From positions 3,423,223-3,487,222 of the forward strand of contig OU015494.1 of NCBI GenBank assembly GCA_907164885.2: a stretch of DNA of 64,000 nucleotides, in the 5' to 3' direction. Shown piece by piece: positions 1-64,000 of this stretch; position 1 is the stretch's first letter, and every line of letters begins with the position of its first letter. Below the pieces are notes generated by a model. That model was not told the DNA's origin, searched no databases, and saw only the letters and a program-made list of their open reading frames with translations. This stretch comes from Dolomedes plantarius. Taxonomy: Eukaryota; Arthropoda; Arachnida; Araneae; Dolomedidae. The position numbers were made by a program, and so were the translations under genes.

Positions 1-549
1 GATTCATGCATTGTGTAAAAATAACTATTTAAATGATATAGATGGTAAAATTCTAAATGACTTTCCGTACACACAATGGGTATTTAAGAAAAAATTACAT
101 ATTTATCCAAAGAAAATAGTTTCTTCTTCAAAACAAATTTAACCACCATAGCAATTACTTATCAAATAGTTATTGTTCATTATACACGTACGTAAGTTCA
201 ACACTAGATAATATGCAACAATCCTTCCCTTTTCGAAGATTCTAGTCAAACCTCGAAATGATATAGATTTCTTGATCTTAAGTCTTAAGCCGGCCACTCA
301 CGTAGACTTCTATCATCTGGGACGCCGGGAGATTTCGCCCCTCCAACGCCTGGTATCGGCACTCACGGGGACTCCACGGCGTCCAAGGCCACCTGCCTTC
401 GCACACTCGTTATGCTCGATTTAGCTCAGTTCATGTAGGTATGTCGTGGTGTAATTTCGCTCACTATGCTCTCTCGCAAAAAATTAGCGGCATTTTTTGT
501 CGTTTTATAATTCACTCAATATCGTTATTGTTTTCCTCCTTTAATTTGT

Positions 550-1210
550 TTATAAGAGCACAATTATTTCGTAACTTTAAATACACGTTATGAACGTGAA
601 ATAGTGTAAAGTATCGAATTCAGAGGCACAAACTTACTCATAAACATATGTTTTCGATATTTGTAGTAAGTTTCTTAAAATGTTCTAATATTGTTAAATC
701 CAGTTTCAATGGTTATTTATTTGCCGATATAAATTCAAGTATCCATACTCTTCGCTTTAAGTATACACACAATAAATCATATTAAAGCTAAAAAAACTAA
801 AAAAAACATTCTTTAAATTCAAAATTAGAATTCGAATTCGGTCGTAAGGAACTATGTTGAATTATTTAGCGTTCTCCTTAAATTTCAAGTAAGTGATATT
901 AATGTAATAGTGCGTTTTAGGCATAAACATTTTCTCCCCTCCACAAAGAAAAAAAAATGTCTGTGATTTTCTTTTAAATTAGATGCTCTGATTTTATAAA
1001 CCACTAAAAGTGGTTTTACTCTTTTCCTTTACGTTTTAAAGCGCAATTATTTCGTTACTTTATGTATGTGATTTTGAAATATGTTGTGAAAAGTATCGAA
1101 TTCAGACACTCGAAACTGCTAATTAATGTGTCTCCAATATCTGTAAAGAAATACTTTTAAGATCCCTAAACCATTTGTAAAGCCAATTGAAATGTTATTA
1201 GTTTTTCGAT
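550..1210 (+). repeat. Diverged direct repeat (two copies about 490 bp apart)
   Basis: Segments 550-720 and 1040-1210 align: both start near GCRCAATTATTTCGTWACTTT, share AAAGTATCGAATTCAGA and continue with similar AT-rich sequence. A shorter motif, TTTTATAAACCACTAAAA followed by a GTTT-rich tract and ACTCTTTT, occurs at about 992 and again at about 2389. These are internal repeats of the AT-rich interior of the 288-3221 element; function unknown. Confidence 0.55.
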
Positions 1211-1639
1211 ATTTCTTAAATTACTAGTGGTTAGCCCGTCAAAAATGACGTGTTAATTTTAATTTTTATCAATTTACATCTGCAAAGTCAATATTATTTG
1301 TATACTTATAATAGCTTCTCTACTTTTTTTATTAAATTATACACATTTTTAATTAATTAAAATTATGCAATATCAGCACTATTATGATCCATTTAAGATG
1401 CAATTTTTTAAAATTTAAATAAAATCTGAACACCACATAACAGCATCACTTTACTTAATTCTATTACGCTAACTGATTAATACATTAACTGCGGTGGAAA
1501 AATTTAACTTAGTTGTTTCATAATTTTAGTTCATAAATGAACCCGCGCCAAATATAAACCATTGAGGTGTTCGGTATGCAAAATGTTACAAGTTGAAAAA
1601 TATTTTTATACATTTTGATCGAGAGGAAAGTATAATCTC

Positions 1640-1790
1640 TATATATAAAACAGTTCCGTAACTGACTCACTGACTGACATACAACGCACAGACCAAACCG
1701 CTGGACCTAAAGGGCTGAAATTTTGCATGGTGATTCTTCTTGTAGTGTAGGGGTGCACTAAGAATTTTTTTTTTAAATTCTTCTTAGATT
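1640..1790 (+). repeat. Conserved-looking interspersed repeat block
   Basis: The block begins with CTCTATATATAAAACAG, contains tandem CTGACTGAC-like units and a non-AT-rich core (GCTGGACCTAAAGGGCTGAA), and ends at GGGGTGCACTAAG before long T/A runs. The look resembles ends of Helitron-like or foldback repeats in arthropods, but I cannot define both ends or any coding capacity, so the class is not assigned. Confidence 0.25.
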
Positions 1791-3287
1791 TTTTTAAATT
1801 AAATTTTTAATCTGTTTTAATAACTTTTTTTGAGTTTGCATTTAAAATAATAATTTGAGGGTTATAAAATTTATATCACGAGAAAGATCATAAAATTCCT
1901 TTAAAATGAAATCTTTTTCGGGTTTTTAACTCCATTTTCTGATTTTTGGTGAATTTTTAAAGATTAATTTATAGAATTTAATTTATTAAATGCTGATCAC
2001 GTGATTTCTTTTTCTGGTACTTTAAATTAATTTATCGTCATGTGCATAACAACGAAATAGACAAAAAAAAATTTATTTTCTTGCTAATGCGGCAGACGAT
2101 TGGACATTATCCAAAAAAATATTAAATACAGTAAAAGATATGTTTCTCAAACTGTACTATATTCTTTAGTATGTTCTATTGGATTTAATTTGAATATTTT
2201 CTTCCACTTATTTTGTCTATTAAAGCTTAATTTCAATTTATTTTATTTTTAAAACGCAATAATCACAGTACATTTGAATATGGCATCAAAAAGGAAAAAG
2301 CGTTCCAGGCAGAGAGATAGATCTGTGCTATTATTAGGATTATACGAATTCTTGTTTTTATGTAAGATACAAAAAATAATATACCCCAGTTTTATAAACC
2401 ACTAAAAATAGTTTCACTCTTTTGGTAAGAAGTTTGAGCTTATTTTAAAATTTCAGAGTGGGTTCAAAATCTTCAAATAAGGCCTATTTTTATTTTCTTA
2501 ATATTTTGGAATAAAAAATTGAAACCTGAAACTCCTCGCTAGGTGTCTCTATGAAAGTTTGTACAAGTTTCCATTGTTTTTTTAGAGTTAAAATTCTGAA
2601 AACGTTTCCCCGAAGCAAAAGTTACACCAAAATATTAAACTTTTATTTTGCCGTTTAAAAATTTATTCAGCAAAATTTTTATAAATCTTTAAGATAACTT
2701 ATCTGGTAACCTTCCCCGTGCACTGAAGGGAAAAAAAAATATGTAAATAGTGCCGGTTCGGAAAATTTATTAGCGGAATCAAAAATTTAGTATTAAAAAA
2801 CAAAATTTTAAATATTTCAAAAATTTAACATATCCACAAGATATAAATATAATTGGAAATATTATTGTAATAATCTTCTGATTTAACCTTCCATAGGCAC
2901 GGTAATTTTCTATACAGTTCAATGAACGGTATTAAAAATTCGGGATTAAAGAATAATTTTTCAACTTCCATTTTGTTCGAAAACAAGCGGTAAACTATAG
3001 AAACTGAAGCCGGCGAACCTTCAGGCGTCTGGTATCTCGCGTCCAGGACCCCACTCACGGAGACTTTTGGCGCCAGGAATTCGGTCTGGACTGAGATTCC
3101 AGACACCAAATTTTTGTCATCTGACGTCTCACCCAGACACCCTACTGACGGAGACTTTTGGTGCCTCAGATACGAAAAGCCCGTCATCCCAGATGACGGA
3201 AGTCTACGTGAGTGGCCGGCTTTATGCTGTCTGTTTACGTATCTTTACAGATTTTTATTTTTTAGTTCCTACATTTTAGTATATTAA

Positions 3288-3849
3288 CCCTTCAGCGGAC
3301 GCGCCCGTGTACAAAGTGAAACATTTTCGTCATTTTGAATGCTTTGTTTTGACATGTAAGGTTTGAATGTTCTACATATGTCTATTTATAGCTACACCCT
3401 TTCTAATGCAGGTCTGATTTTCTGACCCTTGTATTACTTTCCATTCATTGTTAGTCATGAATTAACAGTGGTAAACTAGAGATTATACTGGATTACAGTA
3501 CTACAAAAGCAGGAGTTGATATAGTCGATCCAATATGCAGCTATTACACGATATTCCGCATATCACGAAGATGGACAATCTCATTGTTTTTTAGGTTTTT
3601 GGACATAATAGGAATCCATTCGCAAGCTGTCCTTAGATTCAACAAACCGGACAGTTTTGAAATAAGGCGATTGTATCTGCGTTCTTTGGCTTTTAATTAT
3701 AAATATATCTCAGTATTATCAACATTTTATATCGTGTCATAAAACGCAGAATTATTATTTTCAATTTGAAAAATAAAAGTTTATTACAAAAGGGATAATC
3801 AAGGTTGAAAGAGACGTTGCACTAAGTGCCACACGCGCCCTCTGAAGGG
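3288..3849. mobile_element. piggyBac-type MITE (TTAA flanks)
   Basis: The element is bounded by TTAA at 3284-3287 and 3850-3853. Its ends are inverted: CCCTTCAGCGGACGCGCCCG on the left and, on the reverse strand at the right, CCCTTCAGAGGGCGCGTG. A TTAA duplication with ends starting CCC is the signature of piggyBac transposons. The 562-bp interior has no open frame resembling a transposase, so it is a non-autonomous copy. Confidence 0.75.
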
Positions 3850-3853
3850 TTAA

Positions 3854-6800
3854 AGGAAGTTCGACAGTAGTACTTAGACAGCTACCACCCAACATGGCTT
3901 CGAAATGAGTATGAGCTCAATAAAAGTGCGAGTTGATAAAATTCTACGCGTTGTCTCTTTTGCCTAAATTGCAGTAGCTCACAATCCTGGAAATGAAAAT
4001 AAAACAAACTGCTTTCCATAGAACCAAATTAAAATTGTTAAAGAACAGGTCACCATCATAGTTCTCCATAACTTTTTAAGCATTATGTCTTAATCATATA
4101 CTATTTTTGTCCTTATAAAAAGACTCAAAGAACCTGATGTTCTAAACGTTCTCACTCTATTACACACACACTTGGGCAACATAATTATTATTTTAACCCA
4201 TTCCAAATGACAGTTTGAATCCTTTTCAGCGATGCAGTACTTATGGCACTAAAAAATACTTTTCGAATGCCACAAGCTGATTGAACGATTATGCTTCCGT
4301 TTGAGATCCGTTTGAGAAAAAATGATTGGAAATGTTCTTGTCATGGTGGGATTTTTAAACATTCAGGTCAAATGGGCTCTTTTAACATTTTTGTCGAAAC
4401 CCTTATTTTTGAATGCTAAAATTAATGTTAAGTGTGTCATAATCCTAATTTATACCGAATTAAAGAGTTAGTACTAGTCTGATGAAACTACGCTTATGTT
4501 GAAAATTGCTATTACTAGAATTTATTATTAATAAATAGTTAGAATAGTTTCCACAGACTCGTGAATCTTAATAAAAAAAATTTCGTTACAGCTTTTTAAA
4601 ATGCCCAACAGAACGTCCAAATAGCAAAAGTTTTGGACAAATATGAATATACCATCTTCAGATCGCTTAGCATTAGATGCGATTGGCTTTTGTCATTTGT
4701 TCTTTACATGCAAAATACTAAAAAAGGTTTGTATCCATTAGTTCCGACTTAGTTACCCTTCTTACGTTCGATTGAAGCTGAATTTTCTCTTGCATTTTTA
4801 ATTGCTACAAAAATGGACTCGATATTTCACACTTCCTAATATCAGATTGTATGTTCACATAAGGATCATAAAATGATTTTTGCATTGAAAAGTGCTGCGT
4901 GGGGCCAGAAAGTTTTTTTACGCTCTTAACTTTGTTATAATAATGATTCCTTGAATGACAGAAATTGTAGTATGGTTTGCATTCACAAATATTTCGATAC
5001 TCGTCAAGATTTAATGCCACTCAGGAGCAGTTTTCGTACTCTTTCTTCAATGGTACTAAAAACAAAATTATCTGAAAACCATACTCTAACTTTTATCAGA
5101 AAATTTATTTAGAATTTGTATTCATTACGTACATAAATTGTTGATCTTGACATCGTTCATCGTTGAAAACAGCTGTCTGGCTGACAAATCCTTCCTTATA
5201 GATTAATTCCTGTGAAAAATATTTTTGTTTCATCAGCACTTTTTTAATTCCTTGAACAAATCAATCATTTCGAACTATCAGTGTATTTTTCGCAAACTTG
5301 AATCTTCTGTGGTCGAGGCAGTCTCTATCTATAGAATCAGTAATCAGTGTCGAGTAAACACGTAGATCCAAACATTCAGCTATCTTCTTCCTTATCAGAA
5401 GTTCTGTTGAATCGACAGTTCGCTTGTTTAACAGGGTAAACAAAACATATCGATCATTATGTGCCAGGATTTTTAGCGAAGCATCTTTAGATGATGTATA
5501 CACAGTTGTGTTATACAAGAAGTTAAACAATCCTTTTAAGTTATGTGACTTTGAGTAAGCGCAAATATATTCCGTTCATAAGATCTTAGATAGCAAGACA
5601 ATTATTTCACTCGCTTCTTAAATTCATCTCGCATTTTGAGTTCAGACAGTAAATTCATGTACCGAATATATTGTAGAATAAAATAAAAAGTATCCCAGAT
5701 TATTTCGATATACCAACACTTTTTTATTGTTAAAACCTTCCTATAGCATACCAGTGACTGTAAATATATATTTCACTCAACTCTCCAGTTTCGCAAATAA
5801 AGTAAAAAGAATTTACCTCCAAGACCTCATAGATAATCGATATTAACTTCAATGAGCACAAAATTCTGTGTATATAGTATTAATACATATCCTGTCAAGT
5901 ACAGATTAAATAGGCCCACTATCTTACGCCCCACCTTGAGTGAATGCATATAGTATCTGTCCAAAGGTCGTAAGACTTCAGTCTACGTTATTTCGTTTTT
6001 GATTTCTGTTCTCTAATTATTTGAAGGAAAGAAAGTTTTAAATTTTGGATGTGAATATATAAATTTATGAACACTTTAGTTGAAATGAATGTCATTATTT
6101 TATTTAGTAATCAAACAACACAACCCTAAGTTTATTTTATTTTCTCATACCCTTCAAATACTTATTCTTGGTGTTAGCACGTTCATTGACGACAATACAC
6201 TTCTGAAATTTCGTAAATCAGATAAAACTAACAAAATATAGGAAAACCCTAAATAAATTGACTACTGTCTTCTCACATGTCGTTGATTTTCAGTACGTTA
6301 ACTTTTTAATAAATGAAACTGCTTAAAAGTTAGCAGAGTATTTTATTTTCAACACATTTCCCAACCGTAATCAGATTAAATTGGCTGGTATCTAAACGAC
6401 TCGCAAAAGATAATGAGAAAAAATGATTTCGTTTCCCCTCTAACTGGGATAAACTTATCTCAACAATTCTTGAACTATCGAAGCTTTTTGGTTTCCCCTA
6501 CTTTCTATTTTCCTTTCTACTTTGGTTTTTTACTGATCACTGAAGTTTTATGCATCCTATAGAGGAGGGCCCGGCAAATGTTCTATAGTTCCCACTTCTG
6601 TTTCTGAAGGCTCAACAATTCAACGTACAAATGATCAAGAAAGTAGATTTCTTAAGTAATGTAACTATTCGACTTCCATCTAGAAGAATTTCGGTGCCTA
6701 ATTTGGGAGAAAATTAGATCCCCACCCCACCCTGAAAGCTGTGTATGTTCTCCCTAGCTGGCAATATCCAACGATCCTGACATAAAATAGATTTTAACTC

Positions 6801-7371
6801 GAAAGTTGACACCCCGAGTCTTTAACCTTATAAACTAGAGTTTTTGGATTAAAATAAATATATTTGAAATATTTTTTAATCATAACGTAAAGGCCAATTA
6901 TATTTTCGCAGCAATTTAGAATACTAACTGAAAATTGTGGCCTCATATTTTCTATTTTGTTGCAAGGAATGTATAAGCAATGGATATTAATATTTAATCA
7001 ATTTTTTTAAATAGATTTAAAAAAAAAATTTATAATTTATTCTATGTAATTTATTCTATGTAAGATAAAACATTTTTCGCTTTCCCCTCTTTCCTTTTTT
7101 TTTCTTTGGCGGCTTTCCATAAAAGGATATGGCTGTTATCACATTTTGAGTTGTGCAGTAGGGTTGAACGAAAAAAACATTTTTTTTCATAGAGATTTGC
7201 TATAGGTAGCAAAAGTTGCCTTTTAAAATAAGAATGAAGAATGCAAAATTTTATTGCTATACTAAAATGCTTTCAAGTGCCGCAAAGGGCAGGCTTTAAA
7301 ATGGATATTTTTATCAAAAAGTGAGAAAATTTGCATTTAAAAAATTTCTCTTATAGTATATTAAAATAATA
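3854..7371. other. Intergenic AT-rich DNA, no recognisable gene
   Basis: I see no conserved protein, RNA gene or clear repeat end here. The longest uninterrupted frame is 89 codons on the minus strand at 5261-5530; it resembles no family I know and has no coding context, so it is not called as a gene. Confidence 0.6.
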
Positions 7372-7373
7372 TA

Positions 7374-7745
7374 CACTGGTGGACAAAACCTAAGGACAAT
7401 GAACAAATGGCCATGCTTTTAAAAATCGCAGGTGTGGTTTTATGTCAAGTGGGATAAATAGGTAAAAAGAGAATGTGAGACATGATATTATGTAAGATTT
7501 TTTGCGAAAAGAACTACAGAAAGTGTTGAAACAGGTTGTTTCAGCGAAAGGTACATATTGACCCGGAAACAGAGCAATACAAAGAATGCAGTTTACTAAC
7601 GACAGGCAATCCGGAGAGACATGTCAATAAAGGATATGTCCACTATGCAGGCAATGCAACCCCCCACAGGTCGTAACACGTCGTGGCATGCTTTGAATGA
7701 CGTGATCCATGAGGTTTCGAGTTCACTTGTCCCACTCCACAGATG
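7374..7745 (+). mobile_element. Truncated Tc1/mariner-like end fragment
   Basis: Directly after a TA (7372-7373) comes CACTGGTGGACAAAACCTAA, typical of the outer end of a Tc1/mariner inverted repeat. About 370 bp follow with no transposase frame, and then sequence changes abruptly to copia-A integrase. No matching right end is present. Assignment rests on the terminal motif only. Confidence 0.35.
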
Positions 7746-7785
7746 AGGGACGGCTTGTTAAAGGGGAGAAAATTTTTTTCTTTCA

Positions 7786-8946
7786 ATAATAGACGATTAC
7801 TCACGCAAGATATCTGTATACCCCATGAGAGATAAAACCGAAGTATTTAAAATTTTTAACCAACATTTGAGTCGAGCAGAGAGGTTTTTAGACAGAAAAG
7901 TAAAGGTTATAAGAACAGATAATGGGACAGAATTTGATAATGAAAATTTTAGAACATTTTGCAGAGAGAATGGAATTGAACATGAATTGTCAAACACATA
8001 CACTCCCGAGCAAAACGGAGTTATTGAGAGGTATAATCAGACCATACTTAAAGGCATTCGTACAGTTTTAGGTGATAGCAATCTACATCAAAACTTTTGG
8101 CCTGAAGCTGCCCTGTATTTTACATACACTTGGAACCGTACATGCCATAAAGATATGAAAATGACTCCTTTCGAATTATATGGTGCCTACCAACCCTCAG
8201 TAAAGCACCTTAAACCGTTTGGTTCAATTGCATACGTAGGCGTACCCAAACAACAGAGATCGAAATTTGATGCAAGAGCCAAGAAAGGTATCTTAATTGG
8301 TTATGCATTTAGAACCAAAGGTTATAGGATATGGTTACCCGAGGAAGGGAAGGTAATAGAAACCATAAATGCATCTTTTCATGAAGAAATTCCAAACGCA
8401 CAAGATGGCAGTGGAGCAGTGATGGGCGCCATACCCAGAAATGAGTTTACTGATAATCGGGACTCCGATACCTATTAATCTTTAGATAGCTCAGAAACTG
8501 AATCAGAAGAGGGACCACAGCCTCGACTTAGTGTCAGATCCTTTTACGAGCCACCAAAGTCATCATCGGAAGAATCATCCGAAGAATTAGACGCCGAGTT
8601 ACCAAAGTCGTCATCGGAAGAATCATCCGAAGAATTAGACGCCGAGTCCAGTAGAGATTTAATTTTAAAAACTCCACCTAGAAATGCCACGTGGGTTAGA
8701 AAAGCTGTAACCCGGCCTGATGATAAACGCACAGATATTTACTATTTTGAGCTGGGAAAAACTCAGAGGTTGAGGTCAATATTTGACGTTGAAAAATACT
8801 GTACAAAGCACCATATTAAATTTGAACCATTTACTATATTTAATTTTAAAGGAGCAGATAAGTACAAAGGGGTAGTTAAAGGACAACAAGGAAGTTCGAA
8901 TGCAAATACGAATGTTAGCTCAAGTCATACTGATAGTACGGTTAGA
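7786..8946 (+). pseudogene. Copia-A integrase C-terminal part with MBD-like domain
   Basis: Integrase would splice element cDNA into host DNA. The fragment begins at the IIDDYSRK region and keeps RTDNGTEF (second catalytic Asp) and PEQNGVIERYN (catalytic Glu), followed by the usual KPFGSIAYVGVPKQ and GYRIWLPEEG stretches. The first catalytic Asp and the zinc-binding part lie in the lost 5' portion. A TAA at 8476-8478 breaks the frame once; beyond it the same frame stays open to the TGA at 8947. That tail contains two Ser/Glu-rich 16-residue repeats, then at 8692-8855 an MBD-like module (WVRKAVTRPDDKRTDIYY, then LRS, then KYC). The residues matching MeCP2 Arg111, Asp121, Tyr123 and Arg133 are present. 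An MBD in a copia integrase tail is unusual. Confidence 0.9.
8554..8649 (+). repeat. Tandem 48-bp repeat, two units, in copia-A integrase tail
   Basis: Two 48-bp units (8554-8601 and 8602-8649) differ at only a few bases. Each encodes a 16-residue Ser/Glu/Asp-rich unit starting PKSSSEESSEELDAE. The duplication keeps the frame and lengthens the acidic linker just before the MBD-like module. Confidence 0.9.
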
Positions 8947-8953
8947 TGACTAG
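8947..8953 (+). promoter_or_regulatory. Candidate stop-codon readthrough site, TGA CTAG (copia-A)
   Basis: TGA lies in the same frame as the integrase/MBD tail upstream and the RT domain downstream. The next four bases are CTAG. The same heptamer sits at the equivalent place in copia-B, -C and -D. UGA followed by CUAG is an established efficient readthrough context in animals. No ATG occurs downstream until 8989. Confidence 0.75.
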
Positions 8954-9462
8954 ATGAAACACCAATACCCAGAGCATTTAAACAGGCTATGAAATCCCCA
9001 CAGAGAGAATTATGGGAAGGAGCAATGAGGGAAGAAATTAAAGTCATGAATAGTAGAAAAGTCTGGAATTTAGTACAATTACCTAAGGATGCAAATCCAT
9101 TAGGATGCAGATGGGTTTACACAATTAAATATGATGACAGGGAAAAAATTGCGAAGTATAAAGCCAGACTTGTTGCCCAGGGATATACACAGGTGAAGGG
9201 AGAATCGTACGACGAAACCTTTCACCCTGTTGTCAATTTTAGCGTTGTGCGATTCTTCTTTTCCCTGTTAGTCTCATTTAGCGGCTGGGACCACATACAA
9301 TGTGACATCAGTAGCGCATATCTGCATGCACCCTTTCAAGAGACTGTTTTTATGAAACAATCCCCAGGTTTCATCAAACCAGGGAAAGAACATCTGTATT
9401 GTAGACTTAACCGTGCACTATATGGATTACACCAAAGCGGGCGCGTATGGTATTTCGAAATA
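8950..9462 (+). pseudogene. Copia-A reverse transcriptase, N-terminal part
   Basis: This is the first half of the Ty1/copia RT (RVT_2 family). It begins after the TGA with LDETPIPRAFKQAM, then shows CRWVYTIKYDD, KARLVAQGYTQVKGESYDETF and YGLHQSGRVWYFEI. The frame runs open into the pogo/Tigger element, whose left end is at 9463. Downstream RT sequence resumes in the matching frame at 11750, after the duplicated TA. The YVDD catalytic motif is on the far side of the insertion (YVGD there, so one catalytic Asp is altered to Gly). Confidence 0.92.
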
Positions 9463-9709
9463 CAGTTGGTTCTCTGTTTAACGACTTTCAAGGGACCGTG
9501 AAAAATCGTCCTTAAGTAGAGATCGTCCTTAAACAGAATTTGTGAAAAAATGACATTTCCCTTCACACTTCACAGGTTTAGGACTGTCAATATATTTCTT
9601 AATATATTGGCGTGTTTAAAAATGTTATTTTTATTATCATCATTATTTTATTCACAAAAGTTATTTTAAATTACATTGAAAAAAAAAAGAGTACAAACAA
9701 TACAATAAA

Positions 9710-11236
9710 TTACGTTTTAAAAAATTCAAAAAGTGTTGATTGCTTCATTCGCCTTGTTTTCGTTATTCTCTTTTCCAGATTTTCTAAAATGTTAAATGAG
9801 TCATCTTCCATTTTCGATGTAATATAGCGTCGGAGAACATCTAGAGCAGAAATTGCATCTGTGTAAGACGGTGGCAGTGTCTCGTTTTCCGTGTCTTCAA
9901 CTTCACCTTCTTCGTCTGACACAGTGTTTTCGTTTACAATATCTTAATAAATTTGTTCTACATTTCTGAAATCTGTTGTTAAAACATATTTATCACAATT
10001 GTAGAAATCTTGAATTGAAACATCCTCATCTTCAACAAGACTTCTCCATTCTTCAGGGGTAATGTCATCTTCGTTGATTTCTATTTCCGTACTTTGCAGT
10101 TCCACTACAAGTTATTTGTGAATTCCAGCAACGCGAAAGCAGTTTTTTATTGTGGATGAAGAAACTTCTTTCCATGCTGATGTTATCATGTGCATTGCTT
10201 CCAAGATTGTAAATTTTCTAATTTTTATACTGTCGGCCGAATTGTTTATTAATTTCCTAATTAAAGACTTTCCGTAGTATGCTTTCACACTGCGAATGAT
10301 ACCCAGGTCTAATTGCTACAACTTGCTAGTGCAATTAGCTGGTAAGAAATGGATAGTCAAATTTGTAAGTCTGGGGATATTTGGAGTATGTGCAGTGCAT
10401 CGGTCGATTAAAAGTAAAACTTTTCACTTTTCTCGATGCATTTTTGCATCAAATTTTCTAATCCAGTCAATAAAAATTTCTGATGTCATCCACGCTTTAT
10501 TCTTATTGCGGTACTCACAAGGTTTCCTGGTGATATTCTTAAAACACCTTGGTTGCTTTGATTTGCCTATAACTAGTGGTGGAAATTTCTCAGATCCATC
10601 CGAATTAGTGCACAGCAAAACAGTCAATCGTTCCTTACTGTGTTTTCCACCAAAACACTTTTCGCCCATATACGTTAAGGTTTTATTAGGCACCATATTG
10701 TAGAATAGGCCCGTCTCATCTGCATTGAGTATGTTCTTCTCATCATATCCATCTAATTTCCCCTTCAGCACTATTTTCCATTCATCCACTATTTTTTCAT
10801 CTACGGAGCCACTTTCACCAGATATGCTTTTAAATACAAGCCCGTATCTTTCTTTGAACTTTGTTAGCCAACCAGCCGAAGCCTGAAAATTTTGCATTCC
10901 AAACTTTTCTGCCACAATAATAGCATTTTCTTTAAATATCACTCCGGAAATTGGAATGTTAGATGCTCTTGCTTGATGAAACCATTGCAGGACTGCCTTC
11001 TCAAACTCTTCTGATCGGCCACATTGAATTTTCTGCCGTTTGGATTTGGATCTCAAACCAAATTTTTGTGCTGCTTCAAGAATTTTCTCTTTGCTTGTTA
11101 AAAGGCCTTTGAGAGTAGACTCATGTAGCTGAAATTGTCTTGCGAATTGGACTTCTGTTATTCCAACACTTTCTTCCCAGTCTTCAGTAATTTTCACCTT
11201 TTCGTGTAGCGTAAGGTGCTTTCGCGTTGATGCCAT
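9710..11236 (-). pseudogene. pogo/Tigger transposase (DDE, CENPB-like), nonsense-mutated
   Basis: The transposase cuts and pastes the surrounding element. It reads from ATG at 11236 to a stop at 9710, 508 codons in one frame with no frameshift. In order: an N-terminal helix-turn-helix of CENPB type (starting MASTRKHLTLHEKVKITEDW), a second DNA-binding helix-turn-helix (tpase CENPB, around GWLTKFKERYGL), and the DDE catalytic core with NADETG (first Asp), LLIDRCTAH (second) and LDLGIIRS (third). Four in-frame stops interrupt it (TGA at 10424-10426, TAG at 10316-10318, TAA at 10112-10114, TAA at 9944-9946), so the copy is dead. The C-terminus QSTLFEFF (9719-9742) matches the PCNA-binding PIP-box consensus, known from Drosophila pogo transposase. 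Confidence 0.93.
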
Positions 11237-11599
11237 TTTGCTCTGCTCACCTTGTATTCAGACTGGAATGAGCTCCTACACCCAACCATGAATTCTCTAA
11301 ACATGAACACATGCTTCCCAGAAGGAGTGAGAGAGGGGTGCTTTTGGACAGTTCGTAAATCACATGACAACATGGTAGGTGCAATAGAGGGATTCCACAC
11401 TCGCACTAAGAAATTCGATCCACCAGGGAAGAATGTTCGATCTTCCGAGAAACAGTAATCCCCCCCCCCTCCCCCGGTTTTTTCCACTGCATCAAGTCTA
11501 TGATTGCAACAAACATAAAGGAAATTCCGGGTGTGTTTTTGAAACCAAACTCCCCCACAGAAAATAACCCTCCAGTAGATAAAATGTTGAAGAAAAAGT

Positions 11600-11747
11600 T
11601 TATCATGTAAGAAAAAATCGTCGTTAAATAGAAACAAAATCGTCTTAAAATAGAATTTTTTCACGTCGGAGGGACCGGGACCGGGAAATATCGTCTTTAA
11701 ATAGAGATCGTCGTTAAGTAGAGCGTCGTTAAACAGAGAACCAACTG
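11600..11747. repeat. Subterminal repeats of the pogo/Tigger element
   Basis: Variants of ATCGTCGTTAAATAGA occur about five times in the last 140 bp (for example near 11619, 11640, 11692, 11707 and 11724), and two more, as ATCGTCCTTAAGTAGA-like units, lie just inside the left end (9507-9537). Clustered copies close to the inverted repeats suggest transposase-binding sites. The pattern is seen; the binding role is inferred. Confidence 0.6.
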
Positions 11748-11749
11748 TA

Positions 11750-12875
11750 CATCGGGTACTGACTGATATAGGATTTGTTAAATTCGACAGTTGTAATTGT
11801 GTATATATTTTTGAAAATAATATAGTTCTCATTTTGTATGTCGGCGACATTGTAATTTTTGGTAAAAGAAAAGATGTTATAGACAAAATCATTAAACTAC
11901 TAGGGAACTATTTTGAGCTAAAAATATTAGGTAGGACCAGAAAACTTTTAGGGATAGAATTCGAGGAAGATGGAGGTTCGCTGGTTATACATCAAACAAG
12001 TTATGTAAATGAAATTTGTAGAAGGTTTAATGAATTCAATTTTCCCTTCTCATCTTTCCCAATAAGTAAAGGGTCAGTGTACTCTAAATCTAGTTGCCCA
12101 GGAACTAAGGAAGAAATACTAGAAATGACCAAATTACCATACCGAAGTATCCTAGGTTGTCTTTCCTTTATAGCTAGTAGAACAAGGCCTGATATCAGTT
12201 ACGCCGTAAACATATTCAGCAAATTCCAAGCCAACCCGGGTATTTCACATTGGAACGGGTTATTAAAACTGTTAGGCTATGTTTCGTACACCAGAAATTT
12301 AAAATTAAAGTTAAATTTCTCTAAACCATTTTTAGTGACTTATTCTGATGCAGACTTCGCGGCAAACCGCGATGATCGCACTTCGATTGGAGGCCAATTA
12401 GTTTTACTTGATAACTTCCCCATTGAGTGGAGAACATTTAAAGAAAAATGCGTTTAAAGAAAAATGCCTATCCACTATGGAGTCGGAATTTATTGCCCTA
12501 ACAGAATCAGCGAAAAACCTGTTGTGGTTTAATAGGATTTTAAGCGAATGTCACAATAAAATGATAGTCACAGGTAAGAAAATTAAACCCGTGCTGAAAG
12601 TAGACAACCAGGCAACCATTGATTTCGCAAAATCTCCAATCGAAAACCACTGTTCCAAGCATATAGACGTTAAGCTATTTTTTGTCCGTAATTTAGTATA
12701 CGACAGTATTTTTGTACTGAATTTCGTAAGAAGCAAAAATAATCTTTCCGACATTTTCATCAAACCGCTGACCAAATTTGACCTGAATACATTTAAAGAG
12801 TTTATTTTTAAACGATGCATTGTTAAGTATAAGAGCGAGTTTTTATTAAACTTTCATGTGTATACATATTTGTAA
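11750..12875 (+). pseudogene. Copia-A reverse transcriptase C-terminal part and RNase H
   Basis: The reading frame resumes after the transposon. It contains the RT active-site region as LYVGDIVIFGK (the usual YVDD has become YVGD), then KLLGIEFEED, the LPYRSILGCLSFIASRTRPDISYAVNIFSKFQ stretch of copia RT in parts, and RNase H with TYSDADFAANRDDR and STMESEFIALTE, ending in KSPIENHCSKHIDVK. A tandem 16-bp duplication of TTTAAAGAAAAATGC-type sequence (12435-12467) shifts the frame by one inside RNase H, so two overlapping frames (11834-12457 and 12408-12875) carry the halves. Non-functional. Confidence 0.93.
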
Positions 12876-13365
12876 TAGTGTATGTATAAAAACCCTTATA
12901 GTCTGAAATTTTGCTATGATTAACTAAAAATGCATTTATTATAAATTTCTAATCTTAATTATGCTTAGTATCATTTTGATGTAAAAAAAAAATTTTTTAA
13001 GGACGTGGACTGAACTATGTAAAAATAAGTTTTCTATAAGATCGATCTGAGTGTAATTATATTTTTTTTTTGTGCGTACTAAAAACTGTATTGTATTAAG
13101 TATATATATTGAATCAATACAGTAATTTAAATGTATCTGATGTACTTTTATGTGCCTTGAAAATCTGTTAATAATCTAATCTAGATTAAAAATTGCATTT
13201 TTGTTGTTTAGGCTAATGAAATTGAAACTGTGTATAGTGTTATAAGTTTCAGGTTCCAAAATGTAATGGAATATCTAAAGTATTTGTAAATGTTTTTTTA
13301 GACGAACGAGGAGAACTGTACCCAATACATGAACTTTTTGTACGAGATAATATTGTTAGCTAAGT

Positions 13366-13385
13366 GACAAGAGGGGGGGGGGGCA
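13366..13385 (+). other. Polypurine tract of copia-A
   Basis: AAGAGGGGGGGGGGG followed by CAT lies directly before the TGTTAG start of the 3' LTR, the position and composition of the plus-strand primer. The 12876-13365 stretch before it is AT-rich 3' UTR without coding signals. Confidence 0.8.
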
Positions 13386-13850
13386 TTGTTAGCCCATATG
13401 CAAATCTTGTCACTTGCTACGTATTCGAGCGCAATCTCAGCTCACCGCTCTGCCCGCGAGGCGGCGTTCCGCACATGCGTGGTAGCCATACGGGGGAGTA
13501 GCCCGCTTCCGGCACTCAGAGTATAAATACGGTGACCGGGAGAAAAACTCGCCGGTGTGTTGTGCGTTCTCGCTTGTTCGGTTTGTATGCGTTGATATTA
13601 TTTACTGCCCTGGCATATGTTATTTTATTTCCTTTATATTTTCGTTTGCTGTATACTAAAGCCTAGTATCAATAAATTTTAAATAAAAGGATGAATTCAT
13701 AAACCCTGCAGTTACTCCTTATTTTTGAGACTCTGCCTAACACCTTGGTCTCAGGACACTCCGTGTGCAAGAGGGGAAGATTATTTTTTTTATCTCGTAG
13801 GTCTTCATCCGACATTAAGAAATAAGCGGGTATAAGTCTGTCTATCGACA
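13386..13850 (+). repeat. Copia-A 3' LTR
   Basis: It starts TGTTAGCCC and ends CGACA, matching the TGTTAG...ACA ends of copia-B and copia-D LTRs. It contains a TATA box (TATAAATA, 13522-13529) and two AATAAA signals (13672-13677, 13682-13687). A Tc1-type terminus begins immediately after it. No 5' partner is present in the window. Confidence 0.85.
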
Positions 13851-13852
13851 TA

Positions 13853-14660
13853 CAGTGGCTCCCAAAAGTGTTCGTACACTTACGATTTTCAATGAAATAG
13901 GGGTCTATCCATTAATTAAAATGAATAAGAGGTTTGAGCATTCACATTTCCACGGGGAATGACATGGAGGTCTGTGCGTCCACCCAAAGAGATACCACCC
14001 CAAACACAGACACTGCCTGATCTGTATGCATCTCTTTCACGGATGTGTGATGGATGAAAAGGAGTTCCAGGTTCTCTCCAAGTCAAAATACGCTTACTAT
14101 CGCTTTGGAGGCTAAACTTGGACTCATCCGTAAAGAGAACAGCCCTCCATTCATCAAGCGTCCAGTGGATATGTTGACGTGCCCACTGAAAACGTTCCCG
14201 CCTATGGCGTGACGTGAGCGGGACGCCAATGACTGGTCGCCTCGCAAAAAGACCACCTTCGTGAAGCCTTCTACGCACGGTTAACGTTGATACCAACCTT
14301 CCGGAGCTTGCAGCGAGGGAGGATCTGAGTTCAGACGGAGCTGCGGTTCTATTCCTTCGTGCGCATAATGACAAATATCGGTCATCGGCACTCGTAGCGT
14401 ATTGCCGTCCTTGGCTGAACCTCCTGGATAACGAATCCGTGGTTAGAAATTGTTGCCAAAGTCTATGAACCACAGACGGAATCACATTTAGCCATCTGGC
14501 CACTTTTGTCTGACATTGTCCTGCATCTAGTCTCTTAATAGCTCGCCATCGTAGTTCTTCGGTCAAATTATGGCTGGAGGTCATTGTTACAATTTGGCTA
14601 TGCCAGATGTCTAATCTCCGCGTCACAGCGACAATTGCCGCCTTGCTCTGAAACATGCAC
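13853..14660 (-). mobile_element. Internally deleted Tc1-type transposon
   Basis: After a TA at 13851-13852 the sequence CAGTGGCTCCCAAAAGTGTT is a Tc1-type terminal repeat, lying at the 3' end of the transposase gene. The second half of the transposase is missing, so the gene joins almost directly to the terminus. No inverted partner was found beyond 14660; the 5' end is probably lost. Confidence 0.75.
13916..14656 (-). pseudogene. Tc1 transposase, N-terminal two thirds
   Basis: The open frame covers 246 residues. It has an N-terminal paired-like helix-turn-helix region (LTEELRWRAIKRLDAGQ), the second HTH with LTVRRRLHEGG, and the start of the DDE catalytic domain with LFTDESKFSLQSD (first Asp) and VCVWGGISLGGRTDL. 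It stops after NVNAQTSYSF where the family normally continues to the second Asp and the Glu, so catalytic residues two and three are missing. The likely true start is the MTSSHNLTEE methionine rather than the first ATG. A non-autonomous relic. Confidence 0.88.
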
Positions 14661-15132
14661 TTTTATGCTCTTCGCAAATGACGTATCCCGACTGCAGCGC
14701 CAGTGTAGTTGGGCCACAGAACAGGGATACGTTTATTAGAGTGACACTAGAATCAAGAAAACACATGTCAAAATTTGAGACCAAAAATGATTACAAGCAG
14801 TAATGCTTTTGTCATTTGTATGTTTGAAAAGTAAAATAAAGTTTGCATTAAAATGAGGTAAGTGTGACGTGGATTTATTTAAAATTTTGCCTTCATTTTC
14901 CAAAATTTGGTGTCGATGAGGCGGCAGAAGATATTGACCTGTAATTCTAAATTTTTTTACAGTTGTTGTTGTTGTTAAAAATAGTAACTTGTAAGCACTA
15001 TTCCAAACCGATCTACGAAATCTGAGATTATTCATTAATTTTTAGTCCATTTTCTGGAACTTTCAGCCCATTGAGGCAACAGAAGTTATCAACCAAGAGT
15101 TTTAAGATTCCGCACACTTTTTAACGATGGGA
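14661..15132. other. Non-coding DNA, nothing recognised
   Basis: AT-rich sequence between the Tc1 relic and the target duplication of the hAT element. The 99-codon minus-strand frame at 14736-15035 shows no family resemblance and is not called. Confidence 0.5.
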
Positions 15133-16238
15133 GTTGCCGCCAGGGCCCGATTTAGAAAATTCTTGACTATAGGCACAACTTGGGATGGGGGCTCCCTAGC
15201 ACTGATGTAGGCGTAAAATTTCCAAAATTGACGCACACACAAAAAAAAATAATAATCATGAATCATAATGAAAGTACCATTTTACCAACAACCGGCTATT
15301 TGAAGCGTAGAAGGCTAGAGCATTATCAAATAACAAAAAGTAATACAGCATATTAACTTTATCATAAAAACACCAATGCAATGCAACCAGAAAAACTTAT
15401 TAATCCCTTATATACAGTATAACATGGGTGGCCAACAAGTCGATCGCGAAGCCAATTTTGGTAGATCTCTGGCGATGCCTTAACTTTACCGATTAGACTA
15501 CATGATAAATAGAACACTAATTTAGGACCCTAGTTTGGGCGGTAGTAAGGGCGTCCTGTTTACACCGCACTAGACCAGGACTGTAATTCAGTCTGAGACC
15601 GAACGTATACCATGGCATCCGTGCTTTCAAAGTATCAGAAAATTGGCGTTGTAGATACTTACTCTAACTTATAGCTGTGATTTATTTTCCTGCCTATTGA
15701 GATTTTTTTTATTCAGAGGACAAAGTCCTCGGTGGGCAGAATATTTAAATAATTATTCATTTTCATATATCGCTAAGAGATGTCGCTGCACAAAGATGCA
15801 TTGCGCTATTGTCTTACTCCTTAAAATATACCTTGTAGGGATTATTTTGTTCGAATTGTCGGTAGTAAATGTCGATGTACGGAGTTACATCGCGCTACTG
15901 TTTTACTTTTGTCAAAACATATGCAGAAATGATCCGTTCTTTTGAAATACAGTTTAATACGCAGAGTGCTTATATTAACAATATTTATTATTATTAATCA
16001 ATATTGTTTATCCATGGTGACAACGTTAGTTTCAATTTTTCTTCTGTTTAAAATTTAAGTACGTTTCCTTTGTGTTTTAAATTAAATAGTGCCTTTTCTT
16101 ACCCATCTATTTACTTCAAAAGTGAGCGTTCTCGACAACAGACCTCACGGCGGTTTTAATTTTCTAGGAAAATATTTAATGCAATATTTATTCTTTAAAT
16201 TGTCGTATTTTCTTTTGCATTTCAGTATACCCCTGAGC

Positions 16239-18051
16239 ATGAGTAGTAAACCAAAAATATCGAAAACTTATCATTTCAATGAAGAATGGGAACTCGATTA
16301 CTTTTTTACAACGGTGAATGATAAATGTTGTTGCTTAATATGCCTTACCTCGATATGCTAAAAAGGGTGATCTAGAGAGACGTTTTTTAGCTTTACATAA
16401 TAAGTATCAAACAGATTATCCACCAAATTCGGAATTGAGAAAACGTAAAGTTAGAGATCTTAAAACTCAATTAACAAATCAGCAAAATGTTTTTGAAAAG
16501 CCAATATTGAAGTCACAAGCAGTAACTACTGCATCATTCAAAGTAAGCTATCTCTTAGCAAAAAAATTTAAACCATTTTCCGATGGTGAATTTGTACAGG
16601 AAATTTTCTTTGAAATGTCAGATTACCTTTTTAATGATTTTAAGAACAAGAATGAAACTATTGCTGCAATTCAAGATCTACAACTGTCTCGAAACACTGT
16701 GGTGTGACGAATTGAGAAGATGAATAGAAATGTAAAAGAACAGTTATATAACGATATTAATATTTGTTCCTGTTTTTTCCCTTCAATGTGATGAATCGAC
16801 AGATATAAGTGATACAGCACAATTACTTGTTTTCATTCGTATGGTTTTTAACGATTTTACAACTAAAGAAGAATTGTCGGTTATGATTTCTTTCAATGAA
16901 AGAACTAGAGGTGTAGATATATTCAAAGCCTTTAAAAATTGCTCAATGATTTGAAAGTACTACTTTTTAAATTAGTTTCAATAACAACGGATGGCGCAAC
17001 TGCAATAATAGGTCGCATAAATGGATTTATAGCCCTATGTCAAAATGAAGAGGAATTCCCAGCCATTTTGAGCTACCACTGCATAATTCATCAGCAAGTG
17101 TTAGCCAGCAAAAGACTAAACACAAAGGAGGTAATGGACATAGCGTTTAAAATTGTTAATTCAATTCGAGGAAGTTTCCTCAAACGGCGTCTCTGTTCAC
17201 ACTGCAGCTGGATGAAGACCAACCTGAATTATTACTACATACCGATGTAAGATTGTTAAGCAGAGGTAAATTTCTGCAATGATTTCGTGATTTATTGCCT
17301 GAAATATCAGATTTTCTTTGCAAGATGGAAAATGTGAAAGTTTAAATGGTGAAAATTGGCTTAGTAACTTAGCATTTCTTACCGATTTTACTATAATATT
17401 AAGTGATTTAAATTTAGAATTACAAGGCAAAAATAAAACAGTAACTGATATGATCAGCTGCATAGATGAATATAAAACATAATTTATTTTGCTAATAGAA
17501 GATCTGCAACAAAATAATCTGAATCATTTTCCAAATATGGTTGATAACCTACCAAAAAAAAAAATTATAAGATCGACATACACGTTGCGGAAATCCAAAA
17601 AGTAATTGAAGATTTTGAGGTAAGATTTCAAGATTTTGAAAAAAATTAAAGAAATTGAGGAATTTATATCTTTTTCTTTAAAAAAAGATTTAAGTGTGAA
17701 ACGCATTGCCAAAAAATTTCAGACATATTTCATATGGAGCAAAAGGGCATTAGAAAATGAAATTATAATTTTACAAACTGATTTAATCTTCCAAGCCAGA
17801 AAATTTGAAGAAAATTTTTGAAAATACGTCAATCGAGAAAAATACCCCAGTATCACCAAATGTAGCGAATATATTTATTCTTGTTTCGGATCTACATATC
17901 TGTGTGAATCGGCATTTTCCTACTCAAAGTTAACGAAGACAAACAACGTTCTGTCCTGACTGTTTCTCGTGAAAACTCATTATCTTTGTCAGTATATACA
18001 CTTAATTATGATTACGTGGTTAGAGACATGCAAACTCAGTCTTCCCATTAA
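16239..18051 (+). pseudogene. hAT transposase (BED-type, FAM200/ZBED5-like), decayed
   Basis: This is the transposase of the surrounding element, broken by many stops and frameshifts. The N-terminus has a BED-like zinc-finger region (EWELDYFFTTVNDKCCCLIC). The middle shows KLVSITTDGATAIIGRINGF and LSYHCIIHQQVLASKRL, landmarks of the RNase-H-like core of the hAT/FAM200 group. The C-terminus keeps the hAT dimerisation motif (GSTYLCESAFSYSKL at about 17890). Pieces appear in several frames (16239-16361, 16435-16707, 16939-17250, 17636-17821). The start was placed at the ATG before SSKPKISKTYHFN. It cannot make an active protein. Confidence 0.82.
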
Positions 18052-18331
18052 TGTCAAGGTAATTAAATAAATTCTAAATCTGCCTTTATCTGTAATTAAT
18101 TTGAACTAATATTGTTTAATTCCCCTGGACGTGACTTTTTTTGCCCGTTAAATAATTATGTTGTTTTTCACGTAGGTAGATACGTATGTTTGAACATATA
18201 TTTTGCTTATCTTCCCATAGCTTGCGAGAGTTCACCTCACACTGAAACACAGTGTATAAACATAGTATGTATTTCTCACCTCCCCCTCCCCACTTCCCAA
18301 AACGCACCCGGCAGGCTATTTAGCTGCAGAA

Positions 18332-18928
18332 GGTATTGAGTGGAAGTTTATTCCACCAAGAGCCCCACACTTTGGCGGCCTTTGGGAGGCAGCGATTAGG
18401 TCATTCAAATATCATCTAAAAAGAGTTGTTAAGGGAATAAATTTAACTTATGAAGAGTTCTTAACTGTGATTGTGCAAATTGAGGGAATTTTGAATTCTC
18501 GACCTCTTTGTCCTTTGTCAGCTAACGAGGACGATTTTGAGGTTCTTACTCCAGCCCACTTCTTAATAAATAGGTCTCTAACCTCTTTAAATGAGCCTGA
18601 TTTGACAATTTTGAAGGACAGTCATCTCAAGAGATGGCAAAAGGTTACTAGACTTGTACAATATATGTGGAAATTTTGGCATCGTCATTATTTGAGTCAA
18701 TTACATCAGAGATCTAAATGGATGTTCGAGAAAAACAACATAAAATTAGGAGATTTAGTGTTATTAATAGAAGATAATTTGCCTTGCTATAAATGGGCTA
18801 TGGGTAGGATAATTAAAATTTATTTTGGTGATGATAAGAAAATTCGTGTTGTTAAAATTAAAACACAGTCTAGTACTTGTAAAAGAGCCATTTCAAAAAT
18901 TTGTGTATTACCTATGGAAAACAATTAA
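18332..18928 (+). pseudogene. BEL/Pao Pol C-terminus (integrase end, DUF5641-type tail)
   Basis: The frame is open from about 18332 to a stop at 18926-18928. It begins with EWKFIPPRAPHFGGLWEAAI, the classic integrase landmark of BEL/Pao elements, then LNSRPLCPLS, LTPAHFLINR and a tail ending in RWQKV...YMWKFWHRHYLSQL and GDLVLLIEDNLPCYKWAMGRI, the chromatin- or DNA-binding C-terminal domain of these polyproteins. The catalytic Asp residues are upstream and missing. It is 5' truncated within the hAT element and followed by a 3' LTR. Because the start is cut, this is a fragment. Confidence 0.9.
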
Positions 18929-19092
18929 TTTGTAATATTTAATTTTGTAATTTGTGAGTTTTGATTTCTTATTTCTTATATATATTGATTATTATATTGT
19001 GTTTTACTAGCTTTGTGTAAAAGTTGTAATATTGCTTATGTTATTGAACTTTTGTAATCTCTTGAAACCCTGTGGTTTCAAGGTGGGGAGAA

Positions 19093-19340
19093 TGTTTCAT
19101 GTTCACGCCAATTGATGGCGTTACGGTCGCGTGAACTTTTGTTTCTTTTTATTAGTTATTATCTGACAGAGAGTTGGAGTGTCTTCTTGTGCGAGAAGTG
19201 GCATCCGATGCTTGTTTGAAGTGATGTCCTAATCTGTTTCAGTCAAATGTATAGATCAACTAATTAAGCAAACGAATAAACTGGTGTTTAGAAGAGAAGT
19301 ATTTAATTAGTGTTTGATCACGACAATTGTTATTAAAAAA
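19093..19340 (+). repeat. BEL/Pao 3' LTR (right boundary uncertain)
   Basis: The purine stretch AAGGTGGGGAGAA precedes TGTTTCATGTTCACGCC at 19093, the expected polypurine-tract to LTR transition about 165 bp after the Pol stop. An inverted pair GTTCACGC / GCGTGAAC lies at its start. No second LTR exists here, so the right end (about 19340) is a guess. Confidence 0.5.
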
Positions 19341-19665
19341 GGTAAAATTAAAAAAAATTGAACTGAGAATTATTTTCTTTTAAAATAAAAAATTCGGGGG
19401 GGGGGGGGTCGTCCCAATATTCGGTGGGCCCCTAGGCCCGGGTCTAATGGAACATCAGGGCCTGGTTGCCGCACTACCGCAAAAAGATCGAAGAACTTTC
19501 AATCATTTCGATACGCCCTAACACTTCGACTTGGAGTTTGACACTGAACTTGGTCGAGTGAAGACGCATTATTTCGTGCTAGAGCTTAGGCCTAGCTGTC
19601 CCACCGAACTTTTGAGTTTTTGTTACAAGTTACTGTTGTCATCGGAGCCTTGAGGGGCATTAAGC

Positions 19666-20155
19666 TTGCTCATGAGCAACGTGGCTGCAACAGCTTCATC
19701 TCTCATCGAAAATTTCTGCTCTCCAGAGGAAGCTTTCATGGACACTAACTGCGAATTTTCGGATGAGCCACTTATCGAATTTGATCTACATACCGAAAAC
19801 GACAAGAAAATGGTGGCCACCATCACTAGTCCTGAAGCAAGGAACTCCAGCTTTACCATGCCAAGAAGAATTACCCAAGAGCGTACGGTTACTGCAGACA
19901 GCGAGGGAAGCATGTCTTTAATGCTTCTGGTGATTATGTAGTCGCATTTGAGTTAGATTCGGAAAGTGATAATAATTCTAATAATAATTCTAACAAACGG
20001 TCTTCGGACCAGTTTGAGGAAACTCAAAAAATTTGCTAAGCCGCCAGCGAGACTAATTACTAGAAATTTAATACAGGTAGAATAACCAGAAATTGAAATT
20101 TCTAACAAATTTAACTCCCTTGAGGAGAAAAACAAATTCAGATGAAACTAATAAA
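19666..20155 (+). pseudogene. LINE ORF1, N-terminal part
   Basis: A frame from 19666 to 19941 starts MLMSNVAATASSLIENF; a second frame covers 19925-20035 with YVVAFELDSESDNNSNNN, and a third continues as AKPPARLITRNLIQVE to the piggyBac boundary. These shift but read as one low-complexity, Asn/Ser-rich N-terminal region ahead of the RNA-binding part. Assignment to ORF1 rests on continuity with the 3' part; the first 90 residues are not recognisable on their own. Confidence 0.5.
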
Positions 20156-20159
20156 TTAA

Positions 20160-22081
20160 CCCATATTTGACCAACTACTGAAAAAATTTATTCTTTTGCT
20201 CAAAAATTGTGGTATAGCTTCATAAATACACTAGGAAAGATATAAAATTGTAAAACTTACCAAATTTTTATTATCTTCAGGTTTACATGCTGTCCTATAT
20301 ATAGGACGACGGTCAAATCCACTGCTATGAGACTAATCTTTGTTTTTTCGTACTGAAACTTGTTTTTCAAATGAAATGGTAAGAAACAGTTTAAACAAAC
20401 TCCAACATCACATTTTTTTCAGATAGTTGTTGGTTTTTTGCACAGTTCTCTAGTTGACAACGACTTCCTTTTGGGTTTTTCCCAATAATGTGTTCCCTCT
20501 GCAGCTTCAAAAATTATGGATTTCTTTGTTGAGTGCCAAATCGACTAACCGCCAAATTCCTTGGTATAGAGATTCCTAAATAATTTATTGCAATAGCACT
20601 TCGATATTCTAGAAGTTCAAGAGCTTCTGTTGGATTGAATAGTTTCGTTATCTTCCAGGCTGCAATTAGTGCAGATTCATAAGCATTTATGAATACTGTC
20701 CAATACCACTTTTTTCCTTGTTAGAGGAAAAATAGTTTTCCATATGATTGTCAAATAAGTCTACACCATTTTTATACTTATTGTAAGAAATTATGCATGC
20801 TGGTATGTCAAATTTTTGTCGGCCTCCTTTTACTCTTTTTTCTATCTTTGAATAGCATCCTGAATCTTCAAAATTTGTGAGCAATGATACAACCTTATTA
20901 TCTTTCCAGCGAACTGCTGTAATTTCCTTTCTCTCATCAGATTTCCAATCTGCCATATCTCGATCCATTTTAGTCATTATTTTGGTTGACTTTAGTGGGC
21001 ATTTGGCCATTCTATTTTCTATTACATTTCCCGTAGCAAAGTAATTACTTTCTCTGAGTCTAACGAAAAGGCCATAGGAGGTACAAAAGTTATCCATATA
21101 AATTTTGTGCTGCGCTGGATTTTTTACAATTAACAGCAAACTTTCCACAACTTCTTGAAATAATAGTACTTTGTTCTTTTTCATATTTGATATAGTTTTC
21201 TTCTCAAAAATTTGAGGATCATATTTGTTGTTGCTTTCCAATCCCAAATTTTTTTTACCTAGATATGATTGGGTCTTTTTGCGCTCCCCTTGATATGGAA
21301 TGATATGAAATAGATTTCCATCATAAGAAGACAGTACTCACAAATTATATCCAAATTTGATTGGTTTTCCTTTCATAAACATCTTGCAGCCATGTCTTTT
21401 GTAATAGCTCACAATTCTTGCCTCAATACTTAGATGTTCAGAAAATACACCAAACTGCTGTAGAGCTTCAATAAGTCATACTATATTGGACGTACTTTGT
21501 AATAACGATCCGAATCAATACTGCTATTGTCATTACAATGCAAATATATATTTTATCTCAAAGTATCTGTTTCGTGGAATTGCTCGACTAACTAGTGCTG
21601 TTCCAGTATCCGGAGCATTTTCCCAGTACATATTTTCACGACGCAAAATGTGATATCCACTGTAATAGGTATTCCTGAATGGCAGAAGAATGTAGTAGTG
21701 GATTTGACCATTGTCCTATTTATAGGACGCTTGTAAAAACAAAATAAAAAAAGATCTTTTTATTGAATTTTCTTCTTGATTTTTACCATACATAATTTTA
21801 AACATCTACAGAATTGAATATGAGGCATAATTTTAATATTTTTTCCTCCAATTTTTTTAAACTTAATTTTATACATTTTCCTACAAAAACTCTCAAAATT
21901 GGCATATTTTAAAAATTCATAATAAATAAATGTTTAAAAATTATAAATTAAAAATTAGCCAGTGTAATGAGTGATCCTTTCACAGTAATGTAATACTAAA
22001 ACAAACGCAATAGAAAAAATATTTTATGAGTATGAGCTAGAAATTTATGTTGTCCTATAGGACGATGGTCAAATATAGGTT
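20160..22081 (-). mobile_element. piggyBac-like transposon inside the LINE ORF1
   Basis: TTAA lies at 20156-20159 and 22082-22085. The left end begins CCCATATTTGACC; the right end reverse-complemented is similar (CCTATATTTGACC). A palindromic TCCTATA/TAGGA block followed by GACGRYGGTCAAAT occurs near 20293, inverted near 21715 and in direct sense near 22055, giving nested candidate ends. It encodes a decayed piggyBac transposase on the minus strand. Confidence 0.85.
20380..21690 (-). pseudogene. piggyBac-like transposase (PGBD), decayed
   Basis: The transposase excises its element precisely at TTAA. The best preserved stretch (20687-21247, 186 residues) has KIYMDNFCTSYGLFVRLRE with the catalytic Asp, ATGNVIENRMAKCPL, RWKDNKVVSLLTNFED and YNKYKNGVDLFDNHMENY, which are core landmarks of the DDD domain. 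Upstream, minus-strand pieces between 21250 and 21690 in shifted frames (for example FGYNL and the NAPDTGTALVSRAIP region) fit the N-terminal half. The C-terminal cysteine-rich finger is only faintly visible near 20450. Many frameshifts and stops; inactive. Confidence 0.85.
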
Positions 22082-22085
22082 TTAA

Positions 22086-23198
22086 ATCTATAGAAAATGA
22101 ATCTAAACGTCTTAAAACAATAACTATAAGTAAAACTACCGACTATAGAAATATTCTAGAAAAAATTTCTCATAGCGAAGATAGGCAGTTCGAGGATAGA
22201 ATTAGAGGAAAATTCATTGAACTGTTTCCAACCAATGTAAAGTCCCATGAAAATATAATCGAGTTCTTTAAGGAAAACGGAATACAGGGATTTTCCCTAC
22301 CATTAAATTATATCAAACCATCTAAGATCGTAATTAGGGGTCTCCCCATTTTGCAAAGGACGAAAGATTTTACAAAAGAGGAAATTTCAGAAATGTTTAA
22401 ATCTCTAGACTTTGAGGTAATGAAGGTTGGGCATCTAACCAGCCGTAAGTCAAAAATGTCACTGCCACTTTTCCAAGTCACTTTAGCTTCTAACGACAAA
22501 TCTAAAACAATTTTTGAACATATTACTCTAAATATTTTTTAGAATCAGTGTTTAAGGAATACTTATCGCCATAGAAAACCCAGCAATACTTTAATTGTTA
22601 GTTATACCATCATCATTCAGACTTTCGTACTATGAATCCCCGTTGCATTAAATGCGCCGGGGATCATCATACTAGTAAATGTACTTTAATTAAAACTGAA
22701 AAAAACTACTCCAAAATGCTGTATTTACTGCGGCGAACACCCAGACAGATATAGGGGTTGCCCAAGTTTTCCACATAATATGGTCAAGGATAAAGAAAAG
22801 AAATCCCAAACACATACTACTGCTCGTGTTTCGTACGCCGATACATTAAAAAATTTAACGACTTCTAACCGAGAAGCTGAAAATAAAATTTTTAAACAAT
22901 AATGAAACCATAAATCCCGTAAATATAGGTACTATTCCCCATCTGAAATCCCAGTAAAAATTAGGTTAACCTAAACTTTATTAAAATTATTCAGGGTATA
23001 AATGAAAATGTTTCCGAAATCCAAAAGGAACTTGAAATACAGGACTTTTACGAAATATTCAATAATTTGAATGAATGCCTTCTAAAAATTAAAAGAGCTA
23101 AGTCCATTCAGGACACATCGTTAATTGTACAAAAAATAGTGGCTAATTGCCTCCTCCAATTTCCCGAATTCTTGCACCGACTGCCTTACATCATCTCG
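22086..23198 (+). pseudogene. LINE ORF1 (Jockey-type nucleocapsid-like), C-terminal part
   Basis: ORF1 protein of Jockey-type LINEs binds element RNA. After the piggyBac element the frame gives IQGFSLPLNYIKPSKIVIRG and KEEISEMFKSLDFEVMKVGHL, the RRM-like segment of this family, then two cysteine knuckles: RCIKCAGDHHTSKC (about 22640) and CIYCGEHPDRYRGCPSF (about 22720). The C-terminal region is GINENVSEIQKELEIQDF onward and ends near 23198. Several frameshifts and stops break it. Knuckle spacing and HPDRYRGC are typical of Jockey-clade ORF1. Confidence 0.8.
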
Positions 23199-23275
23199 CT
23201 GACATAGTGGTAGAGAGCGCGTGTTCTGTTCGTTAGACCTGGGTTCGATCCTGGGACTTAAAACTTCTCTTTTTT
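23185..23275 (+). repeat. tRNA-like Pol III unit (SINE head or tRNA pseudogene)
   Basis: An A-box-like TAGTGGTAGAGAGCG and a perfect B-box GGTTCGATCC (23242-23251) are spaced as in a tRNA, and a T6 run follows near 23270, as a Pol III terminator would. The T stem has mismatches, acceptor ends do not pair and the base after the putative anticodon TCG is T, so it is not a functional tRNA gene. Confidence 0.6.
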
Positions 23276-24410
23276 AAATTCTGTAGTTTTGCTTCTTTTT
23301 ATTTAATTTTGCACTTTCCTTTCTTAAATTTTGTTTTTTAAATTATTTATCATTTCTTTCTTCTTACGAAAGATAATGCCTTTTCTTCTTCAAAAGATAA
23401 TGCCTAAATTTGAAACAAAAACAAACAAATAATTAACTGTCTTATTGTTCACTAGTACATTATTCATATGTTTTCTACGTTGGAGGTCTCAGCCCATTTG
23501 TCCTGATGGTCCTGATCGAACGGTGAGACGTGCTTGCGGTCTCTATGCGGGACTTTACGTTGAACTGAATTATGACTCTCTCTGGTTTTCGAGTGATGAT
23601 TGTTCTGTTTAAGGAAATGTTGTATCATAGTTGCTGTAAATATGCATTAATAAACGAGATATATTTATATATGTAAGGAAAGAGTAGTTTATGTGCCCAT
23701 GCATACCATAAACGAAACACTTAACCACAGAGTCACGACAAGGACATTAAAGGCATGCAAGAATATCTCTGTCCCGGCGTTAGCCACACGGAATTCAACT
23801 GATGCCTGGCCGCCACAACACAATCCCCCCAGACGCCGACCCAAAGGATCGGAGACTAGGTCACATAGACCCCTCGCGTCAATTAAATAGCTACTAAATT
23901 TCAAATTAAGATAAAATTAGCAATTTAATAATAAATAGTAATTTAAATTCCAGAATCCTGTGCCAGTTCCTGTGCTCCACTTGAACCTAGTCACTGCTTT
24001 ATTTCTTTAAACTTCAACAACAAAATTTTAACTACAATTTAGCTAACTATTCATATGTGTACATTTAACTTCACATAAGTATATACATGCATAAACGCAT
24101 CTGCCCTTACATAACAAAAAATAAGCATTTATATACTGACATAAAAGCAACTGCTTTTATAAAACATAATTTAAACAATTATAAACACATTTACATACAT
24201 AAATTAATATTTGTAAACCACGTATAGCAAACAAATTCACAATTCGCAATATTTATATTACTTACATTACTTTTACATATTCAGTTATTTAATATTTCAA
24301 CAATTTCAAACAAATTATTCTATTAAATTCAATCAATTTTCAAGTTAATTACTTTTAGAAGCCATATAATTCGATATTTAATAGCATACCATATTAATTC
24401 ATATATTGTT
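23276..24410. other. AT-rich DNA with an LTR-like or 3'-end fragment
   Basis: Sequence 23480-23680 has higher GC, ends in AATAAACGAG and includes a 67-bp block repeated at 30607-30677; it may be an LTR remnant. From 23900 to 24410 the sequence is very AT-rich and adjoins the 3' end of the minus-strand LINE, so it is probably its 3' UTR. The 65-codon frame at 23693-23890 is not recognisable. Confidence 0.4.
23605..23672 (+). repeat. 67-bp repeat, copy 1
   Basis: Nearly identical (two or three differences by eye) to 30607-30677. Both contain GGAAATGTTGTATCATAGTT, then an AATAARCGAGATATATTTATAT end. The AATAAA-like signal suggests the R/U5 part of an LTR or a 3' end. Confidence 0.75.
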
Positions 24411-27400
24411 TTAAAAACACAAAGATAAGAACAAAAAAAAAACCTCAACGGAAAAAAAAGGGATGTGGACATCTATCAGAACTCCCACTATATCTTTTAT
24501 TACTCTTTTACTATAATAGTCAATAAAGAGTTTGTGTTTACTCCAGCTTGTGTAATCTGGGGGAAATCTTTCTCTATAAGCCTGTAGATCGACACACTCA
24601 TAGATGCAATGCTCTACAGTCTGTTTCTCCCCACACCAACATTTATTATCTTTCTTAAGCATTCTGTGCTGGTCCATTCAATACTCATTCAATACGTCCA
24701 TTCAATACTCATTAAATCTTTCCATTTTCTTATTCTGCTTGTTCTTACTTCACAATTTTCACTATTCAATACTTCATCACCTATTTCACTCTCTACACCT
24801 TCATCATATATTTTAAACATTTTACAATTTATTCTTGCTTTCAGATGCAGTGGCATACAGCCTGATAGTACATTTAGCGCATCCGTAGACACGGTTCTAT
24901 AACATTTCGTTATAGCCAACATAAATGGTCTCTGTGTTTGTTTCAATTTTCTATCAATAACTACACCTTCGTTATACCAAATTTCCACAGCATACAGTAG
25001 TATTTTCCCAATTACAGTGAGGTAAATTTGTTTTATAATGCCGCCCCGTATTCCCCATGTCTTTTTAATAATTCTCGTTAATTTATAAAAGAACTTTAAT
25101 GATTTTTCCTTAACCATATCCAGATGCTGTAAATATTTCAACTTGCAATCAATTAATACCCCTAAATACTTTAATTCTTTATGATACTTATAATTTCACC
25201 CGCCAGCTTAATTGTTGGTTTGGTTTTGATAATACCTTTACTAGCAACTATTGTATAAGCACACTTATCAATACTGACATTCAATTAATTCCTATTTGCC
25301 CAATCGTAACATCTATTCAATACTTCTCTTGAAATTTCCTTAAACTTATAACTACCCTTACTATTAATCATTATCATTAGGTCATCAGCAAAGGCTTGCA
25401 TAAACCAATTATTACTGTAACTATCAATGTCTAGTAATTCGTTAATTATTATGAGCCACAATATAGGGTTCAGAGAAGATCCCTAAGGGACCCCTACGTT
25501 GTACTCATGCTCACCACTTCTCATAATAACTTTTCTATCTCTAATATAACTAATTATTAATTTATAAAACTTAGGTTCAATCTTTAATTTATTTAACTCC
25601 CTTATTACATTACTACTTCTCACAGTATTAAAAGCATTCTTAATGTCCAAAGAAATAAGACAAGTATGTTCATCCCTACTTTTATTTTCATAAATTATTT
25701 TCTTGATGTTATTGAACGCATGAAGAGTGCTCAGGTTCCTTCTGAACCCATATTGTGCTTTCGATAACAAATTGTTGGATTCCAAATGCGTAACCAGCCT
25801 ATTTGTAATTATTTTATCGAGTATCTTACCCAATACAGGTAGCAGACATATAGGCCTATACGAACTCTGAAGTAATGGATCTTTCTCCCTTTTTCTAAAA
25901 TAAATAACCTTAGCCTTCTTCCATTCCTTTGGAAAGTAACCGTCGTTCAAACATCTATTACATAAGCAGTACATCACTCTCTTATTAATATTATATGTTT
26001 CTTGAATAATACTTAGTGTAAATCCCTCATATCCAGGTGCTTTGCCTTTTGACATTTCACTCATAGTTAATTCAATTTCAGGATTAGTTATTTTAATAGA
26101 ATTTTCACTATCATCACTCACTTCCGTGTCCTCTTCCTCCTCTACAATCCTATTAAAATGATATTCTGTTATAACTCGTTCTATTTCTTCTTCATTATCC
26201 ACAATAACCCCCTTTAAATCCTGTACTCTTTCGATTACATTTTGTCTTTTATCAGAAATGATATTCGTTACTGCACCAAAAGTATCTTTCACAGTTAATT
26301 TATCTAAATATTCCTTGAAAGTACTTCTTTTCGCATTATTGATCAACGTCTTATACCTTGCACTCTCTTCTTTGAATTTAATCAGCCTATTCTTTCTATC
26401 TTGGGGGTCAGTCGTCTTTTGATACAATCTCCCAAGTGCTCTCACTTTACTTCTTTTTATTCTTAAGTCCTCATTCCACCAATAAGCGTTGGACTCAGTC
26501 TTCTTGTTTCTTTTCTTCCTATGTTTCTTACATAATTTCGTAATTTCCTCATTAAATTTCTCTATTACACCATCAATGCTCATTTCTTCCATTTCTTGCT
26601 CTAACGTTTCCATTACTTTTCTAAGTTCCATTCTAAAATTCCACCATCTCATATTCTTTATCTCCCATCTTGGATCATTATCTCTTCTTTTACTTACATC
26701 ATCCATTACTATATCAAATCATATAGTGTTGTGATCTGTCAGTACATACTCATCTACCACTCTCCACCCTCTTATGTACTCTTGCGTCATTCCAAAAGTA
26801 ATTGTCAAATCAGGCCAGCCTTGTCCTGCTGGACCATAATAAGTAGGTAAGCTTGTAGGGTCATTGTGTATAAAGCAATCTAATCTAATCACTAAATCTA
26901 TTATTGCAGCTCCCCGTACGTCAGTGGGCCTCCTTCCCCAAACCGTAGACTTTGCATTAAAATATCCTAATAAAACAATTTTCTTTCCTTTATTTCTCTT
27001 TAGAATATCTAGCAGCTGATCCCACTGTAGATCAACTCTCTCCATTTTCCCACCTGCGGGTGGTAAATAAATAGTTATAAATAAAATTTCTTTATCACCA
27101 TTTCCACACTTTATACTCACCAAATATTCCGTGTTAATCAAATTAACATACTTGATACTTCTTTTAATGATTAACGCCGCTTTAGGTTCATGACAAAAAT
27201 AGATACTCTGATAGTTACTCGGGAAACCTATGTTTCTCACCCCTTTTAAAATAGGGTTCGCTTGCAGAAATGATATCGAAATTTAAACTACTTGCAAATT
27301 CCTTTACTGCATTAATAGACTTATTAAAATTAAGATGTGTGTATTTACACACAACAGGATTGCCATAGTCAGAATTAAAAACAAAACTGTGTGAACCACC

Positions 27401-27448
27401 ATCAAAAGAATGTTGGATACAAGTTTGAGACAAAAAATTACTCTCCAT
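24411..27448 (-). pseudogene. LINE ORF2: endonuclease and reverse transcriptase
   Basis: ORF2 nicks target DNA and primes cDNA synthesis there. The N-terminal endonuclease (27448-26720) has SASEPYF, LFITIYLPPAGG, LLGYFNAKSTVWG and VLTDHNTI; in the usual GDFNA motif the catalytic Asp is Tyr, so this copy is nuclease-dead. RT spans 26706 to about 24900: YRPICLLPVLGKILDKI, QYGFRRNLST, LISLDIKNAFNTV, FADDLMIMI (catalytic, near 25385) and LKYLGVLIDCKL. The C-terminus holds a CCHC-type knuckle, CWCGEKQTVEHCIYEC (about 24595-24645). A stop just after YNVGVP (25483) and others between 25140 and 25480 break the frame. FADDL and the terminal knuckle fit R1/I-group elements. Confidence 0.9.
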
Positions 27449-27449
27449 A

Positions 27450-28650
27450 AAAAGTTTGATTCTTAATGCGCTCCACCTCAGCACAATACTTAGGGCACCT
27501 CATATCGGTGGGCATATGTTTATCGTCAATTTTCACTTTATTTACATTAAACCTCAAGCAGTTCACACAGCATGTATCTTTTACACATTCTTCCATTTCA
27601 TGTCCTTCAGTCCCACAGTTTTTACAAATTATATTTGTTTGTTTGCAATACTTATAACAGATTCGGGCCAGAACAGCCAGGACTTTTAACAGATCCGGAC
27701 CTTACATAGTCACGAAAATTATAACATTCCCACTCAAGTTTAAAACACTTTAAGTTCTTAATTCTTGGGTACGTCTCACCATTTATGCTTATTACCCAAT
27801 TCATCTCTCTTTCAGTTTTATACTTTGTTAGTACTCTGAATTCCGCTCCTTCCAATTCTTCATTATGTTCAGATAACTTTTCTATTAGCTTCTTATCCTC
27901 ATTCTCTTTGAACATTATATATCACAATATTTGGCTCTTTTTTTGGGGGGGGGGGGGGAGGGGGCTTCTCTATATTGCATTCACTTTTCAACACATCATT
28001 CTTCTCTACTTCTTCAATACTTTTGTCAATTTCTTCTTCTTTCTCAACCCCTATTAGAACTCCCCCTCTGTTAATTTTTTTTAATATTGTAACTCCAATC
28101 TTCAATTTACATGGTTCTACATACTTCCGTACTGTTTCTTTTGTATCTTCTGCCGATTTCTCTAACTTAGGGTATACAGCAATTACATGCTTTTCCTTAT
28201 CAGCGCTAGTTCTCGATCTTGATATCGACTTACCTCTCGATTTCTGTTTCACCGCATCAGCATAAGTAGTAACTGAACTCTTTTCTGAACCTCTTACTAA
28301 TCCTGTAAGATATTGCGAGTGTCCCTGCTGTTTTTTGAAAATTGACACAATTCTATTGATATGATCTGTAACTTCCTCCTTTAAATCTTTTTCCAATTTC
28401 TTAGAGTTAAGCAATTGTATTGCTCTCTTCTGACATTGAGTCACTGTTTGCAGAAATAATATCAAATATGTTCATTACTCATGAACATATTTCCGTATAC
28501 TATTTCCTGCTCTTTTTTCTCCCCTTCAACTTTCTTTTCATCTTCAACACTCACTGTGCTGTCTGTACTTCCTCTAGCAGAGCCCCTAGCACCTACGGCA
28601 TTCCTCGTGGTCCTTACCCTGCTTCTTACACCACCACTTTTTATATCCAT
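27450..28650 (-). pseudogene. LINE ORF1 (gag-like RNA-binding protein)
   Basis: ORF1 would coat the LINE RNA. The start is the ATG at 28650 (MDIKSGGVRSRVRTTRNAVG), a basic Arg/Ser/Gly-rich N-terminus. A stop and frameshift follow, then 28465-27899 covers an alpha-helical middle (LEKDLKEEVTDHINRIVSIF) and a Lys/Glu-rich linker running into a poly-proline stretch made by the G-tract at 27944-27963. A further shift leads to 27915-27652 (GAEFRVLTKYKTEREMNWVIS, RRM-like) and then cysteine knuckles (ICKNCGTEGHEMEECVKDTC, about 27590-27640). The poly-G tract is a likely site of the middle frameshift. Confidence 0.8.
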
Positions 28651-28664
28651 TTTTTAACTACTTA

Positions 28665-29888
28665 CACACTGAAGTGCCACTGAATTAGGGACAGCAAAGC
28701 CTATGCAAATTGTGTAGCACTGCGCATCATGTATGCGCAAGTCAGGGCGCTATGGTAACTGCATATATAGCGCGTACTGTGGTTGTTCTGAATTAGTTGT
28801 TGGAATTGCCAGTATGGGTAAACTGCCTGATTTTAGACGCCTTCGATCGTGGACAAATCGTAGGTGCGCCACGCATGGGCCATTCAATTTCCGAAATCGT
28901 CAGACAGCTAGGATTTTCAAGATCGACAGTGTCAAGAGTATACCAAGAATACATGGATGGTGGAAAAAAAAATAGCGATCGGGCAAACTGCAAAGGACAA
29001 TTAGCCTTGACAGTGCGTGGTGAGAGACGGCTCAGGCGTATTGTACGTAGCCAGCGAAGCCAAACATTAGCTCAAATTACCACCCAGTTTAATGACGGTG
29101 CCAGTCGTACAGTCAGTAAACGGACTGTGCAACGCTCGCTTCACCGTATGGGTTTCGGGAACGGTCGACCTACGAGAGTACCATTGCTCTATACTCGCCA
29201 TCGGGCTGCACGTCTTGTCTGGGCAAGAGAGCACAGAGACTGGGGTGTAGAGGACTGGAAACGAGTAGCATTGAGTGATGAGTCTCGATTCCGACTACTT
29301 AACGCCGACGGGAGGCTGAGAATATGGCGTCAGGCTCATGAAGCCATGGATCCTGCATGCCTGGCTGGAACTGTACAAGGGCATGGTGGCTCAATCATGG
29401 TCTGGGGTGTTTTTTTTGTGGTACAGTTTGGGATCTTTGGTGCGTGTACCAACCTCCCTCAATGCAATTCGGTACGTAGAGTTGCTGGGGGATCACCTCC
29501 ATCCGTTTATGTTGTTCTGTTATCCGCACGGTAATGGAGTTTTCCAGCAAGACAACTGTACCTCTCACAAGTCCCGGTTGGCTACTGGCTGGTTGGAAGA
29601 GCATTCCTCTGACTTCTCTGTCATGAATTGGCCTCCTAGAAGCTCAGACTTAAATCCTATTGAGCATCTTTGGGATGTTTTGGAACAAGGCGTGAAAGGC
29701 CATCACACAGCACCAAAGAACCTTACTGAATTATGGACAGCTTTAGCCAATATTTGGCAAGCCATTCCCGTGGAACGTTTCCAGAAACTTGTTGAATCTA
29801 TGCCTCGTCGTGTGGCAGCCGTTATCAAGGCCAGAGGAGGCCCAACTCGTTACTAGGTAGGTATCCCTAATTCAGTGGCACTTCAGTG
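28665..29888 (+). mobile_element. Tc1-type transposon, full length
   Basis: The ends are inverted repeats: CACTGAAGTGCCACTGAATT, extending to TAGGGA, with the outer base pairs next to TA at the right (29889-29890) and near TA at 28663-28664 on the left, where an extra CA lies. The transposase gene fills the interior. It sits exactly at the 5' end of the minus-strand LINE. Confidence 0.88.
28814..29856 (+). pseudogene. Tc1/IS630-family transposase, two frameshifts
   Basis: The family start MGKLPD is at 28814; one extra base soon after (T run near 28833) moves the rest into the frame open at 28797-29534. Landmarks: HTH region (RMGHSISEIVRQLGFSRSTV), second HTH (SKRTVQRSLHRMGF), LSDESRFRLLNADGRLRIW (first Asp), SIMVWGVF. 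A T8 run at about 29410 shifts the frame again; the second frame (29338-29856) holds VFQQDNCTSH (second Asp), SSDLNPIEHLWD (Glu) and KARGGPTRY at the end. By hand count 36 residues separate the second Asp and the Glu, wider than the DD34E of classical Tc1. Two frameshifts inactivate it. Confidence 0.9.
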
Positions 29889-29890
29889 TA

Positions 29891-30557
29891 TATATATATA
29901 TTCAAAATAAGCTGCCGTGTTGACAAGCAATCACAAACAAGCCCATATATCTATCACCATCGAATGGACATAAAAAAATTCTATGGATCAAAGTTATCGT
30001 CAATAAACGTTATTGTTCGCAATTAAATGTCTGTCTGACTGCTCAATTTGAGTATATAAACAAAATGACTAATAACACATCCTACCTTATCTTCATTGCT
30101 GCTTGGCTGGCGCAGTCATAAATGCCCCGAAGTGCTACAATTCTTCCCAGGCGAAACCGCCCATTCTGCCTCTATGTCAGCGGCTTACCGTCACCTGCTA
30201 AGCCTTTCACGTACTTTTTCTTCTAAGTCCTTATTTTCAGTAAAATATATATCCAAATTAAAGAAATTTTGCATCTGTGTATTCCTCAAAGCAAACACTG
30301 TCTAATAACAGACAAATAAATGCAATTCAAGCAAGAATAACATAGAAAATCAGCATATAAGCGGAGCGCCGAAAAACCCGCCATTCACTCATGGCCGCCA
30401 TCATCAGCTCAAAATTAAAGGCATAGCGCTATTTTGAAAAAAACATTCATCCTTCTCAAAACTCCATAGTAATCATATAGGGTTTCCATTACTTATTTCA
30501 CTGACAAATCGAATTGGTTTTTTTTGTTTCAAAATTTGGCATTATCTTTTGACAATG
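29891..30557. other. Spacer between two Tc1-type elements
   Basis: Begins with a short TA repeat, otherwise unremarkable. No gene, RNA or repeat end was recognised. The 69-codon frame at 30096-30305 has no family resemblance. Confidence 0.5.
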
Positions 30558-30606
30558 TACATTGCTGACCACTAAAATTGCAACACCATGAAGGAGGGAT
30601 GATTTT

Positions 30607-30677
30607 TCTGTTTGAGGAAATGTTGTATCATAGTTGCTGTAAATATGCATTAATAAGCGAGATATATTTATATATCA
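30607..30677 (+). repeat. 67-bp repeat, copy 2
   Basis: Partner of 23605-23672. It sits between the terminal repeat of the Tc1 element and its 5' UTR. Confidence 0.75.
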
Positions 30678-30869
30678 AACATAACAAACGTTAATTCGCA
30701 TGAAATGAAGAAGATGCTGGGATATGCAAATGATTAGCATTGAAGCGCAATCGAATGATGCAGAAGGGAGAAACTGCATATCAAACTCTGTATAAAAGGA
30801 AAGTTACGCAGCGGGTTTCTCATTCGAAAATCGCATTTCAATGTTGTTCGTTTGTGAGAAGATCGTGTT

Positions 30870-31870
30870 ATGTCTCGTATAAGAAGGAGAAATGGCTATC
30901 AGCATCTGTCAGAATTCGATAGCGGCAGGATTGTGACCTATCGAGAGAGCGGCTTATCGTTCCGCAATATTGCTACTCGGATTGGGCGGAATCTAATGAC
31001 TGTCATGCGAATATGGAATCGATAGGTTCAGGAAGGTCATACTGAACACCCTGCAGGATCTCAACCGCTTCCCGCCACTAACGCCCGAGAGGACAGACAT
31101 GTGGTCAGGTCGGCCTCGCAGAATCATGGAGCCACATCACGGACCTTGAGTCAGGAAATGGTCTTGTTTGCAGCACTACAAGTATCCGCTCAGACAGTGC
31201 GACGACGTCTGTAGCAGCACGGCGATCATTATTGCGGCTTCCCTTGACACTGCAGCATAGAGACATGTGGCAGCAGTGGTGCGCCCAACGGCAAAACTGG
31301 ATACAGGTGTAGCACCACGTCGTCTTTTCAGACAAGTACCGTTACTGCGTGCAGCATCATGATGGACGTATCAGTGTCTGGAGGCACCAAGGAGAACGCA
31401 CGTGGCCTGCTTGCATTCGATATCGTCATACGGGCCCTGCAACTGGTGTGATGGTATGGGCAGCCATTGGGTACACAACACGAACACTTCTTGTTCACAT
31501 CGTCGGTAATCTGAACAGCCAGCGTTACATTTCTCAGATCTTAAGTCTGGTGGCTATGCCCTATCTTCGAGGCATCTGAGACGTCATCTTTCAGAGAGGG
31601 TGCTCGACGTCATCTCACATAGAGGGTGTTCGACTGTTGCCCTGGCCAGCACGTTCTTCAGATCTCTCACCCATTGAAAACATCTGGTCATGGGTTGCTG
31701 AGAGACTGGGCCGCCACCGCTCTCCAGTGACTACGATTGATGAAGTGTGGCATAGACTTGAAGCAGCATGGAATGACTTGCCCGTATCTCTCATCCAAGC
31801 CTAGTTGGACTGGATGCCTAACGGGGTTGGAGCCGTTTTAGCTGCCAGAGGCAGCAGCTGTGTGTCCTAA
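30870..31870 (+). pseudogene. Tc1 transposase, decayed
   Basis: The start is the ATG at 30870 (MSRIRRRNGYQHLSEFDSGR). Then come RIVTYRESGLSFRNIATRIG (helix-turn-helix), SAQTVRRRL (second HTH), VVFSDKYRYCVQHHDGRISV (first Asp, with the usual SDES changed to SDKY), GPATGVMVWAAIGY and, after frame changes, remnants of the PIEN region near 31670 and a GVGAVLAARGSS-type end near 31840. The second Asp segment is deleted or scrambled around 31570-31620, where two near-identical AGAGRGTGYTCGACGT-like copies suggest a local duplication. At least three in-frame stops; inactive. Confidence 0.85.
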
Positions 31871-31996
31871 TTTCGGACCCTGTATACCCCCAAATTGCCT
31901 ACAAATTTAATCATGTTTTCTTCCTACTATACTGCATACGTACAATAAGTAAAATTTTGTTATTTGCTTTCCTTCCTGGCCAGCAGTGTATTTTTG

Positions 31997-33215
31997 TTTT
32001 TATCAATGCATCTCTTGCATAAGTGCTACAAACGGACAAGGATGACTCGGCAACTAATTTAACAATCCTTTTTACTGCTTGTGTGTGACATGGTAAATTA
32101 TTAAAGTCAATACGTCTACTCTCATGATTAGGTTCTTTTGCTTCCTTTATAAACTACTTTAGTTTGTCATTAGAAATATGCCTCTTCATAGGAGGTTCTG
32201 TTACTTTAACATTATTCCATTCAATCATATCAATAAAATCCTTTGCATCAAAGTTTATACATTGAATTCAAAATCTTCTGGTGCCTCCTTCATTTTCAGC
32301 CCTTGCTTTTAGAATTTGGCGTAATCCAAGCTCTCTTACATCATTGCGATTATCTGATATCATACAAAGAAGATTTCCAGGAGCTGCATGTATGCTTTTC
32401 TTTGAATGACTGGTATGGGTCAATTACATTTTTAAGAGTCTGATGGAGGTAACGTGAATAGCTTACAAGTTTCCACAAATGCTTCGATCCAGAGATACAA
32501 GATGGTTTCAGTTTTATGGTAAACCATGCAGGTGCATAAACTTTCAAAATGTACGCAGTCAGTATTCTGAGATTTTTTTGCAGGACATTCTGTTCCCACA
32601 TACAAGTGAAGTATTCGCTTTGCTAAGGTAAGGCATTGTGAATGATAAAGTTTTCCTGGTTTTTTTCATGGACAAATCAGAAGAGCACCTTCCAACAGAG
32701 ATTGCATTACACATTTCTAACAAATATTTTTGGTCTACACTTAAATCATCCTTAATTTATAGTAATGGAATGTTATTTTCAATACGTGACAATTCAATTA
32801 CTGGAAGTTCATAGCAGTTTTCTAGTTGTTTACTTATTTCTTCTCCAAATTCATTTGGACCTTCAGATTTTCCATCTGGAAAACAAAATAGGTGATGTAG
32901 GGGCATTTTATTTCAATGAAATAGACAAATCAACCACTGTAGGGCCTTTCTAAATTCTTTTTTTTCAATAAAGGAATCGCACCATTATTCAATACAGTGT
33001 TCACTGCAGTTCCATTACATCCAGTTACAGTAATATTTAAGTGTTGGTTGTTACCATTGAAAAATGCCATTATGCTGTCTTTTATACCTTTTCCAGTGCC
33101 AGATATCGGTGTTACATGTCCTAAAAACTTTGATCCAGGCTCTTCGACAAGTGATAAATGTACTTGAATAACAGTTTTTTTTTTTGTAAATACTTAATTA
33201 TTTTTATTTCTTGCA
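31997..33215 (-). pseudogene. Unclassified transposon-associated protein, decayed
   Basis: Read on the minus strand, pieces in changing frames give VIQVHLSLVEEPGSKFLG, then VTPISGTGKGIKDSIMAFF (about 33100), NLRILTAYILKVYAPAWF and GSKHLWKLVSYSRYLHQTLK (32350-32601), DAKDFIDMIEWNNVKVTEPP (about 32230) and NNLPCHTQAV followed by KRIVKLVAESS (about 32060). From memory this order of motifs belongs to a protein found in many copies in arthropod genomes and annotated as uncharacterised; I cannot name its transposon class. It carries many stops and is cut at 31990 by the Tc1 element. Its 5' end is lost near 33215. Confidence 0.6.
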
Positions 33216-33280
33216 AATGATCTTGTCTGTTCTTTCATCAAAAACAATACTTTATTTTCTGTAAATAGCTTTAGACTTTT

Positions 33281-33376
33281 TTGAACGAAGTTCTTTTACG
33301 CGGCTTACAGTAGAGTGAACTGGCAGAAATCGTCACGTAACGAAAAAGCGTTATGCCCCTTACAGGTGACCTTCCG
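33281..33376 (+). repeat. tRNA-related repeat, copy 1, 5' head
   Basis: About 80 bp starting GAACGAAGTTCTTTTACG and ending AAAAAGCGTTATGCCCC match 45054-45133. Copia-B is inserted directly after TTCCG at 33372-33376; the rest of this repeat resumes at 40802 after the duplicated TTCCG. Confidence 0.8.
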
Positions 33377-34340
33377 TGTTAGGGAAAATCCCGATTAGCT
33401 TTCCTCTTCTTCCCCTAACCTTCCAGCCACGTAGCAAGAGCGATGTATTTACATCATTTCCCACCTCCACAGCAATGTGTAAGCATCGTCAGACGCCAGT
33501 TGCGTCATGCCAGCTTAACGACGTCATTCATCCAACGATGACGCCATACCATCAGTTAAGAGTGACGTCAACGCACATCGCGTAAAAATTAGCATAATTA
33601 ACTTTGCTATTCTCCTGCCACGAGGGAGCGCGGCGGTCGACGCCGGTATAAATACCCAGCCCGATCACTTAGACGAAGTAGTATTCGACGTTGTAGTAGA
33701 CGGTAGTATTAGACGGTGCGGGTGAGTGATAGTTGCTGGGAACCGATGAGGAGATGATCTAGCACGACTCAGCGCAGCTCGTTTTGAAAGCCAGGCTCTA
33801 CAGAGGACCCGTATTAGGAGGCGGCGACCAACTTGCCAGCAGTGCACTGATGCTCTAGTCGTCTCGACCTTGCATGCCCGCAGGTAGCCACGGGATGGTT
33901 TTTGTGCCAGGAAGGCACTATCTACTTTAAGTGTTTTTTTTTTACCACGATGGTAAAACCTTGCCTCGACCAACTGTGAGTACTATTTTATTTTCTTCTA
34001 CACCTCGGCGAGAACACCCGAAAGCCAACGTTTTTGAATAACACTACGAGCTGTGTAGTGCGTCTGTAAACAAGACACTTTAATGTCGTTTTACTAAATA
34101 AATGTATTTTTTATTTTACCTAAACCTTCGTACGTCCTTTTAACATCTTGCATATCACACAACAAAGCTAGCTAGCGTTGCTCTGACTATATCTAAAGAT
34201 TAAGAGTCCAACCTTCCCTGCTAGCCAGTACGACTCTGCACTCTTAGCTATCAGGAAAGTTTGGGGCATTCCTGCCCCCAAATCCTAACTAATTTTTGGT
34301 TGGGAGAGCCGCCAGGTTCTAGCGGCTCAATTCCGTAACA
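33377..34340 (+). repeat. Copia-B 5' LTR
   Basis: Begins TGTTAGGG and ends CGTAACA. U3 holds a cluster of CRE-like sites and a TATA box (TATAAATA, 33647-33654) with a TCACTT initiator-like motif about 16 bases on; the polyadenylation signal AATAAA is at 34097-34102. Nearly identical to 39839-40801. Confidence 0.97.
33487..33670 (+). promoter_or_regulatory. Copia-B LTR promoter: CRE-like cluster and TATA box
   Basis: Five CGTCA/TGACG half-sites lie within 85 bp (33487, 33503, 33522, 33539 and the full palindrome TGACGTCA at 33563-33570), then TATAAATA at 33647-33654. TGACGTCA is the consensus for CREB/ATF-type bZIP factors. The copy in the 3' LTR is at 40025-40032. Regulation by bZIP factors is inferred. 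Confidence 0.6.
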
Positions 34341-34344
34341 TTTT

Positions 34345-34355
34345 GGTTATGGGCC
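34345..34355 (+). other. Copia-B primer-binding site (initiator tRNA-Met half-molecule type)
   Basis: GGTTATGGGCC, four bases after the LTR, is complementary to the anticodon-stem-loop region of metazoan initiator tRNA-Met rather than to a tRNA 3' end. Drosophila copia is known to prime from a 5' half of this tRNA. The site sits in a small GGGCC/GGCCC hairpin. The 34356-34636 leader has no gene. Confidence 0.85.
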
Positions 34356-34636
34356 GCAGGCCCTAAAGTTAATTCGTAAACAACTATTTTTCTTTAACTT
34401 GAGGGTGACTTTGATCTAAAATAGCAGAGCACAACGCGAAAGCTTTGTGATATGTGAGAAGCTAAGCGTCGAAGGTATAAACAAAAAGTAAAGGCCCTGA
34501 ATTTATGAAATTCTATATTTGGGGGGGGCCTATTTGTATATATATATAATATTTAGTGTTTTAAATACTGTCTTGCATTTTTTTTATATGCTTATATATA
34601 TATATAGATTTACATACTGTACTTGTAACTTAAAAC

Positions 34637-37450
34637 ATGGCCTCTTTACAACCCCATATGGCTATAGATAAATTGACCGAGGAAAATTTCCATACCTGGG
34701 TAGCAGATATTAAATTTGTACTAATATCCCTTAATGCGTGGGACATTGTGAATAACCGCGAAACTAAACCGATAGCAAGTGCGGAAAATTTAGCTGAGGT
34801 AAGGGACTTTGAAAGAAGAACCCGACTCGCTTTATCTACAATCTTTTTAAACCTATCCCCTGCGTTTAAGTCGGTCGTGGAACATTGTACCACCCCCCAG
34901 GACACATGGTCAACCCTAAATAGGCATTTTCAGCCTGACAGTCGTAGCCGGCACATGCAATTATTTACCGAACTGGTTAATTGTAAGCCCTACGCTAGCG
35001 AGAAAATTAACATGTTTGCGGCACGAATCCGCAAGTTAAACGAAAGCCTAAAGGGAATAAATCAAGAAATAAATGAGACTTACCTCTGTTTCCAGCTAAT
35101 CCGGTACTTACCATCGGAGTTTGATCACTTAGTGCAAACTATACTTCGTTGGAAAGATGCGGAATTTAAATTTGAAGCCATCCTAACTGAACTAGTCGCC
35201 GAAGAAACCCGAATTAGCGTGCAGAGACAGGATAAGCGTGAAAACGCTACTTGCGAAACGCAGAACACCTTTTCGGGTCGGCATAATTCTCGAAGTTGGA
35301 ATAAAGACAATTTCCGACCGAAAACTCCATCGAGAAGCCCTTCTCCCAACAAACAAGTCCATTTTGGGAAATACCCAAGTGGGAAATCACCGGGGCGTAG
35401 AAAATCTAAACGCTCGTTCCGGCGAAACTCACCAAATAATGAAAAACCCCAGAGCCATTATACTGTAGAAGCCCTATTTACATCTCACAGTAATCCAGGT
35501 GACTGGGTCGTCGACTCAGCGGCAACCCATCATTTTTGTAAGGATAAATTCCTATTTGATGGACCCCTTGAGGATGTAAATGATAGGAGCCTAGCAGTTG
35601 CTACTAGGGGAAAGCCTATCCCTATCAAGCAAAGAGGGCCAGTCGACCTACTTTGTAAGGGCGAGAAACGCGCCATTACGCTTATGCGTGCATTGTATGT
35701 ACCATCTCTAAGGCGCAATATAGTTTCATTACCTTTACTTGACGAAGATGGATTTACTTTTGAAGGGGGAAATGGACAACTCCACGTTTACGATAAAGAT
35801 GGAAAAGGTTATTTCACAGCTCGCAAACAGGGGGGAATTTTTTATGCAAAACAGCAGCTAACCCCAGAACAAGCTGCGAGAAAGAAAGCTTACCAACACG
35901 AGAAAGAAACTCAATCGAAGAAAGGTAAGGCTTACGAAACTACAGCTAAAAAGAAACGAAATACCCTAAGCAAAAGTAATCAAAAACCTGCCAGTGCATT
36001 GAGCAGATGGCACCGCAGAATGGGCCATATGAACCCTGAACTAATCAGCCAGTCTTTTACAAATAAAAGTGTCAGGGGTGCTCAGGAGGTAAAATCATCC
36101 AAACTTTTTTGCGAGGATTGCAGGTTAAATAAAGCTAAACGGGTGACATTTAAACCAATCGGCCAAACTAGGTCAACGAAACCCCTAGAACTTTTACATC
36201 TAGATTTGTGGGGACCTGCTTCAACGACGGGATATGCAGGAGAGAGGTATTTTTTGAGTATCACCGATGATCACTCAAGGAAAATCGCCCTGTATCCGAT
36301 TAAAGATAAGACAGCTACTTTTCCCACCTTTTTAAATCATGTGAAACGTGCCGAAAGATTCCTTTCAACTAAGCTCAAAGCTATCAGAACTGACAATGGT
36401 AAGGAGTTTGACAACTCACAATTCCAAGAGTATTGCCGTACGAATGGTGTGGCCCACGAATTTACAGATATTTATTCGCCTGAAATGAATGGAGTAGCAG
36501 AGAGGTTGAACCAGACAATAGGGAATACCCTCCGCACGATCCTAAATTCAAGTAAGGTTCCAGTAAAATTTTGGCCAGAAGCCGTCCGCTATGCGGCCTA
36601 CAATTGGAATAGAGTGTGCCGTAGAAACCAGACGAAAATACCGTTTGAGAAATACGGAAAGTTCAAACCCTCCATTAGTCACCTTAAACCATTCGGGTCA
36701 GTTTGTTTTGTGGGTGTGCCGAAGCAACACCGAACCAAATTTGATCCCAGAGCTAATAAGGGAGTTCTTGTAGGCTACGCATGTAGGATTAAAGGGTACA
36801 GAGTGTTGTTCCCAGAAACTGGGCGAATAGTCGAAACCCGGAATGTTAGCTTTGCTGAAGATGAACTAAATTTTTATCAATTGAAAGCTAAGCAGACTAA
36901 CAATGGAGCAGTGCTGGGCGGCCATCCAGAAACTACCATATACTCACTTCACAACCCGGAGCTTGAGACGGTGGTAATCCCACATATGGATTCGCGCCGA
37001 GTACATACCCGGAGTTACCAGCAGGATCCCAGACCAGGCCCTAGTTATGCAGTTCAAACTGATGAAGCAAGTGAGGACGAATCAGACAGAGAACTATACG
37101 TCCAAACACCTAGACTCCGAGTCGCTAAGTGGACAAGGGAAGCCGTTCCGAGACCAGATGGAAAGCGGACCGATATATACTATCGAGAAGTTAAAAGGCA
37201 AGGGGGCAAGAGCCACATATTGCGAAGCCTCAAGGAACTCAAGCAATACTGTAAAAAGCATAAAATTGAGTACCAGCCTGAATACTTCAACTTTAGCGGT
37301 AAGAATGGTAGGACGGGCCCTGTTGCAACCCCTCAGCGACAGGTGATTGATGATGATAGCGATCTGGAATCTGAAAGTCAGACGGAAAATGAAGAAATCA
37401 ACTACTTTTCCGCCTATGACACTTCCGAAAGTGAGACTGACACAGCATGA
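34637..37450 (+). CDS. Copia-B Gag-protease-integrase-MBD polyprotein
   Basis: 937 residues, intact. Gag (1-200) has the UBN2-type start (MASLQPHMAIDKLTEENFHTW) and WSTLNRHFQPDSRSRHMQL. Residues 205-280 are Arg/Ser/Lys-rich with no CX2CX4HX4C zinc knuckle, unlike copia-D. Protease: active-site Asp293 in WVVDSAATHHF. The integrase zinc-binding part has H459, H464, C492 and C495; its catalytic triad is D523, D586 and E622 with 35 residues between the last two. Residues 832-888 form an MBD-like module (WTREAVPRPDGKRTDIYY, LRSLKELKQYC, YFNFSG). An acidic tail then runs to a TGA followed by CTAG. Expected to assemble virus-like particles and integrate cDNA; the MBD may guide integration. The start is the first ATG after the leader, at the usual Gag start. 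Confidence 0.96.
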   Translation: MASLQPHMAIDKLTEENFHTWVADIKFVLISLNAWDIVNNRETKPIASAENLAEVRDFERRTRLALSTIFLNLSPAFKSVVEHCTTPQDTWSTLNRHFQPDSRSRHMQLFTELVNCKPYASEKINMFAARIRKLNESLKGINQEINETYLCFQLIRYLPSEFDHLVQTILRWKDAEFKFEAILTELVAEETRISVQRQDKRENATCETQNTFSGRHNSRSWNKDNFRPKTPSRSPSPNKQVHFGKYPSGKSPGRRKSKRSFRRNSPNNEKPQSHYTVEALFTSHSNPGDWVVDSAATHHFCKDKFLFDGPLEDVNDRSLAVATRGKPIPIKQRGPVDLLCKGEKRAITLMRALYVPSLRRNIVSLPLLDEDGFTFEGGNGQLHVYDKDGKGYFTARKQGGIFYAKQQLTPEQAARKKAYQHEKETQSKKGKAYETTAKKKRNTLSKSNQKPASALSRWHRRMGHMNPELISQSFTNKSVRGAQEVKSSKLFCEDCRLNKAKRVTFKPIGQTRSTKPLELLHLDLWGPASTTGYAGERYFLSITDDHSRKIALYPIKDKTATFPTFLNHVKRAERFLSTKLKAIRTDNGKEFDNSQFQEYCRTNGVAHEFTDIYSPEMNGVAERLNQTIGNTLRTILNSSKVPVKFWPEAVRYAAYNWNRVCRRNQTKIPFEKYGKFKPSISHLKPFGSVCFVGVPKQHRTKFDPRANKGVLVGYACRIKGYRVLFPETGRIVETRNVSFAEDELNFYQLKAKQTNNGAVLGGHPETTIYSLHNPELETVVIPHMDSRRVHTRSYQQDPRPGPSYAVQTDEASEDESDRELYVQTPRLRVAKWTREAVPRPDGKRTDIYYREVKRQGGKSHILRSLKELKQYCKKHKIEYQPEYFNFSGKNGRTGPVATPQRQVIDDDSDLESESQTENEEINYFSAYDTSESETDTA

Positions 37451-37454
37451 CTAG
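37448..37454 (+). promoter_or_regulatory. Candidate stop-codon readthrough site, TGA CTAG (copia-B)
   Basis: The TGA ends the 937-residue frame, and the same frame stays open for 495 codons beyond it into RT-RNase H. CTAG follows the TGA directly. In an element this young, with otherwise intact frames, a random stop is unlikely. The same heptamer is in copia-A, -C and -D. No ATG lies between the TGA and 37526. Confidence 0.85.
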
Positions 37455-38938
37455 AAACTGTAGTCATCCCGAAAACCTTTAAACAAGCATTCAAAAGTAA
37501 AGAATCTAAGCTATGGAAGAAAGCGATGGAAGAAGAATTAAAAGTGTTAAGTGAAAGGGGTGCATGGAGCCTAGTACCGCCACACTCAAAGTACAAGCCT
37601 CTCGGTTGTCGGTGGGTTTTTACAACCAAAACCGATGAGCATGGAAATGTGGTAAGATACAAAGCGAGGCTCGTAGCACAAGGCTACAAACAGGTAAAGG
37701 GAGAATCCTATGATGAAACTTTTTCACCTGTAGTCAATTTCACCCTTATACGCCTATTTTTCTCCATGCTAGTTTCCAACCTAAAGTGGTATCACCTCCA
37801 GTTAGACATCAAATGCGCGTATTTATACGCACCCTTATCTGAAACCATTACTATTACCCAACCACCCGGTTTCGTAGAAAAAGGAAAAGAAAGCTACCTC
37901 TGTCTACTAAAGAAAGCCCTTTATGGCTTACACCAGAGCGGAAGGGTATGGTTTTATGAAATCGAGAATATATTACTTGAAAATAATTTTAAGAAAATTA
38001 ACTGGGCTAACTGTGTTTACCATTTATCAAATAATCTAATTTTACTTTTATACGTAGACGATATAGTTCTTTTTGGAAAAACTAAAACCCATATTGAAGC
38101 AGCAGTTAAAATTCTGCAGAAGTGTTTCGACATTAAAATACTTGGTCAAACTTCTAAGTTATTGGGGGTTGAATTCGAATTCAATCGAAAACAAGTTTTC
38201 ATTCACCAAACCCAATACATAGATCAAGTTGCTAAACGCTTCAAAACCTTCAATATCCCAATTGTATCCTTACCCATAGCTAAAGGAACAATATATACCA
38301 AATTACAAAGCCCTACATCTGAACCTGAATTAACGGAAATATCAAAACTACCGTATCGAAATATTCTAGGGTGTTTAGCATTTATCGCAAGTCGAACTAG
38401 ACCCGACATTGCGTATGCTGTAAATATCTTCAGTCAGTTTCAGTCTAACCCAGGATTTGCTCACTGGTACGGTCTATTGAAGCTATTAGGGTATGTAATA
38501 GGTACAAAAGATTTAAAGCTAAATATTTCCTCTACCACTAATGAATTAACAGCTTACAGTGATAGCGATTTTGCCGCCAATCGAGACGACCGAGTTTCAA
38601 TTTCCGGTCAACTCATTTTACTAGATAAATCGCCTATATTCTGGCGAACTGGCAAGCAAAAGGCCATAGCGCTGTCAACTATGGAAGCTGAATTCATGGC
38701 TATAACAGAAACCAGCAAGGAAATACTGTGGATCAACCGTATAATGCAAGAATGCGAAAAATTGAAGATAATCAAGCTAGCTAGATCCAAACCCCTTATC
38801 AGAACGGATAACTTATCTGCAATAGACTTCTTAAAATCGCCGATTGAAAATAGTCGCACTAAGCATATTCATATAAAGCTTCTTTTTGTGCGTGATCTCC
38901 TTCTAAAAGAAGTTTTTCGAGATAAAATTCGTGCCTAG
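37451..38938 (+). CDS. Copia-B reverse transcriptase and RNase H
   Basis: Copies element RNA into DNA and degrades the RNA. RVT_2 domain: GCRWVFTTKTDEHGNVVRYK, LVAQGYKQVKGESYDETF, YGLHQSGRVWFYEI and the catalytic YVDD (38051-38062). RNase H: YSDSDFAANRDD, LSTMEAEFMAITE and SPIENSRTKHIHIK. The frame is continuous with the Gag-PR-IN-MBD frame across the TGA at 37448, so I start it right after that codon; an internal start at 37526 is the alternative but that ATG is not conserved between copies. One extra base near 38918 shifts the frame so that it ends early at 38938; the normal family C-terminus continues in the next frame to a stop at 39027-39029. Whether the truncated RNase H works is unknown. 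Confidence 0.94.
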   Translation, partial: LETVVIPKTFKQAFKSKESKLWKKAMEEELKVLSERGAWSLVPPHSKYKPLGCRWVFTTKTDEHGNVVRYKARLVAQGYKQVKGESYDETFSPVVNFTLIRLFFSMLVSNLKWYHLQLDIKCAYLYAPLSETITITQPPGFVEKGKESYLCLLKKALYGLHQSGRVWFYEIENILLENNFKKINWANCVYHLSNNLILLLYVDDIVLFGKTKTHIEAAVKILQKCFDIKILGQTSKLLGVEFEFNRKQVFIHQTQYIDQVAKRFKTFNIPIVSLPIAKGTIYTKLQSPTSEPELTEISKLPYRNILGCLAFIASRTRPDIAYAVNIFSQFQSNPGFAHWYGLLKLLGYVIGTKDLKLNISSTTNELTAYSDSDFAANRDDRVSISGQLILLDKSPIFWRTGKQKAIALSTMEAEFMAITETSKEILWINRIMQECEKLKIIKLARSKPLIRTDNLSAIDFLKSPIENSRTKHIHIKLLFVRDLLLKEVFRDKIRA

Positions 38939-39825
38939 CAAAAAGAATCTAGCAGATCCGTTCACAAAACCAAAAACAAAAACAGACTTTTCAGCCTTTA
39001 AACAAATAATTTTTAAATCAGAAACTTGAAAGCTAGAAACTTAAAGTAAATTCCTAACTCTAATAAACCGAATTTCCTTAAAATAAGCCTTATCCTTGAG
39101 ACTAGGACGGTTATTAATATGAGTTATATTACTTTCCATTATTTTCTGTTTACGGAACTAACGGCCATTGTTTCGGGTTAGTTCTATGAGAACCTTCTTT
39201 CTCCCACATAATTTGGGAGGGGTTCGCTTAAGTGTTTTCCAGTGGTAATGTGTTTATACATTCTGCATTTTGTCGCATGTGTATTTAATAGTAACTTTAC
39301 CCTTGCATATATTCTGTACTGTGTTTATATATGTACGTTTATGTCTCTATCTAGCATTGTGTTTATATCTACATACTAGCAATAACTGTTTCTATTTTTC
39401 CGTACTGTGTCTATACTTTAATATATTTACTAGTACGTTGTTTGTGACAAGCAAATTGTAATCAATTTTAATATATTCTTAAAGTTTTATGCTATTTAAA
39501 CATCGGAGGGTATGTTATACGCAAATGTTTTTTTTTCGCATGATTGTGTGTATGAAAGTGGGCCCACGAATGTTTTGAATTTTTGTCTGGAAAAATACTG
39601 CGTGTGTATACTTTGCCCTACCTGTTGATGAATTGTATTGCATATTATTTGCCTATTGAATATTGCATATTGAATTGTATTGCATAATTGTTAAGGATTA
39701 TAAGCTATTTTTATAGAAACATGTCAACAGAATATTTATTGTATGTTTATACAAGCGACTTACCCTTACTGTTTTGCAAAAACATGTAACTTAACCACGT
39801 GCATGTGTTGGTGCTCATTTCTGTA

Positions 39826-39838
39826 AAGGGGGGGCAGT
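39826..39838 (+). other. Copia-B polypurine tract
   Basis: AAAGGGGGGGCAGT lies directly before the 3' LTR. The 3' UTR from 39030 is AT-rich, about 800 bp, with no coding signal. Confidence 0.85.
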
Positions 39839-40801
39839 TGTTAGGGAAAATCCCGATTAGCTTTCCTCTTCTTCCCCTAACCTTCCAGCCACGTAGCAAG
39901 AGCGATGTATTTACATCATTTCCCACCTCCACAGCAATGTGTAAGCATCGTCAGACGCCAGTTGCGTCATGCCAGCTTAACGACGTCATTCATCCAACGA
40001 TGACGCCATACCATCAGTTAAGAGTGACGTCAACGCACATCGCGTAAAAATTAGCATAATTAACCTTGCTATTCTCCTGCCACGAGGGAGCGCGGCGGTC
40101 GACGCCGGTATAAATACCCAGCCCGATCACTTAGACGAAGTAGTATTCGACGTTGTAGTAGACGGTAGTATTAGACGGTGCGGGTGAGTGATAGTTGCTG
40201 GGAACCGATGAGGAGATGATCTAGCACGACTCAGCGCAGCTCGTTTTGAAAGCCAGGCTCTACAGAGGACCCGTATTAGGAGGCGGCGACCAACTTGCCA
40301 GCAGTGCACTGATGCTCTAGTCGTCTCGACCTTGCATGCCCGCAGGTAGCCACGGGATGGTTTTTGTGCCAGGAAGGCACTATCTACTTTAAGTGTTTTT
40401 TTTTACCACGATGGTAAAACCTTGCCTCGACCAACTGTGAGTACTATTTTATTTTCTTCTACACCTCGGCGAGAACACCCGAAAGCCAACGTTTTTGAAT
40501 AACACTACGAGCTGTGTAGTGCGTCTGTAAACAAGACACTTTAATGTCGTTTTACTAAATAAATGTATTTTTTATTTTACCTAAACCTTCGTACGTCCTT
40601 TTAACATCTTGCATATCACACAACAAAGCTAGCTAGCGTTGCTCTGACTATATCTAAAGATTAAGAGTCCAACCTTCCCTGCTAGCCAGTACGACTCTGC
40701 ACTCTTAGCTATCAGGAAAGTTTGGGGCATTCCTGCCCCCAAATCCTAACTAATTTTTGGTTGGGAGAGCCGCCAGGTTCTAGCGGCTCAATTCCGTAAC
40801 A
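39839..40801 (+). repeat. Copia-B 3' LTR
   Basis: 963 bp, partner of the 5' LTR; AATAAA at 40558-40563. Followed by the TTCCG duplication. Confidence 0.97.
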
Positions 40802-40960
40802 TTCCGTAGCTTGCTACTGCTGGCTTGTGGCTTTCGCTTTTGGCTCCCACCCTGTCACCGTGAGTTCGATTCCCACTGGTGCGTTGTTTCACCTCCTGCA
40901 CTCGCGGAGGTTCAACTCCGGCTATTCTGCTATTTAAAATCTCAACTTAGTCTTAACTTA
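40802..40960 (+). repeat. tRNA-related repeat, copy 1, body
   Basis: Continues the repeat interrupted by copia-B. It contains a B-box-like GAGTTCGATTCC (about 40861) and a second GAGGTTCAACTCC (about 40907), so it is tRNA-derived, but the tRNA part is unlike that of copy 2 at 45155. Confidence 0.55.
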
Positions 40961-41279
40961 ATGTTTTCTCCTAGTTTATTAATTCTTAATATTTATTCAA
41001 TCTTTTTTTATTTGGTGATAATATGAATACAGTTAGTTGTAATTTTAATTCTAAGCTTTAGCTTTGTGGCAAAGTTTTCACTCGTCATTTCAGTTTGAAA
41101 AGGCATTTGAAAGAAAATTGTAACCTGTGTGTAATAAATGAGATTTTAAGGTATGTGCCTATCTTTTGGGCACTTTTTTTATAAAAATGTGACATTTTTA
41201 TTAAACACATGTTTTTAGTTAAAACAGGGAACAAATCTATGGATTGCCAAACCTTCTATAGCAAAATCTAACCAATATA

Positions 41280-42712
41280 CACTGCTCAAAACAATTAGGG
41301 GAGCACATGGTTTTAACGAAATTACGCAAATACTTACACCGATAAGTAACATAAAATAAATCATCCATAATTTAAAGCCTAGCAGGAAACAGAAGAAGAA
41401 AACTTCATATGCAAATCAAAGTTCATGACATCAAAAACCAGAAAAAGAACACAAGGGCGGAAATCGGGATGTTGCAGAAACGTCTGTTTCACTGCCTTAA
41501 CTGTGAAATTCGATTGCTCAGTTATTCTTTTTGAGAAAAGGTGACTTGAAAATGTCTCAACAACGTGATTTGCCGGAATCCATGGCATGACGTATTATAG
41601 GCAGACTTGAATCCGGGCAAACACAACGTAGTATCGCGGACGCTGTTGGAGTCGCCAGAAGTGTCGTTGCAAGGCTGTGGAATCGATTCCAAGAAACAGG
41701 GAATGTTAGACGTCGACCAGGGCAAGGTCGGCCACGCGCCACTACAGCAACTGATGACCGGTATATACTGTTAACAGCTCGTCGAAACAGAACAGACAAT
41801 GCTACTCAGCTGCAAACACAGTTGCTCTTGGCAACAGGACGAAGGGTGTCCAGCCAAACAGTACGTAATAGGCTTCATCAGGGAGGTCTCTGTGCACGCA
41901 GGCCAATGGTCAGCATTCCGTTGACCTCACGCCATCGTGCGGCCCGAAGAAGATGGGCTGCTGAACATCGAGATTGGGAGCAACATGATTGGAGCCAAGT
42001 GCTGTTTACAGACGAGTCCCGATTCAGTCTGGAGTGTGACACCCGACGTGTTTTGGTATGGAGGGAAAGGGACACGCGAAATAACCCCACATTCGTTCGT
42101 GAAAGGTCACAATACAGACGAGCTGGTTTTATGGTATGGGATGGAATCAGCATAGGTGGACGTACGGACCTGAATATCATTCGGAATGGTACTTTGACGG
42201 CCCGAAGGTATGCAGACGAGATACTGAGACCTCATGTCATACCTTACGCTGCAGCCATTGGAGATTCCTTTGTTTTCCAGCATGATAATGCCAGACCGCA
42301 TACAGCTCGTCTTGTGGAGAACATGCTTGAAGCTGAAACAATACAGCGTATGGAATGGCCAGCGTGCTCTCCTGATCTGAATCCAATCGAGCATGTTTGG
42401 GATATGCTCGGATAACGCATTGCTGCGAGACCAAGGCCTCCTTTTACTCTCCGAGACTTGGATATTGCACTTCTTGAGGAGTGGAACAGTATTCCCCAAA
42501 GTCTTATTGATAACATCATCGCATCCATGGAAAACAGGTGTGAAGCAGTCTTAGCTGTTCGAGGAGACCACGCGCCATATTTAAAATCTTGCATCATTTC
42601 TAAACAATACCTTTTTTTATCGTTTACATGTAACCGAATGGTCGCCCAAAATCATCTTTTCATGTTTTTTCCATATTTTCAAAGAATTGAAGCTTAATTA
42701 CAAAATAGAGTT
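41280..42712 (+). mobile_element. Tc1-type transposon (third family), right end lost
   Basis: Begins CACTGCTCAAAACAATTAGG after TA (41278-41279) and carries a nearly complete transposase. No inverted partner of the left terminus follows the gene; at 42713 the sequence changes to another repeat. Confidence 0.82.
41552..42597 (+). pseudogene. Tc1 transposase (DD34E), two nonsense mutations
   Basis: One frame runs the full length from ATG at 41552 (MSQQRDLPESMA). Landmarks: RIIGRLESGQTQRSIADAVG and VARLWNRF (helix-turn-helix), SSQTVRNRLHQGGLCARRP (second HTH), LFTDESRFSLECD (first Asp), FMVWDGISIGGRTDL, VFQHDNARPHTARL (second Asp) and SPDLNPIEHVWDML (Glu, 34 residues after the second Asp). TGA at 41588-41590 and TAA at 42413-42415 are the only breaks, so this copy died recently. 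It ends near RGDHAPY at 42575. Confidence 0.93.
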
Positions 42713-42762
42713 GAAAAAATAACGTAAGGAACTTCATTCCTGATGGGGGTCCCCCGACCGCA
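42713..42762 (+). repeat. Short repeat shared with 45378-45430
   Basis: GAGTTGAAAAAATAACGTAA, then GGAACTTCATTCC and CCCCCGACCGCACAATTTTT. The same string of motifs is at 45378-45430. Reverse-complemented, its GGAACGAAGTTCYTTACGT core equals the start of the tRNA-related repeat. Confidence 0.75.
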
Positions 42763-42831
42763 CAATTTTTTTTCCTACATACCTTTTGAGTTTCTTAATT
42801 CGTTCTCTTCTAATTTTCCTTCTGTCAATTA

Positions 42832-43169
42832 TGCTTACTCCACACCAACGGTGACAGAGAGGCAAATCATGTACTTCGTTGATCGAAAATCATGTAATTA
42901 GTACCTTCGTTGTTGCGCATGCGTATTACGAACAAATTTTTACTTCCCCCGGTTCGTCTCCGTTTCTGGTCTCTGCGGTTTCAAGTTGGAAAAAGTTCAA
43001 CTTTTGTCTGCCGCAATGCTCGACAGCCAATCAGAATAGAAAGAGAAGATATGCGCCTACGCAAATAAATTGCCTCTTCTCCCCGTCTCCTAGCGGTGTG
43101 AAGGCCACACAGACAGGTGGCAAAATGTGCCTGTCTTTCGTTGCTACCGCCGTTGGTGTGGAGTAAGCA
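42832..43169. mobile_element. PIF/Harbinger-like MITE, 338 bp
   Basis: Inverted ends TGCTTACTCCACACCAACGG are flanked by TTA (42829-42831 and 43170-43172), the 3-bp duplication typical of PIF/Harbinger. GC-rich non-coding interior; the 95-codon frame at 42879-43166 runs through the inverted repeat and is not a gene. Confidence 0.75.
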
Positions 43170-43251
43170 TTACTGTAATTCTTTATCACTAGTCAGACCA
43201 ACATCCTGAAGTGCGGGGCGCTTGAAGTTGTTGAAGCGATTTTGTTACACT

Positions 43252-44218
43252 TAGTGATTGCAATACGGGACCAAAAATACAATAAGGATATTCGGTATTT
43301 TTTCAAACGTTATACTGGGATACCGGTATCAATACCGGTATTAGGAATTTTTCAAAAAAAAAAAGATACAAAAGCACAGTTGTTTCTTTGCCATATTATT
43401 TAGCTTTTGCAAAAAATGCATAAACTATAAAAATATAAACAATTTTGTTACATACAAATATAAAATAAAGGAACAAATGTTATAATCAAACAGCTATTTT
43501 TAAAAATAGCTGTAAAATAATAATTTATAACATTAGAAACAAAAAATATGAATAAAAAATAAATCACTGTAGTGTTACAATACAGAGAAGTAACAAAGCA
43601 TTTAATGTTATTATTGAGAAGAGTAAATATCACGTAAAAATTTTGTTGTGCAGTCTATTATATAATATCTATTATTAAAGAAAAAGAACTAATTAACTGC
43701 GTATATTTGAAATGCAATCGTGAAAAACATAATGCATCTATTACACTGTCATTAAGCCGGAAATATATTTTTGTGCCCAAATTACGTGCAGTTGAAAATC
43801 CACTTTTTGCATCTACGCTGGTTGGTGGGGTACTGTTAATAATGAGTGATATACTTACTTTGGCTCGAAGTCCTTCATCTTCTAACATTTCTGTCTCTCG
43901 TCTGGCGGTTTTGAATAAATCGATTTTTTGTATTACTTTTATATCATTGTTTGTTTTCATTTATAGCGAATAACGGTATTAAAATCACTAATCCAAACGG
44001 AACGAAAATGAGACAGGAAATGATTTATACTAGTACAGCCACATCAATGAAAAAAATACGTACTTAAAATAACAGTAGATGACCAATAATTTAAGTCAAA
44101 GCTTTTGATAAAAAATATTTATTATTTATAGTAATATCGAAATATCAGTATTTATCCTTAACAAATACCAGTTTTACGAAATTGCAAAATAGCACGATAT
44201 ACGGTATTGCAATCACTA
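43252..44218 (-). mobile_element. Internally deleted hAT transposon
   Basis: Inverted ends TAGTGATTGCAATACSG enclose 967 bp. Subterminal ATACCGGTAT-type motifs occur near 43320. Only the hAT dimerisation segment of the transposase remains. An 8-bp target duplication could not be recognised. Confidence 0.65.
43658..43960 (-). pseudogene. hAT transposase C-terminus (hATC dimerisation domain)
   Basis: The 100-residue frame contains PPTSVDAKSGFSTARNLGTK and LNDSVIDALCFSRLHFKY, which are the landmarks of the hAT C-terminal dimerisation region (usually ER-FS and S-R-L-xD followed by FLR). The BED finger and the catalytic core are missing, consistent with an internal deletion between the inverted ends. 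Different subfamily from the hAT at 15141-19464. Confidence 0.82.
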
Positions 44219-45052
44219 TACAAAGAAACTGTTTAGATATACATTATCCCCTGCGTGTAGCGCTGTCAACAATCCAACCTACATTGGATAAATTAATAAA
44301 CAAGAAGCAGGCACACTTGTTACATTAAGAGTATATATATCTTTCGTTAGGAGGTATTTTGTATTTTTTACGGAGAGTAACAATATAAGAGTCCGCACTG
44401 GTCTGGCATTGGGTGTGTTTATGAATCAGCAATGTTTATTCATAACTTCAATAAACATTTAAAAATATTAAAAGCAATAACTTAAAACATTTGTATAATC
44501 AAAATAATCTCACACAGAGACTTCTAACTTCTAACACACGAATCTCACTAGCTCGTGAGTTCACTGTGTGTGCTGCTAGCGGCACCTTTGCCATAGGAAC
44601 CATAGGATTCATAGGAACATGTGATTGACTGTGTTACCTAGGCCATCGCCTTCTAACACAGATATTTCATGAGATTGACATCGGAGAGCGAAAGTTCCAC
44701 CGAAATGAGACGAAATGTTCGTTTTTTAATATCTTCGGAAGCGTAAATTGCAACACAAAAGTGAAGTAGAAAGTTTTTTGGTCAGAGCTTTGGAGGGTGA
44801 AATGAAGAGTTCTCAATGGACGTCTCCAGGATATTCGTGATGCTTCTCTGATGGAGGCGGAGTCAATAGCTGTCTGAAAGCTGGTTTTCAATTGGCAGGT
44901 AGAGAGAGGAGGGAGAAAAGAGTTTGGATAGAGAGATAAGGTTCAGAATCCGGGAGTTCTAAAACTATGAAATCGAGCAAATCCAAAAGGATTTACTCAG
45001 AAACAAATAATAAGTGCTAGAAGGAAGTTTGAGGATTATAAAATAGATTTTT
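44219..45052. other. Non-coding DNA, nothing recognised
   Basis: AT-rich at first, then of average composition. No repeat end, RNA or protein family was seen. Confidence 0.5.
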
Positions 45053-45290
45053 TGGAACGAAGTTCTTTTACGTGGCTTACAGTACAGTGAACTGGCAGGA
45101 ATCGTCACGTAACGAAAAAGCGTTATGCCCCCTTCATAAGAGTTTTTTCTCAAGGACTCTGTGGCTGAATGGTTATCACATCGGACTACGGAGTATCGGA
45201 CTATCGCACTACGGAGCGAGAGGTCCCTGGTTCAAATCCCCGCACAACCGCTGGCCGTTTCTATTCCCACTCATTCTTGGAATAGCGCAG

Positions 45291-45334
<44 letters not shown>

Positions 45335-45430
45335 CATATATGTAATCAATAGAAATCTACATATTAAATCACGCTTAGAGTTGAAAAAATAACGTAAGGA
45401 ACTTCGTTCCTTCCCCCGACCGCACAATTT
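45053..45430 (+). repeat. tRNA-related repeat (SINE-like), copy 2, with inverted ends
   Basis: Starts GGAACGAAGTTCTTTTACGT and ends (45392-45410) with its inverted partner ACGTAAGGAACTTCGTTCC, then CCCCCGACCGCACAATTTTT. Inside is a tRNA-like unit with A-box TGGCTGAATGG (45162-45172) and B-box GGTTCAAATCC (45229-45239); between them CGGACTACGGA-like sequence is partly duplicated. The acceptor ends do not pair, so no functional tRNA. A TA microsatellite follows. Confidence 0.7.
45287..45345. repeat. TA-rich microsatellite
   Basis: Mostly (TA)n with scattered C, within the tRNA-related repeat. Confidence 0.9.
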
Positions 45431-48230
45431 TTTATTTTTTTATTTTATAACATTTTTTAATTGTTTTTAGCCTTGGCAAAGCCAAGTATAGTTTAATTTT
45501 TTATTTTTTTATTTTATTTAAATGTCGAGGACAAAGAATTTTAAGACGAAAGACTCAGGATGGCACAAGGCTTTTCCTGTTAGTGGGGTCTGCGTGATCA
45601 TAGTCTGCAAGATTAATTAAAAGTTCACTGTCAATTGAGTTGTGGAAGTTAATAGCTTGATTTTTGAGATAATTTCGAATAGTAGGGATTCCTAACTCCT
45701 TGTAGATACAAGTATTTCTGAAATACCAACTCGCGTTAACGATTTGCCTAATGGTGCAGCTCTGAGCAGAAGCAAGTTTTTTAATATGGAAATTAGCACA
45801 GTATGGCCACGCTAGCCCTCCATAAGTTAAGATAGGACGAAGATAGGCGTTGTAAATGAGCATTTTATTGGCTATGCTTAATTTACTGTTCCGAGAAATT
45901 AAAGGGTAAATTAATCTTCTGGCTGCTCGGAACTTGTCCCTAACATGGAGGATATGATATTTGCAAGTGATATGCTTGTCTAAAACGACTCCAAGGTATT
46001 TAACGGTATCAGACCAGTGAATTTTTGTGTTACCTATTTGATTTTGGTGATTCTTGTATGTCTTTTTACGTTTAGTGGTAAACATGATAGCAACGCATTT
46101 TTCAGAATTAATTTTAATTTTCTATTTGTCGAGACAATTTTGAATAGAGGACATGTGAGTATTGATGTATTTAACAGCATATTTAAAATTTTTATTGGTG
46201 GCATAAAGGGCTGTGTCATCGGAGAAAATTGCAAGATTAGTGTTGGTATTTTGGGGTGAATCGTTTATAAATATGTTAAACAAAATTGGGGACATAGCGC
46301 TGCCTTGAGGGACTCCAGAGAGAATATTAAATTTGCTAGAAAGATGGCCGTTTATTTTTACTTGAAAGGTGCGGCTTTTAAGATAAGAGATTAGGAGGTG
46401 GATTATTTGAGGTGGAAAGTTGTAATTTATAAGTTTATGAATGAGGCCGTCTATCCAAAGTTTATCAAAGGATAGGGAAATATCAAGGAAAAGGGCTGCA
46501 GTGGAGGATTTATTTTTCTTAGCACTAGCGAGGTTTCTAGCAAGGCGATAAACTTGGTGCGGGGCTGAAAGAAATTTTCTGAAGCCGAATTGGTATGGAA
46601 TAATGATTTGATTATCATCGAGGTGCTCGTTAATTTTTATGGCAATAAATTTTTCGGTAATTTTTCTAAGAGAATTTAGAAGGCTGATAGGTCGGTAGCT
46701 GGAAGGAGAGGATTGGGGTTTGTTAGGTTTTAAGATTGGAACAATTATAGAGTTTTTCCAGCTGTGGGGAAATGTTCAAATTTAAACATAGATGATTAAA
46801 ATAGTAATTTTGAAGATGTATTTATAAGGGAGATTTTTAAGCACTGTATTGTTGATGTTATCTTTCCCGGAGAATTTTCTTTTTGGGAGATTTTTAATGA
46901 TATCTTTGACGTCGGCGGGAACAATATAGGGAGTGGGACTTTCGTGAGGGGTGTTTAAGAAGAGGTTAATATTGTTTTTGACTATGTTTTCATTCAGTAC
47001 TTGGGTTAGAGATTTGATTTGGGGTGAAATTTTTCACGAAATTTTTGCCGATAACTTGGCAATTTTCCTTATCCGTGAGAACGTTAGTGTTATTATCGCG
47101 TTTTTTAGGGGGGGGGGATGGTCCGGTATTGATTTTTAAAATGCCTGGTGGCTCTCCAAATGGAATTGTCAGTTGTGTCTAAAGAGTCTAAGTAATTATT
47201 AGGTAAAATCTAAGATGTTCCCGAGTTTTATTCATTATCGTTTTGTTAGTTGTGGTTCTGTTATGCTGCCATGCTTTATGTGCTCTGTTTTTGTTGTTTA
47301 TGAGCATCTTAAGGTGATGGTCGTGGTGTGTTTTAACACGAGGTGGTATTAATTTAGTGCTTTTATTTAAACTATCATTAATATCAGTGGTGATACTTTT
47401 GACTAGGTTTTCCAGATCATTAATATTATTGACAATAGGGGGAATGTAGTTAATGTTATTAAGTTCATTTTTGAAGGTGTCTCAGTTTATTTGTTTCGTA
47501 TGATTGATGATTAAGGGATTTGTGTCAAGGGGGATACGGATTTCAACTGGGTTGTGGTCGGACGTAAGCTCACAGTGGGTATTAATAGAAAGATCATGAG
47601 GGAACCTTTAACTAGAGAAGAGTCAATTATACTATCAGTATTAGTAGAGAAGTGGGTTGGAGAGGTGGGGGCGATAATATCAAAGTTAGTTTTACTAGCA
47701 AAATTATAGATTATGTTACCATAGTAGTTATTAGTTTTACAATTCCAGAGTTTATGTTGGGCATTAAGGTCGCCGAAAATTAAAGTATCTAAATTAAGAG
47801 AGTTTAAAGCATTTAGGTCTGAATTAATTTCATTAGATTTTTGCATAGGTGGGATATAGGTAGAGATGATAGTATAGTGAGGAAGGTTATTTAATTTAAT
47901 GTTGATAGCGGTAGAGTTAAAGCACTTAAGAGGGGGAGAATTATTTCATGGTATGGCAGGGTATTTTTAATTAAGATTGCAGTGCCTCTCATGGGGTAAG
48001 TAGAATTTGTGTAGTCGTTTCTATAGGGGGTGTAGTTGTAGACTTTGAGTTTGTCCACTGGTCTGAGGTGGGTTTCCAGAATTAAAATAAGATCGAGGTA
48101 GTGCTCGTTAACAAACTCCTTGAACTCACGGATTTTAGCATTGATACGTTCCATTCGAAAACAGACAGCGAAAGGGGGCCCATTAACCAGCAGTTTGAAC
48201 ACATTTAAAGAGTGCGTGGAAGAAGCTAAA
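45431..48230 (-). mobile_element. Jockey-group LINE (ORF2 only), minus strand
   Basis: A 5'-truncated non-LTR element running from endonuclease (48202) to the RT C-terminus (45555), then an A-rich 3' end (45440-45550 read on the minus strand) with a CTTGGCTTTGCCAAG hairpin. Its A/T-rich end joins the tRNA-related repeat at 45430. Confidence 0.85.
45555..48202 (-). pseudogene. Jockey-type LINE ORF2: endonuclease and RT, decayed
   Basis: Endonuclease pieces: HYLDLILILETHLRP and RNDYTNSTYPMRGTAILIKN (48202-47891), then LIFGDLNAQHKLWNCK and ILIPT-like sequence (47846-47511), retaining the GDLNA catalytic motif. RT in shifted frames between 47100 and 46085: AALFLDISLSFDKLWIDGL, LSGVPQGSAMSPILFNIFIN and IFSDDTALYAT (catalytic, near 46220). 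The C-terminal part (46085-45555) has VKYLGVVLDKHITCKYHI and LRPILTYGGLAWPYCAN. SDDTALYA and the C-terminal thumb sequence fit the Jockey clade. Stops and frameshifts throughout; the N-terminus is fused to a few non-family residues. Confidence 0.88.
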
Positions 48231-48740
48231 TAGCTTTTCCTCCGGCCCCTTTGCTCTAACTCGAGCTTTATTTATACAAGCAAGTAACATAACATTAACA
48301 TATATTTGCATAGAATACACTGGAAAGGCAAAATAATAAACCATGGGGAAAATAAATGAAAACCCCCATTTCTCAGATGTATGACATCAAAGTTGCCGTG
48401 ACGCCATTAGTTGTTAGGTAATAAGTGCTACGTCAATCTAAAACGATAGCATGAATGTCGGAAAGTAATACAAGTAAACGATCGAATAAACTGAAGTTTA
48501 GATAGCCCCTTTAGGGTTCATTTGCCTAACAAGTGGCCCGCCTATTACTTTTAAGACATTAAAAAAATAGGATTGCTTTATGTTCACACAGAACTTGATA
48601 TCTAAGAAAAACTGTGAAATTTAAAGGTTCACCCAGAACAAGTCACCTTAATTTTCATTCGAGCTGAAAATGCTAAGTCCCCACAGAACTAAAACATTTA
48701 CGGTTACCTTGAAAATTTAAAAGATTGAGTACTTGAGTAT

Positions 48741-49065
48741 TTGTCTCCAATCGAGCATATCTTGGATCATTTGGGACGACGAGTTGGGCATCCCACGAGT
48801 TTGAACGAACTAGAGGCAAGGTTACAGCAAATATGGAACGAAATGTCTCAAGACATCATACAGAACTTGTATGACTCAATGCCCGATCGTATCGCATCGT
48901 GCATTCGCGCTAGAGGGGGTCCAACGGAGTATTAACTCCTCCGTTCTTTTCTTTTTCTTTGATTTTCTTATCATTTACTTATATCAAAGTAGTCATTACG
49001 TATGTAAAATTTCGTTTCATTTTGACGACTCCTTCTTGGTGCACTAATTTTTTTGTCCATGGGTG
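48741..49065 (+). pseudogene. Tc1 transposase C-terminal fragment with right terminus
   Basis: The 64-residue frame reads SPIEHILDHLGRRVG, then NELEARLQQIWNEM and SMPDRIASCIRARGGPTEY, the end of a Tc1 transposase including the catalytic Glu (PIEH). About 120 bp later the sequence CACTAATTTTTTTGTCCATG and GGTG ends before TA (49066-49067), a Tc1-type terminus. The rest of the element is missing; what lies between 48231 and 48740 is unrecognised. Confidence 0.85.
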
Positions 49066-49067
49066 TA

Positions 49068-49490
49068 TGTAAGATTGAAAATTTATATATGCATGTGGTT
49101 ATCTAGAGTAAGAGTGGGCATATGACAGGTTCCATTTTAAAACTGGGGCTTACAGAAATAAAAACATAACGACTGCCATGAGTGGGGGCTAAGATACACA
49201 TTTACTAACTCATAACATATTCTTCAGAACTCTCTGGCAAATTAAAGTTTCACCACTCTGAAGTGGTATTGGGGCTGCTCGAGCAATCCGAATACATTAG
49301 GATTATCAAAAATGTACCCTCGCGGGGACCGTTACTCTCTCCCCCCTAAGACAACCACATACATATACAGAAATATATACTAGACAACATTTTTTCCTTT
49401 TAAAAACAACCAAACACCTTACGAAAAGGTATAAAATACACAAAAGTGCCAGAACACATCTGGACTTTTAAAATTCTTACAACTTAAACA
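49068..49490. other. Non-coding DNA; expected LTR of copia-C not recognised
   Basis: This is where the 3' UTR and LTR of copia-C would lie (minus strand). A purine-rich tract on the minus strand (CTTAGGGGGGAGAGAG near 49340) could be its polypurine tract, but no TGTTAG start or second LTR is evident. Confidence 0.4.
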
Positions 49491-49496
49491 CATTTT

Positions 49497-51594
49497 TAAG
49501 TTGAAGATTAGTCACAGCTTTAGTAAAGCAGTCAGCAAGGTTTTTCGTTATATGTATATACTTTAAGTTAAATAGATTATCATTAATCAAATTTTTAATA
49601 AAATGTAATTTAGCTGATATATGTTTTGTTTCTGATTTTCTATGAGGGATTTTCAAAAACTGATAGGAGCCTGGTTGTCGGAAAATAAAGTGATTTCAGA
49701 TGGTTTAAATTCAAGAATTTACAAGTGCCTCCGCATTGGAAAAAAAAAAAAAATTCAAGAATTTTGTTATCATAGCACTCATCTAAAATACGTGTTTATC
49801 CAAACCATATCTTTCGATTCCTCAGTAATAGATACATATTCACTTTCTATTGATGAAAGGTCACACATTTCTGCTTGAATGTACGCCAAGCAATAGGGGC
49901 CTTATCGACTAAAAGTAGCTTTCCTCCCATAGAAATTCTATCCTCCCGGTTGGATGCATAGTTGGCATCACTAAAACAAACTAATTCTAACTTATTTACC
50001 CTTGACAACTCAAGTCGGTAATTTTCTGTTTGGTACACATACCCCAGAAGTTTAACAAGTGCATTCCAGTGCGTCATACCGGGGTCTGATTGAAATTGTG
50101 ATAGGATGTTAACGGCGAAACAAATATCGGTCCTAGTTCGGTTAGCAAGAAACGCTAAACACCCTATAGCACTCCGATAAGGAATTTGTTCCATCTGTTT
50201 ACGTTCTTCTTCCGAATCAGTACATTGGTTTTTTAACAGCACTAAGCCTTTAGGAATTGGTAGTGAAACCACCGGGAGCTTAAACTTGTAAAAAAGTGTT
50301 TTCATTCTTCTAATATAGTCCTTCTGGTGAATAAAAATTCTGCCATCAGATTCTTCGATTTCCACCCCCAATATCATTTTAGTTCTGCCTAGTTCTTCCA
50401 AATCAAAATTAGAACTTAGAATTTGCATGATGCGGTCGATACGACTATCATTTTCACAAAAAAATTACAATGTCGTCCACGTATAGCAACAGAACTATAT
50501 GATTTTGATATGTAAAAACACAATTAGCCCAAGAAATTTCATTAAAACCCATTTCAAGCAATTTATTGCTAATGTCAAAGAACCACTCACGGCCGCTTTG
50601 ATGCAGGCCGTATAATGCTTTTTTCAAGCGACAAACTAGGTGTGGTTTTTGGGGGTCAACAAAACCTTGAAGCGTGTCGCTAGGAAAACAACTGTCTGGG
50701 ACTGGAATACTGAATTTCTTGCTTCGTCTAAGGCATTGTGGACAAAAAGATTTTTTCCAACTATTTTTCAGCGTTTAAAGTGTAAGCACTTTTCAACTGA
50801 CTTTAACTTAACGCAAGTTTTAACTGGCCATGGAAATTTCAAGAGCTATTTGATTCATTTTAATTTGGTGACTAGTGGACATTGTACTTGCGGTGATGCT
50901 GATGAAGATGTTGAACATTTTCTTTTTCACTGCAAATTACATGAGAGTGCCCGAGCTATATTAAAGGCGGACTTGAGACGTTTGTTCATTTGTTGGCCTC
51001 CTGTTCTTTCTGATCTCGTTAAGAGTGTTGAAAGTCTTGCTGTCTTGCGAAATTTTGTTTGCAATTTAAGTAAATGTTTAATTTTTCTTGTTTTGTGTTT
51101 TTCACTTACTTCTGTAAGCCTCATGTTATACCTTGTGGTGCATGAGGAGTTTTCAAATGAAACAATAAAAAAAACCTTGAGGTTGACTCCTATAAACGGT
51201 ATCAAAAAATGGGGCATATAAGTAAGCACATTTTATATCAAGTTGTCTATGGGACCATTTCTTTTTAGCCACCAGAACAGTGAAGAACAACCTTATTAAA
51301 GTGAAATTTACTACATGGCTGAAGGTTTCCCAATAAGATTCCCCTTTACACTGAAGAAAACCCTGGGCAACAAGGCGAGATTTAAATCTCATCACCTGAC
51401 CTTCCGAATTTTTCTTCAAGCTAAATACCCAACGATTTCCAACAACCTTGGATTTCTCTGGTTTGGCTACTAGATCCCAGACGTCTCGATCATCCATCAC
51501 TTGTATTTCCTCCTTCACAGATTTATACCATTCATCTGCTTGGGGGGATTCTCAGGGCGGCATTAAAACTCGATGGGATATTGATTTCATCTAG
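49497..51594 (-). pseudogene. Copia-C reverse transcriptase and RNase H
   Basis: N-terminal RT (51518-51200): MDDRDVWDLVAKPEK, GNRWVFSLKKNSEG, LVAQGFLQCKGESYWETF and LDIKCAYLYAPF. The coding sequence is cut in the QGF codons by the LINE fragment and resumes at 50670 with VDPQKPHLVCRLKKALYGL. Catalytic LLYVDDIVIF lies near 50470. Then RTKMILGVEIEES, LPIPKGLVL, ANRTRTDICFAVNILSQF and RNase H FSDANYASNREDR to WRTFKQKC (49860). The end is visible in broken form to about 49497 (DNQAPISF, NLADCFTKAV). Inactive. Confidence 0.93.
50671..51170 (+). mobile_element. 5'-truncated LINE (ORF2 C-terminus) inserted in copia-C RT
   Basis: A perfect 10-bp target duplication AAAACCTTGA flanks it (50661-50670 and 51171-51180). 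The 500-bp insert ends in AACAATAAAA, a polyadenylation signal with a short A tail, on the plus strand. Its frame (in 50640-51221) reads LTQVLTGHGNFKSYLIHFNL and CTCGDADEDVEHFLFHC, the terminal region with CCHC knuckle of I/R1-group LINE ORF2. A textbook target-primed insertion, later than copia-C. Confidence 0.93.
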
Positions 51595-51597
51595 TCA
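51591..51597 (-). promoter_or_regulatory. Candidate stop-codon readthrough site, TGA CTAG (copia-C)
   Basis: On the minus strand TGA (51597-51595) is in frame with the MBD tail and with LDEINIPSSF after it. CTAG (51594-51591) follows. A one-base shift further on (near 51545) is decay of this copy. Confidence 0.75.
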
Positions 51598-53395
51598 TAC
51601 AGAAGAATGACAAGATTCATCACCACATGATTCCATATTCTCGTCAATCTTTTCAGCTGGCCCAGAATAATTATTTCTTGTATTGAAATTAAAGGCTTCT
51701 TTGTTATACTCTATTTTATTTGCCCGACAGTATTTCTCCACATCACTATGCGACCTCAAACGTGCTTTACTGCCTTCAGGGTAATAGAATATATCATGTG
51801 TGTTGCCGATTGCACGAAGTACAGCTCTCCTGTCCAGGAGGTGGTTTTCAAGGGAGGTTCTGGGTCTCTGGATGGACCTGCAACAGGTTCAGCTTGATCA
51901 TCATGACTGGAAGACCCTCTATCCCCAACATACTGCTCAACATCTGATTCGTCGATTTCTGACTCAGTGTCGCTCTCGACGTCAGGGTTTGGTACAATAG
52001 GGTTCAGTACGCGACCACTGGGCTCCTCAAACCTAACATTAATGGTCTCAACAACCTTATGTTCCTCCGGTATCCAGATACGGTACCCTTTGGTACGCAT
52101 TGCATATCCAACCATGACGCCCTTTTTGGCCCGAGAATCTAAATTTTTCCGTAGTTGTTTGGGGTCCCAACATAAGCAGTGCTTCTAAAACACTTTAAAT
52201 GTTTCACCGAGGAAGTTTTACCTCCAAAAATCTCAAAAGGTGTTTTTACCTGGTTGTGATGGCAAACTCTGTCCCAGGTGTATGTGAAACATAAAACTGC
52301 CTCGTCCCAAAATCACTTTTTCAACGAACTATCCTCTAGGAGGGCTCTTACTCAGTCTACGGCTGTGAAATTGAACCTCTCACTCACCCCATTTTGCTCA
52401 GGGGAGTAAGTATTGGTCCTCTCTGCTCGTATACATTGGTCTTCTAGGTAATCTTCGAACTGTTGGTGACAAAATTCCAACCCTTGGTCAGTTCTTACAT
52501 TAATCATCTTTTTTCCAGTGAACCTCTCGGCCCTCTTTTGCCATTCCTTAAAAATATCGAAGATCTCTATTTTTTCTTTGAGGGGGAAAAACCGTCACCT
52601 TACGCGAGTGGTCATCTATGATACTAAGAAAGTACTTGTGCCCTCCCTTAGATTTTTCTGGCATTGCACATAGATCCATGTGCACTAGCTCTAGAGGTTT
52701 ATTTGATCTGATCTTCGCAATAGGTTTGAACGAGACACGTTTGGATTTTGCTACTTGACAAGGCTCGCACTTCAAATTCTCAGTATGTTTAAACTTTGGT
52801 AAACCTCGCACACAGTTTTCCTTACTAGTTTTGATAATATATTTGATATTAATGTGGCTGAACCTACGATACCACTTACTGAGGGAATTGTCAATAGTAC
52901 TCAAGACCTCGGGGGATTCGGCGTTCTTAGGGTACTGGTGGTACACGTAGTACAACCCCTGAGGTTTCTTTGCACTGAAAATTAATCGGCCATCCTTACC
53001 AAGAACTCTAATTTGACCGTTCTTACCCTCGAATGCAGCCCCATTTGCTTCTATGAGAGACCCCGCTATCAAATTACGAAGTCTTGGCGAATAAAGGACA
53101 TTCGACAGAGTTACATTTTCTTGCCTATTTTTATATCTGAAAAATATATTGATTTTCCCTATACCTTCGATAGGACAGTCAATACCATTAATGGTCACAG
53201 CCATAGAGGTTCCGGACTTTTTTTATAGTCGCCAAAAAGGGACCTATTGCAACAGAAGTTGGAACTTGCCGCGGTGTCAAAAACCCAGGCGGTTTTCCTA
53301 TCACAACCATCGCCCAGGGGAGCCTCAACAATAAAATTACTCTGTGTCCCCTTTTCAAATTTGGGTGTTCTCGACTGGTTGTTAACTGTCAGTAA
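51598..53395 (-). pseudogene. Copia-C protease, integrase and MBD-like domain
   Basis: Protease region: AWVFDTAASSNFCCNRSLF (about 53270), with DTA in place of DSG as in Tnt1. Integrase zinc-binding part: KWYRRFSHINIKY and CEPCQ. Catalytic region: LVHMDLCAM (first Asp), VRTDQGLEF (second; the usual DNG is DQG) and SPEQNGVSERFN (Glu, about 52400). The tail has VGYAMRTKGYRIWIPEE (52115 on) and an acidic ESDTESEIDESDVE linker. The MBD-like module (51836-51680) has WT, then after a one-base shift RAVLRAIGNTHDIFYYPEG, LRSHSDVEKYC and FNFNTRN; the residue equivalent to MeCP2 Tyr123 is Phe. The frame then reaches the TGA at 51597. Confidence 0.9.
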
Positions 53396-55419
53396 GAAAA
53401 TACTTACTTGCTAATACGATGAGATTGCAAAACACAACTGGGTGCTGTACTTCGTAATAGGCATCTAATTGTACAAACTGTCATCAAGAGCACACGAACT
53501 ATGTATACTTAAACGTAGATCGATCCAATTGGAACGAGACTTTGGTAATAACATCAGACCATTTTAAAGCTCATTGTTGAGGCAACAGTGAAAAGTGGTC
53601 CGGGGGGCCGCGGGTTGGTCGCACTTAGTCTAGACTCTCTTCAATAATTTTCTACGCTTTGGTTGTTTTATAAAGGCATTAATCAAAATCTCCGCAAATC
53701 ATCAATTTATATTGTTAGAAATAGGATGACTTCTTATTCTCCTGAAATGCAAGGCCATTGAAGAAGATAGCTGAGCATAATAATTATTAATTTTTTATCC
53801 TTTTTATTTTATCTCTAAACACGATTAGGTTGAGGACCAGTAATCATCTTTTCCCATATATCCTTCTAAGGATATGGATAATCTACAAATTATATGGCTC
53901 ATAAATGATATAATTCTTTTGGAAATTTTAATTTTGGGGTAGTACCGAATAACAAATTTATACCGGAATGTAATATATGGCCTCATGGGTATTACAAATT
54001 GTGTATTTACTGTTACACATTATGTAGATTGTCTTTATAGGAAGATATCTGTAGAGTAATTGTCTTGGTAAAGTTTTATTAATAGAAATCAACTTGAAGG
54101 CATGCTGCATTAGGGATTTAAGGAATAGAAGGATTTTAATTTACTGCGCCAAGTGTAAGTTATTTAACATTGTTCGGGGCTGAAATAGAACTAGGAAAAT
54201 ACAACAATACCGTAAGACTTTGTGACGGATCTGAAGTTTTTTTCTGTGCCAGGAGATCAGTTTGAAAAGTAGCCCAAAACGAACAATTGCAAAACGTTGG
54301 TATATCCTTTCCTTACTCAGTAATGTACTGCGCAAACCCGGATCTTTAATTACCATTGAGAAATTAAAATGTGTCACAAAGTTGCCCCGCCGATTGGGGC
54401 TACTTTGTGACATCTGTGTTTTCGCCCTGAAATCCAAGAGGAAAAATTACTTGACACAATGTTAGACAGTAAAACGCTTATCAAATGCTTGTTACAAAAT
54501 CATATATACCCATTACAAATATTGGATAGCTCTATCTATATCTTTGACATTAAAGAGACCTCGGGTGCCCAGGGCAGTCATCAGTTCTTTGAGAAGATGG
54601 GGAAATTCGTCTTTCGGCACATTCTGCTCCTTCGGGTAGTTTATTCCAGATACTCTATACCTTCATCTCTCAAAAAGAAAAAGTATTGACTATCTTCTCC
54701 ATAAGTGGTATTTTAGAGGACAGGAAAATGCAACATCGGGCGGCTGGAGGAGGTGGGTCAACTTTGTGACAGTGTCAAGGTGTTGCAAAGTAACCCCGTC
54801 ACCTTTAGATATTTAGGATATGTTCTCATATCTCTCGGAAATATCACTACGCAAAAGTTATATTGCTCTACAATCTAACCAACATATTGGCAATAAAAAA
54901 TAATTGCCTGTGGTAGTTGGTTGTGTAAGGTGTTAGCTTTCAGCACACAAAGGTTCTGAAGTTTGACTCAATAGCTTGACAACAGGTTTGAACAATACAC
55001 TGACCAGCGAAGACAAATGGCGCGCAGAAGCTTCGGACACTGCCACTACGTGTCTCTGTATGTCGGTCAAGCGGTTGGCGCTGATTTTTGCCTGCCCAGT
55101 ATCACAGGTGTGGCGCAAGATCCGAAATACACATATATTACTATGTGTCACAAAGGTACTCAATAACTTCGAAGTGACGAGTAATGTGTTGATCAGAGAA
55201 AAAGGACCAACAAGCATCTTGTGAACCTTCCTTTAAAGTTATACAGATGTTATTTATTGCTCCGAAGCGAATTGACCACGGCCTAACTCGGCGGATACCT
55301 CGGGTGTAATACCTAAAAAATGTTGATGTTAATATCTATCAACTTCAAATTTATTATGAAACTATTGACAGATTAATTGAAACGGGACTGAAAGATGTAC
55401 AGTTTCATCTGTGGGCACT
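53396..55419. other. Non-coding DNA with recurring GTCACAAAG motifs
   Basis: No gene recognised. GTCACAAAG or its complement CTTTGTGAC occurs near 54212, 54372, 54404, 54763 and 55147. The pair at 54371-54411 forms a hairpin: GTCACAAAGTTGCCCC, seven-base loop, GGGGCTACTTTGTGAC. This may be a non-autonomous element or several fragments of one; ends were not found. Confidence 0.5.
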
Positions 55420-55424
55420 GATAC

Positions 55425-55822
55425 TGTTAGAAACCCGGTTCTTTACACCTTCCCATTTTTATAGTAATGTTGCGTCAAACTGTATGTATGACGCCAGTTT
55501 GAAGGCGTGAGGTCACAACTCCGTTTTTGTGTTTTTATTTCCTTTTTGTATCGATACTAGCTCCTTCAATCGATATGTAAATTTTACGTAAGTACTCAAG
55601 TATAAAAGGGGAGTACATACTTGTTTCTTTGAGCATTTGAGATTGTCTCGACTTGTATTTGCTTTCAAGCGGTTTGGGAAAGTTACCCAACGCAGTGTTA
55701 ATTATTCTAAATGTGAATAAAATTTTTTTATTTTAACTTAACTTTCCTTTGAGTCATTATTTTTCTTACCAAGACTCTGCTATGCTTCACTGAGGCAACT
55801 CTATTTGAAAGATTAATCAACA
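55425..55822 (+). repeat. Copia-D 5' LTR
   Basis: TGTTAGAAACCC to ATCAACA. TATA box TATAAAA at 55601-55607; upstream CGTCA and TGACG half-sites as in copia-B. AATAAA near 55717. Confidence 0.94.
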
Positions 55823-55823
55823 T

Positions 55824-55831
55824 GGTTATGG
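55824..55831 (+). other. Copia-D primer-binding site
   Basis: TGGTTATGG follows the LTR directly, again complementary to the anticodon region of initiator tRNA-Met; it diverges from the tRNA after this core. Leader 55832-56106 is non-coding. Confidence 0.7.
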
Positions 55832-58208
55832 ACCTGATGCCTTAGCATAGCTAATCTACTTTCGGAAAAATGACTCGATTAAATTTATTTTTATAAGCTG
55901 ATAGAGAATGCTCAGAAGGGGGGGCCTTGACACCCCAAGTGTAATTGCATTTTAACTTTTGCTTCAAATGACGTTTGACTGAACTGGTTCCGGAAATCAC
56001 GTTTTCACTCTAATTCGTCTAGTGCTCGCCTTGTGCTCATATTTTCAAACCCATAGTGTGATACAATTTCATTAAATTCTTCCTGGAAGTGATTTTGCTT
56101 TAAAGAATGGCGTCAAGTACCAGTGAAGTAAATTTTAAGATCGCGCTTTTAAGCGAAAGTAATTACTCAACATGGTGTACAGATATGAGAATGTTGCTGA
56201 TGGAACAGGGGTGCTGGGAGATTGTTCAAAGAACTGAAAAAGCACCTGAAGCATAAGAAGGGGAAAAGGTAGACGAGACTGCAGCAAGGGACTTTAGAAA
56301 TCGAAGAAACAGGGCGCTTTCAACAATTTACATGAGCGTATCACCTCGATATCGTGCCCAGCCCGAAAAAGCTATTGACGGACCTGATGCCTGGGATAAG
56401 CTGAAAAAGTACTTTGAACCAGACAGTCGTGCTCGTGTCATGTCACTTAAGAATGAATTCTCTTCCTGTCGTATAGAGCCAGATGAGGATATAGGGCTGT
56501 ATTCAAGTAAACTAGCCTGTATTTTTGATAAGCTGAGTGAAGCTGGTCATGCTGTATCCGAAATTGATAAAATATTTCAGCTTATGCTTTATCTCCCAAA
56601 GGAGTTCGATAATATTGTTCAAACGATATATCGGTGGGAGAAGGATCAATTTACTTTTGTTTCTGTACGAGAAGAATTACTTGCCGAAGAAGCAAGGTTG
56701 AAACAGAGTTGCAGACCAAGCAAATATTTCTTATCTAACAAGAAACCGGCCGGAGGGGTTCCCGCGACAAGAGACGATTGACAAGCTCAAGCAGACAGAT
56801 TCTCATCCATTACAGAGAAGAAAATGTCACAAGTGTCACCAGCTTGGTCATCTTCGCAAAGATTGTCGTGTATCCGGAAAATCAAGGACTTATAAGCAAT
56901 CGAAACACTCAAGTTCCGTACGTGAACGATGTCAGTATACCAGTCCGAGTCGACGAAACAAGTGTTTCCTGCTGGAAGCGTTAGTGACTGGAATTGAGGA
57001 GCGTTGTTGGGTGTTCGATACAGCCTCCTAGTCTCATTTTTGTAAGGACAGAGACATTATGTCCGATTTTACACCAGTTACAAATCAGACATTAGTGGGA
57101 GCAGTCAACGGTGTCTCTACCCCTGTTACAGGTAAGGGATCTGTAGTTATTTTTCTAAATGGTGAAAAATATACCTTAATTGATGTACTTTATGCACCAG
57201 AACTGAGGAAAAACCTCATATCTGGCTCTCGTGTTGACGAATGGGGAGTCAAAAATGGGGAGGTCAGGGAAAAATAGATGTGATATCAGGAAACAAACTA
57301 CTTTTTACTGCAAAGTTAGTAAATGTACTTTATTGTATTTACCCAGAGTATGAATGTCATGATGCTCGAAATTTTCACTCAAAAATTTGTAAACGCAAAA
57401 CACACCCTCTCTAAATGTTCTAAAAATAGTAGTTCCTCGGCTTTTGCTTCGGAAAGTTTAAATGTATGGTATAAACGCTTTGCTCGCATAAATGCAGAAT
57501 ATATAAAATTAACCTCTAAAAATAACTGTAAAAGGGTTACCAAAGTTAACTTGGAATTTTGATTCGTGTGATCCATGTCACGAAGCTAAATCCAAAAGAG
57601 TTTGTTTTAAATCCCTGGAGAGTATAAGATCTCGAAACCCCCTTGACTTGATCTATATGGATCTGTGTGGTCCTTTCCCGAGACCATCGATCCACAGGCA
57701 TTTATACTTTGTATCCGTGGTTGATGACTATTCTAGAAAAGTTTAGGTTTTTCCCCTTAAATCTAAAACGGAAGTATTTCAAACCTTTTAAAAAGTTTAA
57801 AACAAGAGCTGAAAGGTTTCTAGATCGGAAACTTAAATGTATTCGCACTGACAATGGTACAGAATTTATAAATGATCAATTCAGGGAGTATTGTGAAGAC
57901 TTTGGGATCCAACATGAAAAATGTAACCCTTACACCCCAGAGCAGAACGGAGTATGTGAGAGGTTTCATTATACTGCTGTTAACGGGATAAATGTTTTAC
58001 TTGGGGATAGTGGCATGAGTCAATGTTTTTGGCCAGAGGCTCTTTTACATTACACTTACACATGGAATCGTGTATGCCATGTTGGAATGACAAAAGCACC
58101 ATTTGAGCTCTATGGGGGACGACAGCCGTCAGTTAAACACTTACGGCCGTTTGGCACGAAAGTTTTCGTCGGTATACCTAAAAAATTGCGATTTAAAACT
58201 AGATTTAA

Positions 58209-59502
58209 CCCATTTAGGACCGCTCCATGTTTCCTTTATTGGAAATGCACCAAACAGTTTAACACTTTTTAGAGCATTAATTACACAAATAAGTTGTTTC
58301 CAGAAAATTAAATTTATTTTTACGAGAGTTACAAAATGTTGCGTTTTCGCAACATCAGTCCAAAGCGGTATAAAAATATAAAAAATATAAAAATTTAAAA
58401 TAAAATTTTTTCAAAAACATTTAAAATCTTTGAAACATTTCGCATGAAGAGGTACATTACACTTATTACATACAATAATTGTTTGACTTTTGCAGTATTT
58501 ACTTCTTTTTTGTTTATTTTCACTATTTTTAGTAATAATAGGGCCCATACAGTCTTTCCGAGTTTTGTTGAGAATTAGATTTTGAATTGAAGATAGTCTT
58601 CGAATATGCGAAGTTTCAGGTAAAACAGAATTCATCTGCATTTCTTCTTCAAGCTTTTTTATAAAAGATGTGGCTTTCTCAAAGATATAGAACTCTGAAA
58701 CTCTAATAAATTTATTTTAGAATTCATTACATCCATGTACAGTCTCCATTTTTCCCATACAATATGCTCCTTTTTCTTACTATCTTGCTTACTTTTACAT
58801 TTATTAGAAAAAAAATGTCGATTTCACCTACAATGTCTTTAGGGGATTCGACGTTTTTACATAAAATATTATCATCAATAGCTTCATCCGTCAAATCATC
58901 CGGATCTGGAGGGATAATGACGAATTATGGTTCATCATTAGCTGCTGTTGAGGACGATTCTGAAATATCATCTAGCCCATGAAAATACTCCAATGTCTCT
59001 TCCAATGTCAAAAATCACTTTTTTCTAGAGACAAACTTATCCGAAATGCAAACAATACCAATTTACCGCATAAAAAAACTAGGCAGCACTAATAAAACAC
59101 ATTGGAAATAAGTAATACACATTGGACTAATGTTGCGTTTTCGCAACATTTTTAAAAATATGAATTGAGAAACATAAAAACAAAAATTATGATTTATCTG
59201 TTGAAGCCATTTTGTTCTTTAGTCTCTAGTAAACTCGGAACAAGCATCAAATCGGAAATTTAACATGTGCGGCTATCTAAGGTTATTATTTGAAATTAGT
59301 CATTTTTTCCATTCTAAAACACCAGAAAAATCAATTTTTTGCAAGTGCTAAAAGCGGGCAAATGTGGAAACAAAACATTTATGATCAATTAAAGCATAGA
59401 GAATAAAATAAAAATGTTACTTCAGACGTACAAAACTTATAACATGCCTTTAAAAAATACAGAAATTAATGTTGCATTTTCGCAACGCCAGTCTTAAATG
59501 GG
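58209..59502 (-). mobile_element. Internally deleted piggyBac-like element in copia-D
   Basis: TTAA flanks both ends (58205-58208 and 59503-59506) and the ends are inverted CCCATTTARGAC. It lies in the integrase tail; copia coding resumes right after it. Palindromes GTTGCGTTTTCGCAAC occur at 58338, 59132 and, with one change, 59471. Confidence 0.88.
58411..58985 (-). pseudogene. piggyBac transposase remnant (N-terminal acidic and C-terminal finger parts)
   Basis: Minus-strand 58985-58764 gives GLDDISESSSTAANDEP, a stop, FVIIPPDPDDLTDEAIDDN and SPKDIVGEIDIFF, the acidic N-terminus of piggyBac-like transposases. At 58641-58411 the frame gives SKYCKSQTIIVCNKCNVPLHAKCF followed by KDF, the C-terminal cysteine-rich finger that binds element ends. 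The catalytic DDD core between them is deleted. Confidence 0.8.
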
Positions 59503-60027
59503 TTAAGGTCTAAACCAGGAATTCTTCTAGGGCATGCTTTGCAGACGAAAGGATACAGAATTTGGATGCCGAACGAGCATAAGATTATCGAAACCATAAA
59601 TGTCAGGTTTGATGAAAGTCAAAAGAACGGTTTGAGTAATGCGTCTGTGGAACGCTAACTGGACCCAGTGTTCGTAGATTTTAAATTTCCCCTTGAAGAC
59701 TCAGATGAGTTGGAATTTTTCAAAGCCCCAAACAGATGGTGAGAGTTCTGTATGCGATTCTGATAGTGATTCTGAAGTATCCGGTAACAAAATTGTAAAC
59801 TGGACGCGTAAAGCTGTTCCAAGGACAAGTAGTAAAAACTGATATTTATTATGAGGAAGGAAAAGATGATGCATCAAGTAGGTTGAGGTCATTGAAAGAT
59901 GTTAAACAATACTGTATAAAAAAATTATCTTAAATTTCAACCAGAAATTTTTGACTTTTCTTCCAAAAATAAATATTCAGGGATTATTGCTGGAACCAAA
60001 GCGGGTCATATTAGCTTAATGTCGGAA

Positions 60028-60034
60028 TGACTAG
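60028..60034 (+). promoter_or_regulatory. Candidate stop-codon readthrough site, TGA CTAG (copia-D)
   Basis: TGA is in frame with the end of the MBD tail and with the RT frame that follows (first ATG 60073). CTAG follows directly. Confidence 0.75.
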
Positions 60035-61545
60035 AAAAGGAAATTTACATTCCAAAATGTTTTAAACAGGCTATGAATTCCAAACACAGTGAACAGTGGT
60101 TTAATGCAATGGAGGGTGAATTAAACACTATGAAGGAAAGAGGTGTTTGGGAATTAGTAGAACGACCTGAAAATGCTAAAGTGTTGGGTTGTAGATGGGT
60201 TTATACTACAAAGCAGGATGAATCGGGTAAAATTAAAAGATTCAAAGCACGCTTAGTTGCCCAGGGTTATCACCAACGAAAAGGTGACAGTTTTGAAGTT
60301 CTTTCCCCAGTTATCAACTTTAGCTTGATAAGGTTCTTTTTCGCTGTACTCGTTTGCCTGAACCACTGGGCACATTTGCAGTGTGGCATTAAATGCGCAT
60401 ACTTATATGCCCCATTAAGCGAAGTAATTTATATGCGTCAGCCACCTAGTTTTGAAAAATCCAATTTAGTTTGTCGTTTAAAAAAGTCAATATATGGACT
60501 TGGGCAGAGCGGGCGAGAATGGTTTTTTAAAATTCACGCGGTGTTACGAGTTGGGTTTTAGAAAATTTTAATGGTGTAATTGCGCATACATTTTAGATTC
60601 AAATGTTATATTTTTATTATATGTGGATGACATAGTCGTGTTTGGGAGAGAACAAAAATATATCGACACAGCTATTAAATTGTTGAAAAATAAATTTGAA
60701 TTAACAATTTAGGGGAAAACTAAACTTTTGGGGGTTGAATTTTTAGAAACTGACAACAAACATTTTATTCACCAACTTGAATATATAAAATTTGCAAAAC
60801 ATACGATAAGTATTACTATCCAATATCATCATTACCTATAGCGAAGGGGGGGTTATTAACTCTAAAACATAGTGTCCACAGGATAAAGTTGAAATTGAGG
60901 AAATGTCTAAAATTCCGTACAGGAGTCTTAGGCTGTCTGGTGTTCTTAGCTAACAGAACGAGACCCGATATTTCATACGCAATCAATATTTTTTCCCAGT
61001 TTCAACAAAATCCAGGAATGGTACATTGGATGGGACTTAAGTTGCTAGGATATATAAAATATACTAAAAATTTAAAACTCGACATTTCTAATATTAGTAA
61101 TCTAAATCTTAATGCTTATTCTGACGCTGATTTTGCAAATAATCGTGATAAGTAGAGTTTCGATGGGAGGTCATAATTTTTGTTGATCAGGCTCCAGTAG
61201 TTTGGCGTTCTTTTAAACAGAAATCGGTATGTTTGATTACCATGGAATCTGAATTAGTTTCTTTAACGGAAGCATCGAAAGAACTCATCTGGTATGAACA
61301 TATTTGTAAGGAGTGTGAGAAATTTAAAATTACACCCCAGAATAAAAACATTCCAAAGTTGTTTGTTGATAATCAAGCTACTATTAACTTTGTTAAATCC
61401 CCGCTTGAAAACTATCTAACAAAGCACATAGACATTAAATTTTTTGTAAGAGACCTAGTTTACCAAAAACTTTTTGAATTAAAATACAAAGTAAATCAAA
61501 TTTATCAGATGTTTTTACGAAGCCACAACAAAAGATAGAACTAAA
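60031..61545 (+). pseudogene. Copia-D reverse transcriptase and RNase H
   Basis: The frame after the TGA is LEKEIYIPKCFKQAM, then GCRWVYTTKQDESGK, FKARLVAQGYHQRKGDSFE and YGLGQSGREWFFKI to a stop at 60561. YVDDIVVFG lies near 60620 in another frame. Then CLVFLANRTRPDISYAINIFSQ (60940 on), YSDADFANNRDK, and RNase H with TMESELVSLTEASKEL and KSPLENYLTKHIDIK to about 61540. At least five shifts or stops. Confidence 0.92.
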
Positions 61546-61758
61546 AAGATTTATAGGTGCAGTGTTTTGTGATAATATGATTAAAGATAATGTACTCTGT
61601 AAATGAAATGATGGGCTTTAACTTAAAATGAGACATTTGAAGTTGTTATAATTTTTTTTCAATGCTTGTATTTTCTATATTATGTAATGTATATTTTTCT
61701 GTTATGTAATGTATATATATTGTTTTTGAAAGTGTATGTATATTCTTTTTGAAAGTGT

Positions 61759-61774
61759 AAAGAGGGGGGGGCAA
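61759..61774 (+). other. Copia-D polypurine tract
   Basis: AAAGAGGGGGGGGCAA directly before TGTTAG of the 3' LTR; position and composition as in copia-A and -B. Confidence 0.8.
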
Positions 61775-62170
61775 TGTTAGTAACCCGGTTCTTTACACCT
61801 TCCCATTTTTATAGTAATGTTGCGTCATACTGTATGTATGACGCCAGTTTGAAGGCGTGAGGTCACAACTCCGGTTTTGTGTTTTTATTTCCTTTTTGTA
61901 TCGATACTAGCTCCTTCAATCAATATGCAAATTTTACGTAAGTACTCAAGTATGAAAGGGGAGTACATATTTGTTACTTTGAGCATTTGTTATTGCCTCG
62001 ACTTGTATTTGCTTTCAAGCGGTTTGGGAAAGTTACCCAACGCTGTGTTAATTATTCTAAATGTGAATAAACTTTTTTATTTTAACTTAACTTTCCTTTG
62101 ATTCATATTATTTTTCTTATCAAGACTTTATGCTTCACTGAGGCAACTCTATTCGAGAGATTAATCAACA
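61775..62170 (+). repeat. Copia-D 3' LTR
   Basis: Partner of 55425-55822 with roughly 18 substitutions and small indels. The TATA box has become TATGAAA (61951-61957). Confidence 0.94.
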
Positions 62171-62175
62171 GATAC

Positions 62176-64000
62176 CTTATAAAGCCATGCTAATATCCTG
62201 CATAAAATGTAAAATATTTTCAATGTCTGGTGATATCTAGGTCTGGTGATAACCGGCATTTTAAAGGTGAACGGTCCTCATCACACAAAGATTTTATAAG
62301 AAATATGTTGGATATCTTGTAACTCTAACTTATTATTTACATAGTGAATGAAATATTTTTGGACTTTTTCGCTCAGTATTTTTCTGATCTCAGATAAAAA
62401 GAACGAAATGTTTAGAATTTTAAATTTTTTCACGGTTAAGTATTTTACATGGCATTAAATTTTTGTGCATTGTAATAATGCTTTTTTGAATTTTTTTTTT
62501 TTTTGTAAAACATGCGCATTGTATTTGAAGGTCTATTTTCAAATGCAAGAGAAAGGATTCCAAAATATGCTTTTGCTGATATGTGTTCAGAAATACTATG
62601 AGGAAAACTTCTCATAAGAGGAACATTGCAGTAGAAAATCTGCAATAACAACTCGTGTACCGGCACGCACTAAACGGCTCTAACAAACAAACGAAAATGA
62701 GCATTTTTCTATTACATTCTTAATTTGGTTCCTAACAAAAATTTTTATGTATATTTCATAAAAATATGGCAAATTTAATATAAATTACTTAATACGCATT
62801 AGGATTTAAAAAAATGGATAGTTCTGTTCAATAAAATATCAAAATCTGGCTTATAAGATTTCTACTTGTTCCTCATCAATAAAACTAGCTTTTCTGCTGT
62901 TTTTTGTTCGATTTTATTGCGTTACTAAATGGAAGAGTCTCTTTGAAGAAAACGTTTTGCTTTAGACTTTGCTATTCCAGTTCTTGTCAAATATGTTCTG
63001 TAATATTTATTAAAGTTATTAAGGGGGTGTTAGTTCGGTACAATTATATGCAGCAGCCAGAGTTGTACATTCGAAGCACCATGCTTTGAAACATTGGCTT
63101 GATAGAACTGGAAAGGACTTCGTTAAGTTTTGAATCTAAAAGCTTCGAATTGCCCTTTTAAGGGACATGATATGTGCAACGATTCCTTCGGCATCACCAG
63201 AAAACCCCGAAATGCGATAGACGACATGTACCGCATTTCGTAACATTTCTTCCACCCAATCTTGCTTTAATTCTTTTTTCAATATTTTTTGTGGGGGGTC
63301 GTCTCAAAACCATTATTTTTTTACCCGAAATTAAAGATATCTTTGTCGACTAAAGAAAACTTAATAACTCTATTTCAGTAGTCAAAATTAATATTTTCAT
63401 GCGTTTTGTGAAAGAAAATCTAAATTCTCGAATCTATTAAGCTATAATTCTTTTCATGCCACCCGGCTATAATAAACAGCAAATCTGATAAATCTTAAAC
63501 GATAAATTCAACAATAATTCTCCACAAGGTTCATGTACGTGTACTATCTGTTTGGAAGCACTCGGAACTGAATTAAAAAAAATATTTCTGAAATTTTATT
63601 CCATGCGATAGTTTGGATGATCTTTCACGTTTTCTTCTGTTTGGAATTCTTTACTGTTGTGCAAAATGGATTAAAGTAAAGCTAAATATTTCATCAATTT
63701 TTCTTGTACATTTTCTTTATTCGAAATGCACTTTAAAATCCAACCGTTTAGTATCTATTAATGTTTTCATCCTTGAACTAACCATAACAGAACACTGAAT
63801 TAACAAAAGTTTTTCGAAAACTTGTTGAATAATTCAAATAGACTATCTTTAAGATTTCCCTTATGAACAAATTAGATTTTGATTCTGCTATTCTTTTTTC
63901 GAAAAAGATATTTCATACTTATGTATAGCATTTATTGCAGGCCTACTAATTTCATTCCCTATATAGTGTCCGTAAGAGTTGAGTGAGATTATTTTCCGTC
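62176..64000. other. Non-coding AT-rich DNA, nothing recognised
   Basis: No protein family, repeat end or RNA gene was seen up to the end of the window. Confidence 0.55.

What the first reader, a model, noticed from the sequence alone, without database searches (positions are those of the whole stretch)
37448..37454. Conserved TGA-CTAG between integrase and RT in all four copia copies: candidate programmed stop-codon readthrough
Seen: at 8947 (A), 37448 (B), 51597 minus (C) and 60028 (D) an in-frame TGA is followed by CTAGA. The bases just before differ (GTTAGA, ACAGCA, TCTGTA, TCGGAA), yet TGACTAGA is identical in copies that are well diverged in protein sequence. The frame is continuous on both sides, in copia-B over 937 codons before and 495 after. 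Known: UGA CUAG is among the most efficient readthrough contexts in animals; SIRE1 of soybean is a Ty1/copia with a suppressible stop, but before an env-like frame. Inference: these elements make RT-RH by readthrough.
Basis: partly seen in the sequence, partly recalled or inferred. Interest (0 to 1): 0.96.

Follow-up and report, generated by a model that had tools for sequence, protein, structure and literature searches.

The report
Jumping genes with a skippable stop
Many families of copia jumping genes in one genome (likely an arthropod's) carry the same in-frame stop signal, UGA nearly always followed by CUA, between their integrase and their reverse transcriptase, and ribosomes likely read past it now and then, which would be how the copying enzyme gets made.

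Summary
In detail: TGACTAGA lies in frame at the integrase/reverse-transcriptase junction of all four window copies. In the young copy B it is the only stop between a 938-codon Gag-PR-IN frame and a 495-codon RT-RH frame.

In three own-genome protein searches no row of 450 has an RT frame of 600 codons or more; 278 have 500-571. In the same genome 31 of 31 scored relatives of a "sense" copia lineage have frames of 1400-1433. With the codon left free, 100 of 100 listed B-family sites read TGA. Of 40 junctions chosen for diversity, 38 have TGA, 36 of these TGA-CTA. Within family B, pN/pS is 0.25 before and 0.12 after the stop.

No conserved downstream RNA structure and no SECIS match were found, so the likely signal is the short UGA-CUA(G) context known from animal cellular genes. 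Readthrough was not measured; internal promoter, splicing or reinitiation remain rivals. Stop suppression in retroelements is known; this position and motif, fixed across a large copia clade, was not found in ten paper searches. New variant of a known kind.

The parts
37448..37454 (+). copy B: in-frame TGA CTAG, the stop between IN and RT (preceded by GCA)
34637..37447 (+). copy B: Gag-PR-IN frame from its first ATG (open frame from 34634); Retrotran_gag_2, Pol_BBD, gag_pre-integrs, rve, SH3_retrovirus
37451..38938 (+). copy B: RT-RNase H frame, RVT_2, 495 codons plus stop
33377..34340 (+). copy B: 5' LTR (TGTTAG...TAACA), 99.8% identical to the 3' LTR; flanked by TTCCG at 33372-33376
39839..40801 (+). 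copy B: 3' LTR; followed by TTCCG at 40802-40806 (target-site duplication)
34345..34355 (+). copy B: likely primer-binding site GGTTATGGGCC just inside the 5' LTR (resemblance to the copia initiator-tRNA site is recalled)
39825..39838 (+). copy B: likely polypurine tract AAAGGGGGGGCAGT next to the 3' LTR
8947..8953 (+). copy A: TGA CTAG at the IN/RT junction (frames of 156 and 183 codons on either side)
51591..51597 (-). copy C: TGA CTAG at the IN/RT junction of a decayed copy
60028..60034 (+). copy D: TGA CTAG at the IN/RT junction; element flanked by LTR matches 55425-55822 / 61775-62170 (94%)

Best explanation
At least 13 families of copia retrotransposons in this genome carry an in-frame UGA-CUA(G) between integrase and reverse transcriptase, which likely works as a programmed readthrough signal: most ribosomes would stop after Gag-protease-integrase and a minority would insert an amino acid at UGA and go on to make RT-RNase H. 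Shown from sequence: the place of the stop, its retention in young copies, purifying selection on both sides, the fixed CTA after it, and relatives with a sense codon in the same genome. Inferred: that the bypass is readthrough by a near-cognate tRNA, driven by the short UGA-CUA(G) context with no need of a downstream RNA structure, and that its point is to keep RT-RH scarce relative to Gag-PR-IN. The stop lies past the conserved IN domains and just before RT, so the short product should be a complete Gag-PR-IN.
For: (1) Retention: own-genome searches with the RT starts of D, A and B gave 150 rows each (150 scored of 4344-4382 first-look candidates); frames of 500 codons or more: 63, 97 and 118 of 150; longest 537, 571, 528; none reaches 600. 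Internal control: P0144, a relative with no stop, finds 31 places (31 scored of 20062), all with frames of 1400-1433, 29 with no stop inside and 2 with one. With the codon free, 190 B-family sites at up to 3 mismatches; the 100 listed all read TGA; 168 exact TGACTAGAAACTGTAGTC sites. (2) 38 of 40 further junctions, picked for diversity, have TGA there, 36 of them TGA-CTA. (3) Nucleotide-level constraint: Leu after the stop is CTA in 12 of 12 family representatives (13 of 13 with C); chance 3e-7 from the CTA share in B's frames (36 of 126), shared ancestry not corrected. Five residues invariant over 12 families use 2-5 codons each. The stop-to-IP spacing varies while TGA-CTA stays put. (4) Selection in family B: 21 of 29 copies, pN/pS 0.254 (IN side) and 0.121 (RT side). 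A/B/D RT starts: pN 0.29-0.31, pS 0.76-0.83, i.e. saturated. (5) Other sources: all 120 listed RT relatives begin after the junction; 23 of 24 listed Gag-PR-IN relatives not from Trichonephila carry no RT. (6) UGA_CUAG gives efficient readthrough in four mammalian genes, about 31% for OPRL1 in HEK-293T, whose last sense codon is predominantly GCA as in copy B (PMC4132726, passages).
Against: No ribosome profiling, proteomics or reporter data: the bypass is not shown. The nearest tested case with a UGA between frames of a copia element (Tca2) showed no readthrough in yeast; an internal promoter was found instead (PMC2194720, passages). Three families (J, K, L) lack A before the stop; D2 and H lack the G after CTA. 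One fetched copy (L069) has TCA, in a copy with two TAA downstream, and one (L080) is rearranged. Before dropping 8 of 29 copies with gaps or extra stops, RT-side pN/pS was 0.53. The B copies used for selection were picked by an exact TGA-bearing 18-mer. In other species the codon itself was not seen, only where the frames end.
Confidence: 0.84

Rival explanations
1. RT-RH is translated from its own RNA, made from an internal promoter or by splicing, and the stop simply ends the upstream protein.
For: Tca2 of Candida, with a UGA between gag and pol, failed readthrough tests and has a promoter at the junction (PMC2194720, passages). Drosophila copia uses splicing to make Gag (same passages). 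CTAG could pose as a splice acceptor.
Against: A separate RNA needs neither the two frames in the same register nor a fixed UGA-CUA; the register is kept in the 38 TGA junctions read. No consistent pyrimidine tract before CTAG (pyrimidine share of the last 20 bases 0.30-0.70 over 13 families); D2 has CTAA and H CTAT, without the AG.
Confidence: 0.07
2. Ribosomes that stop at UGA reinitiate at a nearby downstream AUG and make free RT-RH.
For: AUG codons lie 10-30 codons downstream in most families (sequences); database RT frames were called from such Met codons.
Against: The codons between the stop and the first Met stay coding and aligned with sense relatives (IPxxxxQA); reinitiation needs no in-frame link and no CTA; after a roughly 900-codon frame it is rare in eukaryotes (general knowledge).
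Confidence: 0.04
3. The UGA is recoded in another way: selenocysteine, or A-to-I editing of UGA to UGG.
For: UGA is the codon for both routes; copy B can form a small hairpin around it.
Against: No SECIS among the Rfam matches up to E 5 in 33300-40800; no shared fold among 13 families.
Confidence: 0.02
4. The stop is chance decay or a founder mutation, and RT is supplied in trans by sense elements.
For: Sense copia lineages with long open frames live in the same genome.
Against: RT-side pN/pS of 0.12 within family B and 278 RT frames of 500-571 codons do not fit a dispensable RT; decay would not fix the same stop and the same CTA in 13 families.
Confidence: 0.02

Closest known systems
UGA_CUAG readthrough genes of animals (OPRL1, OPRK1, AQP4, MAPK10)
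   Same: UGA followed by CUAG, first six of the seven bases conserved; GCA or GUA as common last codon; efficient in reporters (PMC4132726, passages)
   Different: Cellular genes with C-terminal extensions; here the part after the stop is a whole enzyme of a retrotransposon, and readthrough is not measured
Tca2/pCal of Candida albicans (Ty1/copia)
   Same: copia element with an in-frame UGA inside its coding region (PMC2194720, passages)
   Different: UGA lies between gag and pol, followed by a purine spacer and a possible pseudoknot; readthrough was not seen in yeast
SIRE1 of soybean (Ty1/copia, Sirevirus)
   Same: copia element that uses a suppressible stop (named in PMC2194720, passages)
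   Different: its stop separates pol from an env-like frame; SIRE1 details otherwise recalled
Moloney murine leukaemia virus gag-pol
   Same: a retroelement that makes its RT by about 5% stop readthrough (PMC2194720, passages)
   Different: UAG between gag and pol with a downstream pseudoknot; here UGA between IN and RT and no conserved structure
Drosophila copia
   Same: domain order Gag-PR-IN-RT-RH; similar primer site (recalled)
   Different: one unbroken frame, with Gag made from a spliced RNA (PMC2194720, passages)

Membership tests
Ty1/copia LTR retrotransposon | order Gag - PR - IN - RT - RH with copia-type domains | tested here: met
   Retrotran_gag_2, Pol_BBD, gag_pre-integrs, rve, SH3_retrovirus, then RVT_2; RNase H has no Pfam row of its own, YVDD and TRPDIAYA are read by eye
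Ty1/copia LTR retrotransposon | LTRs TG...CA, target-site duplication, primer site and polypurine tract | tested here: met
   LTRs 33377-34340 and 39839-40801, TTCCG on both sides, polypurine tract; the kind of primer tRNA is recalled, not tested
Programmed stop-codon readthrough (UGA-CUAG class) | same frame open on both sides with purifying selection on both | tested here: met
   pN/pS 0.254 and 0.121, 21 of 29 copies
Programmed stop-codon readthrough (UGA-CUAG class) | stop and 3' context conserved beyond the protein | tested here: met
   TGA-CTA in 13 of 13 family representatives, CTAG in 12 of 13
Programmed stop-codon readthrough (UGA-CUAG class) | measured readthrough above background | not testable with these tools
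   no translation data held
Structure-driven readthrough (MuLV type) | conserved stem or pseudoknot a few bases after the stop | tested here: not met
   consensus fold empty for 4 sequences and 13 families; pseudoknots and long-range pairing not covered
SIRE1-type pol/env suppression | stop between pol and an env-like frame | tested here: not met
   RVT_2 follows the stop
Tca2-type gag/pol stop | stop between gag and pol | tested here: not met
   PR region and IN lie before the stop
Selenoprotein | SECIS element | tested here: not met
   no SECIS among matches up to E 5 in 33300-40800

The most novel reading that the evidence does not exclude
A large clade of animal copia elements has moved the retroelement checkpoint from gag/pol to IN/RT: a single short UGA-CUA signal, the same context that animal cellular genes use, meters out reverse transcriptase while Gag, protease and integrase are made together, and it has stayed locked while everything around it changed. 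Sense and stop lineages breed side by side in one genome, a natural experiment on what RT dosage is worth to a transposon.
Probability: 0.75. Interest if true: 0.88.

Novelty: new variant of a known kind. Interest (0 to 1): 0.8.

Why it matters
Retroelements are thought to need an excess of Gag over Pol. Here the switch would sit after integrase, so protease and integrase would be as abundant as Gag unless something else separates them, and RT alone would be scarce. If true, that makes RT dosage a regulated quantity of its own, testable by comparing stop and sense lineages inside one genome. It would also show a transposon clade living on the UGA-CUA(G) context of animal cells, giving thousands of natural copies from which the sequence rules of readthrough in arthropods can be learned, and a reason why repeat annotators split these elements in two.

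Tried and rejected
Motif count alone: 5 sites against 1.79 expected is not decisive. Conserved RNA structure: none. SECIS: none. Splice acceptor: no consistent pyrimidine tract, AG missing in D2 and H. Relatives in plasmids: none. IMG/VR: two scans without a confirmed relative. GTDB genomes: six distant relatives at 22-35% identity; the three junctions read are sense. Reading Gao et al. 2003 on recoding in LTR elements: not held. An evenly spaced genomic sample of junctions: not granted. An exact count with the codon free at 0 mismatches did not complete; at up to 3 mismatches stands in for it. The first selection run counted rearranged copies and gave 0.53 on the RT side; redone after dropping L009, L010, L014, L019, L022, L023, L025, L028.

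Full report
What is there. The window lies in an unnamed 2.78 Gb assembly (G000, contig C13). It holds four copia copies. Copy B spans 33377-40801: LTRs 99.8% identical over 966 aligned bases, TG...CA ends, TTCCG target-site duplication, polypurine tract, hence a recent insertion. Its coding part is two frames in the same register with a single TGA between them: 938 codons with Gag, Pol_BBD (the protease region), pre-integrase, integrase core and SH3-like domains, then 495 codons with RVT_2. The same TGACTAGA stands at the homologous place in A, C and D. These have further stops and are older; D's LTR match is 94%.

Is the stop fixed? Three own-genome protein searches used RT starts from D, A and B. 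Each scored the best 150 of 4344-4382 first-look candidates. The tool reports the open frame around each match. I read this as running from the nearest stop before the match to the nearest stop after it, with stops inside the match read through, because place C1:191354930 shows 525 codons although L010 of the same place has a stop 45 codons in. Frames of 500 codons or more: 63, 97 and 118 of 150; longest 537, 571, 528; none of the 450 rows reaches 600. A locus may appear in more than one list. Shorter frames do not show the state of the junction: the copy behind L069 has 414 codons and a TCA there. The control is inside the same genome: P0144, a relative without the stop, finds 31 places, all with frames of 1400-1433 codons, 29 with no stop inside and 2 with one. 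Two of these junctions were read; both are sense. With the junction codon left free, 190 B-family sites match at up to 3 mismatches (reversed-pattern control 1); the 100 listed, all with 0 mismatches, read TGA.

How old and how tight? Forty junctions chosen for diversity were read. Thirty-eight have TGA, one TCA (L069), one is rearranged (L080). After TGA: CTAG 31, CTAA 3, CTAT 2, TTAG 2. By their junction sequences I sort them, with A-D, into 13 families A-M. Twelve (C left out) share 37-80% (median 47%) of residues in the first 45 codons. In those 12 the Leu after the stop is always CTA, against 36 of 126 Leu codons in B's frames; the chance figure of 3e-7 ignores shared ancestry. Five residues invariant in all 12 use 2-5 codons each. 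The distance from the stop to the IP motif varies (E: LEIP; D: LEKEIYIP), so the motif belongs to the stop, not to the protein. Ten of 13 have A just before TGA. Between A, B and D synonymous sites are saturated (pS 0.76-0.83) while pN is 0.29-0.31.

Selection. In family B, 21 of 29 copies (8 dropped for gaps or extra stops) give pN/pS 0.254 over 398 codons before the stop and 0.121 over 382 codons after it; with all 29 the figures were 0.245 and 0.528. All but the window copy were found by an exact motif that includes TGA, so this shows that TGA-bearing copies keep a working RT, not how common TGA is.

Other species. Of 6989 RT relatives the 120 listed all begin after the junction, but full-length polyproteins were outside that search's length range. 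The IN search, whose range includes them, lists 24 proteins not named Trichonephila clavipes; 23 carry no RT, one (P0144) does. Six pairs of Gag-PR-IN and RT frames come from contigs of identical length (5455, 5194, 4800, 4531, 4472, 3825), so probably the same contigs. The 96 Trichonephila rows are gene models; those read at the junction are sense (EALMVEVTIP). A third search finds full-length sense relatives. On a tree of 154 RTs rooted on four outgroup rows (three named plants, one unnamed), the sense rows lie mostly at the base and the split rows need at least 3 changes; starred branches force only 1, so a single origin of the stop is not ruled out. An earlier, unrooted tree of 126 rows drew the sense rows as a nested clade. 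The codon itself was not seen in other species.

Mechanism. No consensus structure follows the stop in 4 sequences or 13 families; single-sequence z-scores run from -2.05 (D) to 1.64. No SECIS. UGA_CUAG is a tested context: four mammalian genes with it read through efficiently, OPRL1 at about 31%, UGA best of the three stops (PMC4132726, passages). I infer readthrough driven by the short context, with Gag-PR-IN as the main product and Gag-PR-IN-RT-RH as the minor one. The chief doubt is Tca2, where a similar-looking UGA was not read through in yeast and a junction promoter was found (PMC2194720, passages).

Literature. Ten searches list no paper on a stop between IN and RT of copia elements. 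The library holds open-licence papers only. Passages read: PMC8556966, PMC6238403, PMC4132726, PMC3587641, PMC4131045, PMC2194720; of the rest only listings were seen.

Host. Unnamed; the named close relatives are from spiders (Araneus, Trichonephila), so an arachnid is likely but untested.

Noticed in passing
G000:C2:81872054-81876271 and 30 further places: The same genome holds sense copia lineages with unbroken 1400-1433-codon frames (56% and 51% identical to P0144), living beside the stop-bearing families.
   Followed up: partly
window 34634-37447 (copy B, around codon 294): The protease region of copy B reads VVDSAATHH, i.e. DSA where many copia proteases have DSG/DTG; P0122 has ILDSAA. 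No CCHC zinc knuckle was found by pattern in B, though four of the five relatives' patterns checked beside P0122 and P0121 show one (P0130, P0136, P0141, P0144).
   Followed up: partly
L065, L067, L073: A sublineage of family D has TGA CTAAAA instead of TGA CTAGAA, a natural variant of the context; the place of L065 keeps a 531-codon RT frame.
   Followed up: no
window 241-248 (minus): A fifth TGACTAGA, in a frame full of stops, not copia-like: a chance match.
   Followed up: yes
G000:C7:77094253-77104072 and C1:27933920-27952962: Evenly spaced copies of junctions (about 4.9 kb and 6.2 kb apart) suggest tandem or nested arrays of whole copia elements.
   Followed up: no
window 38939-39838: About 900 bases lie between the end of copy B's RT-RH frame and its 3' LTR; the longest open stretch in six frames is 70 codons.
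   Followed up: no
P0265, P0270, P0272, P0275, P0277: Several related copia polyproteins carry a precomputed MBD domain (PF01429), an unusual addition.
   Followed up: no
window 10427-11257, 18266-18925, 25483-27282, 28797-29531, 41591-42412, 46125-46775: The rest of the window is largely other repeats: Tc5/CENP-B-like and Tc3-like transposases, a DUF5641 piece and RVT_1 pieces.
   Followed up: no
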